Assembly (NCBI GenBank): GCA_011390635.1 | Contig: JAABSA010000014.1 | Span: 1 to 64,000 of the forward strand | DNA length: 64,000 nucleotides | From: Desulfotignum sp. | GTDB taxonomy: Bacteria > Desulfobacterota > Desulfobacteria > Desulfobacterales > Desulfobacteraceae | Direction of reading: 5' to 3' | Part shown: positions 1-64,000 of the stretch, in pieces | Layout: every line of letters begins with the position of its first letter | Position numbering within the stretch: position 1 is the first letter of the stretch | Made by a program: the position numbers and the translations under genes | The notes under the pieces: model-generated | What the model saw: only the letters and a program-made list of their open reading frames with translations | What the model was told of the DNA's origin: nothing | Databases searched by the model: none

Positions 1-2977
1 ATATTTTCGATTCTGCAGGATCGAATTCAGCCAGATTTGCATCCAGCGCTTCAAGCAGGGTACGCATCTTTTCAGGATCATTTTTCTGGTCAGGGGGGTG
101 AAAAGATTTTTGTGTCCGGGTGCCTGCCTGCAGGTTTTTCAGGGATTTTTCTACCTCTAAAAACCGTTGTTCAATCTGAAAAACATGATTGTTTATCTGG
201 TCAGTATCTTTGGCATCAATGGCTTTTTCCAGCGATTGTGATGCGGCAAAAAGATCTTTTGCCGCAAGATTGCCTGCAGACCCTTTTAGGGAGTGGTTTT
301 CTTCCCGTGCCTTTTTCAGATTATTCTGACAAATCAGGTCTTTTATCCGGGCCGGTACCGGTGCAAGATCCTGGCAGAAGCGGTTTAGAATGTCTGTGTA
401 CCTTTCCAGGCTGCAGCCCATGCGGGCCATTCCCTCGTCTACATCAAGTCCTGCCGGTGTAATGGTTTCCATCTTGACCATGCCGGCATGATTCATGGGC
501 TGCGGCGGTTTTGGGAGATCTGAAACAACGGTGACATCCGGGATATATTTTTTGAGCACCTTATACAGCTTGAGTCTGTCAATGGGCTTGGAAATATAAT
601 CATCCATGCCGGCTACTATACATTTTTCGCGGTCTCCCCGCATTGCATGAGCAGTCATGGCAATGATGGGAAGATCTTTTTTACCAAGGTCACTGCGAAT
701 TCTGGCAGTTGCTTCCAATCCATCCATCCGGGGCATCTGCACATCCATCAATACAACATCAAAGTCTTGGGTTTTGATTTTTTCAATTGCCTCAAGGCCG
801 TTGACTGCTGTCTGGACATGCATGCCGGCAAGGGTAAGGATTTCAACAGCCACCATCTGGTTGATGGGGTTGTCTTCAGCAAGCAGCACCCTGGCATCTG
901 ATGCATAGTTATACACATTTTGCAAATCGGATCGAGATGAGAAAACAGCCTGGTGGCCAAAACATTCCATGATGGTATCCAGTAAATGGGAAGGTCTGAC
1001 CGGTTTTTCCAGAAAAGGGGAAGATTTTTCAGATGAAGACAAAGAATTTTTTCCGGGGTTGGAGCAGGTTCCCATTAATATTACAGGGATTTTTTCGGAT
1101 AAGGTGCTTTTTTGGACATTTTCAGCAAGTGATTTTCCATCCATATCCGGCAGATCATTATCCGCAATAAGCAGATCAAATGGCTGGGATGGATCGTGTT
1201 CTGCAAGCAGTGACAATGCTTTTTGTGCAGAATCTGTTACATGGGGATGAAAGTCAAAAGAGACAAGCATCTGGTTCAGCACATGCCGTGTGGATGGGTT
1301 TGCCTCTGCCACCAGTATTTTCATGCCTTTCAGAGCGGGGGGAAATTTGTGGTGCCTGTCTTTTATGGGGGTACCTTTTTTCAGTCTGATCACAAAAGAA
1401 AAAAGGCTTCCTTTTCCGGGCATGCTTTCAACGGTGATTTTGCCGTGCATCATGGATATTATTTTGTGGCAGATGGCCAGTCCCAGCCCGGTTCCTCCGT
1501 ATTTTCTGGTGGTGGAGCTGTCTGCCTGGGCAAAGGCTTCAAAAAGGGTCTGCTGGTTTTTTTTATCGATGCCGATGCCTGTGTCTTTTACACCAAAATA
1601 CAAGGTAACATCCTCATCGGTTTGTTCCATGGTCTGGATGATAATGCAGACCTCTCCTTTTTCGGTAAATTTGACTGCATTGGATGTTAAATTAACAATA
1701 ACCTGCTGCAGCCGCAAGGGATCTCCCACCAATTCAGTGGGAACATCCGGTGCAATATCAATAACCAGTTCAAGGTGCTTTTTGCGCAGATCATCAATAA
1801 AAAGATCAGTGACATTATTGATTATTTCTCTTAACTGAAAAGAAATGTTTTCAATGTCCAGTTTTCCGGCTTCGATTTTTGAAAAATCCAGGATTTCATT
1901 TATTATCCCAAGCAGGGATTTTGCTGAAGAGTTGATTATTGAAACATATTCCAACCGCTGCTTTGGTGTGAGATCCGGATTTTTTGCCAGATCAGACATA
2001 CCGATGATTGCATTCATGGGTGTCCGGATTTCATGGCTCATGTTGGCAAGGAAGCTGCTTTTGGCTTTGGTGGATTCATCAGCCGTCTCCTTGGCCTTCT
2101 GGAGTTCACTGTTGGCGGTTTTAAGCTCCTGGGTCCGCTCCTCCACCCGGGTTTCAAGTTCATTGTGAATTTTGCGCAATTCCTGTTCAACACGCTTGCG
2201 TTCAACAATTTCCACTTTAAGGTCCTTGTTGGCATGTGCCAGCATTTCTGTTCGTTCCTTTACCCTGTCTTCGAGCAGCTGGTTGGCTTCATGGGTTTTT
2301 TGCTGCTCTTTTTCAAGAAGCCGCGCAAGATAAAAATCTCTGCGGGCGGCGTATTCTATGGAATAGCAGGAGAACATGCCAATGATATTTGCACTGATAA
2401 AAAAGAAATTGTTATTAATGAGAATGGGTAGAGGCGTGGAACTGATGACCGTGGCACCGATTTCATAACAGATGACAATAAACCATCCTGATATGGTTGC
2501 CCAGATGAACCGCGCCCGTATGAAAGAATAACCGAAAATAAAAATCAGCATCAATCCGGCATAATATGAATAGTTTATGGGTGGCGGGGCGATGATTATC
2601 ATGGTGACAATCCCCAGCCCGGCCAGTATGACAACAAAGGCAAGGGAAAGCTGCATATATTTTTTGTAGCCGGCGGAAAATGACAGCAAAAGCACCAGGG
2701 CTGTCACAGGAAAGAAAATAGCATACCGGATAAACCACAGCTTGTTTCTCATTTCCGGCATCAACTGGGCATCAAGAATGCCAAAAAATGAATAAAAAAT
2801 AATGGCTATAAAAAGTGATATCCTTACCTGGTTGATATATTTTGTATGGTAGTCATCTATAAATTCTTTTTCCAGGGCACCGGATTCATCACGAAAGGAC
2901 AAGGTAAGCAATCTCAGCTGCATGCCTGATGGATCAAAGATGGAATGAGCCAGCCGTTTTTTAAAATCAGATCCCAT
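1..2977 (-). CDS. Hybrid sensor histidine kinase, six-TM N-terminus, two receivers and Hpt (3' end cut by window)
   Basis: About 992 codons are visible from ATG at 2977; the 3' end lies outside the window. Order seen: six hydrophobic segments (about residues 50-70, 80-101, 108-130, 137-155, 158-178, 187-207), a coiled-coil linker to about 290, HisKA with the H-box [10 protein letters not shown] (His near 314), HATPase_c with DTGIGI and GTGLGL, a first receiver, a second receiver and an Hpt domain with [10 protein letters not shown] (His near 894). The second receiver is canonical ([16 protein letters not shown]). The first keeps its acceptor Asp ([11 protein letters not shown]) but its acidic pocket is reduced (VAEANPS), so it may be poorly phosphorylated. 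It should be a phosphorelay membrane sensor; no output domain is visible. It lies 57 nt downstream of a PhcB-like methyltransferase on the same strand, so a lipid-like methyl ester ligand is a reasonable guess, not a demonstrated one. Confidence 0.9.
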
Positions 2978-3034
2978 GTATTATATTTTCATACGTGTGT
3001 TTGCCCCTCTGGTCAGCAGCAGGGGTATTTTTGT

Positions 3035-3946
3035 TCAACTCTTTGAGATGAATTCTTTCCCGCGTTTCAAATGCAGAAACAGGTTCACGCCTTCAGGTTC
3101 CTGGCCTATGTGAATATCTGGTTCTTTGAAGTTGCAGGCCCTGGCCAGTGCAGCGAGTTGTTCAGGGGTTCTGTGGATCAACCGCCAGTCTCCAATTACT
3201 TCCATATATGCCTGGGTCGGATTGTTTGTGGAAAAATTTCCGATGACCATTTCTCCGTAATCTCCAAGCAAGGGAGATAGATGGTTTAAAAGGAACATAA
3301 ATTTTTTGTCATTGAGGTAGTCGAATAATCCGGCTGACCATATCATGCGGTATTTTTTATCTGAGGTAAAATCAAAGGCGTTTGTATGAAGAAAGGCAAT
3401 ATTATGGAGAAAATCTTTGCACAGGTTTTTTGCATAGGAGATGGCAAGTGGATCAAATTCCACATTGTCCACCAAAATGCTGCTGTCGTTTTTTTGGGAA
3501 AAAAAATCAAACAGGTCCCTTGCTGGCCCGCTGGCAATATTTAATACCCTTTTTTCGGTTTCATCCAGATCATCAAGATGGTGCAAAAGATTCAGAAAAT
3601 ATTTTTTTCGGTTTCTTACTGCCAAAGGGGCTTTTTGGAGCTGGAAAAAAAGATCCCATTTTCTGAGTTCCGGATCATTTGATGTGTGCTCAAGATAAAT
3701 TTTTTCAATAATCTCATAATCTCCTGGATATCCATGAGGCTTGGTGAAGACAAAACCCTGAAGTGTCAATATGGAAAGCGCTTCTCCCATTTTTTCCCGC
3801 AGCAGATCAAGATCATTTTTGTGTAATGTGCCATTTCTCATTTTCTGGTGAACCTGGGTGAGCCAGTCGGTAAATTCATGATATTCTGAAGAATCAGGGC
3901 CTCCTTTTGCTACCATTTCTTCAATAAACGCAATATACTGTTTCAT
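3035..3946 (-). CDS. PhcB-like class I SAM-dependent methyltransferase
   Basis: The 303-residue protein has a helical N-terminal half containing the GYPGDYEIIEKIY and RNRKKYF segments, then a Rossmann methyltransferase core: VLNIASGPARD (SAM motif I), VEFDPLAISYA (motif II acid), IWSAGLFDYLND and MVIGNFSTNNP with a closing DWRLIHRTPEQL. That combination is, as I recall, typical of the family annotated as extracellular factor (3-hydroxypalmitate methyl ester) biosynthesis proteins, whose model member is Ralstonia PhcB. Known members methylate 3-hydroxy fatty acids to make a diffusible signal; the substrate here is inferred. The start follows GGAGC about 10 nt upstream. The gene sits immediately upstream of a membrane hybrid kinase, the same logic as the phcB-phcS-phcR arrangement. 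The alternative is an ordinary small-molecule methyltransferase. Confidence 0.75.
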   Translation of the reverse strand: MKQYIAFIEEMVAKGGPDSSEYHEFTDWLTQVHQKMRNGTLHKNDLDLLREKMGEALSILTLQGFVFTKPHGYPGDYEIIEKIYLEHTSNDPELRKWDLFFQLQKAPLAVRNRKKYFLNLLHHLDDLDETEKRVLNIASGPARDLFDFFSQKNDSSILVDNVEFDPLAISYAKNLCKDFLHNIAFLHTNAFDFTSDKKYRMIWSAGLFDYLNDKKFMFLLNHLSPLLGDYGEMVIGNFSTNNPTQAYMEVIGDWRLIHRTPEQLAALARACNFKEPDIHIGQEPEGVNLFLHLKRGKEFISKS

Positions 3947-4165
3947 GAAAAATTCGCTCCAGATGAATATAAGGTGCAGTTTGTCTCCAAATTCGTTTCT
4001 TTGTTCGGGGCATCTCCGTCTTACATGCCAAAAAACCTGTAAATACAGGGTTTACACAATTTTATAACGTAAATTACATAAATCAGTACCACCTGTCAAT
4101 TGATATAAGTGATATTAAATTTTTTTTACCGGCCTTTTTTGGGCATTTCCCTGTTTTTAATTTTC

Positions 4166-4194
4166 TTGACAAAATTTGTTAGCTGATGATATCT
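4166..4194 (+). promoter_or_regulatory. Candidate sigma-70 promoter for the small KDRR protein
   Basis: TTGACA at 4166-4171, a 17-nt spacer and ATATCT at 4189-4194 give a good -35 and a moderate -10 box about 65 nt upstream of the short ORF at 4260. The rest of the 3947-4259 gap is AT-rich and shows no other clear element. Confidence 0.5.
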
Positions 4195-4259
4195 AAAAAG
4201 TATATTTTTTGGAAAGAATGCAGCCGGACGACAATTTTTAGATCTGATGGGGGCCTTTA

Positions 4260-4403
4260 ATGGAAAATAGTAAAGATCGGCGTACCACAGACGACCGCCG
4301 TGAAACAGATGACGAGCGGGCTGAAAGATTTATCAAATATTTTCTTCCTGAAAATGAGGAAAAGCGAAGCGGTAAAGATCGCCGCAAGCCTGAAAGTAAA
4401 TAA
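4260..4403 (+). CDS. Small charged KDRR-repeat protein, unknown function
   Basis: This short ORF encodes 47 residues, ATG at 4260 to TAA at 4401-4403. It is very rich in Arg, Asp, Glu and Lys and carries the same short motif at both ends: KDRR near residues 5-8 and GKDRRKPESK at the C-terminus, with DDRRETDDER between them. The only hydrophobic patch is RFIKYFLP in the middle. A G-rich stretch 6-10 nt upstream could serve as a ribosome binding site, and a TTGACA promoter lies about 65 nt upstream. Short DRR-rich proteins are common and uncharacterised in proteobacteria; I do not assign a function. It converges on yigZ with an 18-nt gap. Confidence 0.55.
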   Translation: MENSKDRRTTDDRRETDDERAERFIKYFLPENEEKRSGKDRRKPESK

Positions 4404-4421
4404 GTTTTTTATAAGATTCCC

Positions 4422-5042
4422 TTATAGAAAGGCTATACCCTGATTCTCATATCGGGCCAGCATCTTTTGAAAATCCGGCATACAATCCTTTTTTACAAGT
4501 AATTCATGGATGATCTGTTCTCCGTATTCGGTGCCAGTAATTTGTGCATCAAACCGGCTGCTCTGGTTTACAAAAGCATCATTGAATTCATAGGGTACCT
4601 GAATTCGTACCTGGAAAGCCTGGATCAACCGGACTTTTTCAGCAGCATCCAGGGCAGCGGCAACCGCATCTGAATAGGCCTGGATCAATCCCCGGATACC
4701 CAGTTTTACACCGCCGTAGTGCCGGGTCACAACCGCCGCCACCTGGGTAATGTTACGGGCTTTAAGCACATTGAGCATGGGTTTGCCTGCCGTTCCAGAA
4801 GGTTCTCCTGCATCCGAGCTGTGAAAAATCTGTCCGGCATCCCCCACAATATAGGCCCAGCAGTTATGGGTGGCGGTTTTATTTTCTTTGGATATTTTTG
4901 AGATATATTCTTTGGCAGCTGAAATGGAATCGGCATGGGACAGATGGCAGGTGAACACCGATCGTTTGATTTTCAGCTGCGCAGTAAATGTCGCATTTTC
5001 TGCTGATTCTGCAATGGAGTAAAATTGTTTTTTTGGGTGCAT
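4422..5042 (-). CDS. YigZ/IMPACT family protein (UPF0029)
   Basis: The 206-residue product has the two hallmarks of the YigZ/IMPACT N-terminal domain: EPSGTAGKPML (about residues 80-90) and the signature VTRHYGGVKLGIRGLIQAY (about 105-123). The N-terminal KIKRSVFTCHL and NCWAYIV segments also fit. The shorter C-terminal part (about 140-206) matches the position of the family's DUF1949 ferredoxin-like domain. Bacterial members are cytoplasmic proteins whose biochemical role is unclear; the eukaryotic homologue IMPACT regulates the translation-control kinase GCN2. Length is normal (about 200-210). It is transcribed divergently from the DHH phosphoesterase gene. Confidence 0.9.
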   Translation of the reverse strand: MHPKKQFYSIAESAENATFTAQLKIKRSVFTCHLSHADSISAAKEYISKISKENKTATHNCWAYIVGDAGQIFHSSDAGEPSGTAGKPMLNVLKARNITQVAAVVTRHYGGVKLGIRGLIQAYSDAVAAALDAAEKVRLIQAFQVRIQVPYEFNDAFVNQSSRFDAQITGTEYGEQIIHELLVKKDCMPDFQKMLARYENQGIAFL

Positions 5043-5107
5043 GCGTTTGTCTGTCCAGTTTATTGATTTTCACATTACCATTCGGGTATACGGTTTTTCA
5101 TTCATTC

Positions 5108-5136
5108 TTGAAAATTTGTCAAAAATGAATTATACA
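5108..5136 (+). promoter_or_regulatory. Candidate promoter for the DHH phosphoesterase gene
   Basis: TTGAAA at 5108-5113, a 17-nt spacer and TATACA at 5131-5136 lie in the 156-nt divergent gap between yigZ and the DHH gene, about 60 nt upstream of its ATG. Assignment rests on hexamer match and spacing only. Confidence 0.45.
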
Positions 5137-5198
5137 CTCCCCGTTATGAAAATTTGCGTTAACAATTTACATTATTGCATGGTAACCAGGATTTTCCC

Positions 5199-6095
5199 AT
5201 GAGAATTGTAACCCGGCCCGATTTTGACGGTATTGTCTGCGCAGTGCTGCTACGTGAAGCACTGGGTATTGAAACTGATATTTACTGGGTAGAACCCAAT
5301 GAAGTCCAGAAAAAAAAAGCATCGATCCGGGATGGTGACATCCTTGCCAATCTGCCCCATGATCACAGGTGTTCTCTGTGGTTTGATCACCATGTTTCCA
5401 ACAAGCCGGACCAGGCATTCGAAGGTGCCCATGAGATTGTCCCTTCAGCCGCCGGCGTGATCCATACCTATTATAAGGAATCCGGGCATCTGGACAACCG
5501 ATTTGATGACCTGGTCTTTCACACGGATATCATTGATTCCGCTAATCTGAACGAGAATCAGGTGCTGCATCCCGAAGAGTATCCCCATCTTTTGCTGTCC
5601 ATGACCATCAAGAACCGGGACAACACCGATGCGGCATACTGGAATCATCTGGTGGAAATGCTCAGTACCCTGGATATAGACGCAGTCATGGCTGATCCCC
5701 TGGTCAGAGAGCGGTGTGATATCGTTATCCAGGAAAACAATGCGTATTCAAGGTATCTAAAGGAATATACCCGGATCCAGGGCCTGGTTTCCATCACTGA
5801 TTTCAGGGGACTGGACACGATTCCTTCGGGAAACCGGTTTCTGATCTATTGCCTGTTCCCCGATACGGTTGCCAGTGTCAAGCTGCGGTATACCGAACCG
5901 GAAAGGACCCATGTGCTGGTGAGCATCGGCCACAGCATTTTCAACCGCAACTGCCGGGTGAATGTGGGGCACCTGCTGGCACGTTACGGTGGCGGCGGCC
6001 ATGCAGGTGCCGGCGGCTGTACCCTGGTGGCGGAAGATGCCCAGGAAAAAATTGATGAAATTCTGCAGGTCCTCCAGGCCAATGAGCCCATATAG
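5199..6095 (+). CDS. DHH family phosphoesterase (exopolyphosphatase-like)
   Basis: The start is taken at ATG 5199, giving MRIVTRPDFDGIVCA and 298 residues; an in-frame TTG at 5175 would only add eight non-conserved residues. DHH-family metal-binding motifs occur in order: PDFDG near residue 7, the defining DHH in WFDHHVSN near 65-75, DIIDSAN around 110, and the C-terminal DHHA1 signature GGGGHAGAGGC near 262-275. The fold is known for Mn-dependent hydrolysis of phosphodiester or phosphoanhydride bonds (oligoribonucleases, pAp phosphatases, exopolyphosphatases). The substrate cannot be decided from sequence. The first motif, DFDG, is slightly unlike the usual DxDG. It converges with the next gene with an 11-nt gap. 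Confidence 0.85.
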   Translation: MRIVTRPDFDGIVCAVLLREALGIETDIYWVEPNEVQKKKASIRDGDILANLPHDHRCSLWFDHHVSNKPDQAFEGAHEIVPSAAGVIHTYYKESGHLDNRFDDLVFHTDIIDSANLNENQVLHPEEYPHLLLSMTIKNRDNTDAAYWNHLVEMLSTLDIDAVMADPLVRERCDIVIQENNAYSRYLKEYTRIQGLVSITDFRGLDTIPSGNRFLIYCLFPDTVASVKLRYTEPERTHVLVSIGHSIFNRNCRVNVGHLLARYGGGGHAGAGGCTLVAEDAQEKIDEILQVLQANEPI

Positions 6096-6106
6096 AGTTC
6101 ATGTAG

Positions 6107-6406
6107 TTATGCCAGTTTTTTTTTCACACTGTTGACCTTGTCCGCCATGGTCTGTTTCCGGTCGGTCCGGGTGCCGGCCTTGATGGTGGTGGTGATCCTG
6201 GGGGCACCCATGGCATGTATTTTTTCATGGCATTGCTTGACCACCCGGAACACCGCGTCCCATTCGCCCTCAATATTGGTGCCATAGGCATGCAGCTCGC
6301 TGGTGAGTCCGGCCTGTTCGATGATCTCATGGCAGGCAGCCACATATTTTGAAACCGACACCCCCACCCCTAAGGGTACAACACATAAATCAATGATCAC
6401 GTTCAT
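6107..6406 (-). CDS. MTH1187-type thiamine-binding protein (DUF77/YkoF-like)
   Basis: This 99-residue protein opens with MNVIIDLCVVPLGVGVSVSKYV and contains SELHAYGTNIEGEWD and KQCHEKIHAMGAPRITTTIKAGTR, the conserved strands and helix of the MTH1187/YkoF superfamily. These are small cytoplasmic ferredoxin-fold proteins that bind thiamine or related small molecules. The length matches the usual 95-105 residues. It is divergent from the cobamide operon leader and convergent with the DHH gene, so it is probably a one-gene transcript. The binding partner is inferred from the family only. Confidence 0.85.
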   Translation of the reverse strand: MNVIIDLCVVPLGVGVSVSKYVAACHEIIEQAGLTSELHAYGTNIEGEWDAVFRVVKQCHEKIHAMGAPRITTTIKAGTRTDRKQTMADKVNSVKKKLA

Positions 6407-6566
6407 GGAAAACTCCTTTGTGCAGTTGAAAATCTGTCGGCCATTGTAGCGGTTCCCATGCCCGGGAGCAAGGCTTATGGAATCTTGATGGGAACATTTA
6501 TATGTGTGCCGGCTTAAGACCCCAATATATACAGACAGTTCCGACCATCCCGCCCCAATTTTATCC

Positions 6567-6595
6567 TTGACACGAACAGGGCAAGCAGGTAAGGT
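6567..6595 (+). promoter_or_regulatory. Promoter of the cobamide operon
   Basis: TTGACA at 6567-6572, a 17-nt spacer and TAAGGT at 6590-6595 place the transcription start near 6602, exactly at the 5' edge of the cobalamin riboswitch. The -35 is perfect and the -10 weak. Confidence 0.6.
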
Positions 6596-6601
6596 GTTCT
6601 A

Positions 6602-6766
6602 TTGTTTCAGGTGCTGCCCACGCAGTTAAAAGGGAATCCTGTGGAAGTCAGGAACGGACCCGCCGCTGTAGCCGGGGATGAACGCCACACAACCACTGAT
6701 GGGAAAAAGATCGGGAAGGAGTGGCTGGTAAATTGATCCGGGAGTCAGAAAACCTGCCTGAACAGT
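6602..6766 (+). promoter_or_regulatory. Adenosylcobalamin riboswitch (cobalamin aptamer)
   Basis: The leader carries the conserved core of the cobalamin aptamer: TTAAAAGGGAATCC at about 6626-6639, GCCGCTGTAGCC at about 6662-6673, the GGGATGAACGCC segment, and the B12 box GAGTCAGAAAACCTGCCTG at 6742-6760. A closing P1 stem can form between TGTTTCAGG at its start and CCTGAACA at its end. Such aptamers bind adenosylcobalamin and switch off downstream uptake and synthesis genes. The btuCDF-cbi operon follows directly, with an intrinsic terminator between aptamer and first gene. Confidence 0.93.
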
Positions 6767-6822
6767 TGATCGGTTGCTTGCGAGGACTTGGGTAGATCAA
6801 CGTTATGAGGATAAAAACGGTT

Positions 6823-6854
6823 CCCATATCAGCCTTGGCTGGTATGGGTTTTTT
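6823..6854 (+). terminator. Intrinsic terminator of the riboswitch expression platform
   Basis: CCCATATCAGCC (6823-6834) pairs with GGCTGGTATGGG (6837-6848) through 12 base pairs including one G-U, leaving a two-base TT apex that would open slightly in RNA. Six T residues follow at 6849-6854. It lies about 56 nt after the aptamer and 25 nt before the btuC start, so ligand-bound RNA would be expected to stop transcription here. This also rules out the apparent upstream start at 6774 for the permease. Confidence 0.88.
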
Positions 6855-6878
6855 AATGCCTTAACAACAGGGTGTCTC

Positions 6879-7928
6879 ATGTTCTCCAGTATATCGGTTG
6901 CCATACCCAGAGGGAAAACAGGATATCTGGTGGTTCTGTTTTCCCTTTTCCTTTTGGCATCCACTCTGGTGTCCCTGTCCATGGGATATATGGATATTCC
7001 CATCCTGGACATTTTGAAAATCATTCTGGGGAAAACATTGACTGCCGCTGGTGATGCTTCATCCATGACGGAAACCTTTGAAACCGTTCTGTTTGATATC
7101 CGGCTGCCCAGAATTTTAACCTGCGCTGCGGTAGGCGCGGCCCTGGCTGTTTCAGGGGTATTATTCCAGGGCATTTTACTCAATCCTCTGGCAGACCCAT
7201 ACACCCTGGGGGTTTCTGCCGGCGCGGCCTTTGGTGCCAGCATTGCCATTCTTTTCAATTTATCAGCCGCCCTGGTATCTGTGCCGGTGTTTGCCTTTGC
7301 CGGGGCATGTGCCACCCTGTTCTTTGTGCTGTTTTTGTCTTATTCCCCGGATGGCCCTGCCGGGGGATTGTCCTCCAACAACCTTATCCTGTCCGGTATC
7401 ATCGTGGCTGCCATTTTATCGGCGGGTATCAGCTTTTTAAAATTTCTTGCCGATGAACAGGTCTCTGTTATTATTTTCTGGCTCATGGGTAGTTTTGCTT
7501 CCAGGACATGGCCCCAGTTTTTGCTTGTGTCTGTATTTTTGTCTCTGGGGTTTTGTGTATCTGTCTTCTTTGCCAGGGATCTGAATCTGATTTCCATGGG
7601 GGACCGATCCGCCATCAGCCTGGGGGTTGATCTGAAAAAAGTTACACTGATCCTGCTGATAACCGGTTCCATGCTGGCGGCGGTCAGTGTGGCCATATCC
7701 GGTATCATCGGGTTTGTGGGCCTGCTGGTGCCCCATATGATGCGTTTTCTCACTGGTCCGGACAACAGAAAGCTGCTGCCGGTTTCCATGCTGGCTGGTG
7801 CCACACTCCTTTTGTGGGCAGATACCATTACCCGGGCGGTGCTGCCCCATGAAATCCCCATCGGTGTTTTGACCGCCCTCATCGGGGGGCCGGTTTTCTG
7901 CTGGATTTTCAAAAAAAGCCGCATGTAA
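6879..7928 (+). CDS. btuC: Corrinoid ABC transporter permease (FecCD/BtuC family)
   Basis: The start is ATG 6879, just after the riboswitch terminator; an in-frame upstream codon at 6774 lies inside the leader and is rejected. The 349-residue protein has roughly ten hydrophobic segments and the FecCD landmarks: RLPRILTCAAVGAALAVSG, GILLNPLADPYTLGVSAGA, GSFASRTW, and the cytoplasmic coupling loop ending in SGIIGFVGLLVPHMMR. It would form the inner-membrane channel of a BtuCDF-type importer. The family also carries siderophores and heme; corrinoid specificity is inferred from the riboswitch and from the ten cobamide genes downstream. The ATPase gene starts 10 nt after the stop. Confidence 0.92.
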   Translation: MFSSISVAIPRGKTGYLVVLFSLFLLASTLVSLSMGYMDIPILDILKIILGKTLTAAGDASSMTETFETVLFDIRLPRILTCAAVGAALAVSGVLFQGILLNPLADPYTLGVSAGAAFGASIAILFNLSAALVSVPVFAFAGACATLFFVLFLSYSPDGPAGGLSSNNLILSGIIVAAILSAGISFLKFLADEQVSVIIFWLMGSFASRTWPQFLLVSVFLSLGFCVSVFFARDLNLISMGDRSAISLGVDLKKVTLILLITGSMLAAVSVAISGIIGFVGLLVPHMMRFLTGPDNRKLLPVSMLAGATLLLWADTITRAVLPHEIPIGVLTALIGGPVFCWIFKKSRM

Positions 7929-7938
7929 CAAGGATATC

Positions 7939-8715
7939 ATGGATATCAGCATGGACCATATACATTTTTTTCATGGGGAAACGTCGATTCTGGAAGATGT
8001 AACCTGCCGGTTTGCTCCCGGAAAATTCTATGCGGTTTTAGGCCCCAACGGCAGTGGCAAGACCACACTTCTCGACCTGATCTGCGGGTTTCGAAGACCG
8101 AAAACCGGCCGGATTTTGCTGGGAGACATGCCTGTAAACACTTTTTCCAGAAGAAAGATGGCCCAGACCATTTCCCTGGTATCCCAGAGTTATGAGGTGA
8201 ATTTTCCTTTCCTGGTGAAGGAGGTGGTCATGATGGGGCGCCACCCCCATGTTGACCGGTTTTCCCGGCCATCACAGGATGACCGAAAACTTGCTGCCCG
8301 GGTCATGGAAATGACCGGCATTTCCCACCTGGCGCACCGGCATATTACGGAATTATCCGGTGGAGAAAAACAGCGCTGCGTATTTGCCAGGGCCCTTTGC
8401 CAGGATACGCCTGTAATGCTGCTTGATGAAGCGTTTTCCAATATGGACATCCACCACAGTTTATATTTGCTGGGCCTGGTGAAAACCGCGGTGCTAAAAC
8501 AACACAAAACCGTCATTGCCGTGCTCCATGACATAAACCTGGCTGCCGGTTTTTCCCATGAGATGCTTTTTTTAAAACAAGGCAGGATCACTGCCATGGG
8601 TGACACACAAAAGGTGCTTACCCAAAAAAATATTGAGACTGTGTTTAATGTCACGTCCAAGGTGGAATACAATGACTATGTTCAGGCCTTACAAGTCTAT
8701 TTTAAACCATTATAA
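7939..8715 (+). CDS. btuD: Corrinoid ABC transporter ATP-binding protein
   Basis: This 258-residue ABC ATPase has Walker A GPNGSGKTT near residue 37, a Q-loop in SLVSQSYEV, signature LSGGEKQR near 140, Walker B VMLLDEAFSNMD near 160 and the switch His in VLHDINLA. It belongs to the FecE/BtuD subfamily that powers BtuC-type permeases from the cytoplasmic side. It lies between the permease and binding-protein genes with gaps of 10 and 4 nt, so the three should be one translational unit under riboswitch control. Nothing unusual is seen. Confidence 0.93.
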   Translation: MDISMDHIHFFHGETSILEDVTCRFAPGKFYAVLGPNGSGKTTLLDLICGFRRPKTGRILLGDMPVNTFSRRKMAQTISLVSQSYEVNFPFLVKEVVMMGRHPHVDRFSRPSQDDRKLAARVMEMTGISHLAHRHITELSGGEKQRCVFARALCQDTPVMLLDEAFSNMDIHHSLYLLGLVKTAVLKQHKTVIAVLHDINLAAGFSHEMLFLKQGRITAMGDTQKVLTQKNIETVFNVTSKVEYNDYVQALQVYFKPL

Positions 8716-8719
8716 GCAT

Positions 8720-9655
8720 ATGGCTCTGTTCAGACACCTGGTGTTGGTCCTGGTGTTTGCTGTCTTCGGGGCAGGGATATGTCTTGCAGGCACCCCTCCG
8801 GTCATCGTGGATGATAAAGGGCGGGTGATTCATGTGAAACAGCCGTTTAAACGGATCATTTCCCTCTACGGCGCCCATACGGAAAACCTTTTCCACCTGG
8901 GCCTGGAATCTGAAATAATCGGGGTATCTGTGAATGACACATTTCCACCCCAGGTGACGGACAAAAAAACATTTTCCTTTCATGATGATGCGGAAAAATT
9001 TGTGGCAGCCCGGCCGGACCTGGTATTGATCCGGCCCATGATCGACAATGGATATCCCAATTTTGTGCGCCAGCTGGAGCGGTACGGTATCACTGTGGTG
9101 TCTTTGCAGCCAGCTGATGTCACCAGCATGTTCGCTTACTGGCGGGATCTTGGCCGGCTCACCGGTCGGCTTGAAAGGGCTGAACAGCTGGTAGCGGATT
9201 TTCAGAAGAAAGTTGGTGTGATAGCCTCTTTTCTTCCCCCGGAAAAGCATCGCAAAAAAGTGTACTTTGAGGCCATCCACTCCCGCATGAAAACATTCAC
9301 CCATGGTTCCATGGCCATTTATGCCCTGGAAAGCGCAGGTGGTATCAATGCAGCGGCGGATGCCCCATCCTCCAGAAATACCAATATCGCCAATTACAGC
9401 AAAGAAAAAATCCTTTCAAAGGCCCATGAAATAGATGTGTTTCTTGCCCAGAAAGGAATCATGAACCCGGTTACCATTGAACAGATCCTCAATGAGCCCG
9501 GGTTTCACATTGTAAAGGCAGTAAAAAACAGCCAGGTATACCTGATAGATGAAAACATTGTCTCCCGACCGGTGCCCAGGCTGTTACAAGGAATTTTGGT
9601 CATCGGAAACCTGCTGTACCCAAAAATTTTCGCAACTTTGGAAAAGGACTTATAA
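8720..9655 (+). CDS. btuF: Corrinoid-binding periplasmic protein (BtuF-like)
   Basis: The start is ATG 8720, four bases after the ATPase stop; a longer reading from 8600 would overlap btuD by over 100 nt. The 311-residue protein has a hydrophobic signal segment (about residues 4-23, ending CLAG) with no clear lipobox, so it is likely free in the periplasm. It then shows the PBP2/BtuF pattern: DDKGRVIHVKQPFKRIISL, the LGLESEIIGVS segment, and the AARPDLVLIRP motif. It should deliver corrinoid to BtuCD. The TAATG overlap with cbiL ties uptake to synthesis. Siderophore or heme binding is the alternative, made unlikely by the context. Confidence 0.88.
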   Translation: MALFRHLVLVLVFAVFGAGICLAGTPPVIVDDKGRVIHVKQPFKRIISLYGAHTENLFHLGLESEIIGVSVNDTFPPQVTDKKTFSFHDDAEKFVAARPDLVLIRPMIDNGYPNFVRQLERYGITVVSLQPADVTSMFAYWRDLGRLTGRLERAEQLVADFQKKVGVIASFLPPEKHRKKVYFEAIHSRMKTFTHGSMAIYALESAGGINAAADAPSSRNTNIANYSKEKILSKAHEIDVFLAQKGIMNPVTIEQILNEPGFHIVKAVKNSQVYLIDENIVSRPVPRLLQGILVIGNLLYPKIFATLEKDL

Positions 9656-10359
9656 TGAAAAAAACGGGAAAATTATATGGGGTCGGAGTCGGACCCGGAG
9701 ATCCTGAACTGATCACGGTAAAAGCTGTCCGTGTGATAAAAGCGGCTGATATTATTTTTACGGCAGCTTCCAGCAAAAACAGCTACAGCCTGGCCGTGGA
9801 AATCGCCGGTCCCTATATTTCGGCATCCACCAGAATAAAAACCCTGGGATTTCCCATGACCAAAGAAGAAACCCAGGTGGAAACCGCCTGGATGAACAAT
9901 ACAAAAGAAATCGCACAGTCTCTGGAAAAAGGGCTTACCGTGGTTTTTCTGACCCTTGGAGATCCCATTACCTATTCCACCTTTGGATACATCCTCAAAA
10001 AAATGAAGCAGGTCATGCCCTTGGCTGAGATCGAAACCATCCCCGGCATCACCTCTTTTCATGCTGCATCAGCACGTCTCAACCGGATACTGGTGGAGGG
10101 AGAAGAATCTTTGCTGGTCACCTCAGGTGCTTTTGGCGGCAGCCAGATCCGCAATATACAGCAGGTGGAAAATATCGCCATTGTCAAGGCCTATAAAAAC
10201 ATCAAAGACATCAATTCTGCTTTAAAAGAAGCCGGCATGCACAAAAACGGAGTCGCTGTTTCCCACTGCGGCCGTAAAAAAGAAAAAATTTTTCATAATC
10301 TGGATGACCTTGAAACCCGGGCTCCGGATTACTGGACCCTGATTCTGGCCTCAAAATGA
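9655..10359 (+). CDS. cbiL: Cobalt-precorrin-2 C20-methyltransferase
   Basis: The 234-residue tetrapyrrole methylase begins with GKLYGVGVGPGDPELITVKAV, the family's N-terminal glycine loop, and carries FLTLGDPITYSTF (about residues 100-112) and IPGITSFHAASARL (about 128-141). These SAM-site motifs, together with the length, fit CbiL/CobI, which methylates C-20 of (cobalt-)precorrin-2 or factor II in the cytoplasm. The cobalt-dependent anaerobic substrate is inferred from cbiG later in the operon. Its ATG shares a base with the btuF stop and its own stop overlaps the next start by four bases. Confidence 0.9.
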   Translation: MKKTGKLYGVGVGPGDPELITVKAVRVIKAADIIFTAASSKNSYSLAVEIAGPYISASTRIKTLGFPMTKEETQVETAWMNNTKEIAQSLEKGLTVVFLTLGDPITYSTFGYILKKMKQVMPLAEIETIPGITSFHAASARLNRILVEGEESLLVTSGAFGGSQIRNIQQVENIAIVKAYKNIKDINSALKEAGMHKNGVAVSHCGRKKEKIFHNLDDLETRAPDYWTLILASK

Positions 10360-11411
10360 AACAACAAACCATCAGGCTCCGACTGCTGTTTATATCCGCT
10401 GCCCTGTCCGCTTTGCTGCCGGTTGTAAGCCATCTGTTCTTTTCTCCCGTTACCATTGATACCATGGTGAACCGGCTGGCCCTTCCCCTTGGACGTCTCA
10501 CCTGTTTTATCATTATAGGACTTGCGGCAGGCCAGATCATTGAGGGGTATGGCTGGACCCGGCAGGTCGCAGTGGTTGCCCGTCCATTCTTTCGCTTTTC
10601 CCGCATGGGAGACCTTTGCAGCGCCGCCTTTACAACCGCTTTTTTTTCCGGTGCTGCTGCCAACGCCATGCTCGCTGAGTTTTACGATCAGGCCAAAATT
10701 TCAAAGGCACAATTGTTCTTGTCCAATTATATCAACCAGTTTCCCGCTTTTTTTCTTCATCTTCCCACAACCGTCTTCATTGTTCTCCCCCTGACCGGTG
10801 TGGCAGGCGGGTTGTATTTTCTGCTCACATTTCTGGCTGTTCTGGTAAGAACCATTGCATTTTTGCTGTTTGGCCGCATCTATTTACAAAACCATTCTGT
10901 TTTGAAACCAGGTGCCCATTCCACCGAAACAGTAACACCTTCGCAAAAAAAATCGCTGTCCGATATCATCATTGCAATCAAAAACCGCCTTCCAGTGCGC
11001 GTGGTCAATATCTTTATTTGGGTGCTGCCCATCTACACACTGGTGTTTATTTTGCACTGGAATGGTGTTTTCGATATGGTCAATGCCGCCTTTTCAAGGC
11101 ATGTGGCCCTCAGCCTGATGCCTGTGGAATCTTTGTCAGTGGTAATTTTAAGCTTTGCCGCTGAATTCACCTCAGGCTTTGCCGCTGCAGGGGCACTCAT
11201 GGATGCCGGGGTGCTGACCATCAAACAGACCGTGCTGGCCCTTTTGCTGGGTAATGTGCTGGCTTTTCCCATCCGGGCACTGCGCCACCAGCTTCCCAGG
11301 TACCTTGGAATTTTTTCTCCCAAAATCGGGCTGCAACTGCTATTATCCGGCCAGGCCTTCAGAGTTGTCAGTATTATACTTATTGGAACCCTTTATTATC
11401 TGGTGGCATGA
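10356..11411 (+). CDS. GATE/nucleoside-recognition-domain membrane protein in the corrin operon
   Basis: This 351-residue integral membrane protein has about eight to nine hydrophobic segments. It shows the paired pattern of GATE (nucleoside recognition) domains: a first block around LGRLTCFIIIGLAAGQIIE with GDLCSAAFTTAFFSGAAANAML, and a second block around VVNIFIWVLPIYTLVF with SFAAEFTSGFAAAGALMDAG. Proteins with this fold include SpmA/SpmB and ferrous-iron-transporter gates; no substrate can be read from the sequence. It overlaps cbiL and cbiET by four bases each, so it is fully embedded in the cobamide operon. A role in cobalt or intermediate transport is my inference: no CbiMNQO cobalt importer occurs in the window. 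Confidence 0.8.
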   Translation: MKQQTIRLRLLFISAALSALLPVVSHLFFSPVTIDTMVNRLALPLGRLTCFIIIGLAAGQIIEGYGWTRQVAVVARPFFRFSRMGDLCSAAFTTAFFSGAAANAMLAEFYDQAKISKAQLFLSNYINQFPAFFLHLPTTVFIVLPLTGVAGGLYFLLTFLAVLVRTIAFLLFGRIYLQNHSVLKPGAHSTETVTPSQKKSLSDIIIAIKNRLPVRVVNIFIWVLPIYTLVFILHWNGVFDMVNAAFSRHVALSLMPVESLSVVILSFAAEFTSGFAAAGALMDAGVLTIKQTVLALLLGNVLAFPIRALRHQLPRYLGIFSPKIGLQLLLSGQAFRVVSIILIGTLYYLVA

Positions 11412-12724
11412 TGAACCCCATACACATTATCGGCATAGGCCGGGGAAAAGCGGATCTGACCCGACAGCATCTGGATATCATTGAGAAAGCGGATGTACTG
11501 GTGGGGGGCGAACGCCTCTTGCAACTGTTTGCTGATCACACCGGAGAAACCCTTGTCATTGACCGGCGAATCGATGTGGTAATGCAAAAGATAAAAGACT
11601 TCATGACCGACCGGCAGGTGGTGGTGCTGGCATCGGGAGATCCTTTATTCTACGGCATCGGTTCCACCCTGCTGAATCATTTCGACAAAAAAGATCTCCG
11701 GATATATCCCAATATTTGCTGTGTTTCAGCAGCCTTTGCCGCCATTAAAGAACCCTGGCATGATGCACGTATAATCAGTTTTCACAGCAACTCTGTACCT
11801 GATTTCTCATTTGCCGATCTGGCTTTTGAAACCAAAGTCGCCTTTTTAACAAATCCGAAAAAAGATCCCGGTTTTATCGCCAGACGTCTCATGGATACAG
11901 GGGTGGACGGATTTCAATTCTGCGTACTTGAAAATATCGGATATACACCACACCAGAAAATTACCTGGTTTGATTCCTATACCGATGTTATGACCACCTC
12001 CTTTTCCCGCCCCAATATGGTTATTCTCCTAAAAGACGGGAATACGGTAACAGATGTTGCACATGAAACGCCTGGCAGCGGAGCAGGAAAAAGACCGGGA
12101 AACCCGAATGCGGTAACAGATGTTGCACATGAAATCCACCTGGGCATGGATGATGATCGGTTTCACCACGCCAAAGGATTGATTACCAAATCTGAAATCC
12201 GCAGCATCAGTCTTTCCCGGTTGAAACTGGTGAAAAAAGACCATGTGCTGTGGGATATTGGATCAGGCTCCGGATCGGTCAGCATGGAAGCAGCCCTGTC
12301 AATCCCCCTGGGAAAAGTGTTTGCCATTGAAAAAAACAAAGAACGCACAAAGGATATCACCCATAATATCAAAAAATTCCGGTGTTCCAATGTTCAGGTG
12401 GTGCTCCTGGATTTTCCCGATGGTGCACAGTCCCTGCCTTCACCCGACCGGATTTTTGTGGGGGGCGGGGGCAAAAATCTTGATGCTGTTCTTGATGCAG
12501 CCTGTGACCATCTCATTGAAACCGGTATCATAGTTATTAACACCGTGGTGATCCAGAACATGGAGCGGGCCTTTACCTGCCTGGAACAAAAACTGTTTGC
12601 CCCCGAGATGGTGCAGGTGCAGATATCGCGTTCCCGGGCCATGCCTTCCGGGACCCGGCTTGAATCATTAAACCCGGTGTGGATAATTTTCGGCACCAAA
12701 CCCTGTCATAAGGATTTTTCATGA
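11408..12724 (+). CDS. cbiET: Fused cobalt-precorrin-6/7 methyltransferase-decarboxylase (CbiE-CbiT, CobL type)
   Basis: This is a 438-residue fusion. The N-terminal part (about 1-200) is a CbiE tetrapyrrole methylase with HIIGIGRGKADLT and VVVLASGDPLFYGIGS. The C-terminal part (about 255-438) is a CbiT Rossmann methyltransferase with TKSEIRSISLSRLKL, LWDIGSGSGSVSMEAA and RIFVGGGGKNLD. Together these methylate C-5 and C-15 and decarboxylate the C-12 acetate. The order matches CobL. The linker between them (about 212-250) contains a partial internal duplication, NAVTDVAHE repeated after 22 codons. The start overlaps the membrane protein gene by four bases; ATG 11411 is an equally possible start one codon later. 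Confidence 0.92.
   Translation: MMNPIHIIGIGRGKADLTRQHLDIIEKADVLVGGERLLQLFADHTGETLVIDRRIDVVMQKIKDFMTDRQVVVLASGDPLFYGIGSTLLNHFDKKDLRIYPNICCVSAAFAAIKEPWHDARIISFHSNSVPDFSFADLAFETKVAFLTNPKKDPGFIARRLMDTGVDGFQFCVLENIGYTPHQKITWFDSYTDVMTTSFSRPNMVILLKDGNTVTDVAHETPGSGAGKRPGNPNAVTDVAHEIHLGMDDDRFHHAKGLITKSEIRSISLSRLKLVKKDHVLWDIGSGSGSVSMEAALSIPLGKVFAIEKNKERTKDITHNIKKFRCSNVQVVLLDFPDGAQSLPSPDRIFVGGGGKNLDAVLDAACDHLIETGIIVINTVVIQNMERAFTCLEQKLFAPEMVQVQISRSRAMPSGTRLESLNPVWIIFGTKPCHKDFS
12041..12134 (+). repeat. Direct repeat inside the cbiE-cbiT linker
   Basis: Two 28-nt copies at 12041-12068 and 12107-12134 differ at one base. Their starts are 66 nt apart, so the duplication keeps frame. They encode near-identical short peptides (VTDVAHE) in the interdomain linker. 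This looks like a local in-frame duplication event, not a mobile element. Confidence 0.85.
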
Positions 12725-13506
12725 ATACCTCTTTTTATCCTGTCATTTTTGCAGGTGCCGGACCAGGAGATCCCGACCTGATCACGGTCAAAGCTATGAA
12801 GGCCCTGGCAAAGGCAGATATGGTCATCTATGCCGGATCTCTGGTACCCGAGGCAGTACTCTGCTGGAAAGGGCCCCGGACCCGGACCATTTCCAGTGCC
12901 GGCATGACGCTTGTGGAAATCATTGAGACCATCTCCACCAATTACCGGGCGGGAAAGCGGGTGGTCCGCCTTCATACAGGAGACCCTTCGCTGTATGGTG
13001 CCATTTTTGAGCAGATCCGGGAACTGGAAAAAGAAGATATTCCGTTTGCGGTCATCCCGGGTGTCACTGCAGCCTTTGCAGCGGCTGCTGCCATGCATAT
13101 GGAATACACCCTGCCGGAGATAGCACAGACCCTGATTTTGACACGGATTTCCGGTCGGACCCCGGTTCCGGATACGGAGAATCTGGCAAACCTGGCAGCC
13201 CACCAGGCATCCATGGCCATTTATCTGAGCATCGGACATGCCACAAAAGTGCAGAAAATACTGCAAACCCATTACGGCAAAAATGCATACTGTGCCATTG
13301 CCTACAAGGTCAGCCATCCGGAAGAGAAAATTGTTTACTGCAGGATAAAGGAACTGGACCAGACCTGCCGGGAAAACAACATTACCCGCCATGCCCTTAT
13401 CATTGTGGGCAAAGCAGTGGAGGCCTGTATGAAACATCAGGACCAGATTGTTTCCAAACTCTATGATTCCGGGTTTTCCCATGGCTATCGCACCAATGCC
13501 CGATAA
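12721..13506 (+). CDS. cbiF: Cobalt-precorrin-4 C11-methyltransferase
   Basis: The 261-residue protein has the full set of CbiF/CobM motifs: IFAGAGPGDPDLITVKA, VIYAGSLVPEAVL, SAGMTLVEII, VVRLHTGDPSLYGAIFEQ, VIPGVTAAFAAAAA and LILTRISGRTPVP. It transfers a methyl from SAM to C-11 of (cobalt-)precorrin-4. The AGSLVPE and TRISGRTPVP segments separate it from CbiL and CbiH. The start overlaps the cbiET stop by four bases (ATGA), giving translational coupling. Confidence 0.95.
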   Translation: MNTSFYPVIFAGAGPGDPDLITVKAMKALAKADMVIYAGSLVPEAVLCWKGPRTRTISSAGMTLVEIIETISTNYRAGKRVVRLHTGDPSLYGAIFEQIRELEKEDIPFAVIPGVTAAFAAAAAMHMEYTLPEIAQTLILTRISGRTPVPDTENLANLAAHQASMAIYLSIGHATKVQKILQTHYGKNAYCAIAYKVSHPEEKIVYCRIKELDQTCRENNITRHALIIVGKAVEACMKHQDQIVSKLYDSGFSHGYRTNAR

Positions 13507-14611
13507 GCTGCCAGCCAATGCCTCTCTGGCAGTGTGGGCCTTGACCCCCAATGGAAAACTGCTTGGGGAAAAACTATGCTGTCATTTGAAACAGGCCCGT
13601 TTGTTTATCAGTTCACGCCTGGGCAAAGGCGTTCATATCCCAACAGCTGCTGCTGAACCAGGAACCGGCAGTATATGCAAAAACACTCCCTTATGTGACA
13701 ATCTCGTGATATTTCAGAAACTTTCGGAAGCGGTTTCAGAACAGTTTCACGCCTATGAGTGCCATGTGTTTATTTTTTCCACCGGTATTGCGGTGCGGAT
13801 ACTGGCACCGCTGCTGGTGTCAAAACTTACGGATCCAGCCGTGGTGGTCCTGGATGACCACGGGCTGCATGCCATCAGCCTGATATCCGGACATATCGGT
13901 CAGGCCAACACCTATACCCGGCACATTGCCCGATTGCTCAAGGCAGATCCAGTGATTACCACGGCAACGGATGTGAACGACCTGCCGGCCATAGATCTGC
14001 TGGCAGAAAACATGGGGATGTTCATCGAAACCCCTGATGCCATAAAAATCATCAACATGGCATTTCTCCAGCACTGCAAAATCCGTCTCCAGGACCCGTT
14101 ACATCTGCTCGGCCCCTGGATTCCACGGGATCTGATCGACCATACCTCCCAACAGGGACCGACCGTGGTGTGCGACTGGAAAACAAGAAAGGTTTCACGT
14201 GAAACCCTGGTGCTTCGACCCAGGATTCTGGTGGTGGGAATCGGGTGCAACCGGAACACCCCGTTTGAAAGGATCCACAACTTTTTTACAACAACCCTGG
14301 AAACCGCCGGCATCAGCGTACACGCAGTTGCAGCCCTGGCCACAACAGACCTAAAACAGGACGAGGCAGGCATTCTGGCATTGGCAGCACATATAAACAT
14401 TCCTGTTCGGTTTTATGACAAAACCGCACTTTCATCGGTAAAAACCATCCAGACCCCGTCCAGAATGGTTGAAAAACATTTAGGAGTAAAAAGCGTATGC
14501 GAAGCAGCAGCAATACTGGCATCCAACAACGGCACCCTGATCCTTCCCAAGAAGAAAAACCAGGATGTAACCCTGGCTGTGGCCCTTCACAAAACCGGCT
14601 CTTTGTTGTAG
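13481..14611 (+). CDS. cbiG: Cobalt-precorrin-5A hydrolase
   Basis: The chosen start, ATG 13481, overlaps cbiF by 26 nt and gives 376 residues; ATG 13496 (MPDKLPAN) is a close alternative, and neither has a strong ribosome binding site. CbiG features: VWALTPNGKLLGEKL at the N-terminus, IFSTGIAVRILAPLL with VVVLDDHGLHAISLISGHIG in the central domain, and the C-terminal domain with RPRILVVGIGCNRNTP and VCEAAAILASNNGTLILPK. CbiG opens the delta-lactone of cobalt-precorrin-5A and releases acetaldehyde, a step unique to the anaerobic pathway. Its final 115 nt overlap cbiH. Confidence 0.93.
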   Translation: MAIAPMPDKLPANASLAVWALTPNGKLLGEKLCCHLKQARLFISSRLGKGVHIPTAAAEPGTGSICKNTPLCDNLVIFQKLSEAVSEQFHAYECHVFIFSTGIAVRILAPLLVSKLTDPAVVVLDDHGLHAISLISGHIGQANTYTRHIARLLKADPVITTATDVNDLPAIDLLAENMGMFIETPDAIKIINMAFLQHCKIRLQDPLHLLGPWIPRDLIDHTSQQGPTVVCDWKTRKVSRETLVLRPRILVVGIGCNRNTPFERIHNFFTTTLETAGISVHAVAALATTDLKQDEAGILALAAHINIPVRFYDKTALSSVKTIQTPSRMVEKHLGVKSVCEAAAILASNNGTLILPKKKNQDVTLAVALHKTGSLL

Positions 14612-15408
14612 GTACCGGGCCGGGCCATGTGAAACACATGTCCCAGAGGGCCATGGAGGTTATTGCCGCAGCAGACTGTATTGCCGGATACACCACCTAC
14701 ATTGATTTGATCCGGGAACTGGTGACCGGCCAAAAAATCATTTCCACCGGTATGATGAAAGAGGTGGAACGGGTGGATCGGGCCATTCAGGAAGCATTAT
14801 CCGGCCGGTCCTGTGCCCTGGTTTCCGGTGGCGACCCCGGCATATATGCCATGGCGGGACTGGTCTTTGAAATCTGCCACAAAAAAAACATCCAGATATC
14901 CAGGCCCTCTGGAAAAAAGGCGGAACCAGGGCCGCACCCCTGCCTGGAACTGGAAATCGTGCCGGGAATCCCCGCACTTGCAGCCGGGGCTGCCATTGCC
15001 GGGGCGCCCTTGACCCATGATTTTGCCACTATTTCATTAAGTGATCTTCTGACAAGCTGGGAGGTTATAGAACAGCGTGTGACCAGCGCTGCCATGGCGG
15101 ATTTTGTCATAGTCCTTTACAATCCCAAAAGCAAAAAACGGGACTGGCAGCTCCAGCGCACCCAGGAACTGATCCTGCACTACCGTAAAGGCAGTACACC
15201 GGTTGCAATTGTCACAGGGGCCATGCGGGATAACCAGAAAATCGAATTCACCCGTCTGGATACACTGCACATGGCGGATGTGGGAATGCAGACGGTACTG
15301 TTCATCGGGTCCAGTGCATCAGTTCATTATATGGACTTTATATACACACCCAGGGGGTATACCGGCAAATACGCTGTTTCTCCGGAAGCACCAGCAGCTA
15401 TATCGTGA
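14497..15408 (+). CDS. cbiH: Cobalt-precorrin-3B C17-methyltransferase
   Basis: The methylase core starts at about residue 34 (RLFVVGTGPGHVKHM) and includes GYTTYIDLI, SGGDPGIYAMAGLVFE, VPGIPALAAGAAIAGAPL, DFATISLSDLLT and DFVIVLYNPKSKKR, all typical of CbiH/CobJ. These contract the ring and methylate C-17. No ATG, GTG or TTG occurs in frame between 14497 and the core, and TAGGAG lies 10 nt upstream of ATG 14497. The first 33 residues, low in conserved features, are therefore probably real and are encoded out of frame within the conserved 3' end of cbiG, a 115-nt overlap. Total length is 303 residues. Confidence 0.9.
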   Translation: MRSSSNTGIQQRHPDPSQEEKPGCNPGCGPSQNRLFVVGTGPGHVKHMSQRAMEVIAAADCIAGYTTYIDLIRELVTGQKIISTGMMKEVERVDRAIQEALSGRSCALVSGGDPGIYAMAGLVFEICHKKNIQISRPSGKKAEPGPHPCLELEIVPGIPALAAGAAIAGAPLTHDFATISLSDLLTSWEVIEQRVTSAAMADFVIVLYNPKSKKRDWQLQRTQELILHYRKGSTPVAIVTGAMRDNQKIEFTRLDTLHMADVGMQTVLFIGSSASVHYMDFIYTPRGYTGKYAVSPEAPAAIS

Positions 15409-15418
15409 AGGAGTCGAC

Positions 15419-15931
15419 ATGAAAGGATATGTTCAGATTTACACAGGAAACGGAAAAGGGAAAACTACCGCAAGTTTAGGGCTGGCCCTTCGGGGTGCCG
15501 GGGCAGGCTTGCGGGTTTTTGTGGGCCAGTTTCTCAAGCAGGGAAATTATTCTGAAATAAACGCGTTAGCCAGGTTTAAAAATGTCACGGTGGAACAATA
15601 CGGCATGGGAAAATTTGTCAAAGGTGTTCCCTCAAACGAAGAAAAAGCCGCAGCCCGTGATGGATATGCCAGGTTGTGTGACATTCTGGCAACGGGTACC
15701 TACGACCTGGTCATCGTGGATGAAGGCAATGTAGCAGTGACCTGCAATCTTATTTCAGAGGCGGAACTGCTGGATCTTATCGACCAAAAGCCCGACACCG
15801 TGGAACTGGTGATAACCGGCAGGGGGGCCCTTCCATCTGTGGTGGACCGTGCAGATCTGGTCACTGAAATGCTGGACATCAAACACTATTTTCGACAGGG
15901 TGTAACCGCCCGAAAAGGTATTGAAAAATGA
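15419..15931 (+). CDS. cobO: ATP:corrinoid adenosyltransferase
   Basis: The start is ATG 15419, seven bases after a GAAGGAG ribosome binding site; longer upstream readings lie in cbiH. The 170-residue protein has the P-loop TGNGKGKTTASLGLALRG at residues 8-25, the Walker-B-like DLVIVDEGN, and LVITGRGALPSVVDRADLVTEM near the C-terminus. These are the markers of the CobA/CobO/BtuR family, which transfers the adenosyl group of ATP to the cobalt of corrinoids in the cytoplasm. The stop overlaps the cbiP start by four bases. Confidence 0.95.
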   Translation: MKGYVQIYTGNGKGKTTASLGLALRGAGAGLRVFVGQFLKQGNYSEINALARFKNVTVEQYGMGKFVKGVPSNEEKAAARDGYARLCDILATGTYDLVIVDEGNVAVTCNLISEAELLDLIDQKPDTVELVITGRGALPSVVDRADLVTEMLDIKHYFRQGVTARKGIEK

Positions 15932-17394
15932 AAAAGCAGCATATTGCCGTGCTGGGCACGGGATCAGATGTGGGAAAAAGCATAGTGGCCGCCGGTATCT
16001 GCCGATACCTGGCAGATCAGGGACAAAAGGTGGCGCCCTTCAAGGCCCAGAACATGTCCAACAATTCAGGTATTACACCGGAGGGTCTGGAAATGGGCAG
16101 GGCGCAGATTGTCCAGGCAGAAGCCGCCCGCATCGCTCCCCATGTGCAGATGAATCCCATCCTTTTAAAGCCTTTTGGAGAAAAACAATCCCAGGTGGTC
16201 TTGAACGGAACGGTTCACGGTAACCACACTGCCATGGATTATCACCGCCACAAAGCGTTTTATTTTGAGAAAGCCTGCCAGGCATTTGACCAATTGTCTG
16301 ACAGATTTGACCGTATTATCATGGAAGGGGCCGGTTCCTGTGCAGAAGTGAATCTCATGGATACGGATATCGTTAATTTTCCCATGGCACGGTATGCGGA
16401 TGCCCATGTGATTTTAACGGCTGACATCCACCGGGGCGGTGTTTTTGCACAGATCATCGGCACCTTGGCCTGTCTGCCGGACCACTACAAAGACATGGTA
16501 AAAGGCATTATTATCAACCGTTTCAGGGGCGACATTGCCTTGTTTGCAGAAGGTGTGGATTGGATTGAACGCGAAACCGGCAAAAAAGTACTGGGGGTAT
16601 TGCCCTGGTATTCCCATTTTAAAATCGATGCAGAAGATTCGGTTGAAATTGAAAATTACAATGATTTCAAATGGTTAAATAAAAATTTTCCAGCTGTTGG
16701 CATTTTGCGCCTGCCCCATATCGCCAATTTTACAGATTTTCATCCCCTTGCCAGGATAAAATCGTTGCAAACGGTTTTTATAGACGGACCTGAAAATCTG
16801 GACAGATTTGATGCCGTTATCATTCCGGGAACCAAAAACACAAGAAAAGATCTTCAATGGGTGACAAACCGGTTTGAAAATGCCTTGAAATCATATGTTC
16901 GAAATGGTGGCCATATTTTAGGAATATGCGGGGGATACCAGATGCTGGGGGATTTTGTAGCAGACCCGGAAGGGCTTGAAGGCGCCCCCGGTCGGACACG
17001 GGGACTAGGATTGCTGCCGGTTGAAACCATTTTGAAATCTCCCAAAACCACCACCTTGAGCGAATTTGAATGGGATGGAAAAAAAGGCAGGGGCTATGAA
17101 ATACACATGGGGGCCACCAGCTTGGCAGCCGGCGAACCATTTGTCCATATCTGTTCCAGAAACACGGTTGTCGTAGCAGAGACAGATGGATGCATGGCAT
17201 TGGGCGGTCAGGTGGCCGGCACCTATATTCACGGATTTTTCGATGCAGGCGCCATTACCGAAAAATGGCTTTCAATGATCGGTCTGGATCCTGTACCGGT
17301 GATTGAAACAGACATGGCGGCTGAAAAAGACAAAGACTATGACCGGCTGAAAGTGCATATGGAAAGGTATCTGGATCTGGGTTCCATCCGATAA
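15928..17394 (+). CDS. cbiP: Cobyric acid synthase (adenosylcobyric acid amidase)
   Basis: This 488-residue enzyme has the N-terminal ATP-binding domain of the dethiobiotin-synthetase type (LGTGSDVGKSIVAAGICR, PFKAQNMSNNSG, VMEGAGSCAEVNL as IIMEGAGSC). The C-terminal class-I-like glutamine amidotransferase domain follows, with GTKNTRKD, nucleophile Cys in HILGICGGYQMLG and the C-terminal His in TYIHGFFD. It amidates the b, d, e and g side chains of adenosylcobyrinic acid diamide. It is the last gene of the 10.5-kb riboswitch operon; cbiA, normally its partner, is not in the window. Confidence 0.96.
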   Translation: MKKQHIAVLGTGSDVGKSIVAAGICRYLADQGQKVAPFKAQNMSNNSGITPEGLEMGRAQIVQAEAARIAPHVQMNPILLKPFGEKQSQVVLNGTVHGNHTAMDYHRHKAFYFEKACQAFDQLSDRFDRIIMEGAGSCAEVNLMDTDIVNFPMARYADAHVILTADIHRGGVFAQIIGTLACLPDHYKDMVKGIIINRFRGDIALFAEGVDWIERETGKKVLGVLPWYSHFKIDAEDSVEIENYNDFKWLNKNFPAVGILRLPHIANFTDFHPLARIKSLQTVFIDGPENLDRFDAVIIPGTKNTRKDLQWVTNRFENALKSYVRNGGHILGICGGYQMLGDFVADPEGLEGAPGRTRGLGLLPVETILKSPKTTTLSEFEWDGKKGRGYEIHMGATSLAAGEPFVHICSRNTVVVAETDGCMALGGQVAGTYIHGFFDAGAITEKWLSMIGLDPVPVIETDMAAEKDKDYDRLKVHMERYLDLGSIR

Positions 17395-17495
17395 ATCAAT
17401 ACCAGCGATCGCAATCTTATCATTTACATTCCACCACAGATTATTTATTCTATTATATGAAATATTTGCCTAAACATTTATGGAAAAAATGACCT

Positions 17496-19766
17496 GTGAC
17501 CGAATTTAGCAATATCCCCACGCTTGCCAGCCTTGCCCTGGAGTACGGCACCATTCAACAGGACCAGTACCGGCAGATAACAGCATTGTATACATTGCGG
17601 CAAAAAAAAAAGCCCCCGCCGGATTATGCAGATCTGCTTTTGGGACAGGGATTTGCCACCCAGTATCAAATCGGACTGCTCCAGCTGATCCAGGAATACC
17701 ACATCATCAAACATCTGGGAGAAAAATTTGGTAAAATTGCCGTTGCAAAAGGATTCGCCACCAAGGAAGAGATCCGCATAGCCCTGGAGCACCAGAAAAA
17801 TGAGTTCCGCAGGGCCAAAATCAAAATACTGATCGGGGATATTCTGGTAGAATCAGCGGTTATCACCCCCGAACAAAAACAGCAGATATTAAAAGAGCAG
17901 ACCTTTTTAGAACACCAGGGTGATCAGATCTATTCTTTAGCACACCCCAAGACATCAGGCCAGGAGCAAAACAAACTCCTTGCCCCCTTATCCGAATATG
18001 AACAGCAGTTTTTACAGATCAAGACTCTGGACAGGGAGTTTGCCGCTGCCGTGATCGAAAAAAAACTGGCAACCCAGCTGGATGTAGCCATTGCCGCCAA
18101 GGCCCAGGAAGAGGCATTCGAAGCAGGCCGGTCCCTGAAACACCTCGGTGATATCATGGTGGATATGGGAATGCTGACCTGTGCGGAAAAACAAATGGTA
18201 TTGATGGAACAGAACCGGCTCCAGCAAAATGACCGGGAATCTTTTTCCTCCCATATACAGGTTCAGATCAGCCAGGACAAGACCGAAGCCAGCGTAGTCA
18301 TTGCAAAAGAGGACATTGCAGCCACCAGTCTTAGTGCTCTCAAACAGGCCCTCTCATCCAGTGGTATCACCCATGGCATATATCCGGATGCCCTGCTCCA
18401 GACACACCTGGCAACAGAAGACCTGGCATTTGTTGCCGCAAAAACCGACTTTTCCAAAGACCTGATCCAACACAGCCGGGCCAAATGTTTTCTTGAAACA
18501 GAGCTGACAGACACCGGAGAAAAACGCAAGGGACAGTTGTTGATGACCCGGACAGCCGGTCCTGATACCTATCTGAAAACCGATGTGTTCGGAAAAAAAT
18601 ACCATCAAAACAGGGGCACGGATTTTACTTTCCATTGCGGGGGAAATACCAGGCCCTCCCGTGATGGTCTGGGCGTGGTGGCAGCAAAAACCGGAACACC
18701 CGGCCTGTCCGTGGAGCGCAAACTGTTTGTTCATCCCAAAATCAGTGTACTGGAAGATGCAGACCTGCGATACGGTCCTTTGGAACCTTATGCAGATTTG
18801 TCCGTATCCGGTATACTCTACGGTGCGTATCCCATTACTGCGGGTCACATAACCGCCAGGGAAATCCGGGACGCAGAAATTGACGCTGTAAAAGATATAA
18901 CTGCCGCCATGGGTATAACCGATACGGTCATCCGGACCCAGGGGGATATATATGCCCGGTATCTTCATAATTGCCGCATTGAAACATTTGGCAATGTCTA
19001 TGTCAAAAATGAAATCATTGATTCTGTTATCCGCTGCAGCGGAAAAGTTGACGCGGGTCAATGTCGGGTTGTTTCTTCCAATATTTATGCCACAAAAGGT
19101 ATCAATATCGGGGGAATCGGAAGCCAAAGAACCCGCTCATGTATCATTGCTTCCGGATCAGAGCACCATATCGTTATGCTGGGACACGCCATCCAGCAAA
19201 AGATACTGCGTATCAAAAACAAACTGGATGAACTGGAAACACAACACCAGAACCAGGACCATATGACCAAAAAAAATTTTCAAAAAATGGTTGAACTAAA
19301 ATTGTTCCATGACAGGGCAAAGTACAAAAAAAGAATTCTTGAAAAAGAATGGAAAAAAATTAACACCAAGGCAGCCAATGAAAAAAATATTTCCACGCTT
19401 ATCAAAAATTTTGAAAAGAGAATGAAAAATGCCATAATCGAATTAAAAGAATTGAACAAGAAAAAAAAAGACCTCGACACAAAAAAACATGTCATAGAAA
19501 ATGAAATTGCATCATTGGCGCCTGTAATAGAAAAGCAGATACTGTCTCTTGTGCAAAAACGGTGCGCTGTTTATGAATGGGCGCGATCCCACAAAAACAT
19601 CTGTAACATCACAATCTCTGGCAAAGCATTCCAGGGCACAGAATTCCGGGGAATCTTTTCTGCAAAAGTTCTTGCATCCGACACGGAAAAATTTTCTGTG
19701 GTAGAGCAGCAGCAAGAAAATGGTCACAAGATCACATTGGTACCATTGCAGGGCAATCGCATGTAG
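17496..19766 (+). CDS. FapA/DUF342 domain protein with N-terminal GspE_N-like repeats
   Basis: This protein has 756 residues from GTG 17496; the ATGs just upstream are in other frames. The N-terminal third carries about six short repeats of the form h-G-x-h-h-h-x-x-G-h-h-T-x-x-Q (near residues 10, 45, 77, 112, 182 and 217), resembling the modules found at the N-terminus of type II/IV secretion ATPases. The middle (about 390-570) is a FapA/DUF342 region with IYARYLHNCRIETFGNVYVKN and a glycine-rich strand repeat. A coiled coil (about 570-680) rich in Lys and Glu follows, then a short beta-rich tail. Family members are often near polar or cell-surface genes, but the function is unknown. It stands alone, 100 nt after cbiP. 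Confidence 0.8.
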   Translation: MTEFSNIPTLASLALEYGTIQQDQYRQITALYTLRQKKKPPPDYADLLLGQGFATQYQIGLLQLIQEYHIIKHLGEKFGKIAVAKGFATKEEIRIALEHQKNEFRRAKIKILIGDILVESAVITPEQKQQILKEQTFLEHQGDQIYSLAHPKTSGQEQNKLLAPLSEYEQQFLQIKTLDREFAAAVIEKKLATQLDVAIAAKAQEEAFEAGRSLKHLGDIMVDMGMLTCAEKQMVLMEQNRLQQNDRESFSSHIQVQISQDKTEASVVIAKEDIAATSLSALKQALSSSGITHGIYPDALLQTHLATEDLAFVAAKTDFSKDLIQHSRAKCFLETELTDTGEKRKGQLLMTRTAGPDTYLKTDVFGKKYHQNRGTDFTFHCGGNTRPSRDGLGVVAAKTGTPGLSVERKLFVHPKISVLEDADLRYGPLEPYADLSVSGILYGAYPITAGHITAREIRDAEIDAVKDITAAMGITDTVIRTQGDIYARYLHNCRIETFGNVYVKNEIIDSVIRCSGKVDAGQCRVVSSNIYATKGINIGGIGSQRTRSCIIASGSEHHIVMLGHAIQQKILRIKNKLDELETQHQNQDHMTKKNFQKMVELKLFHDRAKYKKRILEKEWKKINTKAANEKNISTLIKNFEKRMKNAIIELKELNKKKKDLDTKKHVIENEIASLAPVIEKQILSLVQKRCAVYEWARSHKNICNITISGKAFQGTEFRGIFSAKVLASDTEKFSVVEQQQENGHKITLVPLQGNRM

Positions 19767-19893
19767 ATGGACCTCAGGTATCTTGTCCCAAAACTTCTTG
19801 TGGATCGCCCATCGGACCTTCAAAATGCCAAAATCCACGCCCGGGCGCAAGGCACTGCAAAGGGCGGGCAATCGCTCGCATCTTGTCACCACA

Positions 19894-20478
19894 TCACCCC
19901 CCAAGTTTTGTTTGAAACATTCTGGTATGAATCGCGCCTTGTGAAAAAAGCCGGCTTTCATACAGCGTAATAGTCCTGGCATAAAATTCATCAGACCATG
20001 TCCTTTCATGTTTTTGGATCAGGTCAGCCAGGGTTTGAGGATGTACAGGTGCCTTGATCCGGGCGAGGGTAATGTGTGGCAAAAAGCGCCGGGTCTGTCC
20101 GGGAATCCCAAGGCGATGCAGATTTTTATCCAATTGATGGTAAAGCTTTTCCAGGCGATGGGTGTGTCCCCTGATGCCCGCCCAGACGACCCGGGTTTTT
20201 CTGATACCAGGAAAAACACCCATGCCGCCGGCTGCCAGAACAAGATCCGGGTATTTCCCGCAAAACATTTCCATCACAGTCTGAATCTGCATCAGGGTAT
20301 CCAGGGAGGTGGGGCCCAGAAATGTAAGGGTCAAATGAAACCCGGCCGGTTTTGGCCAGGCCGCCTGTATCCCTGCTTTTTTCAATTGGGACTGAAGGTC
20401 CCCAAGCATTTGACGTACAGATTCCGGCAAAGGGATCGCAATAAATGCCCGGATGATTTTTCCAAATGGTTCAGCCAT
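19894..20478 (-). CDS. thpR: RNA 2',3'-cyclic phosphodiesterase (ThpR/LigT family)
   Basis: The start is ATG 20478 (MAEPFGKIIRAFIAIPLP), giving 194 residues; an upstream in-frame start at 20538 would lie inside the preceding gene. Two H-x-T-h motifs are present, HLTLTFLG near residue 47 and HITLARIK near 132, the paired catalytic histidines of the 2H phosphoesterase family. Members hydrolyse 2',3'-cyclic RNA termini and can ligate 2'-5' in vitro. It overlaps the MoaD-like gene by eight bases. The 127 bp between its end and the end of the FapA-type gene (19767-19893) show nothing I can support. Confidence 0.9.
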   Translation of the reverse strand: MAEPFGKIIRAFIAIPLPESVRQMLGDLQSQLKKAGIQAAWPKPAGFHLTLTFLGPTSLDTLMQIQTVMEMFCGKYPDLVLAAGGMGVFPGIRKTRVVWAGIRGHTHRLEKLYHQLDKNLHRLGIPGQTRRFLPHITLARIKAPVHPQTLADLIQKHERTWSDEFYARTITLYESRLFSQGAIHTRMFQTKLGG

Positions 20479-20758
20479 GGTTTTGATTTTTAAATCCCAG
20501 AAGCACCCGGTAGGGGCCCGGGGTTCCATGTGGAACAAGCGCCACCCGGTCCCGGTCTTTGAGCATTGTCTTTACAGGCTGGACCCGGCCGTTGATGAAA
20601 ACCACCTCCACATCTTCCTGCGTCAGCTGCATCTGGTGGATCAAATCCCTGGCAGTGGTCCCTTCAGAAATGGACAGGGAAACATCTGCATAAGGCAGTT
20701 TTTTTTCTTTGAGTTTTTTTTGTAAAAAAGAAAATGCATTAAAGGTAATAGTCGCCAT
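20471..20758 (-). CDS. MoaD/ThiS-family ubiquitin-like protein without a terminal Gly-Gly
   Basis: This 95-residue beta-grasp protein has the ThiS/MoaD layout: TITFNAFSFLQKKL, SISEGTTARDLIHQMQL, DVEVVFINGRVQPVKTML and the DRVALVPHGTPGPYRVLLG end. In sulphur carriers the chain ends in Gly-Gly at this point; here a GTPGPYRVLLG loop is followed by eight more residues (FKNQNHG) and no diglycine. It may be a non-carrier paralogue or need processing. Tungsten or molybdenum cofactor involvement is plausible because such genes often accompany aldehyde:ferredoxin oxidoreductases, and one lies 10 kb away, but this is inference. It is the first gene of a two-gene minus-strand unit with thpR. Confidence 0.75.
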   Translation of the reverse strand: MATITFNAFSFLQKKLKEKKLPYADVSLSISEGTTARDLIHQMQLTQEDVEVVFINGRVQPVKTMLKDRDRVALVPHGTPGPYRVLLGFKNQNHG

Positions 20759-20932
20759 TGGAAAGTCTCTTTAAATATGGTTGGATCACGGTTCAAGGGT
20801 GCTCTGTAATTTGCAAACCGACACCAAAGGTTAACAATATAATTCACATACCACACAGTTTGGATCTATTCTATCCAAGAACCACAATATTCTCAATTGA
20901 AAATTGGTTCTGTTTTTGTATATACTCCCAAG

Positions 20933-23056
20933 ATGAAACTGCGAATAATCATATTGATTCTGGCTGTATTTGCCTTTTTATCCGCAACCACCGGCGGATG
21001 GGTTTACTATTACGCCTATCGAAAGGCGGTGTTTCAGAAAGCCGAGACCCAATCCGCCTCCCAGCTCAAACTGCTCACTGATCAATTGTCCACCTATTTA
21101 TCCGAACATATCAAACCAGTCAGAACCCTGTCCCGGCTCGGAGAACTGGGTCAGGCCCTTGAAAACACAAATTTGGAAACCATTTACAGGGCAAATCAGA
21201 TATTGGATATGTTTACCCGGTCCCTGGAACTGGATGTCAGCTATCTTATGGACCATAACGGCATCACGATCTGCTCCAGCAACCGGAACCAGCATGACAG
21301 CTTTGTGGACAAGGATTTTTCCTTCAGACCCTATTTCACAGCTGCCATTCAAGGAGAACCTGCCACCTATCTGGCGTTAGGCATCACCTCCATGAAGCGG
21401 GGGGTGTATTACAGCCACCCGGTGTATGACCGGACAAATCAGAATATCCTCGGGGTGGTGGTGATCAAATCATCCATTGAATTTTTGGAATCCACCCTGT
21501 TTTCCGATCCGGAACATATTCTTTTGTTTGTAAACCCTGATGGCATTATTTTTATCAGTAACCAGCCTGACCTCCGGTTTCAGCTGTTATGGCATCTAGA
21601 TGAGAAAAAACTGGATCAGATTGTCAACTCCCGCCAGTTTGGCAACGGCCCATGGGAATGGTCTGGATTTTCACAAACAAAACCAGGAATTGTCAACAGC
21701 TCTGACGGGACTATATTTTTGTATACCAGCCTGCGGGTAAATAATTACCCAGACTGGCATGTGATTTCTTTGAGAAATAAAAAAACAATTGAAAAACTGG
21801 TGAGCCGGCCCTTTATCCGGGGAGTCGGACCGGCAGTGATAGGTATTTCCATTCTGGCCGGTATTCTGGTATTTGTTTTGTACCAGCAGGCGGTCAAAGA
21901 GATCGCCCAGCGTAAAACAGCCGAAAAAAAACTGCGCGTGAGTGAAGAACGGTATCGGCATATCTACCATAAAACCCCCATCATGCTGCATTCCATTGAT
22001 ACCAGGGGCAGAATCATCCGGGTATCCGACCATTGGGTGGACGTGATGGGGTATGACAGAAATGAGGTCATTGGCCGTTATCTGACTGATTTTTTCACCC
22101 CGGAATCCAAAAAATATGCCCTGGAAATAATTTTTCCCCAGTTTTTTCGTACCGGCTTTTTTAAGGACGTGCCCTATACCTATATTAAAAAGAACCAAAA
22201 AAAAATAGATATTTTGCTTTCATGCTATGGGGTAAGAGATGAAAACCACAAGGTGGTCCGCTCCCTGGCCGTGAGTGTGGATGTTACAGAAAAAAACAGA
22301 ACCCAGAAAGATTTGGAAATTGCCAAGGAAAAATTGTCCCGGTATTCCCAGGATCTGGAACAACAGGTGCGTCGGCGAACCGCCCAGCTGGAAAAAGCCC
22401 AGGATAATCTGAAAAATTTATCCAAAAACATCATCGCATCCCAGGAACGGGAAAAAGAGCTGGTGGCCAGAGAACTCCACGACCATTTAGGCCAGGTATT
22501 GACAGCCCTGCGCATTGATGCGGTCTGGCTCAAAAAATATCTGTCAGCAAACGCTGCCAATGCAGCGGACCGGGCGGAAAAAATGAGTTTTCTCATCGAT
22601 AAAACCATCCAGGATGTCCGGGACATGTCCTACCGGCTCAGACCCCGGGTTCTGGATGATCTGGGACTGGCAGATGCATTGGAATCCCTGGTCTCCGATT
22701 TTGAAAAACGATCCAATGTCTCTTGTGTATTCCGGCGCGATCCCATACCTGAAATTGATAAAACCCTTGCCACCGCCTTGTACCGCATAGGCCAGGAAGC
22801 GGTAACCAACGCCATTCGCCATGCGGATGCCACCACCATTATTGTGGAGCTGCGCACCGATATCCACGGCCTGGTGTTGATCGTTGAAGACAACGGCATT
22901 GGATTTGATCCGGCAGATAACGCAAAACAAACCGGATTCGGGCTGGAAAGCATGATGGAACGGGCCAACCTTGCCGGCGGGTGGCTGGATATCACATCCG
23001 TCATTGGCAAAGGTACCCGGATCTGCTGCAAGATAGCAGTGAAAGGATATATATGA
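20933..23056 (+). CDS. Sensor histidine kinase, Cache-PAS-HisKA_3 (NarX/DegS type)
   Basis: The start is ATG 20933 (MKLRIIILILAVFAF), preferred to an in-frame TTG at 20897; the length is 707 residues. Order: TM helix 3-26, a periplasmic double-Cache-like sensor (about 35-290, including LDVSYLMDHNGITICSS and RPYFTAAIQGEPA), TM helix at about 297-321, a PAS domain (about 340-455), a coiled coil, HisKA_3 with LVARELHDHLGQVLTALR, and HATPase_c with VEDNGIGFDP. Cache domains of this kind sense small organic ligands in the periplasm. The stop overlaps the response regulator start by four bases, so the two form a cognate pair. Confidence 0.92.
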   Translation: MKLRIIILILAVFAFLSATTGGWVYYYAYRKAVFQKAETQSASQLKLLTDQLSTYLSEHIKPVRTLSRLGELGQALENTNLETIYRANQILDMFTRSLELDVSYLMDHNGITICSSNRNQHDSFVDKDFSFRPYFTAAIQGEPATYLALGITSMKRGVYYSHPVYDRTNQNILGVVVIKSSIEFLESTLFSDPEHILLFVNPDGIIFISNQPDLRFQLLWHLDEKKLDQIVNSRQFGNGPWEWSGFSQTKPGIVNSSDGTIFLYTSLRVNNYPDWHVISLRNKKTIEKLVSRPFIRGVGPAVIGISILAGILVFVLYQQAVKEIAQRKTAEKKLRVSEERYRHIYHKTPIMLHSIDTRGRIIRVSDHWVDVMGYDRNEVIGRYLTDFFTPESKKYALEIIFPQFFRTGFFKDVPYTYIKKNQKKIDILLSCYGVRDENHKVVRSLAVSVDVTEKNRTQKDLEIAKEKLSRYSQDLEQQVRRRTAQLEKAQDNLKNLSKNIIASQEREKELVARELHDHLGQVLTALRIDAVWLKKYLSANAANAADRAEKMSFLIDKTIQDVRDMSYRLRPRVLDDLGLADALESLVSDFEKRSNVSCVFRRDPIPEIDKTLATALYRIGQEAVTNAIRHADATTIIVELRTDIHGLVLIVEDNGIGFDPADNAKQTGFGLESMMERANLAGGWLDITSVIGKGTRICCKIAVKGYI

Positions 23057-23691
23057 TCACAGTATTGCTGGCAGATGATCACAGTATTGTCAGAGAAGGC
23101 TTGCGCAGGGTATTGGAGGACAGCACCGACATCAAAGTGATTGCCGAGGCTTCAGATGGAGAAACCGCCTTTGATCTGGTCATGGGAAAAAAACCGGATG
23201 TGGCGGTCATCGATATTTCCATGCCGGGCATGGATGGACTGGAGGTGGTCACCCGCATGAGCAGTTACTGCCCGGATATTCCGGTACTCATTTTGACCAT
23301 GCATGAAGAAGAGCAGTATGTGATCCGGGCCATTGAAGCCGGTGCCATGGGTTATGTCACCAAACAATCCGCTCCGGAACAACTGGTGGCTGCAGTGAAA
23401 AAAATCCATTCCGGGGGAAGATATCTTACGGAAAAAGCCAGCGAGGCTTTGGCCCTCAGGTTTATCAGGGGAAATAAAAACAAAGGATTGACAGAATCCC
23501 TATCCATGCGGGAACTCCAGGTATTGCGCAAACTGGCAACCGGCAGTACCAACCGCGAAATTGCAACTACATACAATATAAGCATCAAAACCGTTGATAC
23601 CTACAGGGCCAGAATTTTAAAAAAACTACATCTGAGAAACAATGCAGACCTGTCCCGATATGCCATCCAGAACCGGCTTGTGGAATTTTAA
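23053..23691 (+). CDS. NarL/FixJ-family response regulator
   Basis: The start is ATG 23053, overlapping the kinase stop (ATGA); the length is 212 residues. The receiver has LLADDHSIVREGLRR, phosphoacceptor Asp in DVAVIDISMPGMDG (about residue 54), the conserved Thr region ILTMHEEE and Lys in GYVTKQSAPEQL. The C-terminal LuxR-type HTH shows LSMRELQVLRKLATGSTNREIA and KTVDTYRARILKKLHLRN. It should bind DNA when phosphorylated by the upstream kinase. Targets are not evident; the nearest unlinked candidates are the convergent marR gene and the TRAP operon. Confidence 0.95.
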   Translation: MITVLLADDHSIVREGLRRVLEDSTDIKVIAEASDGETAFDLVMGKKPDVAVIDISMPGMDGLEVVTRMSSYCPDIPVLILTMHEEEQYVIRAIEAGAMGYVTKQSAPEQLVAAVKKIHSGGRYLTEKASEALALRFIRGNKNKGLTESLSMRELQVLRKLATGSTNREIATTYNISIKTVDTYRARILKKLHLRNNADLSRYAIQNRLVEF

Positions 23692-24236
23692 TCAGACACA
23701 TTGAGCCGGTCAAAATTGGCAAAAATCTTGTTAAGGGTGGTTTTAGCCCGGGCCATTTCCTCAACGGAAATTCCCTGTTCCGCCTCCTGGAGCATTTCTT
23801 CCACCAATGCCATCAGATCATTGCGAAACGCTTTTGCTTTATGGGTCAGATAGACCAGCTTGCTGCGCTTGTCCGACCGGTCAGGAATCCGGAGCACGAT
23901 ATTTTTTTTCTCCAGCACATTGAGCAGCCGCGTGATGCCAGCCTTGTCCTTGACTGCAATGGTGGAAAGTTCCTGCTGGGTCTGTCCGTCTTTTCTGTAT
24001 AAGTGAATCAGAATACTCCATTGTTCATAACTCACATCGAATCCGGCATCTGAAAATTTTTTGGTCAGGCGTTTGATGATGGCCCGGGATGTCCTGCCCA
24101 CAAGATAGGCGATGGAGGTATCAATGACACGTTCAAAATTTTCCGGCGCAATAGTATCCATATGAACATATTCAGTTTCAGGTGTCAAATTGGTTTGTTT
24201 CATGTGCAATATTTTTTTATCCATGGCAATTATCAT
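23688..24236 (-). CDS. MarR-family transcriptional regulator
   Basis: The 182-residue protein has a MarR winged helix: FDVSYEQWSILIHLYRKDGQTQQELS, VKDKAGITRLLNVLEKKNIV (recognition helix) and RIPDRSDKRSKLVYLTHKAK (the DxRxxxxxLT wing motif), flanked by dimerisation helices. The N-terminus has several possible starts (24236, and downstream ATGs giving MDKKILH or MKQTNLT); none has a clear ribosome binding site. Its stop overlaps the stop of the response regulator by four bases in convergent orientation. It lies between that gene and the TRAP operon on the same strand as the latter, so it could regulate that transporter, though no operator was identified. Confidence 0.9.
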   Translation of the reverse strand: MIIAMDKKILHMKQTNLTPETEYVHMDTIAPENFERVIDTSIAYLVGRTSRAIIKRLTKKFSDAGFDVSYEQWSILIHLYRKDGQTQQELSTIAVKDKAGITRLLNVLEKKNIVLRIPDRSDKRSKLVYLTHKAKAFRNDLMALVEEMLQEAEQGISVEEMARAKTTLNKIFANFDRLNVSD

Positions 24237-24358
24237 CTGTTTTAATCAGGTTACAGATAATATGGACTAAAATTGTTGACTATGCAACCAAATAAATGCC
24301 TGCCTGAATATTTGCTATAAAGGTTGTGTATTGGGAGAATCTTGGCAGAAGGATGAAA

Positions 24359-24411
24359 ACAACCAACCCATCGGGGGTAAAAATGATGATCACCTCCGAC
24401 GGGTTGGTTGT
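24359..24411 (-). terminator. Long hairpin at the end of the TRAP operon
   Basis: ACAACCAACCC at 24359 and GGGTTGGTTGT ending at 24411 form the base of a 19-bp stem with two imperfect positions and a 15-nt loop. It begins 27 nt after the permease stop; a short GTTTT run follows on the minus strand. It probably ends the TRAP transcript before marR. Confidence 0.7.
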
Positions 24412-24437
24412 TGCATCCAAAAAAAGCGGGCAAAAGA

Positions 24438-26171
24438 TCAGGCAGTTTTTCTTTTGAAGAGCGCCTTTCTCAGGGGAGTGATCCAGATGCCGCTGAGAAA
24501 CCAGGAATAGGCATATGTGCCGATGATAATAGCCACAAATGCCTTGACAATATCCATGCTACTGCCGTCCAGAGAAAATCCGGGTACATATCCGAAAAGC
24601 AGGGGGCCCAGGTACAGAAACTTGGCGAATTTAAAGGCGGTAAACGCGGTTTTCCACATATTGGCCTTGGCAATGGTGGCTCCTGCAAAGGCGGCAATGC
24701 ACACCGGCGGGGTGATATTGGAATCCTGGGACAGCCAGTACACGATCATGTGGGCGGCCAGTTCATTCACCCCCAGATGGGTCAAAGCAGGCACCGCCAC
24801 CACAGCGGTCACCAGGTAGGCAGCTGTCACCGGCACGCCCATACCCAGCACAAGAGAGGCCAGGGCCACCAGCAGGATGGTGAGCAACAAAGATCCTCCT
24901 GCCAGATCGATCATGATATCGGCAAAGGTCAGAATCAGGCCGGAAAAGGTCAAGACCCCGATGATAATCCCGATGACCCCCACAGTAGCACCTATTTTAA
25001 GGCTGTTTTCTGTCCCTTCCCGGGCAGCCTGGACAAATCGTCTGGGACCGATGCGGGTATCTTTTCTTACCCAGGAAATGGCAATACAGGTAACCAGACC
25101 CAGGATAGCAGAATAGGCAGGAGAAAAACCGTAAAGCATGAAAATGGTGATAATGACCAGCGGCAGGATATAAAACCATTGTTTTTTAAAGATCTGGGTG
25201 GCGCTGAATTTTGATCTTTCACCCACGACATTGTCTTTTTTGGCTTCATAATGCACCATGACAAAAACACTGAAAAAATACATGAGTGCCGGGAAAATCG
25301 CCACCAGCATAATCTGGGAATAGGGCAGCCCGGTCAGCTCTGCCATGATAAACCCGCCCGCCCCCATGATGGGGGGCATGAACATCCCACCGATGGAGGC
25401 GGCCGGTTCAATGGCCCCGGCCACATGGGGCTTGAATCCGGCTTTTTTCATCATGGGAATGGTGAACATACCCGTGGACACGGTATTGGCAATGGCACTG
25501 CCGGAAATGGAGCCAAACAGGCCCGAAGCAATAACCGAAACCTTTCCCGGACCGCCGATGCGATGACCCACAGCTGCCAGGGGCCAGTCAATGAAAAACT
25601 TCTGGGCCCCGGATTTTTCCAGAAAAGCGCCAAACAAAACAAACAGAATCACATAGGTGGCCAGCACACTGGCCATGATGCCGAACACCCCGTCACTTTT
25701 ATAAAATATACTCACGCACAGCTCGGTAAACGGGGCCCCGGCATGGGAAATCAGATCCGGTGCCTTATATCCGTACACCCCATACACCAGAAACACAACC
25801 CCCATTATCACAAAAACATTTCCCACCACCCGTCGGGCCAGTTCAATACCGATGAGCACACCTACAATGGCAAATGCCGCATCCACAGGGGTTTCTGCTC
25901 CGGTTCGGTAGTTGATGGCTTCAAACATGATGATCCAGTATCCGACACATGCAAAGGATAATACGATCAACACATAATCAATCACCCGGCCGATGGTGGT
26001 TTTACCCTTATAGAGCAGGAAGACAAGCACATAGGTTATTATTACATACACGCCCCGGTGATACTGGGTGGCCATGGGCTGCACCACGGCGGCCCAGGAA
26101 TAGAAAAGAACCAGGGTCACCGAGCAGATATCAAAAACAATTTGCTCGAATCGATTCAGTTTATTATACAC
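24438..26171 (-). CDS. TRAP transporter fused permease (DctQM type, TAXI family)
   Basis: The 577-residue membrane protein starts with four TM segments (about residues 1-110) corresponding to the small DctQ subunit, followed by a 12-TM DctM domain. DctM landmarks are FGAFLEKSGAQKFFIDW, GPGKVSVIASGLFGSISGSA, AGAIEPAASIGGMFMPPIMGAGGF and LGMGVPVTAAYL. Fused permeases of this form typically partner with TAXI-type binding proteins, and one is encoded directly upstream. The system should import an organic anion with sodium or protons; the substrate is unknown. A stable intercistronic hairpin separates the two genes. Confidence 0.94.
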   Translation of the reverse strand: MYNKLNRFEQIVFDICSVTLVLFYSWAAVVQPMATQYHRGVYVIITYVLVFLLYKGKTTIGRVIDYVLIVLSFACVGYWIIMFEAINYRTGAETPVDAAFAIVGVLIGIELARRVVGNVFVIMGVVFLVYGVYGYKAPDLISHAGAPFTELCVSIFYKSDGVFGIMASVLATYVILFVLFGAFLEKSGAQKFFIDWPLAAVGHRIGGPGKVSVIASGLFGSISGSAIANTVSTGMFTIPMMKKAGFKPHVAGAIEPAASIGGMFMPPIMGAGGFIMAELTGLPYSQIMLVAIFPALMYFFSVFVMVHYEAKKDNVVGERSKFSATQIFKKQWFYILPLVIITIFMLYGFSPAYSAILGLVTCIAISWVRKDTRIGPRRFVQAAREGTENSLKIGATVGVIGIIIGVLTFSGLILTFADIMIDLAGGSLLLTILLVALASLVLGMGVPVTAAYLVTAVVAVPALTHLGVNELAAHMIVYWLSQDSNITPPVCIAAFAGATIAKANMWKTAFTAFKFAKFLYLGPLLFGYVPGFSLDGSSMDIVKAFVAIIIGTYAYSWFLSGIWITPLRKALFKRKTA

Positions 26172-26292
26172 AATCCGCCTTCCTGTCTTTTACATACATT
26201 CCAATGAAGTTACCTGCTTGTTTGGGCCGGACCCACCCAGGGGTGGTCTTTTTCATTTGTCACGGACATGCTGTTTTTTTGGGAAACCGGCA

Positions 26293-26317
26293 AGGCACGG
26301 GGCTATGCCCCGTGCCT
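26293..26317 (-). other. Intercistronic hairpin between TAXI binding protein and permease
   Basis: AGGCACGGGGC and GCCCCGTGCCT form a perfect 11-bp GC-rich stem with a three-base loop, 35 nt past the binding-protein stop. A run of seven A on the plus strand (T on the minus strand sense is interrupted by 15 nt) is too far to make a clean terminator, so mRNA stabilisation of the upstream gene or partial attenuation is more likely. Confidence 0.65.
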
Positions 26318-26351
26318 GCGGAATCATACACACTGGCGTGGAAAGGATAAG

Positions 26352-27314
26352 CTATAAAACCCCTTTTTCTTTCCAGAATTTTTCAGCACCTGGATGGAAC
26401 GGGGTTACAACACCGGTGGGTCCAGATTTAATGGACATGCTCTTAAAGGTTTTTTTCTGGGACACCATATGTGCCAGGCCTTCATCTGTATAAATAAGTG
26501 ACAGCATTTTATAGACAGTATCGGCAGAGACATCTTTATGGGCTACCCACAGGGCGGAATCCTGGAAAGAGTTCACCTCATAGTCAACCCCTTTATAGGT
26601 GTTGGCCGGGATGCTGACTTTGGCGAAATAGGGATATTCCTTGTAAAAACCGGATTCTTGTGCATCTTTGTCAAGATTGACCATGGCGATGTCATTGGTC
26701 TGGGCCGCCATCATGACAGCACCGGTGGGATATCCCACAAACAGCCAGAACGCATCCAGCTGGTTGTTGCCGAATGCCTGGGCTGCATCATTGTATCCCA
26801 TGGCATTTCTTTCAATCTTGTCCCAGACACCCATGTGGGTGAAAAACAGTTCGCAGTTGGCAAATGCGCCGGAGCCGGCGTTGCCCACACCCACTTTTTT
26901 GCCTTCAAGATCTTTGACGCTTTTAATGCCTGAGTTGGCTTTTACCACCAACTGGGCCGGGGCCCCATACAGAAACGAGACAGCCAGTACGTTTTCATAT
27001 TTTGTGGGATCATTTTTCATTTTCCCGTTCCGGCCCTGGTATACATGGCCTGAATACACCACGCTCATCTGCTGACGGCCGGCATCGGTTTTTCTCAGGT
27101 TTTCCACAGAACCGGCTGAAGACTGTGCCTGAACCTTGAAATCAGGTTCCGCTTTAATGGGGTCGTACACCTGGATGGCATTGGCCACCACCTGGAAGGT
27201 ACCGCCGGCAGGGCCGCCGCCAAACACGACTCTTTCCTTGGCAAATGCAGACTGGCAGAACGCCATGGCAACAATAGCAGTAAAGCCGATGAATAATAGA
27301 TGTCTTGCTTTCAT
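26352..27314 (-). CDS. TAXI-family TRAP transporter solute-binding protein
   Basis: This 320-residue protein has a signal peptide (hydrophobic residues 5-24, cleavage after AFA) and the TAXI core: VVFGGGPAGGTFQVVANAI, the QAQSSAGSVENLRKT segment, VYSGHVYQGRNG, DLEGKKVGVGNAGSGAFANCE and MVSQKKTFKSMSIKSG. TAXI proteins bind the solute in the periplasm and hand it to the fused permease encoded next. The ribosome binding site AAGGAGG is ideal. It is the first gene of the operon; its ligand cannot be deduced. Confidence 0.94.
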   Translation of the reverse strand: MKARHLLFIGFTAIVAMAFCQSAFAKERVVFGGGPAGGTFQVVANAIQVYDPIKAEPDFKVQAQSSAGSVENLRKTDAGRQQMSVVYSGHVYQGRNGKMKNDPTKYENVLAVSFLYGAPAQLVVKANSGIKSVKDLEGKKVGVGNAGSGAFANCELFFTHMGVWDKIERNAMGYNDAAQAFGNNQLDAFWLFVGYPTGAVMMAAQTNDIAMVNLDKDAQESGFYKEYPYFAKVSIPANTYKGVDYEVNSFQDSALWVAHKDVSADTVYKMLSLIYTDEGLAHMVSQKKTFKSMSIKSGPTGVVTPFHPGAEKFWKEKGVL

Positions 27315-27436
27315 AAATCCTCCTTGTTAGTGGGGTAAAAAAATCGATCTCATATCATTTTCTACTCATACCACTTTAACAACATGAAAGTCACGGATCA
27401 ATTGGAAGATTTCTGATTGTTCTGTAGGAATTTTTC

Positions 27437-28225
27437 TTACAAAACCTGGTCGGTGCGGGTAAAAAGCCGGGAAAAACGTTGTCCGTTTCTGGAATGGGTT
27501 TTGTAAAAATTCAGACAGGTTTGAACCAGCGTCAGAACCTGGCCATGGGAATGAAGGTCCGGTATTTCCAGGGCCAGCCTGGGATGGCGGCCCAGACGTC
27601 CTCCCAGCAGGACCCGGAACCCGGATTCGGCAATTACAAGGGTCTGGGTGGGGCATACCTGGATGCATTTGCCGCAGCGCTGGCACAGGTGCATGTCTAT
27701 CACCGGGTTTTTTCTTTGTTTGGACACCCGGATCGCCTGATCCGGGCAGACCTGGACACAGGCATTGCACCCGGTGCAGACTGCGTTTCCCACAGCCGGC
27801 ACCATTGCCCCCATGATCCCGATATCCGCAATCTGGGGACGGGAGCAGGCATTGGGACAATCACACAATGCAACACAAAATTCATGGTGAAACCTGATAT
27901 GCTCACCCAGAGAAGATCTGAGAAAGGCCAGAATATCCGCCTGTTTGACCAGATTTTCCAGATCCGTCAAAAGATCTGCTGTGGAACAGGCTGCATGGGG
28001 GCAACAGCCCTCACTGCTAAAACAACCAGACACATCATATCCTTTCACCTGCTTTGCCATGCCCCCTTTGGCAAGAAACTGCTGCTTCAATGCGGTCACG
28101 TCAGCCATGTGCACCATGTATCTGCCCTGGTCCGCCACATGGGCAGCCACTTTTTGTTTCACCTTTTTACGGATGAAAAAAGGCGCCTTATTCACAGCAG
28201 CTTCCGCCTCAGGAGACCATTTCAT
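27437..28225 (-). CDS. PCP-reductase-like/siroheme-reductase-like 4Fe-4S protein
   Basis: The 262-residue protein has three parts. Residues 1-60 match the light-independent protochlorophyllide-reductase-type domain (MKWSPEAEAAVNKAPFFIRKKVK). Residues 60-145 include the Cys-rich CFSSEGCCPHAAC and FCVALCDCPNACSRPQI, resembling the 4Fe-4S/siroheme half-domain of nitrite/sulfite reductases. Two ferredoxin motifs follow (CTGCNACVQVCP, CQRCGKCIQVCP), then a C-terminal LLGGRLGRHPRLALEI stretch like the end of that reductase domain. It is thus a minimal sulfite/nitrite-reductase-like protein with its own ferredoxin. The reaction is unknown. It overlaps the upstream ferredoxin gene by four bases. Around 190 codons shorter than dissimilatory sulfite reductase subunits, it is not DsrA or DsrB. 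Confidence 0.75.
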   Translation of the reverse strand: MKWSPEAEAAVNKAPFFIRKKVKQKVAAHVADQGRYMVHMADVTALKQQFLAKGGMAKQVKGYDVSGCFSSEGCCPHAACSTADLLTDLENLVKQADILAFLRSSLGEHIRFHHEFCVALCDCPNACSRPQIADIGIMGAMVPAVGNAVCTGCNACVQVCPDQAIRVSKQRKNPVIDMHLCQRCGKCIQVCPTQTLVIAESGFRVLLGGRLGRHPRLALEIPDLHSHGQVLTLVQTCLNFYKTHSRNGQRFSRLFTRTDQVL

Positions 28226-28968
28226 GAAAGGATCTCTCCTCTGGCACTGACAGTGACCTGGGAAAAAGGAATATCCATGCCGCTGTTTTCCAAAGCCTTT
28301 TTTATAATGGCAGGCAGCCCGGCACAGCAGGGCACTTCCATGATCACAGCGGTGATGCTTTTGATGCCTGACTCCTTGAACACCCGGGTCAGTTTGTCCA
28401 CATATCCCTGTGCATCATCAAACTTGGGACAGCCGATCATAACCGCCTTGCCTGCCAGAAAATCTTTATGAAAAGAAGGATAGGCCACCGGCGCACAATC
28501 GGCAGCGATCAACAGGTCGGCATTTTTTAAAAACGGTGCATTGGCCGGCACCAGTCGGATCTGTACCGGCCAGTGGCCCAGGGCGGATGACCCCCCGGCT
28601 TCCTGTATCTTGGGCTGATTGGCACAGTCACAAGGGGAGGTGGAGAATGTTTTCAGGGCGGCTGAAGGACATCCCTTTGAAGCCGCATGCGGTTCTGCGG
28701 GGGCCGCCTCTTTTGTACCTGCCTGCTGTTTGAGCAGTTCATGAACTGCGGCTTCGTCAAAGTCCTCAGCTTCCCGTTCCACAATTTTCAGGGCACCTTG
28801 GGGACATTCCCCCAAACAGGCACCGAGGCCGTCACAATACTTGTCGGCAATGACCCGGGCTTTTCCATCCACGATCTGAATTGCACCTTCTGCACAGGAC
28901 GGCACACAATTACCGCACCCATCACATTTTTCATCATCTATTTCAATGATATTTCTCACTACTTTCAT
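28222..28968 (-). CDS. Dicluster ferredoxin-type iron-sulfur protein with C-terminal Cys domain
   Basis: The start is ATG 28968, eight bases after AAAGGAG, giving 248 residues; an upstream in-frame start at 29055 lies in the HD gene. The N-terminus is a 4Fe-4S ferredoxin domain (CDGCGNCVPSC and CDGLGACLGEC, the second pair modified). After a linker come SKGCPSA, PCDCANQP and a larger domain ending in MEVPCCAGLPAIIKKAL. This two-part protein is common in strict anaerobes near hybrid-cluster-protein or FNR-like regulator genes. It may pass electrons to the siroheme-like protein, with which it overlaps by four bases. The precise role is unknown. Confidence 0.85.
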   Translation of the reverse strand: MKVVRNIIEIDDEKCDGCGNCVPSCAEGAIQIVDGKARVIADKYCDGLGACLGECPQGALKIVEREAEDFDEAAVHELLKQQAGTKEAAPAEPHAASKGCPSAALKTFSTSPCDCANQPKIQEAGGSSALGHWPVQIRLVPANAPFLKNADLLIAADCAPVAYPSFHKDFLAGKAVMIGCPKFDDAQGYVDKLTRVFKESGIKSITAVIMEVPCCAGLPAIIKKALENSGMDIPFSQVTVSARGEILS

Positions 28969-28999
28969 TATATGCTCCTTTTTTGGCTGTATCTGCCGA

Positions 29000-29743
29000 T
29001 TATATTGGCTGCTTGTTCTGAATAAGGGTTTGTACCGCCAAATTTTTCCCGGCATCTGTCAGATAAATCCGATGAATTTTGGCTGACAAGGTGGTTGCAT
29101 CGATTTCATTTTTCCCCTGGCATTCCTTCATATTGGCCAGCCTGTCTGCATCATACACCACTTTGAAGTTGATGGTTTCATCAGGCCCGGAATGGTGATG
29201 GTGGGCAATGATATCACATACCTCCTCCACCAGTTCCTGTTTGGCCCCCAGTTTTTCCAAAATCTCTCTGGCCACTGGCGGGCCTTCCATGTGTTGATAT
29301 CGGGCCTCGGCAGATCCATGTTTTTTTTCTGCATTTTTTATACCGATATCATGAAGATAGGCTGCACACAGCACCACTGCCAAATCGGCTTTTTCCGTTT
29401 TTCCGATTTTTTCCGCATACCGGGCCACCCGGCCGGCATGTCCAATGCGTTTGAAATCAGTGGCAAAATACCGTTTCATTTCCACAGCTACCCGGTCTTT
29501 TAACAAATCTTCCTGCTGTGCCAAAAACTCTTCAGGCAGCGTGCCAAGGCATTGCTCGGCAAATTTGCAATAGGCAGCGCAGCCGAAATCCATCTTGGGG
29601 TTGACGATTTTTTTGCTGCAATGGCCGCAGCGCCGGGTTGCATCATCTTTGAAAAATTCCATGGCATGGCCGCATTCAGGGCAACGGGTTTCAAAAATTG
29701 CATCCTGGTCCCAGTACTGGGTATCTTGTCCCGGACATTTCAT
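29000..29743 (-). CDS. HD-domain phosphohydrolase with zinc-ribbon-like N-terminus
   Basis: The 247-residue protein begins with a Cys-rich region (CPECGHAM, RRCGHCSKKI, FGCAAYCKFAEQC; about residues 20-65) likely to bind metal. An HD domain follows: HAGRVARYAEKI with the first His, LCAAYLHDIGIKNAE with the HD pair, and DIIAHHHHSGPDE with further metal-binding His. HD domains hydrolyse phosphate esters, often of nucleotides. The ribosome binding site GGAAGG is close to the ATG. It is the first gene of the minus-strand three-gene operon divergent from the Crp/Fnr regulator. The 31-nt gap to the ferredoxin gene supports cotranscription. Confidence 0.88.
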   Translation of the reverse strand: MKCPGQDTQYWDQDAIFETRCPECGHAMEFFKDDATRRCGHCSKKIVNPKMDFGCAAYCKFAEQCLGTLPEEFLAQQEDLLKDRVAVEMKRYFATDFKRIGHAGRVARYAEKIGKTEKADLAVVLCAAYLHDIGIKNAEKKHGSAEARYQHMEGPPVAREILEKLGAKQELVEEVCDIIAHHHHSGPDETINFKVVYDADRLANMKECQGKNEIDATTLSAKIHRIYLTDAGKNLAVQTLIQNKQPI

Positions 29744-29800
29744 GGTCCACCTTCCTTGTTTTGTCTATTGAGATTAACATATACACTTTACATCCTGAAG

Positions 29801-29819
29801 CAAACCTACTATAGGTTTG
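29801..29819. promoter_or_regulatory. Inverted repeat, possible operator
   Basis: CAAACCTA and TAGGTTTG flank a three-base CTA in the divergent gap between the HD-protein and Crp/Fnr genes. A perfect 8-bp inverted repeat here could be an operator or a short hairpin in the minus-strand leader. On the minus strand its centre includes TATAGT, a possible -10 box. Confidence 0.4.
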
Positions 29820-29830
29820 GATATAAATCC

Positions 29831-29844
29831 TTGACCTGGATCAA
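29831..29844. promoter_or_regulatory. FNR/HcpR-like binding site in the divergent promoter
   Basis: TTGACCTGGATCAA matches the FNR consensus TTGAT-N4-ATCAA at nine of ten positions, and with its flanks reads CCTTGA-N6-TCAAGG. On the plus strand a TTTAAT -10-like box at 29868-29873 lies 30 nt from the site centre, close to the class II activation distance, so the neighbouring Crp/Fnr gene may control itself and the divergent Fe-S operon. Confidence 0.7.
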
Positions 29845-29948
29845 GGTGCGCGAATTTTTTGATTTTTTTTAATGGGCCGGGTTGATGTGAAACATCGTTT
29901 ACAATTACAGGAGCAGTCTACGGTATCGATATCTTAAAAACAATTCCT

Positions 29949-30596
29949 TTGTTTTCAGGATTGCCTTTGGACCAGCTGAAAACCCTTTCACACATTGCTG
30001 TTCGCATGGCGTTCAACCGCGGAGAAATGATTTTCCAGGAAGGGGATAAAGGCAATGGCATTTATATTGTGGAGACGGGGAAAATAAAGGTGTTCAAGCT
30101 GTCTTTGGATGGAAAAGAGCAGATTCTTCACATCTATGGACCTGGTCATACATTTGGCGAGGTCCCTGTTTTCCAGGGCAAAAGCTTTCCTGCATCAGCC
30201 ATGACCCTGGAACCTGCGGGTATTATATTTCTGCCCAGAGACCGGTTCGTGGAATTGATAACCTCCGCCCCTGCCCTGGCCATGAACATGCTGGCGGACC
30301 TTTCCAGCCGGCTGCGGGGCTTTACCGTGCAGATCGAAGCCTTAAGCCTCAAGGAAGTGCCGGCCAGACTGGCTGCTTATATCCTCACCCTGTCCAAAGA
30401 AAACGAAAATGCCCTTCAGATCAGCCTTCCCACCTCCAAGGCCCAGCTCTCAAACCTCATCGGCACCACACCCGAAACCATCTCCAGAATGCTCAAAAAA
30501 ATGGGTGATGCCGGCCTCATACAGGTGCAAACCCGCACCATTGAAATTCTGGATAAAGAAGGGCTGGAGGACTTATCTGAATCCGGCCGTCTGTAA
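29949..30596 (+). CDS. Crp/Fnr-family transcriptional regulator (start uncertain)
   Basis: The cyclic-nucleotide-binding-like sensor domain (FNRGEMIFQEGDKGNGIYIVETGKIKVF, GPGHTFGEVPVF) is followed by a dimerisation helix and a C-terminal HTH with TSKAQLSNLIGTTPETISRMLKKM. There is no N-terminal Fe-S Cys cluster, so it resembles HcpR/DNR more than FNR itself. The only conventional in-frame start is TTG 29949, yet the bases upstream read in frame DILKTIPLF, the usual first helix of Crp proteins. A purine-rich AGGAG lies at 29908-29912, so translation may begin at a rare codon near 29925-29931. It probably controls the divergent HD/ferredoxin operon through the box between them. Confidence 0.85.
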   Translation: MFSGLPLDQLKTLSHIAVRMAFNRGEMIFQEGDKGNGIYIVETGKIKVFKLSLDGKEQILHIYGPGHTFGEVPVFQGKSFPASAMTLEPAGIIFLPRDRFVELITSAPALAMNMLADLSSRLRGFTVQIEALSLKEVPARLAAYILTLSKENENALQISLPTSKAQLSNLIGTTPETISRMLKKMGDAGLIQVQTRTIEILDKEGLEDLSESGRL

Positions 30597-30869
30597 TGAT
30601 CACCCCCGAATCGTCTCATTACCCGCGCAATGGTCCTTGTTGTTTGCCTCTGATATTACCGCTTTGTATTTTATACTGGACTTGAACCCATTGTCATGGC
30701 ATAAAGAAACCACTGGTATGGCGCTGCCCGGCCATTGGGAACAGCCGGGGTTTACTGGATCACAGGCCCGATCAGAAAAGGAGCCGAAACCGCCTGAAAA
30801 TGCGATGTTATGAAATAAACCATCAATTTTATACCACGCATAATTTATTAACCTTGCCAAGGAGGAAAC

Positions 30870-32597
30870 ATGGGAAAATTACTGCGTATCAACACAAAAA
30901 GCAAAACCTTTACGTTTGATGAAATACCGGATAATTATGCCGGGCTCGGAGGAAGGGCGCTGACATCCAAAATGATCCTGGATGAAGTACCTGCCACCTG
31001 CCATCCTTTGGGAAAAAACAACAAACTCATCTTTGCACCTGGTGTTTTATCCGGATCACCTGCTGCTGATTCAGGACGGTTGTCTGCCGGTGCCAAATCT
31101 CCTTTGACCGGCGGCATCAAGGAAAGCAATGCAGGGGGGCTGGTGTCCCAGAAACTGGCAAAACTGGGTATCACCGCCCTGGTTCTGGAAGACAAACCAG
31201 ATTCAGATGGTTACAGCCTGGTGGTGGTGGACAAGGACGGGGTCAAAATCCTTCCGGCAGATGATCTGGCCAAAAAAGGCAATTACGATGTCATGGAAAC
31301 CCTCTGGGACAAATACGGAAAAAATGTGGGGGTTTTGAGCATCGGCCAGGCCGGTGAACAATGCCTGAAAGGTGCTTCCATCAACCAGGCGGACATGAAC
31401 GGCCGGCCGGGGCGGGCCCATGGCAGGGGCGGGCTCGGGGCCGTTATGGGATCCAAAAAAATCAAGGCCATCGTGGTGGATGACAAAGGTGCCTCCCGTG
31501 TGGAAATAAAGGACCCGGAAGCATTCAAGGCTGCCAACAAACGCTGGGTGGAAATGCTTCGAAACCATCCGGTCACCGGCGAAGGTCTGCCGGCTCTGGG
31601 TACTGCGGTTCTGGTGAATGTCATCAATGAAGCCGGCACCCTGCCCACCAAAAATTTTCGCTCCGGACGGTTTGACCATGCCCAGGCCATTTCCGGAGAG
31701 GCCATGGCGGAAACCATTCAAAAACGAAACGGCATCACCACAGAGGCCTGTCATCCCGGGTGTGTCATCAAATGCTCCAATGTGTACCATGGCAAAGACG
31801 GCAATTACCTGACCTGCGGATTTGAATATGAAACCATCTGGGCATTCGGGGCCCATACCACCATAAAAGATATGGATCACATTGCCATGCTGGACCGGCT
31901 CTGTGACGATTTTGGCCTGGATACCATTGAAACCGGTGTAACCATCGGCATTGCCATGGAAGGCGGCATGATTCCCTGGGGCGACGGCCAGGCTGCCATT
32001 GACCTGCTTTCCAAAGTGGGAGAATACGCACCTGAAGGCAAAATCATCGGCAATGGTGCCCTTTTCACAGGAGATGCCCTGGGTGTTGACAGAGTGCCGG
32101 TGGTGAAAAAACAGGCATTGCCGGCCTATGATCCCCGCACATGCAAAGGGGTTGGTGTCACCTATGCCACCACTCCCATGGGGGCGGACCATACTGCTGG
32201 TTACGGTGTCACCGCCAACATCCTGAGCGTCGGCGGAACAGTTGATCCCCACAAAAACGAAGGCAATATTGAATTGTCCCAGGGCCTGCAGATCGCCACC
32301 GCTGCCATTGATGCAGCCGGCCTGTGCCTGTTTGTGGCCTTTGCCGTCCTGGACAATGAAGACGGTCTGCCCACTGTGGCACAGATGCTCAATGCCAGGT
32401 ACGGGCTGAGCCTGACACCGGATGATATTCTTGAACTGGGAAAATCCATTCTGAGAAATGAAAAAGAGTTCAATAAAAAAGCCGGATTTACACAAATTGA
32501 TGATCAGCTGCCGGAAATGTTCACTGATCCGGTGCCTCCCCATAATGTTGCATGGGATTTTACCACCGAAGAACTGCAAAAAACCCTGAACTTCTAA
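30870..32597 (+). CDS. Aldehyde:ferredoxin oxidoreductase (tungsten cofactor family)
   Basis: This 575-residue protein has the AOR_N domain (GGRALTSKMILDEV, APGVLSGSPAADSGRL, SPLTGGIKESNAGG, GQAGEQCLKGASI with HGRGGLGAVMGSKKIKAI) and the helical AOR_C region. The 4Fe-4S ligands appear as C-x3-C-x3-C in ACHPGCVIKC and a distal Cys in DAAGLCLF. GVTYATTPMGADHTAGYG is the pterin-binding signature. AORs oxidise aldehydes to carboxylates with ferredoxin, or run in reverse. Length is slightly short of the archaeal 600. It appears monocistronic, with ribosome binding site AAGGAGG and a terminator directly after. The 273-nt gap upstream (30597-30869) shows no further gene. Confidence 0.95.
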   Translation: MGKLLRINTKSKTFTFDEIPDNYAGLGGRALTSKMILDEVPATCHPLGKNNKLIFAPGVLSGSPAADSGRLSAGAKSPLTGGIKESNAGGLVSQKLAKLGITALVLEDKPDSDGYSLVVVDKDGVKILPADDLAKKGNYDVMETLWDKYGKNVGVLSIGQAGEQCLKGASINQADMNGRPGRAHGRGGLGAVMGSKKIKAIVVDDKGASRVEIKDPEAFKAANKRWVEMLRNHPVTGEGLPALGTAVLVNVINEAGTLPTKNFRSGRFDHAQAISGEAMAETIQKRNGITTEACHPGCVIKCSNVYHGKDGNYLTCGFEYETIWAFGAHTTIKDMDHIAMLDRLCDDFGLDTIETGVTIGIAMEGGMIPWGDGQAAIDLLSKVGEYAPEGKIIGNGALFTGDALGVDRVPVVKKQALPAYDPRTCKGVGVTYATTPMGADHTAGYGVTANILSVGGTVDPHKNEGNIELSQGLQIATAAIDAAGLCLFVAFAVLDNEDGLPTVAQMLNARYGLSLTPDDILELGKSILRNEKEFNKKAGFTQIDDQLPEMFTDPVPPHNVAWDFTTEELQKTLNF

Positions 32598-32622
32598 TCC
32601 ATATATTCTTTCCTGAACGATG

Positions 32623-32654
32623 CAAAAGGGCAGAAAAGTTTTTCTGCCCTTTTG
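32623..32654 (+). terminator. Intrinsic terminator after the AOR gene
   Basis: CAAAAGGGCAGAAA and TTTCTGCCCTTTTG form a perfect 14-bp stem around a four-base AGTT loop, 26 nt past the AOR stop. The TTTT inside the 3' arm followed by GTGATTT makes it a plausible, possibly bidirectional terminator. Confidence 0.8.
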
Positions 32655-32749
32655 TGATTTCCTGGATTTATCCCATCCGTTCTGGTAATATACCGGACTG
32701 TTGGTGTAGTAAAAAACTGCCATAACCCCATAAAAAACCAGAGAGAACC

Positions 32750-34045
32750 ATGAAACTTTTTGAATACCCTTCCGCTGAAGCCCGGGAACGTGTAAAAAAT
32801 ATCATTGACAGGGGCCTGGGATTTTCCCGGGATGATTATGACAATGTCCTGGGTTATATCAATGGTGTCAAAGCCGGTGGGGACCGGGCCCTGGTGGAAT
32901 ACACCAACCGGTTTGATTCTACTGCCGTTACCCTGGAAACCCTCAAAGTGACAAAAACCGAGTTTGACGAAGCTCTGGCATCGGTGGATTCCCGATTTTT
33001 AAACACCCTGGATCGTGCCATCCTTCAGCTCACCCAATTTCATGAAAAACAAAAGCAAAATGCCTGGATAGACACTCCCAGAAACGGTGTCATGGTAGGC
33101 CAGCTGGTCAGGCCGGTGGGAGCGGCCGGTGTATATGCGCCGGGAGCCAAAGGCGGAAAAACCCCGCTTTTGTCATCCGTACTCATGGGCGGGATTCCGG
33201 CCAGGGTTGCGGGCGTGCCATCCATTGTCCTGATGACCCCGCCCATGGAAAACGGAAAAATCAACCCCCATATCCTGGCAGCTGCCGGCAAGGTGGGCAT
33301 CACCTCTGTGTTCAAGGCCGGCAGTGCATGGGCCATTGCAGCCCTGGCCCATGGCACGGATCAGGTGCCAAAAGTGGATGTGATTGTAGGACCGGGCAAT
33401 ATCTATGTGACCCTGGCCAAAAAAATCGTGGCAGGTACGGTGGGTATTGATATGATCGCAGGGCCCAGTGAAATTCTGATCATTGCGGACAAATATGCAG
33501 ACCCTGAATTTGTTGCAGCCGATCTTTTGTCCCAGGCTGAGCATGATGCCATGGCATCCGCCATCCTGGTGACCGATTCCAGGCAGCTTGCCCGTGAAAC
33601 AGCAGAGGCCCTGGAACGTCAGCTCAAGGCTCTGCCCCGTCAGGAAACCGCGCGGCAGTCCATAGACAATTTCGGGGCCGTGATGCTGGTGCCTGATATT
33701 GAAACCGGCATTGCACTGTCCAACCGCCTGGCCCCGGAACACCTGGAATTGATGGTGTCGCAGCCCTTTGATTATATCGACAGGATACAGAATGCAGGTG
33801 CCCTGTTTCTGGGGTCCTACACCCCTGAACCCATGGGTGATTACATCGCCGGTCCCAACCATGTATTGCCCACCGCCGGTACGGCCCGCTTTTCCTCCGC
33901 CCTGGGGGTGGACCATTTTACCAAAAAAACCAGCCTGATTCACTATACACAAACCGCTTTTCAAAATGAGGCGGATGATGTCATCCGCCTGGCGGAAATA
34001 GAAGGCCTGCACGCCCACGCCAATTCGGTAAAAATCAGAAAATAA
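32750..34045 (+). CDS. hisD: Histidinol dehydrogenase
   Basis: This 431-residue protein shows the HisD pattern: RPVGAAGVYAPGAKGGKTPLLSSVLM, VDVIVGPGNIYVTLAKK, GTVGIDMIAGPSEI, ADLLSQAEHDAMASAIL and the C-terminal AGALFLGSYTPEPMGDYIAGPNHVLPT with zinc-ligand His, ending GLHAHANSVKIRK. It catalyses the last two NAD-dependent oxidations of L-histidinol to histidine in the cytoplasm. Length is normal. No other his biosynthesis gene adjoins it; hisS follows after 116 nt. Confidence 0.97.
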   Translation: MKLFEYPSAEARERVKNIIDRGLGFSRDDYDNVLGYINGVKAGGDRALVEYTNRFDSTAVTLETLKVTKTEFDEALASVDSRFLNTLDRAILQLTQFHEKQKQNAWIDTPRNGVMVGQLVRPVGAAGVYAPGAKGGKTPLLSSVLMGGIPARVAGVPSIVLMTPPMENGKINPHILAAAGKVGITSVFKAGSAWAIAALAHGTDQVPKVDVIVGPGNIYVTLAKKIVAGTVGIDMIAGPSEILIIADKYADPEFVAADLLSQAEHDAMASAILVTDSRQLARETAEALERQLKALPRQETARQSIDNFGAVMLVPDIETGIALSNRLAPEHLELMVSQPFDYIDRIQNAGALFLGSYTPEPMGDYIAGPNHVLPTAGTARFSSALGVDHFTKKTSLIHYTQTAFQNEADDVIRLAEIEGLHAHANSVKIRK

Positions 34046-34161
34046 CCTTTTTCCCCACAAAAGTTTCAGGATTACGGCTTGACGAACAGGTTGATTTCAC
34101 ACTATAAAGACCGTTTGTATATTATTTTGATATTAACACAAGATGTAAAGATAAAACCATC

Positions 34162-35421
34162 ATGCAGACCATAAGAGGGTTCAGAGATATACTGCCGGAA
34201 CATATCCGGCTGTGGCAGAAAGTGGAAACCCTGGCATATGAACTATTTGCGGCATTTGACTACCGGGAAATCCGCATTCCCGTGCTGGAGAAAACCCAGC
34301 TTTTCGCCCGCAGCATCGGAGAGGCCACTGACATTGTTGAAAAAGAGATGTACACCTTTGAAGACCGCAATAAAGAGAAGCTGACCCTGCGGCCGGAAGC
34401 CACCGCATCCATCTGCCGGGCCTATATCCAGCATAAGCTGTATGCCAGTGATCCAGTGCGCAAGTTTTTCATGACCGGTCCCATGTTCCGGCGGGAAAGA
34501 CCACAGAAAGGCCGCTACCGACAATTTTACCAGATTGATGCCGAGGTGTTCGGCATTGCTTCTGCGTTTGTGGATTGTGAGCTGATTTTTTTATTAAATG
34601 AATTATTCACGCGGCTGGGCCTCACGTGTCTCACCGCCCATATCAACAGTCTGGGATGCCCGGATTGCAGACCTGCCTTTACCCAATCTTTGCTGGGTTT
34701 TCTGGGTGAAAAAAAACAGGACCTGTGCGATATCTGCCAGCGGCGGATGACAAAAAATCCCATGCGTATCCTGGATTGCAAAACCCAGACCTGTCAAGAG
34801 GTTCTGGCCGGGGCACCTGCAACGGTTGACCATCTGTGCCCGGCCTGTGAAGACCATTTTCATACGGTTAAAACCACGTTACAAAAACAGGGGGTGGATT
34901 TTTTCATTGACAAATCCCTGGTCCGGGGCCTGGACTACTACACCAGAACCGCCTGGGAAATTCAGACCACCGCTTTGGGAGCCCAGAGTGCTGTAGCCGG
35001 CGGGGGCAGATATGACGGCCTGGTGGCGGAGCTGGGAGGACCGGACACCCCTGCCATCGGGTTTGCCATCGGGTTCGACCGGCTGGTGGAAGTCATGGAA
35101 CAGCTGGAACAGTTACCGGAAGAACCCGGCCTGGATCTGTTCATCGTGGCCCTGGAGGATCCTGCTATGGAAATGGCCTATCATCTGTCCTGTGACCTGA
35201 ATCAGGCTGGTATCAGAACCGGCACGGATTTCAGAGGAAAAAGTCTCAAAGCCCTTATGAAAAGGGCAGACAAACGCAATGCCCGCCATGTCCTTATTGC
35301 CGGACCATCCGAACTCAAAGACAAGGCATTGATTTTGCGAAACATGGTTACCAGAGAACAGACCACCATCCCCATGGACCAGCTGGTACCTGCACTGAAA
35401 AAAATTTTACAAACCACATAA
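34162..35421 (+). CDS. hisS: Histidyl-tRNA synthetase
   Basis: The 419-residue class II synthetase begins with the typical MQTIRGFRDILPEH and contains motif 1 around REIRIPVLEKTQLF, TLRPEATASICRAY with motif 2 GPMFRRERPQKGRYRQFYQID, the His-A motif LVRGLDYYTRTAWE, AGGGRYDGLVAELGG and motif 3 AIGFAIGFDRLVE. The C-terminal anticodon-binding domain (about 325-419) has the expected LFIVALEDPAMEMAY fold. The tRNA-His charging role is certain by family. It is followed at a 40-nt distance by aspS, a common pairing. Confidence 0.97.
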   Translation: MQTIRGFRDILPEHIRLWQKVETLAYELFAAFDYREIRIPVLEKTQLFARSIGEATDIVEKEMYTFEDRNKEKLTLRPEATASICRAYIQHKLYASDPVRKFFMTGPMFRRERPQKGRYRQFYQIDAEVFGIASAFVDCELIFLLNELFTRLGLTCLTAHINSLGCPDCRPAFTQSLLGFLGEKKQDLCDICQRRMTKNPMRILDCKTQTCQEVLAGAPATVDHLCPACEDHFHTVKTTLQKQGVDFFIDKSLVRGLDYYTRTAWEIQTTALGAQSAVAGGGRYDGLVAELGGPDTPAIGFAIGFDRLVEVMEQLEQLPEEPGLDLFIVALEDPAMEMAYHLSCDLNQAGIRTGTDFRGKSLKALMKRADKRNARHVLIAGPSELKDKALILRNMVTREQTTIPMDQLVPALKKILQTT

Positions 35422-35461
35422 TGGATAGAGGACATACCAGGTGACAGATTTATTAGGAAAT

Positions 35462-37228
35462 ATGAAGCGGACCCATTTCTGCTCCGAACTTCGGGACAAG
35501 GATATGGATAAACAGGTGGTATTGATGGGGTGGGTACAGCACCGCAGAGATCACGGCGGAGTTATTTTTGTGGACCTGCGGGACAGAGAGGGCATCACCC
35601 AGGTAGTATTCAATCCCATGATATCAGAGACGGTCCATGCAAAAGCCCAGGAAATCAGAAGTGAATATGTGCTGGGCATCCGGGGAAAAGTTGTGGCCAG
35701 GCCGGAAGATATGCTGAACCCCAATATGGCAACCGGCGCCATTGAAATCCTGGTGGAGGAGTTAAAAATCTTTTCCCATGCCAGAACCCCGATTTTTCTT
35801 ATTGAAGACCGGGTGGAAGCCTCTGAAAATATCCGGCTCCAATATCGTTATCTGGACCTGCGACGTCCCCAGTTGAAACGCAATATCCTGGCCCGGCACC
35901 AGGCGACCATGGCCATCCGCAACTATCTGGACCACAATGGCTTCATCGATATTGAAACCCCTTTTCTCACCCGGTCCACGCCCGAAGGCGCCAGAGACTA
36001 TCTGGTTCCCTCCCGGGTCAACCAGGGCCAGTTTTATGCCTTGCCCCAGTCTCCCCAGCTGTTCAAACAGCTGCTCATGATTTCAGGATTCGACCGGTAT
36101 TATCAGATTGTCAAATGCTTTCGGGATGAAGATCTCAGAGCCGACCGCCAGCCGGAATTCACCCAGATCGACATGGAATTGTCCTTTGTGGACGAAAACC
36201 AGATCATGGAGATTGCCGAAGGCCTGATCTGCGCCATTTTCAAAAAAGTGCTGGACATGGACCTTGCCACCCCCTTTCCGCGGCTCACCTATGCCGAGGC
36301 CATGGAGCGATTCGGCCTGGACCGTCCGGATCTCCGGTTTGATCTGGAACTTGTCAATGTATCGGATATTGTAGCAGACGCCAGTTTCAAGGTGTTTGCC
36401 AATGTGGTCAAAAACGGCGGCCTGGTGAAGGCTGTCAACGCCAAGGGATGTGCCGCCTTTACCCGCAAACAGATCGACGAGCTCACCGAGTTTGCCGCAA
36501 TATACCGTGCCAAAGGGCTGGCATGGATCAAAATCAAGGAAGATCAATGGCAGTCACCCATTGCCAAATTTTTCACAGATGATGAAAAACAGGCCCTGGC
36601 GAAGCGTCTGGATCTTATGCCTGGTGACATCGTTTTTTTTGTGGCAGACCAGCCCCATATCACCAATGAGGCGCTGGGTCAGCTTAGAAACGAGCTGGCC
36701 CGCCGGCTCAAACTGATACCGGAAGACCAGTTCACCTTCACCTGGGTGACAGATTTTCCCCTCTTTGAATACGATGATACTGAAAAGCGCTACCAGGCCC
36801 TGCACCATCCGTTTACCGCCCCCAGTGAAACAGATATCCCCAAGCTTGACACCGCGCCTCTGGAAGTCAATTCAAGAGCCTATGACCTGGTACTCAACGG
36901 TATTGAAATCGGCGGTGGCAGTATCCGTATCCATGACACACTTCTGCAGGAAAAGGTACTGGACTGCCTGGGTATCAAACAGGAAGAGGCCCATGAAAAG
37001 TTTGGATTTCTACTGGAGGCCCTGGCATCCGGAGCTCCTCCCCACGGCGGCATTGCATTTGGCCTGGATCGGCTCATCATGCTGTTGTGCAAGGAAGATT
37101 CCATCCGCAATGTCATTGCCTTTCCCAAAACACAGAAGGCCACCTGCCTTTTAACGGAAGCCCCTTCGGCTACATCCACTGCCCAGCTTCAGGAACTGGG
37201 CATCAAGATATCCAAAATTGAAGGATGA
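35462..37228 (+). CDS. aspS: Aspartyl-tRNA synthetase
   Basis: ATG 35462 (MKRTHFCSELRDKDMDKQVV) is preferred over in-frame GTG 35441 because AGGAA lies six bases upstream and the family usually begins MKRTH; length 588 residues. The N-terminal OB fold has VLMGWVQHRRDHGGVIFVDLRDREG, and the catalytic domain has RSTPEGARDYLVPSR, QSPQLFKQLLMISGFDRYYQI, FRDEDLRADRQPEFTQID (motif 2) and the motif 3 segment GIAFGLDRLIMLL. The bacterial GAD insertion domain is present (about 290-420). It converges on minE with a nine-base gap. Confidence 0.96.
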   Translation: MKRTHFCSELRDKDMDKQVVLMGWVQHRRDHGGVIFVDLRDREGITQVVFNPMISETVHAKAQEIRSEYVLGIRGKVVARPEDMLNPNMATGAIEILVEELKIFSHARTPIFLIEDRVEASENIRLQYRYLDLRRPQLKRNILARHQATMAIRNYLDHNGFIDIETPFLTRSTPEGARDYLVPSRVNQGQFYALPQSPQLFKQLLMISGFDRYYQIVKCFRDEDLRADRQPEFTQIDMELSFVDENQIMEIAEGLICAIFKKVLDMDLATPFPRLTYAEAMERFGLDRPDLRFDLELVNVSDIVADASFKVFANVVKNGGLVKAVNAKGCAAFTRKQIDELTEFAAIYRAKGLAWIKIKEDQWQSPIAKFFTDDEKQALAKRLDLMPGDIVFFVADQPHITNEALGQLRNELARRLKLIPEDQFTFTWVTDFPLFEYDDTEKRYQALHHPFTAPSETDIPKLDTAPLEVNSRAYDLVLNGIEIGGGSIRIHDTLLQEKVLDCLGIKQEEAHEKFGFLLEALASGAPPHGGIAFGLDRLIMLLCKEDSIRNVIAFPKTQKATCLLTEAPSATSTAQLQELGIKISKIEG

Positions 37229-37237
37229 TACAGGGCA

Positions 37238-37504
37238 CTATACCTGTTTGCGCTTTACATGGAGGATGGGGGTATTGAAGACCAAAGCTGATACATTTTC
37301 GTCCCGCTTGACTTTTAACTCCAGAGAATCTTTATCGATTTCAAAATATTTGGAAATTACATCCACAATATCCTGCTGTAAATCTGTCAAGGTGGTGTCA
37401 TTGACTTCGAGTTTATCATAAATCAAAGAGAATTGAAGCCGTTTTTTAGCGGCATCTTTGCTGTTTTTTTTGGTGGTGAACCGTTTGAATAATCCGCTGA
37501 GCAT
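37238..37504 (-). CDS. minE: Cell-division topological specificity factor MinE
   Basis: The start is ATG 37504 (MLSGLFKRFTTKKNSK), six bases after AAGGAG; a longer reading from 37555 would extend into minD. The 88-residue protein has the amphipathic N-terminal membrane segment, the anti-MinCD helix AAKKRLQFSLIYDK and the topological-specificity domain EVNDTTLTDLQQDIVDVISKYFEID. It stimulates MinD ATPase to drive Min oscillation. It is last in the minC-minD-minE operon. Confidence 0.95.
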   Translation of the reverse strand: MLSGLFKRFTTKKNSKDAAKKRLQFSLIYDKLEVNDTTLTDLQQDIVDVISKYFEIDKDSLELKVKRDENVSALVFNTPILHVKRKQV

Positions 37505-37515
37505 GAAAATTCTCC

Positions 37516-38316
37516 TTATTGTTTTAACCCGAATGTCTTGCTTATTTTTTGCCACATGCTGGTTTTGTAGACAGGCATTTCAATAGGAAGATCTGCTTCT
37601 CCGTTGAGGCGCCTGGCAATCTGCCGAAATGCCGCCCCGGCCTTTGAATCAGTCTGAAGCACTAAAGGAGTACCGGTATTGGAAGAAATCAATACCTTTT
37701 CATCCATGGGAACCAGCCCCACAAGATCAATGGACAAGACTTCCAGAACATCTTCATGACTGAGCATTTCACCACGCATAACCCGTGCCGGTTCAATGCG
37801 GTTGACAATGAGTTTGGGACTCAGGGACCTTGCATACAGCAACCCGATGACCCGGTCTGCATCCCTGACGGCAGATACATCCGGGGTGCAGATTACCAGC
37901 GCTTCATCGGCAGATACCACTGAATTTTCAAATCCCCTTTCAATGCCCGCAGGCGAATCCATAATAATATAATCAAATTTGGACCGCAGCTGTTTTGCAA
38001 TCCGTTCAATACCGGCGGTGGTCAGCACATCCTTGTTGTCACTCTGGGAAGCGGGGATCAAAAACAGGTTTTCAATTCTTCTGTCCCGAATGGCCGCCTG
38101 TTCAATCTTGCACCGATCCTGGACCACGTCCACAATATTAAATACAATCCGGTTTTCCAGCCCCATGACAACATCAAGATTGCGCAGTCCAATATCCATA
38201 TCCACAATGGCCACGCGGTTGCCTTCCAGGGCAAGTGCTGCACCAATGGAAGAGGTGGCTGTGGTCTTTCCTACGCCGCCTTTTCCGGATGTGACAACAA
38301 TGATTTTTCCTTCCAA
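37516..38316 (-). CDS. minD: Septum-site-determining ATPase MinD
   Basis: The 266-residue ParA/MinD ATPase has the deviant Walker A VTSGKGGVGKTTATSS, switch I region DMDIGLRNLDVVMGLENRI, switch II DYIIMDSPAGIERGFENS, and a C-terminal amphipathic membrane-targeting helix (MWQKISKTFGLKQ). It binds the membrane as an ATP dimer and recruits MinC. It lies between minC (27 nt upstream) and minE (11 nt downstream). Confidence 0.97.
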   Translation of the reverse strand: MEGKIIVVTSGKGGVGKTTATSSIGAALALEGNRVAIVDMDIGLRNLDVVMGLENRIVFNIVDVVQDRCKIEQAAIRDRRIENLFLIPASQSDNKDVLTTAGIERIAKQLRSKFDYIIMDSPAGIERGFENSVVSADEALVICTPDVSAVRDADRVIGLLYARSLSPKLIVNRIEPARVMRGEMLSHEDVLEVLSIDLVGLVPMDEKVLISSNTGTPLVLQTDSKAGAAFRQIARRLNGEADLPIEMPVYKTSMWQKISKTFGLKQ

Positions 38317-38343
38317 GTTCGCACCTCTTTTTTTAATGTATGT

Positions 38344-39033
38344 TTACACCGCTTCCGGCCAGGGCATTTTTTTAAAAGGATTTGTCTTCATGTAATCCTG
38401 GACCAGGATGCTTTTATTTTTCACACAGGCAAACTCCGGCATTGCATGGCTGGTTTCTTCACTGCCGGCAGCCGTAATTGTACCAATTTTGATACTGGTG
38501 GGATCAAAGGCAAGGGCAAACACAATGGCTGTTTCATTTTCCGGATTTCCGGCATGGACTTTTCCAGACAGCCTGCCCAGCACAATGATATCGCCGCCGG
38601 CAAGAATTTCCGCACCTGGATTGACATCTCCAAAAATCACCACATGCCTTCTTGTATCAATCTTCTGGCCGGACCTGACCCTGCCCCGCAGCATCAGCAC
38701 ATCACTGCGGTGGTGGTTCCAACCTTTAAAAAGATCCCGCTGCCGAATTCTTTGTGTGGGAACCGATTGTTTTTTGGGCGGGCTTGTAACCCTGCCCACC
38801 TCAAATTTTTCAATCAACCGGGTTTTGACAAGCGCGAACAGATCCTCATGGCCCGGTGCATCTCCCATATCTATGACGACACTGGCATTGACAGCCAGAT
38901 GTTTCAACTTTTTGAAGATCTTGTCGACTTCCGTGATCAATAGATCTTCAGGCCTGGAAGGATCCAAAGAAATCCATAGTCCCCCTCCTACCCCCTTGAT
39001 TTTTACAGGCGCGGCGTTTTTAAAATGTATCAT
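38344..39033 (-). CDS. minC: Septum site-determining protein MinC
   Basis: The 229-residue protein has an N-terminal FtsZ-antagonising domain (about 1-110) and a C-terminal beta-helix of MinC type: SGQKIDTRRHVVIFGDVNPGAE, AGGDIIVLGRLSGKVHAGNP and SHAMPEFACVKNKSILVQDY. A basic, Pro-rich linker joins them (SPPKKQSVPTQRI). It blocks FtsZ assembly away from mid-cell when bound to MinD. It is first in the min operon. Upstream to 39156 there is no coding feature before the divergent aroF promoter. Confidence 0.93.
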   Translation of the reverse strand: MIHFKNAAPVKIKGVGGGLWISLDPSRPEDLLITEVDKIFKKLKHLAVNASVVIDMGDAPGHEDLFALVKTRLIEKFEVGRVTSPPKKQSVPTQRIRQRDLFKGWNHHRSDVLMLRGRVRSGQKIDTRRHVVIFGDVNPGAEILAGGDIIVLGRLSGKVHAGNPENETAIVFALAFDPTSIKIGTITAAGSEETSHAMPEFACVKNKSILVQDYMKTNPFKKMPWPEAV

Positions 39034-39156
39034 GGTATCGGTTTGGCAAATGCCTTTTTATCCTGCGTATAAATTTGGGGAAATATATGAAATCGGGCAA
39101 ACCATGTCAAGCAATGAAAATGAGAAACGCACAATTGCAAAATAATTGTTTTTGTA

Positions 39157-39184
39157 TTGACACCGGAAAATGAGGGTCTATAAT
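39157..39184 (+). promoter_or_regulatory. Near-consensus sigma-70 promoter for aroF-aroB
   Basis: TTGACA at 39157-39162, a 16-nt spacer and TATAAT at 39179-39184: both hexamers are perfect. The predicted transcription start near 39191 leaves a leader of about 188 nt before aroF. Confidence 0.85.
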
Positions 39185-39378
39185 ACGCTGCCATGAATCT
39201 GTTCTTATGTATAGAAACAAACAACCACGATCACCTGGATGCAGGCCCTGCTGAAGGCAGCATCTCTGTATTTGAAAGAAATGCAACTCTCTTGTTTTCC
39301 GGTAACAACCTGATCTTTCAAGCCTTTTGTGTTGCCCTAACCTGTGAATGCTGGTAAAACCCCTAATGGAGGATGCGT
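39185..39378 (+). other. aroF 5' leader with a 54-codon ORF
   Basis: An ORF of 54 codons (39193-39357, MNLFLCIETNN to TCECW) begins one or two bases after the predicted transcription start, so it would be leaderless, and ends 21 nt before aroF. It contains five Phe and one Trp but no run of aromatic codons. No terminator-antiterminator pair or known riboswitch was recognised. It is either a short regulatory leader or chance. Confidence 0.3.
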
Positions 39379-40389
39379 ATGTTAATCGTAATGAAAAAAG
39401 GCACAACTGAAAATAATGTCCGGGCTGTTGTTGCAGCTGCTGAAAAAAGAGGCTACACAGCCCGGCCCATACCTGGAGGAGACCGGGTATCCATAGGCAT
39501 ATTGTACAACAAAGGATCTGTGGATGCCGGCCATTTTCTGGGTTTTGACGGTGTAAAGGAGGTTATTCCGGTGACAAAACCCTATAAGCTTGTCAGCCGG
39601 GAGTTCAGGCAGGAAAATACCCAGGTGAAAATTGGTGATGCTGTTTTCGGCAACGGCACCATGCCTGTGATTGCAGGTCCCTGCGCGGTTGAAAGTCAAA
39701 AACAGGTGCTGGCCATTGCAACATCGGTGAAAAAAGCCGGGGCCAAACTCTTCAGGGGGGGGGCCTTCAAGCCCAGAACATCTCCCTATTCCTTCCAGGG
39801 CCTTGGAAAAAAAGGGCTTGAATACCTGGTCCGGGTCAGAGAAGAAACCGGGCTTCCCGTGGTCACCGAAGTCATGGATACGGAAACTTTCGATATGGTG
39901 GAAGCCTGTGTCGACGTCATTCAGATCGGTACCCGGAACATGCAGAATTTTTCTTTGCTGCGGCGGGCTGGAAGATCACAAAAACCGATCATTTTAAAAC
40001 GTGGCATGTCAGCCATGCTCGAGGAATGGCTCATGGCCGCAGAATATATTTTAGAAGAAGGAAATTCGAATGTGATTCTGTGTGAACGTGGTGTCCGCAC
40101 CTTTGTGCGCCACAGCAGAAACACCCTGGACCTGTCTGTTGTGCCGGCTGTGAAAAAAGAAAGCCATTTGCCGGTAATCGTTGATCCCAGTCATGCCGCC
40201 GGGGTGCGGGACCAGGTGGTATGGCTGGCCTATGCCTCTGCCGCGCTGGGAGTTGACGGCCTCATGATCGAGGTCCACAACCACCCGGACGAAGCATTGA
40301 GCGACGGGGCCCAGTCTCTGTATCCAGACCAGTTTGCACAGGTCATGGAGAAAATGGCTGCCATCCGGGCCATCGTTGAAACCCCATGA
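39379..40389 (+). CDS. aroF: 3-deoxy-7-phosphoheptulonate synthase (DAHP synthase, class I-beta)
   Basis: ATG 39379 sits six bases after GGAGG, better placed than ATG 39373, which touches it; length is 336 residues. An N-terminal ferredoxin-like regulatory domain (about 1-70, MLIVMKKGTTENNVRAVV) precedes a KDO8P-synthase-type TIM barrel with VIAGPCAVESQKQ, FRGGAFKPRTSPYSFQG, QIGTRNMQNFSLL, ILKRGMSAMLEEWLMAAEY, CERGVRTF and IVDPSHAAGVRD. It condenses PEP and erythrose-4-phosphate to open the shikimate pathway; the N-terminal domain usually mediates aromatic amino acid inhibition. The stop overlaps the aroB start by four bases. Confidence 0.96.
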   Translation: MLIVMKKGTTENNVRAVVAAAEKRGYTARPIPGGDRVSIGILYNKGSVDAGHFLGFDGVKEVIPVTKPYKLVSREFRQENTQVKIGDAVFGNGTMPVIAGPCAVESQKQVLAIATSVKKAGAKLFRGGAFKPRTSPYSFQGLGKKGLEYLVRVREETGLPVVTEVMDTETFDMVEACVDVIQIGTRNMQNFSLLRRAGRSQKPIILKRGMSAMLEEWLMAAEYILEEGNSNVILCERGVRTFVRHSRNTLDLSVVPAVKKESHLPVIVDPSHAAGVRDQVVWLAYASAALGVDGLMIEVHNHPDEALSDGAQSLYPDQFAQVMEKMAAIRAIVETP

Positions 40390-41441
40390 TCAAAACCCAT
40401 CATATCCAGGGAAAATGGGGGTCCTCCTCTATCCATGTGGGGGCGCGCCTGACCAACATCGGGAACTATCTGCCGGACCAGCCCCTGGTGATCATCACCG
40501 ATGAAAACATAAAAACCCTTTATGGACATGCCTTTCCCAAAGGGCCTGTGATAACCATCGGTATGGGTGAACAGATCAAGACCCTTGCCACAGTGGAATA
40601 TATCTTAATACAGCTTATGGATTTGGGATGTGACCGCTCCAGTTTTATTCTGGGAATCGGCGGGGGCATTGTCTGTGACATCACCGGATTTGTGGCTTCC
40701 ATCTTCCTGCGGGGGGTGGATTTCGGATTTGTTTCCACCTCCCTTTTGTCCCAGGTGGATGCCAGCTTAGGGGGTAAAAACGGGGTCAATTTGTCTGCTT
40801 TCAAAAATATGGCAGGGGTATTCAACCAGCCCGGGTTTGTGATCTGTGACCTGGAGATGCTCAAGACCCTGCCGGAATCTGAAATCTCCAACGGACTGGC
40901 CGAAATTGTCAAACATGCCTTGATTGCAGATGCAGATCTGCTGGCTTTTATTGAAGAAAACCGGCAAAGAGCGCTGCAATTGGACCCACAGGTCATTTTG
41001 CACCTGGTCTCTGAATCTGTGGCCATCAAATCCCGGGTGGTGCAGCAGGATGAACAGGAGACAGGCGAACGGCGCAAACTCAATTTCGGACATACCATCG
41101 GACATGCCATTGAAAAACTCGATCCTTGCGGCCACGGCCGGGCTGTTTCCCGGGGCATGGCAGCAGCCGCTGTTTTCTCCCGGGAAAAAGGGCTGCTTGT
41201 CCCACAGGAGGTGGACCGTATTTTTTCCCTGCTCCAGGGGCTTGGCCTGCCCACAGATCTGAATTATGATGCTGACCAGATTCTGGCAGCTGCCGGACGG
41301 GATAAAAAAAAGCACGGCCTTTTTGTGTACTATGTATTTTTGGAAGCCATCGGGTGCGCCAGGGTGGAAAAAATTTCTTATGATGCGCTGAACACCTTTA
41401 TCCGGTCACTTTTTAGAACCGCTTTTTCACCACCAGCCTGA
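40386..41441 (+). CDS. aroB: 3-dehydroquinate synthase
   Basis: The 351-residue protein has AroB landmarks: FILGIGGGIVCDITGFVASIFLRG (NAD site), STSLLSQVDASLGGKNGVN, NGLAEIVKHALIAD, RRKLNFGHTIGHAIEKL with zinc-ligand His, and RDKKKHGLFVYYV. It converts DAHP to 3-dehydroquinate. It is cotranscribed with aroF. Its last 29 nt overlap the 3' end of the convergent FGE-fold gene. Confidence 0.94.
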   Translation: MIKTHHIQGKWGSSSIHVGARLTNIGNYLPDQPLVIITDENIKTLYGHAFPKGPVITIGMGEQIKTLATVEYILIQLMDLGCDRSSFILGIGGGIVCDITGFVASIFLRGVDFGFVSTSLLSQVDASLGGKNGVNLSAFKNMAGVFNQPGFVICDLEMLKTLPESEISNGLAEIVKHALIADADLLAFIEENRQRALQLDPQVILHLVSESVAIKSRVVQQDEQETGERRKLNFGHTIGHAIEKLDPCGHGRAVSRGMAAAAVFSREKGLLVPQEVDRIFSLLQGLGLPTDLNYDADQILAAAGRDKKKHGLFVYYVFLEAIGCARVEKISYDALNTFIRSLFRTAFSPPA

Positions 41442-42468
41442 AGCCCACCCGTTCGCTGATCATGGCCGGCATCATACCCTGGCGGCGGGTACAGCCGGTG
41501 GCTGATACATTATCGCTGTATGCCCCGCCCCGGACCACCCGGGGCCGCCCGTTCTCTTTAAAACTGTGCCTGCCTGATCCATTGTCCTGGTAACCATTCT
41601 TATCATAGACATTCCAGCACCATTCTCCGACATTGCCGCTCATATGATGCAACCCCAGGTCGTTGGCATAAAAACTGTCCACCGGTGCGGTCCGCCCCTG
41701 AAAAGAACCACTGTCACAACTGCCGCAGTTGGCTTTGGGCATAAAATCCTCTCTTCCCCAGGCATAGGGAATCCTGCGGCCCCTGTTCCGGCACCCATAT
41801 TCCCACTGGGCTTCGGTGGGCAAAGAAAACGTATGGGGGCTTTTCTGGTTGAGTTCCTGGATAAATTCTCTCACCTGCTCAAAAGAAACCATTTCCACGG
41901 GATATATGGCGCCATCCTGGAACCGGGAGGGGTTGGATCCCATAAGGCCCTGCCACTGCCCCTGGGTGACTTCATGGGCACCCATCCAATACCCGTCCAG
42001 ACATACCTGGTGAACAGGAAATTCATTTTCCCGACATTTGTCTGCTTTTTTGTGACACCCCATGGGAAAACATCCCCCTGGAATCCAGACAAACACCATA
42101 CCTGTGACAGGGTCTTCCCAGTCCGTACCTATCCGGTTTCCGGCAAAATCCTCCCGGAACTGCAGCAGGGTGTCACAATCACCTGCATATTTCCATAATT
42201 TCAAATCATTCCAGAGTTTTTCCGCTTTTTTGTCCCCCAGTTCATGTGCCTGCCTGATCCAGCATTTGGCTTTTACAGGATCCTTGAGCACCCCGTCACC
42301 TTCAAAGTAGGTCTGGCCCAGTTTCCGCATGGCCCGGGTATCTCCCTGACGTGCTGACTGAATCAAATCAGTGATTTGCTGGCTGTCCAGGGCATGACCC
42401 GGAAAAGGATTTCCCCAAAAAAAGGCTGTGAATAGCAGAATCACCCGGCATAATCGCAAATTTCTCAT
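41413..42468 (-). CDS. Exported Sel1-repeat plus FGE-sulfatase-fold protein lacking FGE catalytic cysteines
   Basis: The 351-residue protein has a signal peptide (hydrophobic 8-26, cleavage near GHA) and one Sel1-like repeat (GDTRAMRKLGQTYFEGDGVLKDPVKAKCW). A formylglycine-generating-enzyme-fold domain follows (MVFVWIPGGCFPMG, FPVHQVCLDGYWMGAHEVTQGQW, SLPTEAQWEYGCRN, HHMSGNVGEWCWNVYD, VVRGGAYSDN, RVGFRLVV). In true FGEs the segment after GGSY carries the two catalytic cysteines; here GGAYSDNVSATG has neither. Oxidative sulfatase maturation is therefore unlikely. It is a structural or enzyme paralogue of unknown role in the periplasm. It is convergent with aroB. Confidence 0.85.
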   Translation of the reverse strand: MRNLRLCRVILLFTAFFWGNPFPGHALDSQQITDLIQSARQGDTRAMRKLGQTYFEGDGVLKDPVKAKCWIRQAHELGDKKAEKLWNDLKLWKYAGDCDTLLQFREDFAGNRIGTDWEDPVTGMVFVWIPGGCFPMGCHKKADKCRENEFPVHQVCLDGYWMGAHEVTQGQWQGLMGSNPSRFQDGAIYPVEMVSFEQVREFIQELNQKSPHTFSLPTEAQWEYGCRNRGRRIPYAWGREDFMPKANCGSCDSGSFQGRTAPVDSFYANDLGLHHMSGNVGEWCWNVYDKNGYQDNGSGRHSFKENGRPRVVRGGAYSDNVSATGCTRRQGMMPAMISERVGFRLVVKKRF

Positions 42469-42543
42469 GGTCCCTCCCTGAATTTATGAACATGATTGCT
42501 ATCCATTATAGCAGGCTGGCAGATATTTTTCTCAAGTTTTTCC

Positions 42544-42572
42544 TTGACAAATACGTATCAATCCTATTTAAT
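42544..42572 (+). promoter_or_regulatory. Sigma-70 promoter for the Fur-family regulator; predicted leaderless start
   Basis: TTGACA at 42544-42549, a 17-nt spacer and TTTAAT at 42567-42572 put the transcript start at about 42579-42580, which is the A of the ATG. No ribosome binding site is visible upstream of that ATG. Confidence 0.65.
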
Positions 42573-42579
42573 ATACAAA

Positions 42580-43044
42580 ATGAATAAGAAACAGGAAATC
42601 ACAGCGGACCGGTTCACCCGATTGTGCAAAGCCCGGGGATTAAAAATCACGCCCCAGCGAATAGCGGTGTATGAAGCACTGAAAAACTCAAAAGAGCATC
42701 CCAGTGCAGACCGCATCCATAAACAGCTTGTGCACACCTTTCCCAGCATTTCTCTGGATACGGTGAACCGCACCCTGATCACCTTTGCCCGGATCGGTAT
42801 TATTGATGTGGTGGAAGGCCAGGGAGATCCCAGGCGGTTTGATCCCAACCGGGAAGCCCACCACCATTTTTACTGCCTTTCATGCAATAAAATTTTCGAT
42901 TTCCATGATCCTGATCCGGAACAGATCCACATTCCAGAACAGATCACCCAGATGTTCACCATAACCGGAAAACGGCTGTGTCTGTCCGGCTATTGCAATC
43001 ACTGCCGGTACCAGGCAGCAGAAACAGCAACACCAGCCAACTAA
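42580..43044 (+). CDS. Fur/PerR-family metal-dependent regulator
   Basis: The start is ATG 42580 (MNKKQEITADRFTRLCK), giving 154 residues; a longer reading from 42496 would include the promoter. The winged helix is GLKITPQRIAVYEALKNSKEHPSADRI with the recognition-helix segment SISLDTVNRTLITFARIGII. The dimerisation domain has the metal ligand set AHHHFYCLSCNKIFDFHD and CNHC near the C-terminus, the two structural CxxC zinc motifs. It precedes rubrerythrin by 35 nt, which suggests a peroxide-sensing PerR-type role, as known for Fur-family neighbours of rubrerythrin. Fur itself remains possible. Confidence 0.9.
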   Translation: MNKKQEITADRFTRLCKARGLKITPQRIAVYEALKNSKEHPSADRIHKQLVHTFPSISLDTVNRTLITFARIGIIDVVEGQGDPRRFDPNREAHHHFYCLSCNKIFDFHDPDPEQIHIPEQITQMFTITGKRLCLSGYCNHCRYQAAETATPAN

Positions 43045-43079
43045 TTTTTACATAAAAAACACTGAAAGGAGAAAGATCC

Positions 43080-43655
43080 ATGCCTAACCTGAAAGGAACC
43101 AAGACCGAAAAAAATCTGTTGACCGCATTTGCCGGTGAATCCCAGGCCAGAAACCGTTATACCTATTTTGCGAGCGCAGCCAAAAAAGAAGGATTTGTCC
43201 AGATATCCGATATTTTCAGCGAAACCGCTGACCAGGAAAAAGAGCATGCCAAAAGGCTCTTCAAGTTTCTGGAAGGAGGTGACGTGGAAATCACCGCCGC
43301 ATTCCCGGCAGGCGTCATCAGCACCACGGTTGACAATTTGAAAGAAGCCTCAGCGGGCGAAGCCTATGAGTGGACTGAAATGTATCCCGGGTTTGCCGCT
43401 GTTGCAAAAGAAGAAGGATTTGATGCCATTGCCGCGGTGTTTGAAGCCATTGCCGTTGCGGAAAAACAGCATGACAAACGGTATAAAGACCTGGTGGCCA
43501 ATATTGAAGGAGGCAGAGTCTTTAAAAAAGATGCTCCTGTCACATGGCGCTGCCGCAACTGCGGATATCTGCATGAAGGAACCCAGGCCCCTGAAATGTG
43601 CCCGGCATGCGCCCATGAACAGGCCCACTTTGAAGTGTTGGGGGAAAACTGGTAA
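43080..43655 (+). CDS. rbr: Rubrerythrin
   Basis: This 191-residue protein has the diiron four-helix domain with ExxH-type ligand helices (LLTAFAGESQARNRYTYFA, ETADQEKEHAKRLFKFL, FEAIAVAEKQHDKRY) and a C-terminal rubredoxin-like domain with WRCRNCGYLHEG and CPACAH. It reduces hydrogen peroxide with electrons from rubredoxin or NADH-linked partners. AAAGGAG lies nine bases upstream. It is cotranscribed with the Fur-family gene or follows it closely, consistent with oxidative-stress control. A strong terminator follows. Confidence 0.96.
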   Translation: MPNLKGTKTEKNLLTAFAGESQARNRYTYFASAAKKEGFVQISDIFSETADQEKEHAKRLFKFLEGGDVEITAAFPAGVISTTVDNLKEASAGEAYEWTEMYPGFAAVAKEEGFDAIAAVFEAIAVAEKQHDKRYKDLVANIEGGRVFKKDAPVTWRCRNCGYLHEGTQAPEMCPACAHEQAHFEVLGENW

Positions 43656-43701
43656 GCCGTTTCATACCCTGCACGCTTTTTCATAAAAAAAGCAAATAAT
43701 C

Positions 43702-43751
43702 CAGGCCCTGAAAGTCTGATAATCAGATAGTCAGGGCCTGACCGCTTTTTT
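43702..43751 (+). terminator. Intrinsic terminator after rubrerythrin
   Basis: CAGGCCCTGA (43702-43711) pairs perfectly with TCAGGGCCTG (43731-43740); the loop holds a smaller palindrome, CTGATAATCAG. A run of seven T follows within 10 nt. Confidence 0.88.
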
Positions 43752-43913
43752 CCCGGACCGTCCTGATCACTGGATCATTCACTATTTGACAAAAAGCCCA
43801 TATGCCCCTATAGTTGTTGCAAATGTATTTACAGACAATTACCATCTTGAATTGATTGTAATGTGGCTGTATTTAAAAAGTATTAACCCCAAAATCAAAA
43901 ATAGGATATAACC

Positions 43914-44240
43914 ATGGCAGACAATATCATAGAAATTGACGACGATGGCTTCGAAAAAAAGGTACTGCAATCAGAAAAACCCGTAATGGTGGATTTTTGG
44001 GCCCCCTGGTGCGGCCCCTGCAAAGCCATCGCCCCTACTGTGGAAGCCCTGGAAAAAGAGTATGGTGACCAGATGACCTTTGCCAAGGTCAATGTGGATG
44101 AAAATCCCATAAGCCCCAGCAAATATGGGGTCCAGGCCATACCCACCCTGATTTTTTTCAAGAACGGAAAAATTGCCGAACAGATTACCGGCATGGTTGG
44201 CAAGGAAAAACTTGAGCAAACCATTAAAAATGTCTTGTAA
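43914..44240 (+). CDS. trxA: Thioredoxin
   Basis: The 108-residue thioredoxin has the classical active site MVDFWAPWCGPCKAIAP near residues 24-40, cis-Pro in QAIPTLIFFKNG, and the C-terminal helix GMVGKEKLEQTIKNVL. It is a cytoplasmic disulfide reductant, reduced by the thioredoxin reductase encoded 12 nt downstream. Confidence 0.97.
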   Translation: MADNIIEIDDDGFEKKVLQSEKPVMVDFWAPWCGPCKAIAPTVEALEKEYGDQMTFAKVNVDENPISPSKYGVQAIPTLIFFKNGKIAEQITGMVGKEKLEQTIKNVL

Positions 44241-44252
44241 GGAGACTTATGT

Positions 44253-45173
44253 ATGACCGATTTTGATTATGATCTTGTGATCATCGGTGCCGGTCCGGCC
44301 GGACTCACCGCCGGTCTCTATGCTGCCAGGGCAAGAATGCATGTATTGCTGCTGGAAAAAGCCGTGCCCGGCGGCCAGATCATTGTCACAGACTGGATAG
44401 AAAACTATCCCGGCTTTCCTGAAGGTATCAGCGGATTCGATCTGGCGGAAAAAATGAAGCTCCAGGCCGAGGAGATGGGTCTGAAAATCGACACGGCAGA
44501 AGTCCATTCCCTGAATTTGCAGCAGGACCTGAAAGAAGTGGTACTCACGGACAAAACCCTTACAGCCAAAAGCCTGATCATAGCATCCGGCGCCTCCCCC
44601 AAAAAACTGGGAATAGGTGAAGACCGGTATATGGGCAAAGGAATTTCTTTTTGTGCCACCTGTGACGCCCCTTTTTTCAAGGATAAAACCGTTGTGGCCA
44701 TCGGTGGCGGCGACACAGCTGTGCAGGAATCGATTTACCTGACAAAATTTGCAAAAAAAGTCTACCTGGTCCACCGCCGGGATGAACTGCGCGCTGCCAA
44801 AATCCTCCAGGAAAGAGCCTTTGCCAACGATAAGATTGAAATGGTATGGGATACAGTGGTCACAGGCGTTGACGGTCTTTTTGGCATCGAAGGGGTCCAT
44901 ATCAGAAATGTCAAAACCAATGAAGAAAAAACCCTTGCTGCCAGCGGATGTTTCATCTGGGTCGGCACCTTACCCAATACGCAATTTTTAGGTGATGATG
45001 TGCAAACAGATGAATACGGATTTATCCGGGCCGATGCCAGGATGCAGACAAGTGTACCCGGGGTATTTGCGGCAGGTGATGTCAGAGACACCCCTTTACG
45101 CCAGGTCTCCACAGCTGTGGGAGACGGTGCCATAGCAGCTGTGTCTGCAGAACATTATATTGAGAATCTGTAA
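44253..45173 (+). CDS. trxB: Thioredoxin-disulfide reductase
   Basis: This 306-residue flavoprotein has the N-terminal FAD motif DLVIIGAGPAGLTAGLYAAR, redox pair in SFCATCDAPFF, NAD(P)H motif VVAIGGGDTAVQESIYLT and the C-terminal FAD segment VPGVFAAGDVRDTPLRQV. The second nucleotide loop HRRDELRAAKILQ carries HRR followed by acidic and basic residues, compatible with NADPH. It reduces TrxA. The bamD start follows after one base. Confidence 0.96.
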   Translation: MTDFDYDLVIIGAGPAGLTAGLYAARARMHVLLLEKAVPGGQIIVTDWIENYPGFPEGISGFDLAEKMKLQAEEMGLKIDTAEVHSLNLQQDLKEVVLTDKTLTAKSLIIASGASPKKLGIGEDRYMGKGISFCATCDAPFFKDKTVVAIGGGDTAVQESIYLTKFAKKVYLVHRRDELRAAKILQERAFANDKIEMVWDTVVTGVDGLFGIEGVHIRNVKTNEEKTLAASGCFIWVGTLPNTQFLGDDVQTDEYGFIRADARMQTSVPGVFAAGDVRDTPLRQVSTAVGDGAIAAVSAEHYIENL

Positions 45174-45174
45174 A

Positions 45175-45834
45175 ATGAAATACTGTATTTTTTTGGTATG
45201 TCTGGTATTCCTTTTATCCGGCTGCGCCCTGTTTGAAGATTCCCGCCGCATGGAAAAAACCGCTGAACAGCTTGCTGCTGAAGGTGCATCCGCCTTTATG
45301 AGTGAAAAATACAAAGCTGCGGTAAAGGCATATACTGATCTCAAAGACTGGTACCCATTTTCCAAATATGCCATCCTGGCGCAGCTGAAAATTGCAGATG
45401 CCCACTTTCATCTCAAAGAATATGACCAGGCAATTCTTGCCTATGAACAATTTGAGAAAATGCACCCCAGAAACGAGGCGATTCCTTACATTATCAATCA
45501 GATCGGTCTGTGCTGGTTCAACCAGATGGATACGGTGGACCGAGACCCCACTCCGGCAAAAAATGCCCTGGCCCACTTCAAAAGACTTATGGAACAGTTT
45601 CCAGACAGTGAGCATGCACGGAAAGCCCCGGATCATATTGCTGCCTGCATTGACAAGATTGCTGGTCATGAACTCTATGTGGGACAGTTTTATTTAAAAA
45701 CCGGTCAATACCAGGCCGCCCTGAAACGCTTTGAATATATTGTGGAGTTCTATCCCGGCACGGATCAAAGCCAGACTGCCCTGAGTCTCATTTCAAAAAG
45801 CGCTGCCCTGGCAGCTGCCGCCAAAAAAGAGTAG
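45175..45834 (+). CDS. bamD: Outer membrane assembly lipoprotein BamD
   Basis: The start is ATG 45175, one base after the trxB stop; an upstream in-frame start at 45160 is unnecessary. The 219-residue product has a lipoprotein signal with lipobox LLSGC (Cys about residue 17), then TPR-like repeats rich in the BamD features: AFMSEKYKAAVKAYTDLKDWYPFSKYA, KMHPRNEAIPYIINQIG, FKRLMEQFPDSEHA and RFEYIVEFYPGTDQS. It is part of the BAM complex that inserts beta-barrel proteins into the outer membrane. The product confirms a diderm cell. Confidence 0.93.
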   Translation: MKYCIFLVCLVFLLSGCALFEDSRRMEKTAEQLAAEGASAFMSEKYKAAVKAYTDLKDWYPFSKYAILAQLKIADAHFHLKEYDQAILAYEQFEKMHPRNEAIPYIINQIGLCWFNQMDTVDRDPTPAKNALAHFKRLMEQFPDSEHARKAPDHIAACIDKIAGHELYVGQFYLKTGQYQAALKRFEYIVEFYPGTDQSQTALSLISKSAALAAAAKKE

Positions 45835-45920
45835 TTTTTTCTTTACTTTTTTTTACAGAAGGGGTATAGAGTTCAGGTTAATTTTTTGATAACATAATTT
45901 TTCTTTCAGGAGTGTATGAT

Positions 45921-46115
45921 ATGTCAAAAGAATGTGCTATTTGCGGAAAAAAACCCATGGTCGGTAACAATGTCAGCCATGCCCACAACCTGAACAAAAG
46001 AAGGTTCAACCCCAATCTCCAGCGGGTCCGGGCCCTTGTCAAAAAAGGCTGCGTCAGAAGGGTAGACGTTTGCACCAGCTGCATCAAAGCCGGCAAAGTT
46101 ACCAAGGCCGCATAA
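45921..46115 (+). CDS. rpmB: 50S ribosomal protein L28
   Basis: The start is ATG 45921 ([21 protein letters not shown]) with CAGGAG upstream; GTG 45912 is not needed. The 64-residue protein has the L28 signature [30 protein letters not shown] and retains a CxxC at both ends (CAIC, CTSC), the zinc-binding form. It stands alone in its transcript. Confidence 0.97.
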
Positions 46116-46137
46116 AAACCGTCTGACTCACAGACAG

Positions 46138-47457
46138 CTATAAAATTTTTGCCGCCAGTTCCGCCAAATCCGAGCGCTCCCCTTTTTCCAGGTTAATGTG
46201 TGCATACAGCGGCTGGCCTTTCATTTTTTCAATGATGTAGGCCAGACCATTGGTCTGACTGTCCAGATAGGGATGATCGATCTGGAAGATATCACCGGTA
46301 AATACAATCTTTGTGCCCTCCCCGGCCCGGGTAATGATGGTTTTCACCTCATGGGGTGTCAGGTTCTGGGCTTCATCCACAATAAAAAACACCCGGACAA
46401 TGGATCGCCCCCTGATATATGAAATGGGGGTGATCACTATCTTTTCTTCTTCAATGAGTTCCCGGATCTGTTTGGACTGGGAGTTGTTTTCGTTAAAATG
46501 ATTCTGGATCACTGTCAGGTTATCATATAAAGGCTGCATATACGGATCCAGCTTGGAAGCCACATCTCCGGGCAGAAAGCCTAAGTCCTTGTTGCTCAGG
46601 GGAACCACCGGCCTGGCAATAAATATCTGACGGTACAGCTGTTTTCTGGCCAACGCTGCTGCCAAAGCCAGCAGGGTTTTTCCTGTACCAGCTTTTCCCG
46701 ATACTGTTATCAGCGGGATATCCGGATTGAGCATGGCATTGAGGGCAAAGATCTGCTCTGAATTTCTGGGCTTGATGCCATAACATATCTGGGGCTGAAT
46801 GGATTTAACGGTCTGGGTCCGGCTGTCATAAAACGCCAGCGCAGAATTGGATCCGTTTTTCAAAATCAGATTTTCATTGGCATAAAACTCTGTTTCCACT
46901 CCCAGGCTTGTTTTGGACACTTCATAGGGCTTTTTAAAAAGGTTGTCAAAAACATCCGGCTGGACATGCTCCACCACCTGCAGTCCGGTATACATATCTG
47001 ATATGTTTTCAACAAATTTTGAATTATAGTTTTCAGTTTTCAATCCAATGGACCTGGCCCGAAGCCGCAGGTTCACATCCTTGGTAACAAATACAACATT
47101 CTGGAATTTATATTTTTTGGCAATGGAATAGGCAATGTTCAAAATCTTTATATCCGGCGTGATGTCGGTAAAATTTTCCTTGATTTTATCCTCCATCTTC
47201 ACATCCAGGCAAATGGCAATGGAACCTTTTCCTTTTTCAATGGGTACCCCGCCGTTGAACATTTTATCAGAGGACAGTGCATCCAGGTTTCGTAAAAAAT
47301 CCCTTGCATTACAATTAATTACATTGTTTCCCTTTTTGAATTTGTCCAGTTCTTCAATAACCGTAATGGGAATATATATGTCATTGTCCTTGAACTGGTG
47401 CATGCAACCACTGTCATGAAGAATAACATTGGTATCCAGGATAAAAATTTTTTTCAT
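46138..47457 (-). CDS. PhoH-family ATPase with N-terminal PIN domain
   Basis: MKKIFILDTNVILHD at ATG 47457 is the preferred start (439 residues); ATG 47463 two codons earlier touches the AAGGAAA ribosome binding site. The N-terminal PIN ribonuclease-like domain has ILDTNVILHD and FVTKDVNLRLRARSIG acid residues. The C-terminal PhoH domain (about 240-439) has Walker A VSGKAGTGKTLLALAAAL, Walker B VFFIDEAQNLT (with SYIRGRS before it) and TGDIFQID. Such PIN-PhoH (PhoH2-like) proteins are ATP-dependent RNases or helicases. The gene is transcribed after rel with a 99-nt gap. Confidence 0.92.
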   Translation of the reverse strand: MKKIFILDTNVILHDSGCMHQFKDNDIYIPITVIEELDKFKKGNNVINCNARDFLRNLDALSSDKMFNGGVPIEKGKGSIAICLDVKMEDKIKENFTDITPDIKILNIAYSIAKKYKFQNVVFVTKDVNLRLRARSIGLKTENYNSKFVENISDMYTGLQVVEHVQPDVFDNLFKKPYEVSKTSLGVETEFYANENLILKNGSNSALAFYDSRTQTVKSIQPQICYGIKPRNSEQIFALNAMLNPDIPLITVSGKAGTGKTLLALAAALARKQLYRQIFIARPVVPLSNKDLGFLPGDVASKLDPYMQPLYDNLTVIQNHFNENNSQSKQIRELIEEEKIVITPISYIRGRSIVRVFFIVDEAQNLTPHEVKTIITRAGEGTKIVFTGDIFQIDHPYLDSQTNGLAYIIEKMKGQPLYAHINLEKGERSDLAELAAKIL

Positions 47458-47556
47458 ACTCATTTTCCTTTGTTTATGCAAGCGCTCAAAAATCAGGTGA
47501 TCCGTTGATATGCCGATCTATTTTTTTCCAATTTCTTACCTCTTTTTACCGATTCT

Positions 47557-49707
47557 TTACTCATGGTGGACAATGCGTTTGACATCCAGCACCTTTTTGA
47601 CCCGCCGCAGTTCAGACATGATTTTGCGCAACTGATCTGAACTTTCCACCATAACCGTAAAATACAACATGGCCACACCAGTATCCGATGTGTCAGTTTT
47701 GGCATTCAAAATATTGGCTTTATTTTTGGATATCACCGAGGCAATATCCGCCAGCAGGCCGAACCGGTCATCTGTTTTAAGCCGGATACTGGCTGGATAG
47801 GATTCAGAATACTCTCCGCCCCATTGCACCTCTATCAACCGTTCCTGGCTCATTTTCATAACATTGAGGCAGTTTCTCCTATGGATGGTTACCCCCTGGC
47901 CCTGGGTAATATAACCGGTGATGGGATCTCCGGGAAGGGGGTTGCAGCACTTGGAAAATTTTACCAGAACATCGTTGAGCCCCTTTACAATGATACCGGT
48001 ATCTGATTTTCGGTGCCGGTTATCCACCGCTTTGGAAAGGACGACTTCATCTTTGGTCTCCTGCTCCAATTGGGGCACGGCTTTGTTCAGAATCTGCATG
48101 GGGGTTATTTTTCCGAATCCCACATGGGCAATAAGATCATCCACGGTTCTGAACCCGAAAGTGTCTGCCACTTCCTTTATTTTTCCGGATTTGATCAAAG
48201 CATTAAAGTTCTGATTTTTCTTCCGGAACAATTTTTCACACATTTCCCTGCCCAGGGAATAGGACCTTTCTTTTTCCCTGGCATTGATCACAGCCCGTAT
48301 TTTTGTCCTGGCCTTGACGGTCTTGACAAAAGCGAGCCAGTCCGGGCTGGGGGTGTGTCCTTTGGTGGTGATGATTTCCACCGTATCGCCGGTTTTCAGC
48401 TCATGGGCCAATGGAACGATCTTGCCGTTGACCTTTGAACCGGTGCATTCCGCCCCCACTTCGGTATGTATCCTGTAGGCAAAATCCACGGGCGTGGCGC
48501 CCTTGGGAAGGGTTTTGATATCGCCTGCAGGGGTGATCACATATATTTCATCGGGAAACAGGTCAATGCGGACATTTTCCAGAAATTCATCCGGATCATT
48601 GAAATTTTCCTGATTTTCCACAAGATTCCGTATCCAGGCAAACATTTCACCGGTATTTTCATCAATGCGGGTGCCTTCTTTGTAACTCCAGTGGGCGGCA
48701 ATGCCGGATTCTGCGATCCGGTCCATCTCCTGGGTCCGGATCTGGATTTCCACCCGCTCTCCCTTGGGACCGATGACCGTGGTGTGGATGGACTGGTACA
48801 TGTTGGGTTTGGGATTGCCGATATAGTCTTTGATCTTGTAATAGATGGGCTTCCACATGGAATGGATGGCGCCCATGGCGGCATAACACTGGGGCACGGT
48901 ATCCAGAATGATGCGGAAGGCGATGATATCATACACCTCATCAAAATCCAGATTCTGGGAAATCATTTTCTGGTAAATGCTGTAGTGCTGCTTATATCGG
49001 CCCTTGATATCACAGGGCAGTTCCATCTCTTCCATTTTATAGTGCAGGCTTGTGGAAACCTCTTTGATATACGCTTCCTTTTCATCCTTGGCCCGGTTCA
49101 CCAAGGCATCAATGCGCTCATACTCATCGGGCATGGTGTAAAAAAAAGCGGTGTCTTCCAGTTCGTGCTTGACCCAGAATATTCCTAAGCGGGCCGCAAT
49201 GGGCGCATAGATATCCAGGGTCTCCTGGGCTATAGCCGCCTGTTTATCCGGATTGTTGTGATATTTCAAGGTGCGCATATTGTGCAGCCGGTCCGCCAGC
49301 TTGATGAGTACCACCCGGATATCATCAGCCATGGCCAGGATCATTTTCCGCAAGGATTCAGCCTGCTGGGCCACTTTGTTGGAAAAAGGAAGGGCCGACA
49401 GCTTGGTCACCCCTTCCACAATATGGGCCACCCCGGGTCCGAACATGTCTGCAATATCTTCTTTGGTGGCCGGGGTATCTTCAATGACATCATGGAGCAG
49501 GGCTGCGGCAATACTTTCCACATCCAGACGCATGCCTGCCAGAATATGGGCCACCTCCAGCGGATGGGACAGATAGGGTTCACCCGACAGCCGGACCTGG
49601 CCCTCATGGACCCGGGCGGAATACACATAGGCCCGGTCAATGATATCGAGTTCCGCCTCGGAATTATACTCGACAATGGTATCCAGTATGTCGGTGATTC
49701 GAATCAT
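47557..49707 (-). CDS. Bifunctional (p)ppGpp synthetase/hydrolase (RelA/SpoT)
   Basis: This 716-residue Rsh protein contains the HD hydrolase domain (YLSHPLEVAHILAGM, AALLHDVIEDTPATK), the synthetase domain (FRIILDTVPQCYAAMGAIHS, PKPNMYQSIHTTVIGP, EIQIRTQEMDRIAESGIAAHW), TGS (DEIYVITPAGDIKTLPKGATPVDFAY) and a C-terminal ACT domain (VMVESSDQLRKIMSELRRVKKV). Both catalytic HD and the synthetase glutamate/arginine segments look intact, so it should make and degrade the alarmone. It follows proS (39 nt gap) and precedes phoH. Confidence 0.96.
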   Translation of the reverse strand: MIRITDILDTIVEYNSEAELDIIDRAYVYSARVHEGQVRLSGEPYLSHPLEVAHILAGMRLDVESIAAALLHDVIEDTPATKEDIADMFGPGVAHIVEGVTKLSALPFSNKVAQQAESLRKMILAMADDIRVVLIKLADRLHNMRTLKYHNNPDKQAAIAQETLDIYAPIAARLGIFWVKHELEDTAFFYTMPDEYERIDALVNRAKDEKEAYIKEVSTSLHYKMEEMELPCDIKGRYKQHYSIYQKMISQNLDFDEVYDIIAFRIILDTVPQCYAAMGAIHSMWKPIYYKIKDYIGNPKPNMYQSIHTTVIGPKGERVEIQIRTQEMDRIAESGIAAHWSYKEGTRIDENTGEMFAWIRNLVENQENFNDPDEFLENVRIDLFPDEIYVITPAGDIKTLPKGATPVDFAYRIHTEVGAECTGSKVNGKIVPLAHELKTGDTVEIITTKGHTPSPDWLAFVKTVKARTKIRAVINAREKERSYSLGREMCEKLFRKKNQNFNALIKSGKIKEVADTFGFRTVDDLIAHVGFGKITPMQILNKAVPQLEQETKDEVVLSKAVDNRHRKSDTGIIVKGLNDVLVKFSKCCNPLPGDPITGYITQGQGVTIHRRNCLNVMKMSQERLIEVQWGGEYSESYPASIRLKTDDRFGLLADIASVISKNKANILNAKTDTSDTGVAMLYFTVMVESSDQLRKIMSELRRVKKVLDVKRIVHHE

Positions 49708-49746
49708 GAACTGATGTCACCTGCCCGGCTGCTGACCGGTATCTGT

Positions 49747-51258
49747 TTAATAGGCTTTGGCAAACAGCACCCGCTGCTCACTGGATTGTTTGCAACAGAT
49801 GCAATGACCATTCTCCTTTGGGCTGTCAAATGGAATGCACCGGATGGTGACGGACAGATCTTTTTTGATCTGTTCTTCACATTCACGGGATCCGCACCAG
49901 TGGGAAAAGACAAAGGCCCCGTTGTGGGCACCTCCTGTGTTTTCATACAGATCATAAAACCGTTGGTTGTCGTCTATACTGAAGGTATTGGCCTTCTGAA
50001 ATGCCAGGGCCCTGTCAAACAGGGTCTGTTGAATACTGTCCAGGATCTGCGTTATGGTATTGATAAATTCATCCCGGGCAATACTCTGTTTCTGGCTTGC
50101 GGGATTGTCCCGCCGGGCCAGAAAAACAGTGTTATTGGCAATATCCCTGGGGCCCAGCTCCACCCGGACGGGAATCCCTTTTTTCACCCAGTCCCATCCC
50201 CTGGCGCCGCCAATATCGCGGTCATCTATCTCCACCTCCAGGGGGCGGCCAAAAAAATGTATGTTGCACAGGGCGGCTTTCAGTGCGCTGGCGCTCTCCA
50301 GCACCTTTGTATTGTCATCCTCTTTTTTCAGGATGGGCAGAATCACTACATGGGCCGGGGCGATGCGCGGAGGTACCACCAGGCCGTCATCATCAGAATG
50401 CACCATGATCATGCCGCCGATCATCCGGGTGGATGTCCCCCAGGAGGTGGTCCAGGCATATTGTTCCTGACCATCTTCGTTCTGGAATCGAATATGTGAT
50501 CCTTTTGCAAAATTCTGGCCCAGAAAATGGGAGGTGCCTGCCTGGAGTGCCCGGCGGTCCTGCATCATGGCCTCGATACAGGTGGTATCATCCGCCCCTG
50601 GAAATCTTTCAGAAATCGTTTTGCTGCCTTTGATCACGGGTATGGCCAGCCGTTCTTCCACAAACAGTGCATACAGATCCAGCATCTGGCGGGTTCTTTG
50701 GATAGCTTCTTCTTTTGAGGCATGGGCTGTATGACCCTCCTGCCACAAAAATTCGCTGGTTCTTAAAAACATGCGGGTACGCATCTCCCACCTGACAACA
50801 TTGGCCCACTGATTCAACAGAATGGGCAGATCCCGGTAGGAAGAGGTCCACCTGGACATGGATTCGCCGATGATGGTTTCAGAAGTGGGCCGGACAATCA
50901 ACGGTTCCGCCAGCTCTCCTGCGGGCACCAGTTTTCCGTCTTTGTCTTTTTCCAGTTTATGGTGGGTGACCACGGCACATTCTTTGGCAAATCCATCCAC
51001 GTGTTCCGCTTCTTTTTCCAGGTAGGACAAGGGAATGAACAAAGGGAAATAGGCATTTTTCACCCCGGTTTTCTTGAACTCAGCATCCATCTGGTTCATG
51101 ATGTTTTCCCAGATGGCATATCCCCAGGGTTTCATGACCATACACCCCCTGACAGGAGAATTTTCCGCCATATCCGCTGCCTTGATGACCTCCTGATACC
51201 ATTGGGCATAATCCTGCTCCCGGGTGGGGGTGATTGCCGTTTTATTCTTTGCTCCCAT
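49747..51258 (-). CDS. proS: Prolyl-tRNA synthetase, archaeal/eukaryote-type
   Basis: The 503-residue enzyme has motifs LIVRPTSETIIGESMSRW, NQWANVVRWEMRTRMFLRTSEFLWQEGHTAH (motif 2) and SWGTSTRMIGGMIMVHSDDDGL (motif 3), then a C-terminal zinc-type domain (CGSRECEEQIKK, CICCKQ) ending in KAY. That C-terminal extension and length mark the archaeal/eukaryotic form rather than the longer bacterial one with an editing insertion. It charges tRNA-Pro. The start overlaps the end of ispG by 17 nt. Confidence 0.96.
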   Translation of the reverse strand: MGAKNKTAITPTREQDYAQWYQEVIKAADMAENSPVRGCMVMKPWGYAIWENIMNQMDAEFKKTGVKNAYFPLFIPLSYLEKEAEHVDGFAKECAVVTHHKLEKDKDGKLVPAGELAEPLIVRPTSETIIGESMSRWTSSYRDLPILLNQWANVVRWEMRTRMFLRTSEFLWQEGHTAHASKEEAIQRTRQMLDLYALFVEERLAIPVIKGSKTISERFPGADDTTCIEAMMQDRRALQAGTSHFLGQNFAKGSHIRFQNEDGQEQYAWTTSWGTSTRMIGGMIMVHSDDDGLVVPPRIAPAHVVILPILKKEDDNTKVLESASALKAALCNIHFFGRPLEVEIDDRDIGGARGWDWVKKGIPVRVELGPRDIANNTVFLARRDNPASQKQSIARDEFINTITQILDSIQQTLFDRALAFQKANTFSIDDNQRFYDLYENTGGAHNGAFVFSHWCGSRECEEQIKKDLSVTIRCIPFDSPKENGHCICCKQSSEQRVLFAKAY

Positions 51259-52354
51259 TCATCTCCTCCGAATTTTTCGTCATTTTATCAATTTCATACA
51301 GCAGCTGGGCCACAAGCTGGTCCTGGGCCACTTTTTTAAACACCTTGCCTTTTTTAAACAAAATTCCTGAGCCGTCTGCGCCTGCGATGCCGATATCTGC
51401 TTCCTTGGCTTCACCGGGCCCGTTAACCACACACCCCATAATGGCAACTTTAATCTGAGTATCCCGCTCAAGTAAAGCTTTTTCTACATCTTCGGCAATT
51501 TTAAACAGATTGATCCGGCATCTGCCGCAGGTGGGACAGGAAATGATCTCCGGCCCCCGGTTTCGCAATCCCAAAGCCCGTAATATTTCATAGCCGGTGC
51601 GTACCTCTTCCACCGGATCACGGGTCAAGGATACCCGGATGGTGTCTCCCAGTCCCCGGGCCAACAGCATGCCGATGCCGATGGCGGATTTGGTAATGCC
51701 GGCATACAGCCCGCCCGCCTCAGTGACTCCCACATGAAACGGCACATCGGTTCTGTCGGACAGCAGCTGGTATGCGGCCACGGTCCGGGCCACATCCGAT
51801 GCTTTCAGGGAAATCTTGATATCGTAAAATCCCAGACTCTCCAGTATCCGGATATTGGCCATTCCGCTTTCCACCATGGCCTCTGCAGTGCTGCCCAGGC
51901 GCCGGGCAACCTCCTTTTCCAGGGATCCGGCATTGACACCGATGCGGATGGGAATGCCATGGGATTTTGCACAGTCCACCACTTTTTTCACCTTGTGACG
52001 GTCCCCGATATTGCCGGGATTGATGCGCAATCCGTTTGCCCCCGATTCGGCTGCAGCCAGGGCCAGCCTGAAATCAAAATGGATGTCCGCAATCAACGGA
52101 ATGGTGATACGGTCCTTGATATGCCGTATGGCGGCTGCGTCCGCCATTTCCGGCACCGCCACCCGGATGATCTCGCAACCGGCCTTCTCCAGGGTTTTGA
52201 TCTGGCGGACCGTGGCATCCACATCCCGGGTCTGTGTATTGGTCATGGACTGGACTGAAACCGGCGCATCCGAGCCCACAACCACATCACCCACACGAAT
52301 CTGCCGGGTGTTTCTTCTTTTTTGCACCAATGGCATAGGTATTTTCCTGTTCAT
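51242..52354 (-). CDS. ispG: 4-hydroxy-3-methylbut-2-en-1-yl diphosphate synthase
   Basis: The 370-residue protein has the GcpE/IspG pattern: [27 protein letters not shown] near the start (with RRNTRQ), [40 protein letters not shown], and the C-terminal iron-sulfur half with [15 protein letters not shown] and [18 protein letters not shown]. It makes HMBPP in the non-mevalonate isoprenoid pathway using a 4Fe-4S cluster. It is probably the first gene of ispG-proS-rel. Confidence 0.96.
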   Translation of the reverse strand: [370 protein letters not shown]

Positions 52355-52461
52355 CTCTCACAGGTATGTATCTGACAGATCCTCAAAAAATCAGGATATG
52401 GATACAACCCGGGACAAGCGGTTTTCATAAAATATAATGTACCATATTTTCCATGATCGAT

Positions 52462-53259
52462 TCAAGCAGGCAAATGGGACGGTATATCATCGAACATATC
52501 AGACAGCACTGTCAAAGACCGGTTCAGGTCTTCCCGGTTAAACACCTCCAGGCTCACAGTTCCCCCATAGCCCTGCAACAGTTTGCGCACACGGTCCATA
52601 TCACCGGGGTTCAGCCGGTCCAGGCTGGTATGGTCCTTGATCCCCAAGCCTGAGCAGGTTACGCCATGAAGATGAACCAACGCCAGACGGTCCTGGAAAA
52701 TTTCAAAACTGTGTGCAGGATCATACCCATACCGGAAATGATGGCCGAGATCAATGCAGACCGTAAGATCATGGGCTGCCAGCAAAGGGATCAGACAGTG
52801 AGGGGGATAGTCCAGAGTTTCCACGGACAAGATTCCGGGGCCGGGCAGATGGGGCATCAGCCGGTTCAAACCGTCCAGGGCCCGGTCCTGCCAGGCTGTC
52901 ACACCGTCAAGATATTGCGGTTGCACCATTTCCAGGTGAAGGGTATGGGTGGAGGGGGACAACGGTTCACACAATGCCACCACCCGTGCAATGGTATCAG
53001 CGGCTTTTTGACGATGGTGCGGTGCACCATGGGTAAGGCTGACATCTGTGGGCAGATGAATATTATACCCGACATCCAGATCACGTGACAATGCGGCCAG
53101 TTCAGCAATCTCTGCTTTTTTGGGCAGCACGGTTTCAGGAATGCTTTCAAAAACAAGGAGTTCTATTTCATCAAACAATGCACCTGTTTTGCGGACATTG
53201 GGAAGAATATGGTCCGGATAGATAAATGAGGTGGTGCCTAATCGAAACAATCTTTTCAT
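52462..53259 (-). CDS. cbiR: Cobamide remodelling phosphodiesterase (CbiR family)
   Basis: The start is ATG 53259 (MKRLFRLGTTSFIYPDHILPNVR), giving 265 residues. The sequence is an AP-endonuclease/xylose-isomerase-like TIM barrel with metal-ligand candidates in order: NIHLPTD, LHLEMVQP, LSVETLDYP, CIDLGHHFRYGYD, LVHLHGVT with DHTSLD, and VSLEVFNRE. The only cobamide enzyme of this fold that I know is CbiR, which hydrolyses the nucleotide loop of cobamides to release AdoCbi-phosphate for remodelling. It lies four bases from cbiB, last in the nucleotide-loop operon, which strongly supports this. An unrelated sugar isomerase is the alternative. Confidence 0.8.
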   Translation of the reverse strand: MKRLFRLGTTSFIYPDHILPNVRKTGALFDEIELLVFESIPETVLPKKAEIAELAALSRDLDVGYNIHLPTDVSLTHGAPHHRQKAADTIARVVALCEPLSPSTHTLHLEMVQPQYLDGVTAWQDRALDGLNRLMPHLPGPGILSVETLDYPPHCLIPLLAAHDLTVCIDLGHHFRYGYDPAHSFEIFQDRLALVHLHGVTCSGLGIKDHTSLDRLNPGDMDRVRKLLQGYGGTVSLEVFNREDLNRSLTVLSDMFDDIPSHLPA

Positions 53260-53263
53260 GATC

Positions 53264-54232
53264 TTATCCCGCCCCTGCAACCTGTTTCAGGACTGCCAGT
53301 GACATGGCTGCCAGAAGCCCTGTCACTGCAGCTGTCTGCATCAGCCCGCAGGCCTGATCAATGGCGGCTATTTTTGGATCATCAAAAACAGCCCCGATAT
53401 AGGGCTTGTCCACCTGTCTGCCATGGTAGATGCCGGGTCCCCCCAGGCGGATGCCCAGGGCACCGGCAAAGGCTGCCTCGGGAAATCCCGCGTTGGGACT
53501 CTTGTGCAGCCGGCCCTGGGAAAATCCAATTTTCAACGCCCTGCTGCTGGATGCCGGGGGAACACAAACGGCAGCGGCCGCTATCACCAAAACAGCCAGC
53601 CGGGCCGGAATAAAATTGGCGGCATCATCAATGCGGGCAGATGCTCTGCCAAACAATATATAGGTATCATTTTGATATCCCACCATGGAATCCAGGGTAT
53701 TGACCATTTTATAGGCAACCGCCCCGGGAACCCCCAGCACCAGTGCCCAGAAAAGCGGGGATAAAAACCCGTCCACAAAATTTTCCGCCACCGTCTCGAC
53801 CGTGGCACGGGTCACACCCGGTAGATCCAGTGTCTGCGTTTCTCTGCCCACAATCATGGATACCTTTTGCCTGGCTGCTTGCACATCTTTCGCCTCCAGG
53901 GGCCGGGCGACGGCCAAGGCTGCATCTTTCAAACTTTTGACCGAAAAACAATAAAACAGCAGTACCACCTGGATACCCAGACCCAGAAACGGATGCATCC
54001 AACCGGCTGCCCAAATCAGTATCAGGGCCAGAAAATAGGTGGTGCAGATCAGAAAAACGGCAAAAAACACCCCGGCTGCAAACGGCTTGCAAAAAAACTG
54101 TCTGAAAAATCCTTCCAAAAAAGCAATGGCCCTGCCCATGTATACCACCGGATGGGGCAGCCGGCAGGGGTCCCCCAGGACAAAATCCAGGACAAATGCT
54201 GCCGGCAGGATATACCAGGCTGCTTCAATCAT
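53264..54232 (-). CDS. cbiB: Adenosylcobinamide-phosphate synthase (CbiB/CobD)
   Basis: ATG 54232 (MIEAAWYILPAAFVLDFVLGDP) overlaps the preceding gene by eight bases and is preferred to GTG 54244; the length is 322 residues. Family features: DFVLGDPCRLPHPVVYMGRAI at the N-terminus, VGRETQTLDLPGVTRATVETVAENFVDGFLSPLFW, KMVNTLDSMVGYQNDTYILFGRASAR and AGALGIRLGGPGIYHG. There are several TM segments. It attaches aminopropanol (or its phosphate) to adenosylcobyric acid at the membrane. Confidence 0.95.
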   Translation of the reverse strand: MIEAAWYILPAAFVLDFVLGDPCRLPHPVVYMGRAIAFLEGFFRQFFCKPFAAGVFFAVFLICTTYFLALILIWAAGWMHPFLGLGIQVVLLFYCFSVKSLKDAALAVARPLEAKDVQAARQKVSMIVGRETQTLDLPGVTRATVETVAENFVDGFLSPLFWALVLGVPGAVAYKMVNTLDSMVGYQNDTYILFGRASARIDDAANFIPARLAVLVIAAAAVCVPPASSSRALKIGFSQGRLHKSPNAGFPEAAFAGALGIRLGGPGIYHGRQVDKPYIGAVFDDPKIAAIDQACGLMQTAAVTGLLAAMSLAVLKQVAGAG

Positions 54233-55307
54233 GGGCCAGGGCACGTTGTATACTGGATGCCAGTTTCATATTGGTATCCCGGTCCTTGAGGGAAAACCGC
54301 ACAAACCCGGGGGAGAGGCCTGTAAAATTGGAACAATCCCGGATCAGCAGCCGGTCCTGCCCCACCTGTCGGCATAGGTGTGCAGCGGTGTGGTGCAAAA
54401 GTTCTGCCAGAATAAAACAGGTGTGACCCTGTACCGGCACAATGCCTTGCAGTCGGGCAATGGCATCCAGAAATACCTGCTTTTCTGCGGCAATATAGGC
54501 CCGGGTTTTTTCATAAAAAGGCGCGATCTGATCCGGATGATCAAAAATGTCTCTGATCACAATCTGGGCCAGGGAATTGACACTCCAGGGCTGGTAATAG
54601 GCCATAACCCGGTCGATCAATGGCTTTGCACCGCTTAAAAACCCGGTGCGCAGCCCGGGAATGGTAAAAATTTTGGACATGGAGGACAGCACCAGCAGGT
54701 TGGCAAATGCGGTATCATGGATAAGGGAAATCTCGCCGGCTCTTTCCACAAAGGGAAGATAGGATTCATCCACCACAAAACACACATGGGGATTATGTTC
54801 CACAAGGGTTGTAATGAACTCTTTTTCCACAAGGACACCGGTGGGGTTGTTGGGGTTGCAGATAAAAACAATATCTGCTTTGGCCGACATCTCTGATACT
54901 GCTTCCAGGTCGGGCAAAAAACCATCTTCCGCCCTGGAATTCCAGTGGACAGGCGCTATGTTATTCATGTGGCAGGCATCGGCGTAATCAGAATAGGTGG
55001 GTCCCAGGATCAGCACGTTTGCCGCTTGCAGGGCCCTGGGAATGGTGTAGATAAACCAGGTGGTGCCATTGCCGGCGATAACACAGGCCGGATCGATGTC
55101 ATGGTACCGGGCAAATGCATTTGTCATGGACCGTGCATCCGGCTCGGGAAGGCAATGGATGGCAGACAGGTTCTCCAGTAAAACATTTTTGATACGTTCC
55201 GGCGGTCCCAGGGGATTGAGGTTTGCGCTCATGTCGGTGATGTCATATACAGAACACCCCAGTTCCTCCGCCAAACCTGTTTTGTTGCCGCCATGGCCGA
55301 TAATCAT
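54225..55307 (-). CDS. cobD: L-threonine-O-3-phosphate decarboxylase
   Basis: This 360-residue fold-type I PLP enzyme is of the histidinol-phosphate aminotransferase-like group: ANLNPLGPPERI near the start, GNGTTWFIYTIPRA, ADIVFICNPNNPTGVLV, VDESYLPF and the PLP lysine in LSSMSKIFTIPGLRTGF. Flanked by cobS and cbiB, it is assigned as threonine-phosphate decarboxylase (CobD/CobC), supplying aminopropanol phosphate. HisC activity is unlikely given the location and the GHGGN start typical of CobD. Confidence 0.93.
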   Translation of the reverse strand: MIIGHGGNKTGLAEELGCSVYDITDMSANLNPLGPPERIKNVLLENLSAIHCLPEPDARSMTNAFARYHDIDPACVIAGNGTTWFIYTIPRALQAANVLILGPTYSDYADACHMNNIAPVHWNSRAEDGFLPDLEAVSEMSAKADIVFICNPNNPTGVLVEKEFITTLVEHNPHVCFVVDESYLPFVERAGEISLIHDTAFANLLVLSSMSKIFTIPGLRTGFLSGAKPLIDRVMAYYQPWSVNSLAQIVIRDIFDHPDQIAPFYEKTRAYIAAEKQVFLDAIARLQGIVPVQGHTCFILAELLHHTAAHLCRQVGQDRLLIRDCSNFTGLSPGFVRFSLKDRDTNMKLASSIQRALAHD

Positions 55308-55322
55308 GATACAATCCTTATT

Positions 55323-56090
55323 TTACACAAGAGCCGCACCGCAGGCGAGAAACAAAATGGCTTCCAGCATTTCTGTCATGGCACCCAGCATATCTCCTGT
55401 GATGCAGTTCATTTTTTTTTTATAAAACCATAACATTCCAAAACAGGTAACCGCAAATACCAGATTCAGAACCAGGCCGTTATAGCCTAAAAACAGGGAT
55501 AAACACAAGGGGATCAGGCAATAGATAAAATCTTTTGTACCCAAAGGGGAGGCAAACAGGTCCAGTCCTGTGCCGGTCTCTTTTCGGCCATAGTGCAGAA
55601 ACCGGATGCCGAAAATCATGGATGCCCTGGCATAGGCCGGCACCAGCATCAGGATCAGCAGGCTTTGGAAGATATCAAAACTGGTTTTGACAGCATAAAT
55701 GCCGGCCAGCTTTACGGCCAGCACACAGACCACGGCCACAAGTCCCATCATGCCGGTGCGGCTGTCTTTCATGATTTCCAGGGCCTTTTCTCTGGATCGG
55801 TGGCTGAAAATCCCGTCCGCCGTGTCTCCCAAGCCATCCAGGTGAAACGCCCCTGTCAAAATCACCAGACAGAGCAGGTCCATAAGCGCTGCCACGGGCG
55901 TGGGCCACAGCCTGGAAGCCACAAGATCCACCAGTACCATCAGACTGCCCAGGATCAATCCCACCACCGGAAAAAAACGGATCATACCCATGGGAGAGTA
56001 GGCCACATTGCGGCCAGCCGGCAGAATCGTTATAAACAAAATACAGGACCGCAGGTCCGTGAAAAACCCGCTTGTTCCGGAAGGGGTCAT
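55323..56090 (-). CDS. cobS: Cobalamin-5'-phosphate synthase
   Basis: ATG 56090 overlaps the radical SAM stop by four bases (ATGA); starts further upstream would lie within that gene. The 255-residue membrane protein has the CobS signature TGAFHLDGLGDTADGIFSH with MKDSRTGMMG. Several TM helices lie around it. It joins AdoCbi-GDP to the alpha-ribazole phosphate base at the inner membrane. A short unusual feature is a second Met-rich start region, MTPSGTSGFF. Confidence 0.95.
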   Translation of the reverse strand: MTPSGTSGFFTDLRSCILFITILPAGRNVAYSPMGMIRFFPVVGLILGSLMVLVDLVASRLWPTPVAALMDLLCLVILTGAFHLDGLGDTADGIFSHRSREKALEIMKDSRTGMMGLVAVVCVLAVKLAGIYAVKTSFDIFQSLLILMLVPAYARASMIFGIRFLHYGRKETGTGLDLFASPLGTKDFIYCLIPLCLSLFLGYNGLVLNLVFAVTCFGMLWFYKKKMNCITGDMLGAMTEMLEAILFLACGAALV

Positions 56091-57031
56091 GTCTGCCCTT
56101 TCACGGTGAAAAAAAACTCTCCCCTGGCTTCCTGCCGGGATGTTATGCATCCCTTTGCCGTTAAATCGGCCAGCAGTTTTTTTACTTCTTGTTTGTGCAA
56201 CCCCAGGACAGCAGCCAGATCTTCTCTGGTGCAGGGCCTGCGGTGTATGGTTTCCAAAATTGCTGCCCCCGGATCCTGTGCCTGCCGTTTCCGGGTCCCG
56301 GTGCCGGCCCGGGCAATGATCTCCACGTTATTTTCATCCAGGAGTGTAATCACCCGTTCCAACTCCTCTGGCGCAGCCGGCCTGAGAGTGGAAACCGTAC
56401 CCGGCCGATCCAGGGTGTTGAGCTGAACCTTCTGAGGCTTTATCTTTCTGATGGCTGTCTTCAGCAATGTCAATTCTTTTTGGGTGTCATTTATCCCGGG
56501 CAGCACAAATATTTCCAGCCAGACATTACCTGAAAACTGCTTTGTAAAATCAGCAATACCATCAATAATCTCTGTCGGTTGAATGCCGGCACAGGGCCGG
56601 TTGATGTCGTAAAAGGTCTTGGGAAATACCGCATCCACAGAAGGCACAACCAGATCGGCCAGGGCAAGTTCAGCCCGTACGGCAGGATCACTCATCAAAG
56701 TGGCATTGGTGAGTACCGCCACCTGTATCCCGGGCTTTTTTTCTTTAATATGGGCAATCACCTGTCCAAGACCCAGATTCAGCGTGGGTTCTCCTGATCC
56801 GGAAAAGGTGATATAATCCGGATCATCATTATGGGCCCAATAATGGTCCAGTTCCCGGCACACATCCTCACAGGAAACATATTGTCTGCGCTCTTTTGTC
56901 AGGTCGGTGGTTTCGCCGCATTCGCAGTACACACAGTTCATGCTGCAGATTTTGTGGGTGACCAGGTCCACTCCCAGAGAAACCCCCAGCCGCCGGGACC
57001 GAACCGGCCCGAATAAATGCCGATATTGCAT
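56087..57031 (-). CDS. Radical SAM protein with C-terminal winged helix, in the cob operon
   Basis: The 314-residue protein has the radical SAM motif CSMNCVYCECG near residues 30-40, the GSGEPTLNLG motif II near 75, and VLTNATLM, VPSVDA and FVLPGIND along the barrel. After about residue 235 a small winged-helix-like domain follows (REDLAAVLGLHKQEVKKLLADLTAKGCI). The N-terminal FGPVRSRRLGVSLGVDL matches a family of radical SAM proteins of unknown reaction often near molybdopterin or cobamide genes. It sits between cobU (3-nt gap) and cobS (4-nt overlap). Its function is not known to me. Confidence 0.88.
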   Translation of the reverse strand: MQYRHLFGPVRSRRLGVSLGVDLVTHKICSMNCVYCECGETTDLTKERRQYVSCEDVCRELDHYWAHNDDPDYITFSGSGEPTLNLGLGQVIAHIKEKKPGIQVAVLTNATLMSDPAVRAELALADLVVPSVDAVFPKTFYDINRPCAGIQPTEIIDGIADFTKQFSGNVWLEIFVLPGINDTQKELTLLKTAIRKIKPQKVQLNTLDRPGTVSTLRPAAPEELERVITLLDENNVEIIARAGTGTRKRQAQDPGAAILETIHRRPCTREDLAAVLGLHKQEVKKLLADLTAKGCITSRQEARGEFFFTVKGQT

Positions 57032-57034
57032 GGT

Positions 57035-57574
57035 CTACCCTCCTGGCTTTATTTGCACGGCAATGCCGGCCACGGTGAGCACCACCCTGTCAGCTGCTTT
57101 TGCCATTTGCTGATTCACCAGTCCGGCCATATCCCGGAACCGGCGGGCCAGACTGTTTTCCGGTACGATCCCATACCCCACTTCGTTGGTGACCAGAAAC
57201 ACCGGACAACGGGTCTGGCAAAGGGCATGGGTGGTATGGTCCAACCATTTTTGAACAGCGGCTTCATCCATTTTTCCCATCAGCATATTTGAGGTCCACA
57301 GGGTCAAGCAGTCCACAAGGATCACATCGGCCGTGTGCCCATGGGATGCAATTTTTTCATGGATATTCACCGGCTCCTCAATGGTCTGCCAGTCCGATCC
57401 GCGTTCTGCCTGGTGGGATTGCACCCGTTTTTCCATTTCCGGGTCCTCTGGCACGGATGTGGCCAGAAAAATCTTTCGGCTGCCGGGAACGGCATTGGCC
57501 GCATCCAGGGCATACCGACTCTTGCCGCTTCTGCAGCCGCCGATGATAAGGGTAATGGGATGTTTATCTGCCAC
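57035..57574 (-). CDS. cobU: Adenosylcobinamide kinase/adenosylcobinamide-phosphate guanylyltransferase
   Basis: The 179-residue protein has the P-loop IIGGCRSGKSRYAL at residues 10-23, the guanylylation-site region RVQSHQAERGSDWQTIEEP, and LVDCLTLWTSNMLMG with VTNEVGYGIVPENSLARRFRDMAGLVNQ. CobU phosphorylates adenosylcobinamide and transfers GMP to it. It is the first gene of cobU-rSAM-cobS-cobD-cbiB-cbiR. No cobalamin riboswitch was recognised in the 210 nt upstream of it. Confidence 0.96.
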   Translation of the reverse strand: MADKHPITLIIGGCRSGKSRYALDAANAVPGSRKIFLATSVPEDPEMEKRVQSHQAERGSDWQTIEEPVNIHEKIASHGHTADVILVDCLTLWTSNMLMGKMDEAAVQKWLDHTTHALCQTRCPVFLVTNEVGYGIVPENSLARRFRDMAGLVNQQMAKAADRVVLTVAGIAVQIKPGG

Positions 57575-57784
57575 GGTTTGTTTTGGTTCCTTATGTTTTG
57601 CATATGGTTACATCAGGCTAAAATACCGTATCCACGGACCAAGATGCAACCCTAAAAAGATACGACCGGGATATTTACAGCAAACATTCAGATACGAAAT
57701 TTGGGGTTTACAATCCATTGCGTTTACTGTAGAGAATGAGAATCCATTCATTGTATGATGCTTTATGGTGTAAAGGAGGCAGGT

Positions 57785-58120
57785 GTGATCGACAGAAATA
57801 CTATCAGTGTACTCGGCCTGAAACCCGTGACCCGCAGCATGTGTTACGAATTTTATGTGAAGATCAACTCTGAGCTGGATACTGCCGATGCCATAAAAGA
57901 ATCGGTCTCCTGGTGGCAGGACAACAAATATAAACTCAATGAACTCTGGTGGGTACTCAATTACTATTCTGAATCCCTGGATCCGGACCGGGAGCTGCGG
58001 GCATATGTGGAGCACCACCTGGATGCCCTGGCCCTGGAAAAAACCGCAGCCATGGAAAATATTCTGCCCGGCGAACCACCTCGGGAACAAGCGGAGATCC
58101 CGGCCATGGAACAGGCCTGA
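57785..58120 (+). CDS. Hypothetical protein, acidic C-terminal tail
   Basis: An AAGGAGG ribosome binding site at 57774-57780 points to GTG 57785, giving 111 residues; an ATG at 57755 is in frame but lies upstream of that site. The protein begins MIDRNTISVLGLKPVTRSMCYEFYV and has a Trp-rich middle (SVSWWQDNKYKLNELWWVLNYY) and a charged tail rich in Glu and Pro. No motif is recognised. It is divergent from the cobamide operon and alone in its transcript. I assign no function. Confidence 0.65.
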   Translation: MIDRNTISVLGLKPVTRSMCYEFYVKINSELDTADAIKESVSWWQDNKYKLNELWWVLNYYSESLDPDRELRAYVEHHLDALALEKTAAMENILPGEPPREQAEIPAMEQA

Positions 58121-58494
58121 AGCAACCGTTTGTCAGCGGTAACAGCCGGCATTGGATACGATAATTACGCCAATTTGTCCACGTCACCGGAACTGGAACC
58201 CCAGATATCGAGAATCTGTCTGTCGCCGGGACAAGAGATGTTTTTATACCGGGTGATACTGCTCAGGTGCCGGGTAATTTTTCCTATGGGGGCTGCCGGA
58301 AGCGCGGTCTGCGCTATTTTCCACGGGGCGGTTTGTTCCTTTCTGCATCAAACATACTGACATACCCGAGAATGTTTTGGCTTTTTTGCGATATTTTGAC
58401 AGCAGAAGATTGCTGTCCTGTTTTTTCATGACAAATACCGTGTCAAGGGAATATCCTCTGTTGTGGAATTAAATTTTATGCCATAATATATAAA
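58121..58494 (+). other. Intergenic region with terminator, no supported gene
   Basis: This 374-nt stretch between the hypothetical gene and the NifA-like gene holds an intrinsic terminator near its end (58398-58426). The 270 nt before the terminator contain no ORF with a credible start or composition, so a non-coding transcript is possible but not shown. Confidence 0.4.
58398..58426 (+). terminator. Intrinsic terminator
   Basis: GACAGCA (58398-58404) pairs with TGCTGTC (58411-58417) around a six-base loop, followed by CTG and six T. It probably ends the transcript from the hypothetical gene, 278 nt downstream of its stop. Confidence 0.75.
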
Positions 58495-58587
58495 ATGTTA
58501 ATCAGTTATTACACCGGATATCTGGATAAAATCATAGCAAAAATTGCCGATTACCAGATACACAAACCACGGGAACTGCCCTTATGA
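58495..58587 (+). CDS. Possible 30-codon upstream ORF coupled to the NifA-like gene
   Basis: ATG 58495 to TGA 58585-58587 encodes 30 residues ([20 protein letters not shown], then [10 protein letters not shown]). Its stop overlaps the ATG of the next gene by four bases, a typical coupling arrangement. There is no ribosome binding site before it, and its composition is ordinary. It may be a regulatory leader peptide or chance. Confidence 0.3.
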
Positions 58588-60104
58588 AATCCCTTGAAGA
58601 AATTTCTCTGCTGTATGAAATCAGTGAAGCATTGAACCAGCACATGGACATGAAAAAATCTTTGTTCAAAGTGCTGGCCGTGTTATCGGAATCCATGAAC
58701 CTTGTGCGGGGCATTATTTTTCTGACCAACCGGGAAAACGGAGAGATTCGCATCGAAATCGCCCATGGCATTTCAGAAGAAACCACCCGGCAGATAAAAT
58801 ACCTTCCCGGTGAAGGTATTATCGGCAAGGTGGTGGAATCAGGCAAACCTGCTGTGGTGCCCCGTATCAGCGAGGAACCATTATTTCTGGACAAGACCCA
58901 TTCCAGAAAACTCACCCAGGGACAGGAATATTCATTTATCTGTGTGCCCATCAAAAAAGAAAACCAGGTGGTGGGCGCCATCAGTGCGGACAGGCCCTTT
59001 GAAGGAAAACACTCTTTGCAGCAGGGCGAAAAGCTCTTGTCTGTGGTGGCAGCCATGCTGGCCCACCATGTCATCAATATCGAAACAGTGCGCATGGAAA
59101 AAGAGCACCTTAAAACAGAAAACCTGCGGCTCAAGTCGGAATTGGAAAACCGCTACAGCTTTTCCAATATCATCGGCAACTCCAATAAAATGCGCGAGGT
59201 GCTCCAGATGATTTCCCAGGTATCTTTTTCCTCGGCCACCGTATTGATAAGAGGAGAAAGCGGTACCGGCAAGGAACTGGTGGCCAATGCCATCCATTAT
59301 AATTCTGAGCGGCACCATAAGCCGTTCATCAAAATTAATTGTGCCGCTATTCCCGAAAATCTCATTGAAAGTGAGCTGTTCGGCCATGAAAAAGGCGCCT
59401 TTACCGGTGCTGTTCATCTAAAAAAGGGCAAGTTTGAAATAGCAGATCAGGGCACCATTTTTTTGGATGAAATCGGCAACATGGCCCCGGGTGCCCAGGT
59501 CAAGCTGTTGCGGGTACTCCAGGAAAAAGAGTTTGAGCGGGTGGGAGGGTACAAGCCCATCAAGGCGGATGTGCGCATCGTTGCCGCCACCAATGCGAAT
59601 CTGGAAGAAATGGTCCAGCAGGGCAGGTTTCGGGATGATCTGTATTTCCGGCTCAATGTATTTCCCATTTATATTCCCAGCCTGCGCATGCGTAAAACCG
59701 ATATCATTCTTCTGGCTGACCATTTTCTGGAAAAATACCGCAGGGAACATGGCAAAGATATTAAACGGATCACCACCCCGGCCATTGACATGATGATGGA
59801 ATACCACTGGCCCGGTAATGTCCGGGAATTGGAAAACTGCATTGAACGGGCCGTGATCCTCTGTAACGAAGGAGCCATCCACTCCTACCACCTGCCGGCA
59901 ACCCTCCAGACCGGAACCGACTCCAAAACCCTGCCCCTTTCCCTGGAAACCGCTGTGGCCGGCCTGGAAAAAGAAATCCTCATGGATGCGTTGAAAAATA
60001 CCAGAGGCAATATCAAAAAAGCAGCACAGCTTATCCAGATCACCGTACGCAAATTTTCCTACAAAGCTGCCAGGTACAAGATAGAATACAAAGATTTCCG
60101 ATAG
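58584..60104 (+). CDS. NifA-like sigma-54-dependent transcriptional activator (GAF-AAA+-Fis)
   Basis: The 506-residue protein has a GAF sensor (about 20-165, with [19 protein letters not shown] and [20 protein letters not shown]), a sigma-54 AAA+ domain (Walker [10 protein letters not shown], the loop GAFTGA, Walker [38 protein letters not shown]) and a C-terminal Fis-like HTH ([23 protein letters not shown]). This order and the GAF domain match NifA. No nif genes are in the window, so the regulated operon is unknown; VnfA/AnfA-like or other GAF activators are alternatives. An upstream 30-codon ORF overlaps its start. Confidence 0.88.
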
Positions 60105-60163
60105 TCATCACTGTAACCTAATTTTGCCATGTACAAAAACACACAAAACAAGGAGACTGTAAA

Positions 60164-60358
60164 GTGAAAATGGAACAATACATCCGGGCCATCGCCGGTC
60201 TGTTCATCCTGTTATCTTTGGGCCTTGGTCACTGGGTTTCCCCTTACTGGTATCTGTTCACCGCTTTTGTGGGACTCAACCTGTTCCAGTCTGCTTTCAC
60301 AGGACTGTGCCCCATGGAAAACATTTTGGAAAAGGTATTCAAGGTAAAGAAAGGCTGA
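60164..60358 (+). CDS. Small inner-membrane DUF2892 (YgaP-like) protein
   Basis: GTG 60164 lies eight bases after AGGAG and is favoured over ATG 60170; the length is 64 residues. Two hydrophobic helices (about 9-25 and 29-47) are joined by a short turn, and the end GLCPMENILEKVFKVKKG carries the Cys-Pro found in the DUF2892 family. Family members are small membrane proteins, often near or fused to rhodanese. The role here is unknown. It lies 59 nt past the NifA-like gene and converges on the NtrC-type regulator. Confidence 0.8.
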   Translation: MKMEQYIRAIAGLFILLSLGLGHWVSPYWYLFTAFVGLNLFQSAFTGLCPMENILEKVFKVKKG

Positions 60359-60367
60359 ATTTTGGGA

Positions 60368-61702
60368 TTACAGCTTTTTGAGAAGGGTTTTTCGGTCTAT
60401 TTTGAGAATTTTTAATGCCTGTGCCTTGTTGCCCCCGGTGTGTGCAACCACGTCTCTGACGTATTTTCTGGTCATTTCATCGAGGCTCAGGCTGACATCT
60501 TTCTTTCGGCAAATAGTGTTCTTCATGGCGTTTGGAAATACAGCGCTGTGCAGAAACTCTTTCTCATTCATGATCAGGCTTCTGTGTATGAGGTTTTCAA
60601 GCTCTCTCACATTTCCGGGCCAGGCATAGTTTTGTAATGCTGCAATAGCGTTTTCTGCAAGGACCGGCTCTTTTTTCCCCAGCTGCTTTGCAAATTTAAC
60701 GATAAAATATTTTGCCAGAAGCAACATATCATTGTCCCGGTCACGCAGGGGCGGAATTTCAATGTTGATAACGTTTATACGGAAAAACAAATCCTGGCGG
60801 AACAATCCTTTTTCAACCAGGTCTTCCAGTTTTTGATTGGTGGCTGCGATGATCCTGACATCCATTTTTTTGTGTCTTGTTTCTCCCACCCGTGTAAACT
60901 CTTTTTCCTGAAGCACCCTGAGGAGTTTTCCCTGGAGTTCAAACGGCAGCTCACTGATTTCATCCAGAAAAAGGCTCCCATTTTCAGCTGCTGCAAAAAA
61001 TCCCCTGGTATCCTGTGTCGCCCCTGTAAAAGAGCCCCTTACATGGCCGAACAATTCACTTTCAAAAAGGGCCGGCGGAACACCCGGACAGTTGAAAGGA
61101 ATAAAGGGATAACCGGACCGGGTTTTATGGTTGTAGTGGATGGCCCGGGCCACCAGTTCCTTTCCTGTCCCGCTTTCTCCATGTATCAATACGGTGGCGT
61201 CATTTTCACAGGCTTTTTGAATCATTGAAAACAGCGCTTTCATTTTTCCAGATTGTCCGATAAGACCAAACCGATGCCAGGTATCAGGATACAACAGCGC
61301 AGGATCAATGTTTCGTTCTTTATATTTTTTGATGCATTTTCCCACCGTGTCCATCAGTTCTTTATCTGTAAAAGGCTTGGTGAGATACTCATCCGCCCCC
61401 TGTTTGACGGCTGAAACAGCCCCTTTTATAGAACCGTATCCCGTGAGCATGATAATGCTCAGGTCCTGATAATGCTCCCTTGCATATTTTATCATATCCA
61501 GTCCCGTCAATGCAGGCATCTTATAATCGGTGATCAGCAGGTCAATGTGCCGGTGAGAAAGAACCGCAGCAGCATCTGTTACACTATGGGCAATAAAAAC
61601 ACGATACCCGGATGACGTAAGGTTTCGTTGGATCACTTCGCAGGTGATCTTATTGTCATCCACAACAAGGATATCGGCTTTTGTTTTTTTTTCGGCCATC
61701 AC
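60368..61702 (-). CDS. NtrC/AtoC-type sigma-54 response regulator
   Basis: The 444-residue protein has a receiver with ILVVDDNKITCEVIQRNL, phosphoacceptor in LLITDYKMPALTGLDMI, conserved Thr in IIMLTGYGSIKGAV and Lys in YLTKPFTD. The AAA+ domain follows (Walker [18 protein letters not shown], loop RGSFTGATQD, Walker B GSLFLDEISELP, RIIAATNQ) and then a C-terminal Fis HTH with HTGGNKAQALKILKIDRKTLLKKL. It overlaps its cognate kinase gene by four bases and so completes a three-gene signalling operon. Confidence 0.95.
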   Translation of the reverse strand: MMAEKKTKADILVVDDNKITCEVIQRNLTSSGYRVFIAHSVTDAAAVLSHRHIDLLITDYKMPALTGLDMIKYAREHYQDLSIIMLTGYGSIKGAVSAVKQGADEYLTKPFTDKELMDTVGKCIKKYKERNIDPALLYPDTWHRFGLIGQSGKMKALFSMIQKACENDATVLIHGESGTGKELVARAIHYNHKTRSGYPFIPFNCPGVPPALFESELFGHVRGSFTGATQDTRGFFAAAENGSLFLDEISELPFELQGKLLRVLQEKEFTRVGETRHKKMDVRIIAATNQKLEDLVEKGLFRQDLFFRINVINIEIPPLRDRDNDMLLLAKYFIVKFAKQLGKKEPVLAENAIAALQNYAWPGNVRELENLIHRSLIMNEKEFLHSAVFPNAMKNTICRKKDVSLSLDEMTRKYVRDVVAHTGGNKAQALKILKIDRKTLLKKL

Positions 61703-62856
61703 TCTTTCTCCAATGGCAGAGAGATTTCAAACACACTGCCTTTTTGCAGCTCGCTGCTGACCCTTATATCCCCATCATGATTTTTGATAATGCCATACGC
61801 CACAGAAAGCCCTAAACCGGTACCCTCGTTTACATCTTTTGTCGTAAAAAACGGCAGAAACGCGCTGCTGATATGTTCACTGGATATACCGATACCATTG
61901 TCTTCAACGGAAAAAACAGCTTTGTCAGCAACCTCCTTTACGGTAAATATAATTTTTCCGCCGTTTTCCATGGCCTGAACTGCATTGATGGTCAGGTTGG
62001 TGACCACCTGTTTGATCTGGTTGGGATCCGCCATGATATACACCTCTTTTTCAAACTGCTTTTCGATCACAATTCCTTTTTTGGCACACCGTGCCTCCAA
62101 AAACGTGAGGCTGTTTTCAATTACCTGGTTCAGGCATATTTTTTCTTTGCGCAGGGGCGCGTTCCGGGAAAATTCCATCAGTTTTTTTATAATTTCCCGG
62201 GAATATATCGCACACTCCTGGATACGGTCCAGGTCTTTTTTTGCCTGTTTTGGCAGATCCGGCAATTTCAAAGACAGCTGGGCCAGTCCCAGGATGTTGC
62301 CCAGCGGCTCATTGAGCTCATGTGCCACACCGGCGGCCAGCCGGCCGATGGTGGCCAGCCGTTCTGTATGAATCAACTGGTTTTGAATTATTTTTCTGGC
62401 CTGGTCATCTTTTTGTTTTTTCAAATAAAAACTGATGATATTGGCAATACCCTTGAGCAGGTTTTTTTCTTCCACCAGAAACGGATCGGATTTTTGGGGC
62501 ACAATATCCGGATCATAATACACATCAATGGTTCCTGCGGCCTGGTCATCAATAAAAATCGCTTCACTCTGGCGGATGCTGGATTCAAAAAAGTCGGCAG
62601 ACAGATACTGATCCTCCATGACAGTGATACAGGCACAGCATTTGTCTGTAAACTGCCATCCGCCGGGAATGATGTGAACAATTTTTTTGAGTGCGGCAAG
62701 GGTATCTCTTTCCAGGACTACGCATTGTGCCACCTGGTACAGGCAATTGAGTTCCTTGATTCTTTCTTTTTCATTCTGCCGGGCCTGCTGATATTGATCA
62801 TAAAATGCCCGCAGTTTTTTATTTTCTTTCTGAAGCGCGGCAATCTGTTTGTTCAT
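61699..62856 (-). CDS. Soluble sensor histidine kinase with GAF-like domain
   Basis: The 385-residue protein lacks TM segments. It starts with a coiled coil (MNKQIAALQKENKKLRAFYD), continues with a GAF-like region (about 40-145, with KCCACITVMEDQYLSADFFES, a Cys-Cys-x-Cys), and has HisKA with ATIGRLAAGVAHELNEPLGNILG and HATPase_c with SVEDNGIGISSEH and GTGLGLSVAYGI. A cytoplasmic ligand or redox signal is likely. It lies between the Cys-rich protein gene and the regulator gene with 4-nt overlaps on each side. The CCAC cluster is a candidate for metal or redox sensing. Confidence 0.93.
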   Translation of the reverse strand: MNKQIAALQKENKKLRAFYDQYQQARQNEKERIKELNCLYQVAQCVVLERDTLAALKKIVHIIPGGWQFTDKCCACITVMEDQYLSADFFESSIRQSEAIFIDDQAAGTIDVYYDPDIVPQKSDPFLVEEKNLLKGIANIISFYLKKQKDDQARKIIQNQLIHTERLATIGRLAAGVAHELNEPLGNILGLAQLSLKLPDLPKQAKKDLDRIQECAIYSREIIKKLMEFSRNAPLRKEKICLNQVIENSLTFLEARCAKKGIVIEKQFEKEVYIMADPNQIKQVVTNLTINAVQAMENGGKIIFTVKEVADKAVFSVEDNGIGISSEHISSAFLPFFTTKDVNEGTGLGLSVAYGIIKNHDGDIRVSSELQKGSVFEISLPLEKE

Positions 62857-63134
62857 TTGTACTCTTCACAACACATCACAGGGATTCCCTGTATTTTCAA
62901 ACGGCATGTGTCTGCATTGTCACAATTGCCGCAGATCTCTTTTTGGGATGAAACCGCCTTGGCAAAAGGCGGTTCGGCAATGGTGCCGACACGATGTGAG
63001 CACAAGCCTTCCGGATCAGCGCAGGAAAACTCCTCACAGAATATAACGGGCCTGGTGCTGTTGGTTTTGTAATAGCAGTGCATGGTGTTCTTGCAATTGA
63101 TACAAAGATCAGATGACGCGTTTTTTACCAGCAT
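62853..63134 (-). CDS. Small cysteine-rich protein, two-module, unknown function
   Basis: The start is ATG 63134 (MLVKNASSDLCINCKNTMHC), seven bases after AAAAGGAG; 93 residues. It has two copies of one module: CINCKNTMHC followed by VIFCEEFSC, and CGNCDNADTC followed by PVMCCEEY. The pattern is C-x2-C-x5-C then C-E-E-[FY]. The 12 Cys suggest metal or Fe-S binding. Such small proteins are common and uncharacterised in deltaproteobacteria. It overlaps the sensor kinase gene by four bases, so it is likely a sensor partner or the first product of the operon. No signal peptide is seen. Confidence 0.75.
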   Translation of the reverse strand: MLVKNASSDLCINCKNTMHCYYKTNSTRPVIFCEEFSCADPEGLCSHRVGTIAEPPFAKAVSSQKEICGNCDNADTCRLKIQGIPVMCCEEYK

Positions 63135-63342
63135 GGTATCTCCTTTTGGTTTTTTGTTCTGGATTATAACCACAGAACAGCAAAAGATATGCCGGAAAAC
63201 CTTTTTGAACAAAAATACTGAGATCACCGCCATTTATGGGCTTTCAGGGAATACTTCCCTGCCGGATATATATGGAAAATTTCCAGGGTCATGGAAATTT
63301 TCCCATTCTTTGCACCGGATGTGTGCTGCCGGGATACCTGAT

Positions 63343-63870
63343 TCAGGGTTTCAATGAGCTTCCCGGTTCCTGGTTGATGCGGTACCCAGCATTTCCCGAC
63401 AGTTTATTGGAGGGATCTCCTTCTGAAACCATCCGGTCCAACAGCGTTTTTTCTTTTTCCAGCGGAAGACGTCCGGTCATGGTGGCCAGGACCACCTTCT
63501 TTCCGGCCTGGTTGGTAAATTCTGCCCGGGCCTCGGCCCTGCCGTTTTCCTGGATACTGGTCAGGGTAACCCGGCACTGGATGGTATCCCCGAAATAGAC
63601 CGGGTACAAAAAATGAAATTTCATGCCCGTGGCCAGCCACCCAACCTGGCCGCCGAATTCACAGATCATACCCCCCACCAGAAGCCCGTGGCAGATCAAA
63701 TCCGAAAATCCTTTGGTTTTGGTCCAGCGGCGGTCATAGTGCACCGGATTATAATCTCTGGTCAGATCACCAAAGTCCCGGGTTTCCTTTTCTGAAAACT
63801 GCCGGGTGAAACAAAAGGTATCACCCGGATGTAATCCCTGAATCGTTTGTTTGCGAAGCGGATTTGCCAT
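63343..63870 (-). CDS. MaoC-like (R)-enoyl-CoA hydratase family protein
   Basis: The 175-residue hot-dog fold protein has FSEKETRDFGDLTRDYNPVHYD, the hydratase-2 motif with Asp and His in D-x4-N-x-x-H, and GLLVGGMICEFGGQ, with the later strand VYFGDTIQCRVTLTS. MaoC proteins hydrate or dehydrate 3-hydroxyacyl thioesters. The C-terminal extension after about 145 (LDRMVSEGDPSNK) is unlike the core. It is alone in a 750-bp span and unconnected in sequence to its neighbours. Confidence 0.9.
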   Translation of the reverse strand: MANPLRKQTIQGLHPGDTFCFTRQFSEKETRDFGDLTRDYNPVHYDRRWTKTKGFSDLICHGLLVGGMICEFGGQVGWLATGMKFHFLYPVYFGDTIQCRVTLTSIQENGRAEARAEFTNQAGKKVVLATMTGRLPLEKEKTLLDRMVSEGDPSNKLSGNAGYRINQEPGSSLKP

Positions 63871-63885
63871 GGATACCTGCCTTTT

Positions 63886-64000
63886 TTAACGCGTGGTTCG
63901 GGCCAGGGACTCTGCAGTCATCAATTTTTCCCGATAGTATGCAATGGTTTTGGAAAACTGCTGTTTTTCATTGGAAGAAATCGGTGATGCAGCGGTTTGC
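63886..64000 (-). CDS. C-terminal end of a truncated ORF (unknown)
   Basis: The right edge holds 38 codons in frame to TAA at 63886-63888, reading QTAASPISSNEKQQFSKTIA and ending LMTAESLARTTR. The reading frame is open to the window end. It is probably the end of the gene upstream of the MaoC gene, 16 nt away on the same strand. Too little is visible to assign a family. Confidence 0.5.
   Translation of the reverse strand, partial: QTAASPISSNEKQQFSKTIAYYREKLMTAESLARTTR

Follow-up and report, generated by a model that had tools for sequence, protein, structure and literature searches.

The closest described counterpart of the gene analyzed here is cbiR of Akkermansia muciniphila (Amuc_1679; family model NF041277). 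According to passages of PMC7733943, the A. muciniphila enzyme converts AdoCbl to AdoCbi-P and alpha-ribazole, is oxygen-sensitive and DTT-dependent, is blocked by EDTA, and lost activity in alanine mutants of certain residues. The same source, in these passages, reports CbiR from 26 Akkermansia strains competent for de novo synthesis and from 276 other taxa, and finds cbiZ in nearly 20% of cbiR taxa. CbiZ (PF01955) is an amidohydrolase that likewise starts cobamide remodelling, but it belongs to another family, cuts an amide bond, and is not what the gene described below encodes. Endonuclease IV (Nfo) shares the superfamily and the fold of CbiR, but acts on DNA.

The window, that is, the whole stretch of 64,000 nucleotides analyzed here, contains a minus-strand operon with the order cobU, radical-SAM gene, cobS, cobD, cbiB and cbiR (Table 1). 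The first-pass annotation had listed cobU, cobS, cobD, cbiB and an AP-endonuclease-like gene. All five are present at the position and on the strand given there, and a sixth gene was overlooked, the radical-SAM gene between cobU and cobS. Of 80 related loci, 24 have a homologue of this sixth gene in the vicinity of cbiR. The spacing between cbiB and cbiR is 4 bases. The start of cobS is most likely the ATG at 56090, which overlaps the stop codon of the radical-SAM gene. For cbiR, the most likely start is the ATG at 53259, giving 265 aa, and not at the TTG at 53280 of the open reading frame list. Three CbiR copies of the same genus, read from the first start codon, are also 265 aa long, as are six of six copies in a set whose starts were chosen to fit the query. 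No Rfam match (E up to 1), and so no cobalamin riboswitch, was found for this operon at 57400–58650. Scans of the operon for promoters and terminators gave numbers close to chance (9 against a mean of 5.8, and 10 against a mean of 6.9) and were disregarded.

Table 1. Features of the window related to cobamide synthesis, uptake and remodelling.
Feature	Position	Strand	Product or content	Evidence and remarks
cobalamin riboswitch	6592..6775	+		RF00174 105.4 bits; precedes the btuCDF-cbi operon
btuC-, btuD-, btuF-like genes	6774..9655	+	ABC uptake	best matches below equivalog cut-offs
corrin operon	9655..17394	+	cbiL, 351-aa membrane ORF, cbiET, cbiF, cbiG, cbiH, cobA, cbiP	
cbiR	52462..53259	-	predicted cobamide phosphodiesterase, 265 aa	at the end of its operon
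cbiB	53264..54244	-	adenosylcobinamide-phosphate synthase	PF03186 346.6 bits; TIGR00380 245.2 bits (cut-off 165.9)
cobD	54225..55307	-	threonine-phosphate decarboxylase-like aminotransferase	best NCBIfam match TIGR01140 269.1 bits (below cut-off 290.55); gene context
cobS	55323..56090	-	adenosylcobinamide-GDP ribazoletransferase	PF02654 158.3 bits (cut-off 23.2); TIGR00317 109.3 bits (just below cut-off 110)
radical-SAM gene	56087..57031	-	radical-SAM protein with winged-helix C-terminus	PF04055 60.6 bits; PF12802 33.9 bits
cobU	57035..57574	-	AdoCbi kinase / AdoCbi-P guanylyltransferase	GTG start, at the head of its operon; PF02283 195.9 bits; NF004469 188.3 bits (cut-off 161)

The last gene of this operon very probably encodes a CbiR-family cobamide phosphodiesterase, based on family models, gene order, conservation, predicted fold and relatives. 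Its predicted membership of the family rests on NF041277, which it matches with 255.1 bits, more than twice the equivalog cut-off of 105. The AP-endonuclease-2 domain PF01261 is matched with 57.7 bits (cut-off 31.1). NF041277 has two other matches in the same genome (61.2 and 25.8 bits), and its cut-off is exceeded in none of 14 control genomes. Complete proteins of suitable length were picked from the 80 related loci, which left 74 usable proteins with 6 dropped, and 50 of the 74 were aligned together with the window protein for modelling. H68, H108, E147, D170, H173, H196, H210 and E238 are invariant among these 51 sequences, E33 and E38 likewise, and D209 is nearly invariant. The string of His/Glu/Asp metal-ligand candidates pointed out in the first-pass annotation is thus real, and the identity proposed there is well supported. 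Like Amuc_1679, the protein exceeds the cut-off of the family model, has the AP-endonuclease-2 TIM barrel with conserved His/Asp/Glu residues, and is encoded near cobD, cbiB, cobS and cobU. In contrast to the Akkermansia locus, the operon includes the radical-SAM gene and not cobT, and the host, a Desulfotignum-like sulfate reducer of the Desulfobacteraceae as inferred from its relatives, carries most of the corrin pathway. The gene belongs to a family already known, and we infer its activity, its substrate range and the ligand attached.

The neighborhood of cbiR is often kept in relatives. At least one of cobU, cobS, cobD and cbiB is located within 10 kb on the same strand in 60 of the 80 related loci, and cbiB is directly upstream of cbiR in 44. 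In the other 20 loci none of the four genes is seen on that strand within 10 kb, a number affected by contig ends and by the limits of BLAST sensitivity. In the Desulfobacteraceae, cbiR over the cut-off is found in 75 of 86 genomes, and in 44 of the 45 that are at least 95% complete. A family tally of 42/42 includes weak paralogues below the cut-off, and the count of 75 of 86 is used instead. Among the 75 genomes, 59 also carry cbiD. The first-pass annotation regarded cbiR together with cobamide synthesis as a noteworthy combination, on the grounds that CbiR was characterized in Akkermansia, which cannot make cobamides de novo. The Akkermansia type strain does lack the corrin pathway, but PMC7733943 describes 26 other strains that have it, so the combination was reported there already and the claim does not hold. 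The co-occurrence of cbiR with B12-making genes is common in relatives, not exceptional.

A check for lower-ligand genes, suggested in the first-pass annotation, detected cobT elsewhere in the genome (contig C7, 70697–71704) and no gene of the ThiC, BzaA, BzaB or BzaF type. A ThiC-like match (PF01964) is absent from this incomplete assembly, and 13 of 14 control genomes have one. Where scanned, the cobalamin riboswitch is seen at uptake operons and cobT, not at cbiR operons.

In the same genome, a CbiZ domain is fused to a BtuF-like domain (BtuF-CbiZ), and the gene for this protein lies next to that of a TonB receptor. Such a fusion does not appear in the passages of PMC3541065, PMC8620254, PMC4285132, PMC8269236 and PMC11697101 consulted, and it is not claimed here as new.

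How CbiR is used can be explained in more than one way, and both of the following explanations are compatible with its identity. One possibility, which we regard as doubtful, is that CbiR is a housekeeping editor removing wrong lower ligands from the cobamides of the cell itself, with the BtuF-CbiZ protein handling mostly imports. The near-universal presence of cbiR in the family is consistent with this, as is its position among assembly genes that, in the loci scanned, lack a cobalamin riboswitch. So is its distribution in the phylum sample, where cbiD is found in 29 of the 56 genomes that have cbiR and in 120 of the 240 that do not; no association between the two genes is seen there (odds ratio 1.07, p 0.88). 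However, CbiZ is present in only 52 of the 86 family genomes, so that a division of labor is not general, and ordinary remodelling of imported cobamides fits the same facts.

The other explanation is that CbiR mainly salvages imported cobamides in a strain unable to make corrins. The corrin genes of the window bear on this. As stated in the first-pass annotation, most of them occur in the window with BtuCDF-like genes. They are located at 6774–17394, behind a cobalamin riboswitch. The best families of the uptake genes are BtuC, a heme/corrinoid ATPase and a periplasmic-binding protein, the last gene matching PF01497 with 69 bits. Of the de novo set, cbiL, cbiH, cbiF, cbiG, cbiET, cbiP, cobA, cbiB, cobD, cobU and cobS are present. 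Matches over the cut-off in the corrin operon are TIGR01467, TIGR02467/TIGR02469, TIGR01465, TIGR01466 and NF001989. Four genes of the set score below their NCBIfam cut-offs: cobD, cobS, cbiG (NF004466, 266.7 bits, cut-off 326) and cobA (NF004637, 174.9 bits, cut-off 185). Among them, cobS and cbiG exceed the Pfam cut-offs (PF01890, 134.6 bits, for cbiG). As cobalt chelatase, two CbiK-like genes are found at another locus (L159) of the same genome (PF06180, 235.3 and 107.2 bits).

The operon lacks cbiC, cbiD and cbiA. CbiC and CbiD have no match in the whole 4.09-Mb assembly, which is 96.4% complete. Matches to GATase_3, the CbiA-type domain, are CbiP, a protein on contig C50, and a weak match of 27.1 bits. 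The C50 protein adjoins genes that we take to be dsrAB, so it is probably DsrN and was set aside as a candidate for CbiA; the weak match looks, to our eye, like HisH. The 351-aa ORF (10356–11411) lies beside cbiET at the position held by cbiD in one relative (G062). It was rejected as a replacement of CbiD, as G062 and a second relative (G014) carry both the ORF and cbiD.

The salvage role supposes that these three genes are truly lost. The lack of CbiC and CbiD matches, the uptake genes of the window, the TonB receptor, the BtuF-CbiZ fusion and the seven cbiR genomes of the family with neither cbiG nor cbiD would agree with it. We consider this rather unlikely. The remaining corrin operon is intact. 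In the relative G068, whose operon is the same and likewise has no cbiC or cbiD, a cbiC-cbiA-cbiD cluster is located on the contig of cbiR, about 41 kb beyond that gene. The contig of the window (C11) is collinear with G068 up to its right end, one unmatched ORF apart, and ends about 8 kb short of the position of that cluster. Queried with 14 kb of that part of G068, the genome of the window showed nothing but short ABC-ATPase matches among the 40 of 120 candidate places scored; this is what is expected if a piece is missing from the assembly. An assembly gap is therefore likelier than loss for cbiC and cbiD. As the assembly contains neither cbiC nor cbiD, the first-pass suggestion that the cell may make its own cobamide is unproven.

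The AlphaFold2 model of CbiR is a TIM barrel (pLDDT 95.7). PF01261, the model and the fold matches all agree with the AP-endonuclease-like barrel of the first-pass annotation. The best fold match is a sugar epimerase (3wqo, Z 24.0), and endonuclease IV (2x7v, Z 22.0) is within about 2 Z of it. Among the best 50 matches listed, Z ranges from 24.0 to 20.9, with D-tagatose-3-epimerase-like proteins and endonuclease IV, members of the same superfamily, nearly tied. Because endonuclease IV is nearly as close as the sugar epimerases, structure was rejected as a discriminator between CbiR and sugar isomerases. Sequence searches against solved structures gave only weak matches; three had an E value of 1 or less, the lowest being 0.032. 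Profile comparison gives a probability of 82% for E. coli Nfo, 2.6% for UlaE and 0.5% for Hyi, and aligns D179 and H182 of Nfo, which we take to be zinc ligands, with D170 and H173 of CbiR. E. coli endonuclease IV is 16–18% identical to the window protein in structural alignments.

Two trees were built with 24 of the 74 usable related proteins and 5 or 6 outgroup rows, several of which have long branches; neither tree includes Akkermansia. In the tree including E. coli Nfo, the Nfo branch is very long (length 10) and is placed among the CbiR sequences. This tree was set aside and rebuilt without Nfo. There, the 25 CbiR rows are apart from the five others, which are three paralogues and two sugar isomerases/epimerases of E. 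coli; support is moderate (90/90, and 92% of 200 bootstrap trees). Grouping with sugar isomerases, named in the first-pass annotation as the outcome that would speak against CbiR, is not seen in the tree after Nfo is dropped, but the structure does not discriminate, and this check decides only in part. That the protein is a sugar isomerase, epimerase or other AP-endonuclease-2 enzyme merely located in the operon is very improbable: sugar epimerases are the top fold matches, but endonuclease IV is close behind, and the NF041277 score, the frequent position directly downstream of cbiB and the separation in the tree without Nfo all argue against it.

Accepting the protein as CbiR, a scheme for the operon can be proposed. 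With a metal site on the barrel, CbiR would hydrolyze adenosylated or methylated cobamides at the phosphoribosyl bond; the products would be AdoCbi-P (or MeCbi-P) and the lower ligand as a free alpha-riboside. AdoCbi-P would come from cobyric acid through CbiB and CobD, and back from finished cobamides through CbiR. A ligand activated by CobT would be re-attached by CobU and CobS. Since AdoCbi-P is both the product of CbiB and a substrate of CobU, and all are encoded together, both arms of lower-ligand exchange could be located in this operon.

The annotation corrects the view of CbiR as a tool of salvagers only: most cbiR genomes in one family of sulfate reducers carry cbiD. Passages of PMC7733943 raise the question of how cells stop a promiscuous cobamide hydrolase from destroying their own cofactor. 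Relatives of the window host, including the named isolates Desulfospira joergensenii and Desulfobacter vibrioformis, are usable for this question of own-cofactor protection. It can be speculated, with little confidence, that CbiR serves the cobamide producers among the Desulfobacteraceae as a ligand editor, near-universal and fixed in the operon, which is co-produced with CobU and CobS and, in the scanned loci, has no cobalamin riboswitch in front. It would constantly strip ligands for re-attachment, the selectivity of CobT and CobS setting the pool and BtuF-CbiZ acting at uptake in many species. If this is true, the cobamide pool would be independent of the ligand first made or imported.

The cbiR operon carries six genes on one strand (see the table of coordinates); neighbouring genes either lie 3 to 15 bases apart or overlap by 4 to 20. 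The nucleotide-loop genes cobU, cobS, cobD, and cbiB and the CbiR-like gene reported in the first-pass annotation are all present, and the sole member overlooked was a radical-SAM gene. The best start of cbiR yields 265 aa; it is preferred because three same-genus copies, taken from the first start codon, are likewise 265 aa long. At the 3' side, ispG and proS follow in all seven loci titled Desulfotignum, and relA follows too in the six reaching far enough. The radical-SAM protein has a winged-helix C-terminus. Its homologue is seen near cbiR in 24 of the best 80 loci, and three same-genus relatives (G062, G070, and G073) do not have the gene at the corresponding place.

Coordinates of the features (window positions unless a contig, locus, or genome is named)
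Feature	Location	Strand
cobU, radical-SAM/winged-helix gene, cobS, cobD, cbiB, cbiR, in this order	57574 down to 52462	minus
cbiR start codon (ATG)	53259	minus
Radical-SAM gene, between cobU and cobS	56087-57031	minus
351-aa ORF, between cbiL and cbiET	10356-11411	
ORF unmatched in G068, window's contig	84739-85914	
cbiC-cbiA-cbiD, G068 contig	287.2-290.5 kb	
cobT, own genome	C7:70697-71704	
Cobalamin riboswitch just 5' of own-genome cobT	L051:9829-9996	
Fusion including CobT, G047	L037:1468-3588	
btuF-cbiZ, own genome, contig C79	L159:5098-7131	
Two CbiK-type cobalt chelatase genes, C79	L159:547-2463	opposite to btuF-cbiZ

The window protein scores 255.1 bits against the CbiR profile NF041277 of NCBIfam (cut-off 105), and it also matches Pfam PF01261. 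Two further proteins of the same genome match NF041277 with 61.2 and 25.8 bits, and the cut-off is exceeded in none of 14 control genomes, 11 of which contain weak matches. Because these paralogues and controls all score under the cut-off, the profile tells CbiR apart from paralogues. The metal-ligand candidates H68, H108, E147, D170, H173, H196, H210, and E238 are invariant among 51 aligned sequences, as are E33 and E38, and D209 is nearly invariant. The profile score and these residues uphold the earlier assignment. The gene call is correct, and the enzyme is very probably CbiR.

Grouping with sugar isomerases is the alternative. AlphaFold2 predicts a confident barrel (pLDDT 95.7, pTM 0.92), and fold comparison places sugar epimerases on top with endonuclease IV close behind. 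Because the two rank so close together, the structural comparison confirms the superfamily, but not the function. Profile comparison gives 82% for E. coli endonuclease IV (Nfo), versus 2.6% for UlaE and 0.5% for Hyi. D179 and H182 of Nfo, which we take to be zinc ligands, pair with D170 and H173 of CbiR. Phylogeny does not separate CbiR consistently: without Nfo, the 25 CbiR rows are all to one side of a branch supported at 90/90, but with Nfo they are not set apart, because Nfo is placed among them with a branch length of 10.

AdoCbi-P is the product of the Akkermansia CbiR, according to PMC7733943. By homology, the window CbiR would release AdoCbi-P, which is also the product of CbiB and a substrate of CobU, both encoded in the cbiR operon. 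As AdoCbi-P is common to these three enzymes, the operon is predicted to encode a ligand-exchange cycle. Neither this operon in the window nor any part of the 13 relatives' loci scanned showed a cobalamin riboswitch; the own genome has such riboswitches at cobT, at its uptake operon, and at the locus with the TonB receptor, btuF, and cbiZ. This distribution fits CbiR being made together with the assembly enzymes. It is compatible either with CbiR editing the cell's own cobamides or with its remodelling imported ones.

Most of the corrin pathway had been noted in the window together with BtuCDF, and cbiL, cbiET, cbiF, cbiG, cbiH, cobA, and cbiP are indeed found with BtuCDF-like genes, preceded by a cobalamin riboswitch. 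The cell may make its own cobamide, but cbiC and cbiD were found neither in the window nor in the whole assembly. In the same genus, G062 has both within its version of the corrin operon, and G068 shares the operon order of the window and contains cbiC-cbiA-cbiD. The contig that holds the window is 87,527 bases long and, apart from one unmatched ORF, stays collinear with G068 up to its end; this end falls at about 279.4 kb in G068, about 8 kb short of cbiC-cbiA-cbiD. When a 14-kb G068 query spanning these genes was run against the own genome, the 40 places scored out of 120 candidates showed nothing beyond short ABC-ATPase matches. An assembly gap is likelier than loss. Besides CbiP, two proteins match GATase_3; one is presumably DsrN-like, and the other, a weak match, HisH-like. 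The hydrophobic 351-aa ORF is without a Pfam match, and its sole NCBIfam match, PRK10519, is weak and under the cut-off. G062, G068, and G014 each have a homologue of it in their corrin operon, and it is probably a polytopic membrane protein.

Regarding lower-ligand genes, cobT is present, but no Bza-type gene was found: PF01964 has no match in the assembly, thus neither ThiC nor BzaA/B/F was found. In G047, a 706-aa fusion joins an alcohol-dehydrogenase-like part (PF08240) to CobT (PF02277), and many of the family's CobT matches sit in open frames roughly 700 aa long.

The co-occurrence of CbiR with de novo synthesis had been considered noteworthy. Among 86 family genomes, 75 have cbiR over the cut-off; 59 of these contain cbiD and 56 contain both cobT and cbiD. 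At completeness of at least 95% (45 genomes), cbiR is seen in 44 and cbiR with cbiD in 37. According to PMC7733943, CbiR is present in 75 of 75 A. muciniphila strains, 26 of them with the de novo pathway. The claim of novelty falls, because the combination is frequent in the family and already published for Akkermansia. The same paper lists 282 homologues from 276 further taxa; cobamide genes adjoin 80% of these homologues, and nearly 20% of the taxa have cbiZ too. Possible salvagers are seven family genomes that have cbiR but neither cbiG nor cbiD. Of 296 genomes sampled across the phylum, all at least 90% complete, 56 have cbiR over the cut-off, 149 cbiD, and 29 both. The Fisher odds ratio of 1.07 (p 0.88) indicates that within this sample cbiR tracks cbiD in neither direction. 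Two genomes rated 100% complete, G023 (L151) and G029 (L152), have cbiET, cbiF, cbiG, cbiH, and cbiP clustered and no CbiD match.

Scanning named genomes yielded 110 relatives, and the best 80 loci were used, at least one genome contributing two. The best of these are Desulfotignum MAGs with 63-73% identity, so a Desulfotignum-like member of the Desulfobacteraceae is the probable source of the window. At least one nucleotide-loop gene lies within 10 kb of cbiR on the same strand in 60 loci; the other 20 have none, contig ends being part of the reason. Directly upstream of cbiR is cbiB in 44 of the 80, and both cobU and cobS are near in 41. A corrin gene is within 10 kb in nine, two of which have cbiET, cbiF, cbiG, cbiH, and cbiP together.

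Elsewhere in the own genome, a 677-aa protein combines an N-terminal BtuF-like periplasmic-binding domain (PF01497) with a CbiZ amidohydrolase domain (PF01955). Its N-terminus, judged by eye, is signal-peptide-like. A TonB-dependent receptor gene and a cobalamin riboswitch are upstream, and two neighbouring CbiK-type cobalt chelatase genes lie upstream of the receptor gene. In G062 (L160), the same fusion gene has btuF-, btuC-, and btuD-like genes downstream of it. Both cbiR and cbiZ are present in 51 of the 86 family genomes. The main points of interest are the question of editing by CbiR and the BtuF-CbiZ fusion, which would put cobamide remodelling at uptake.
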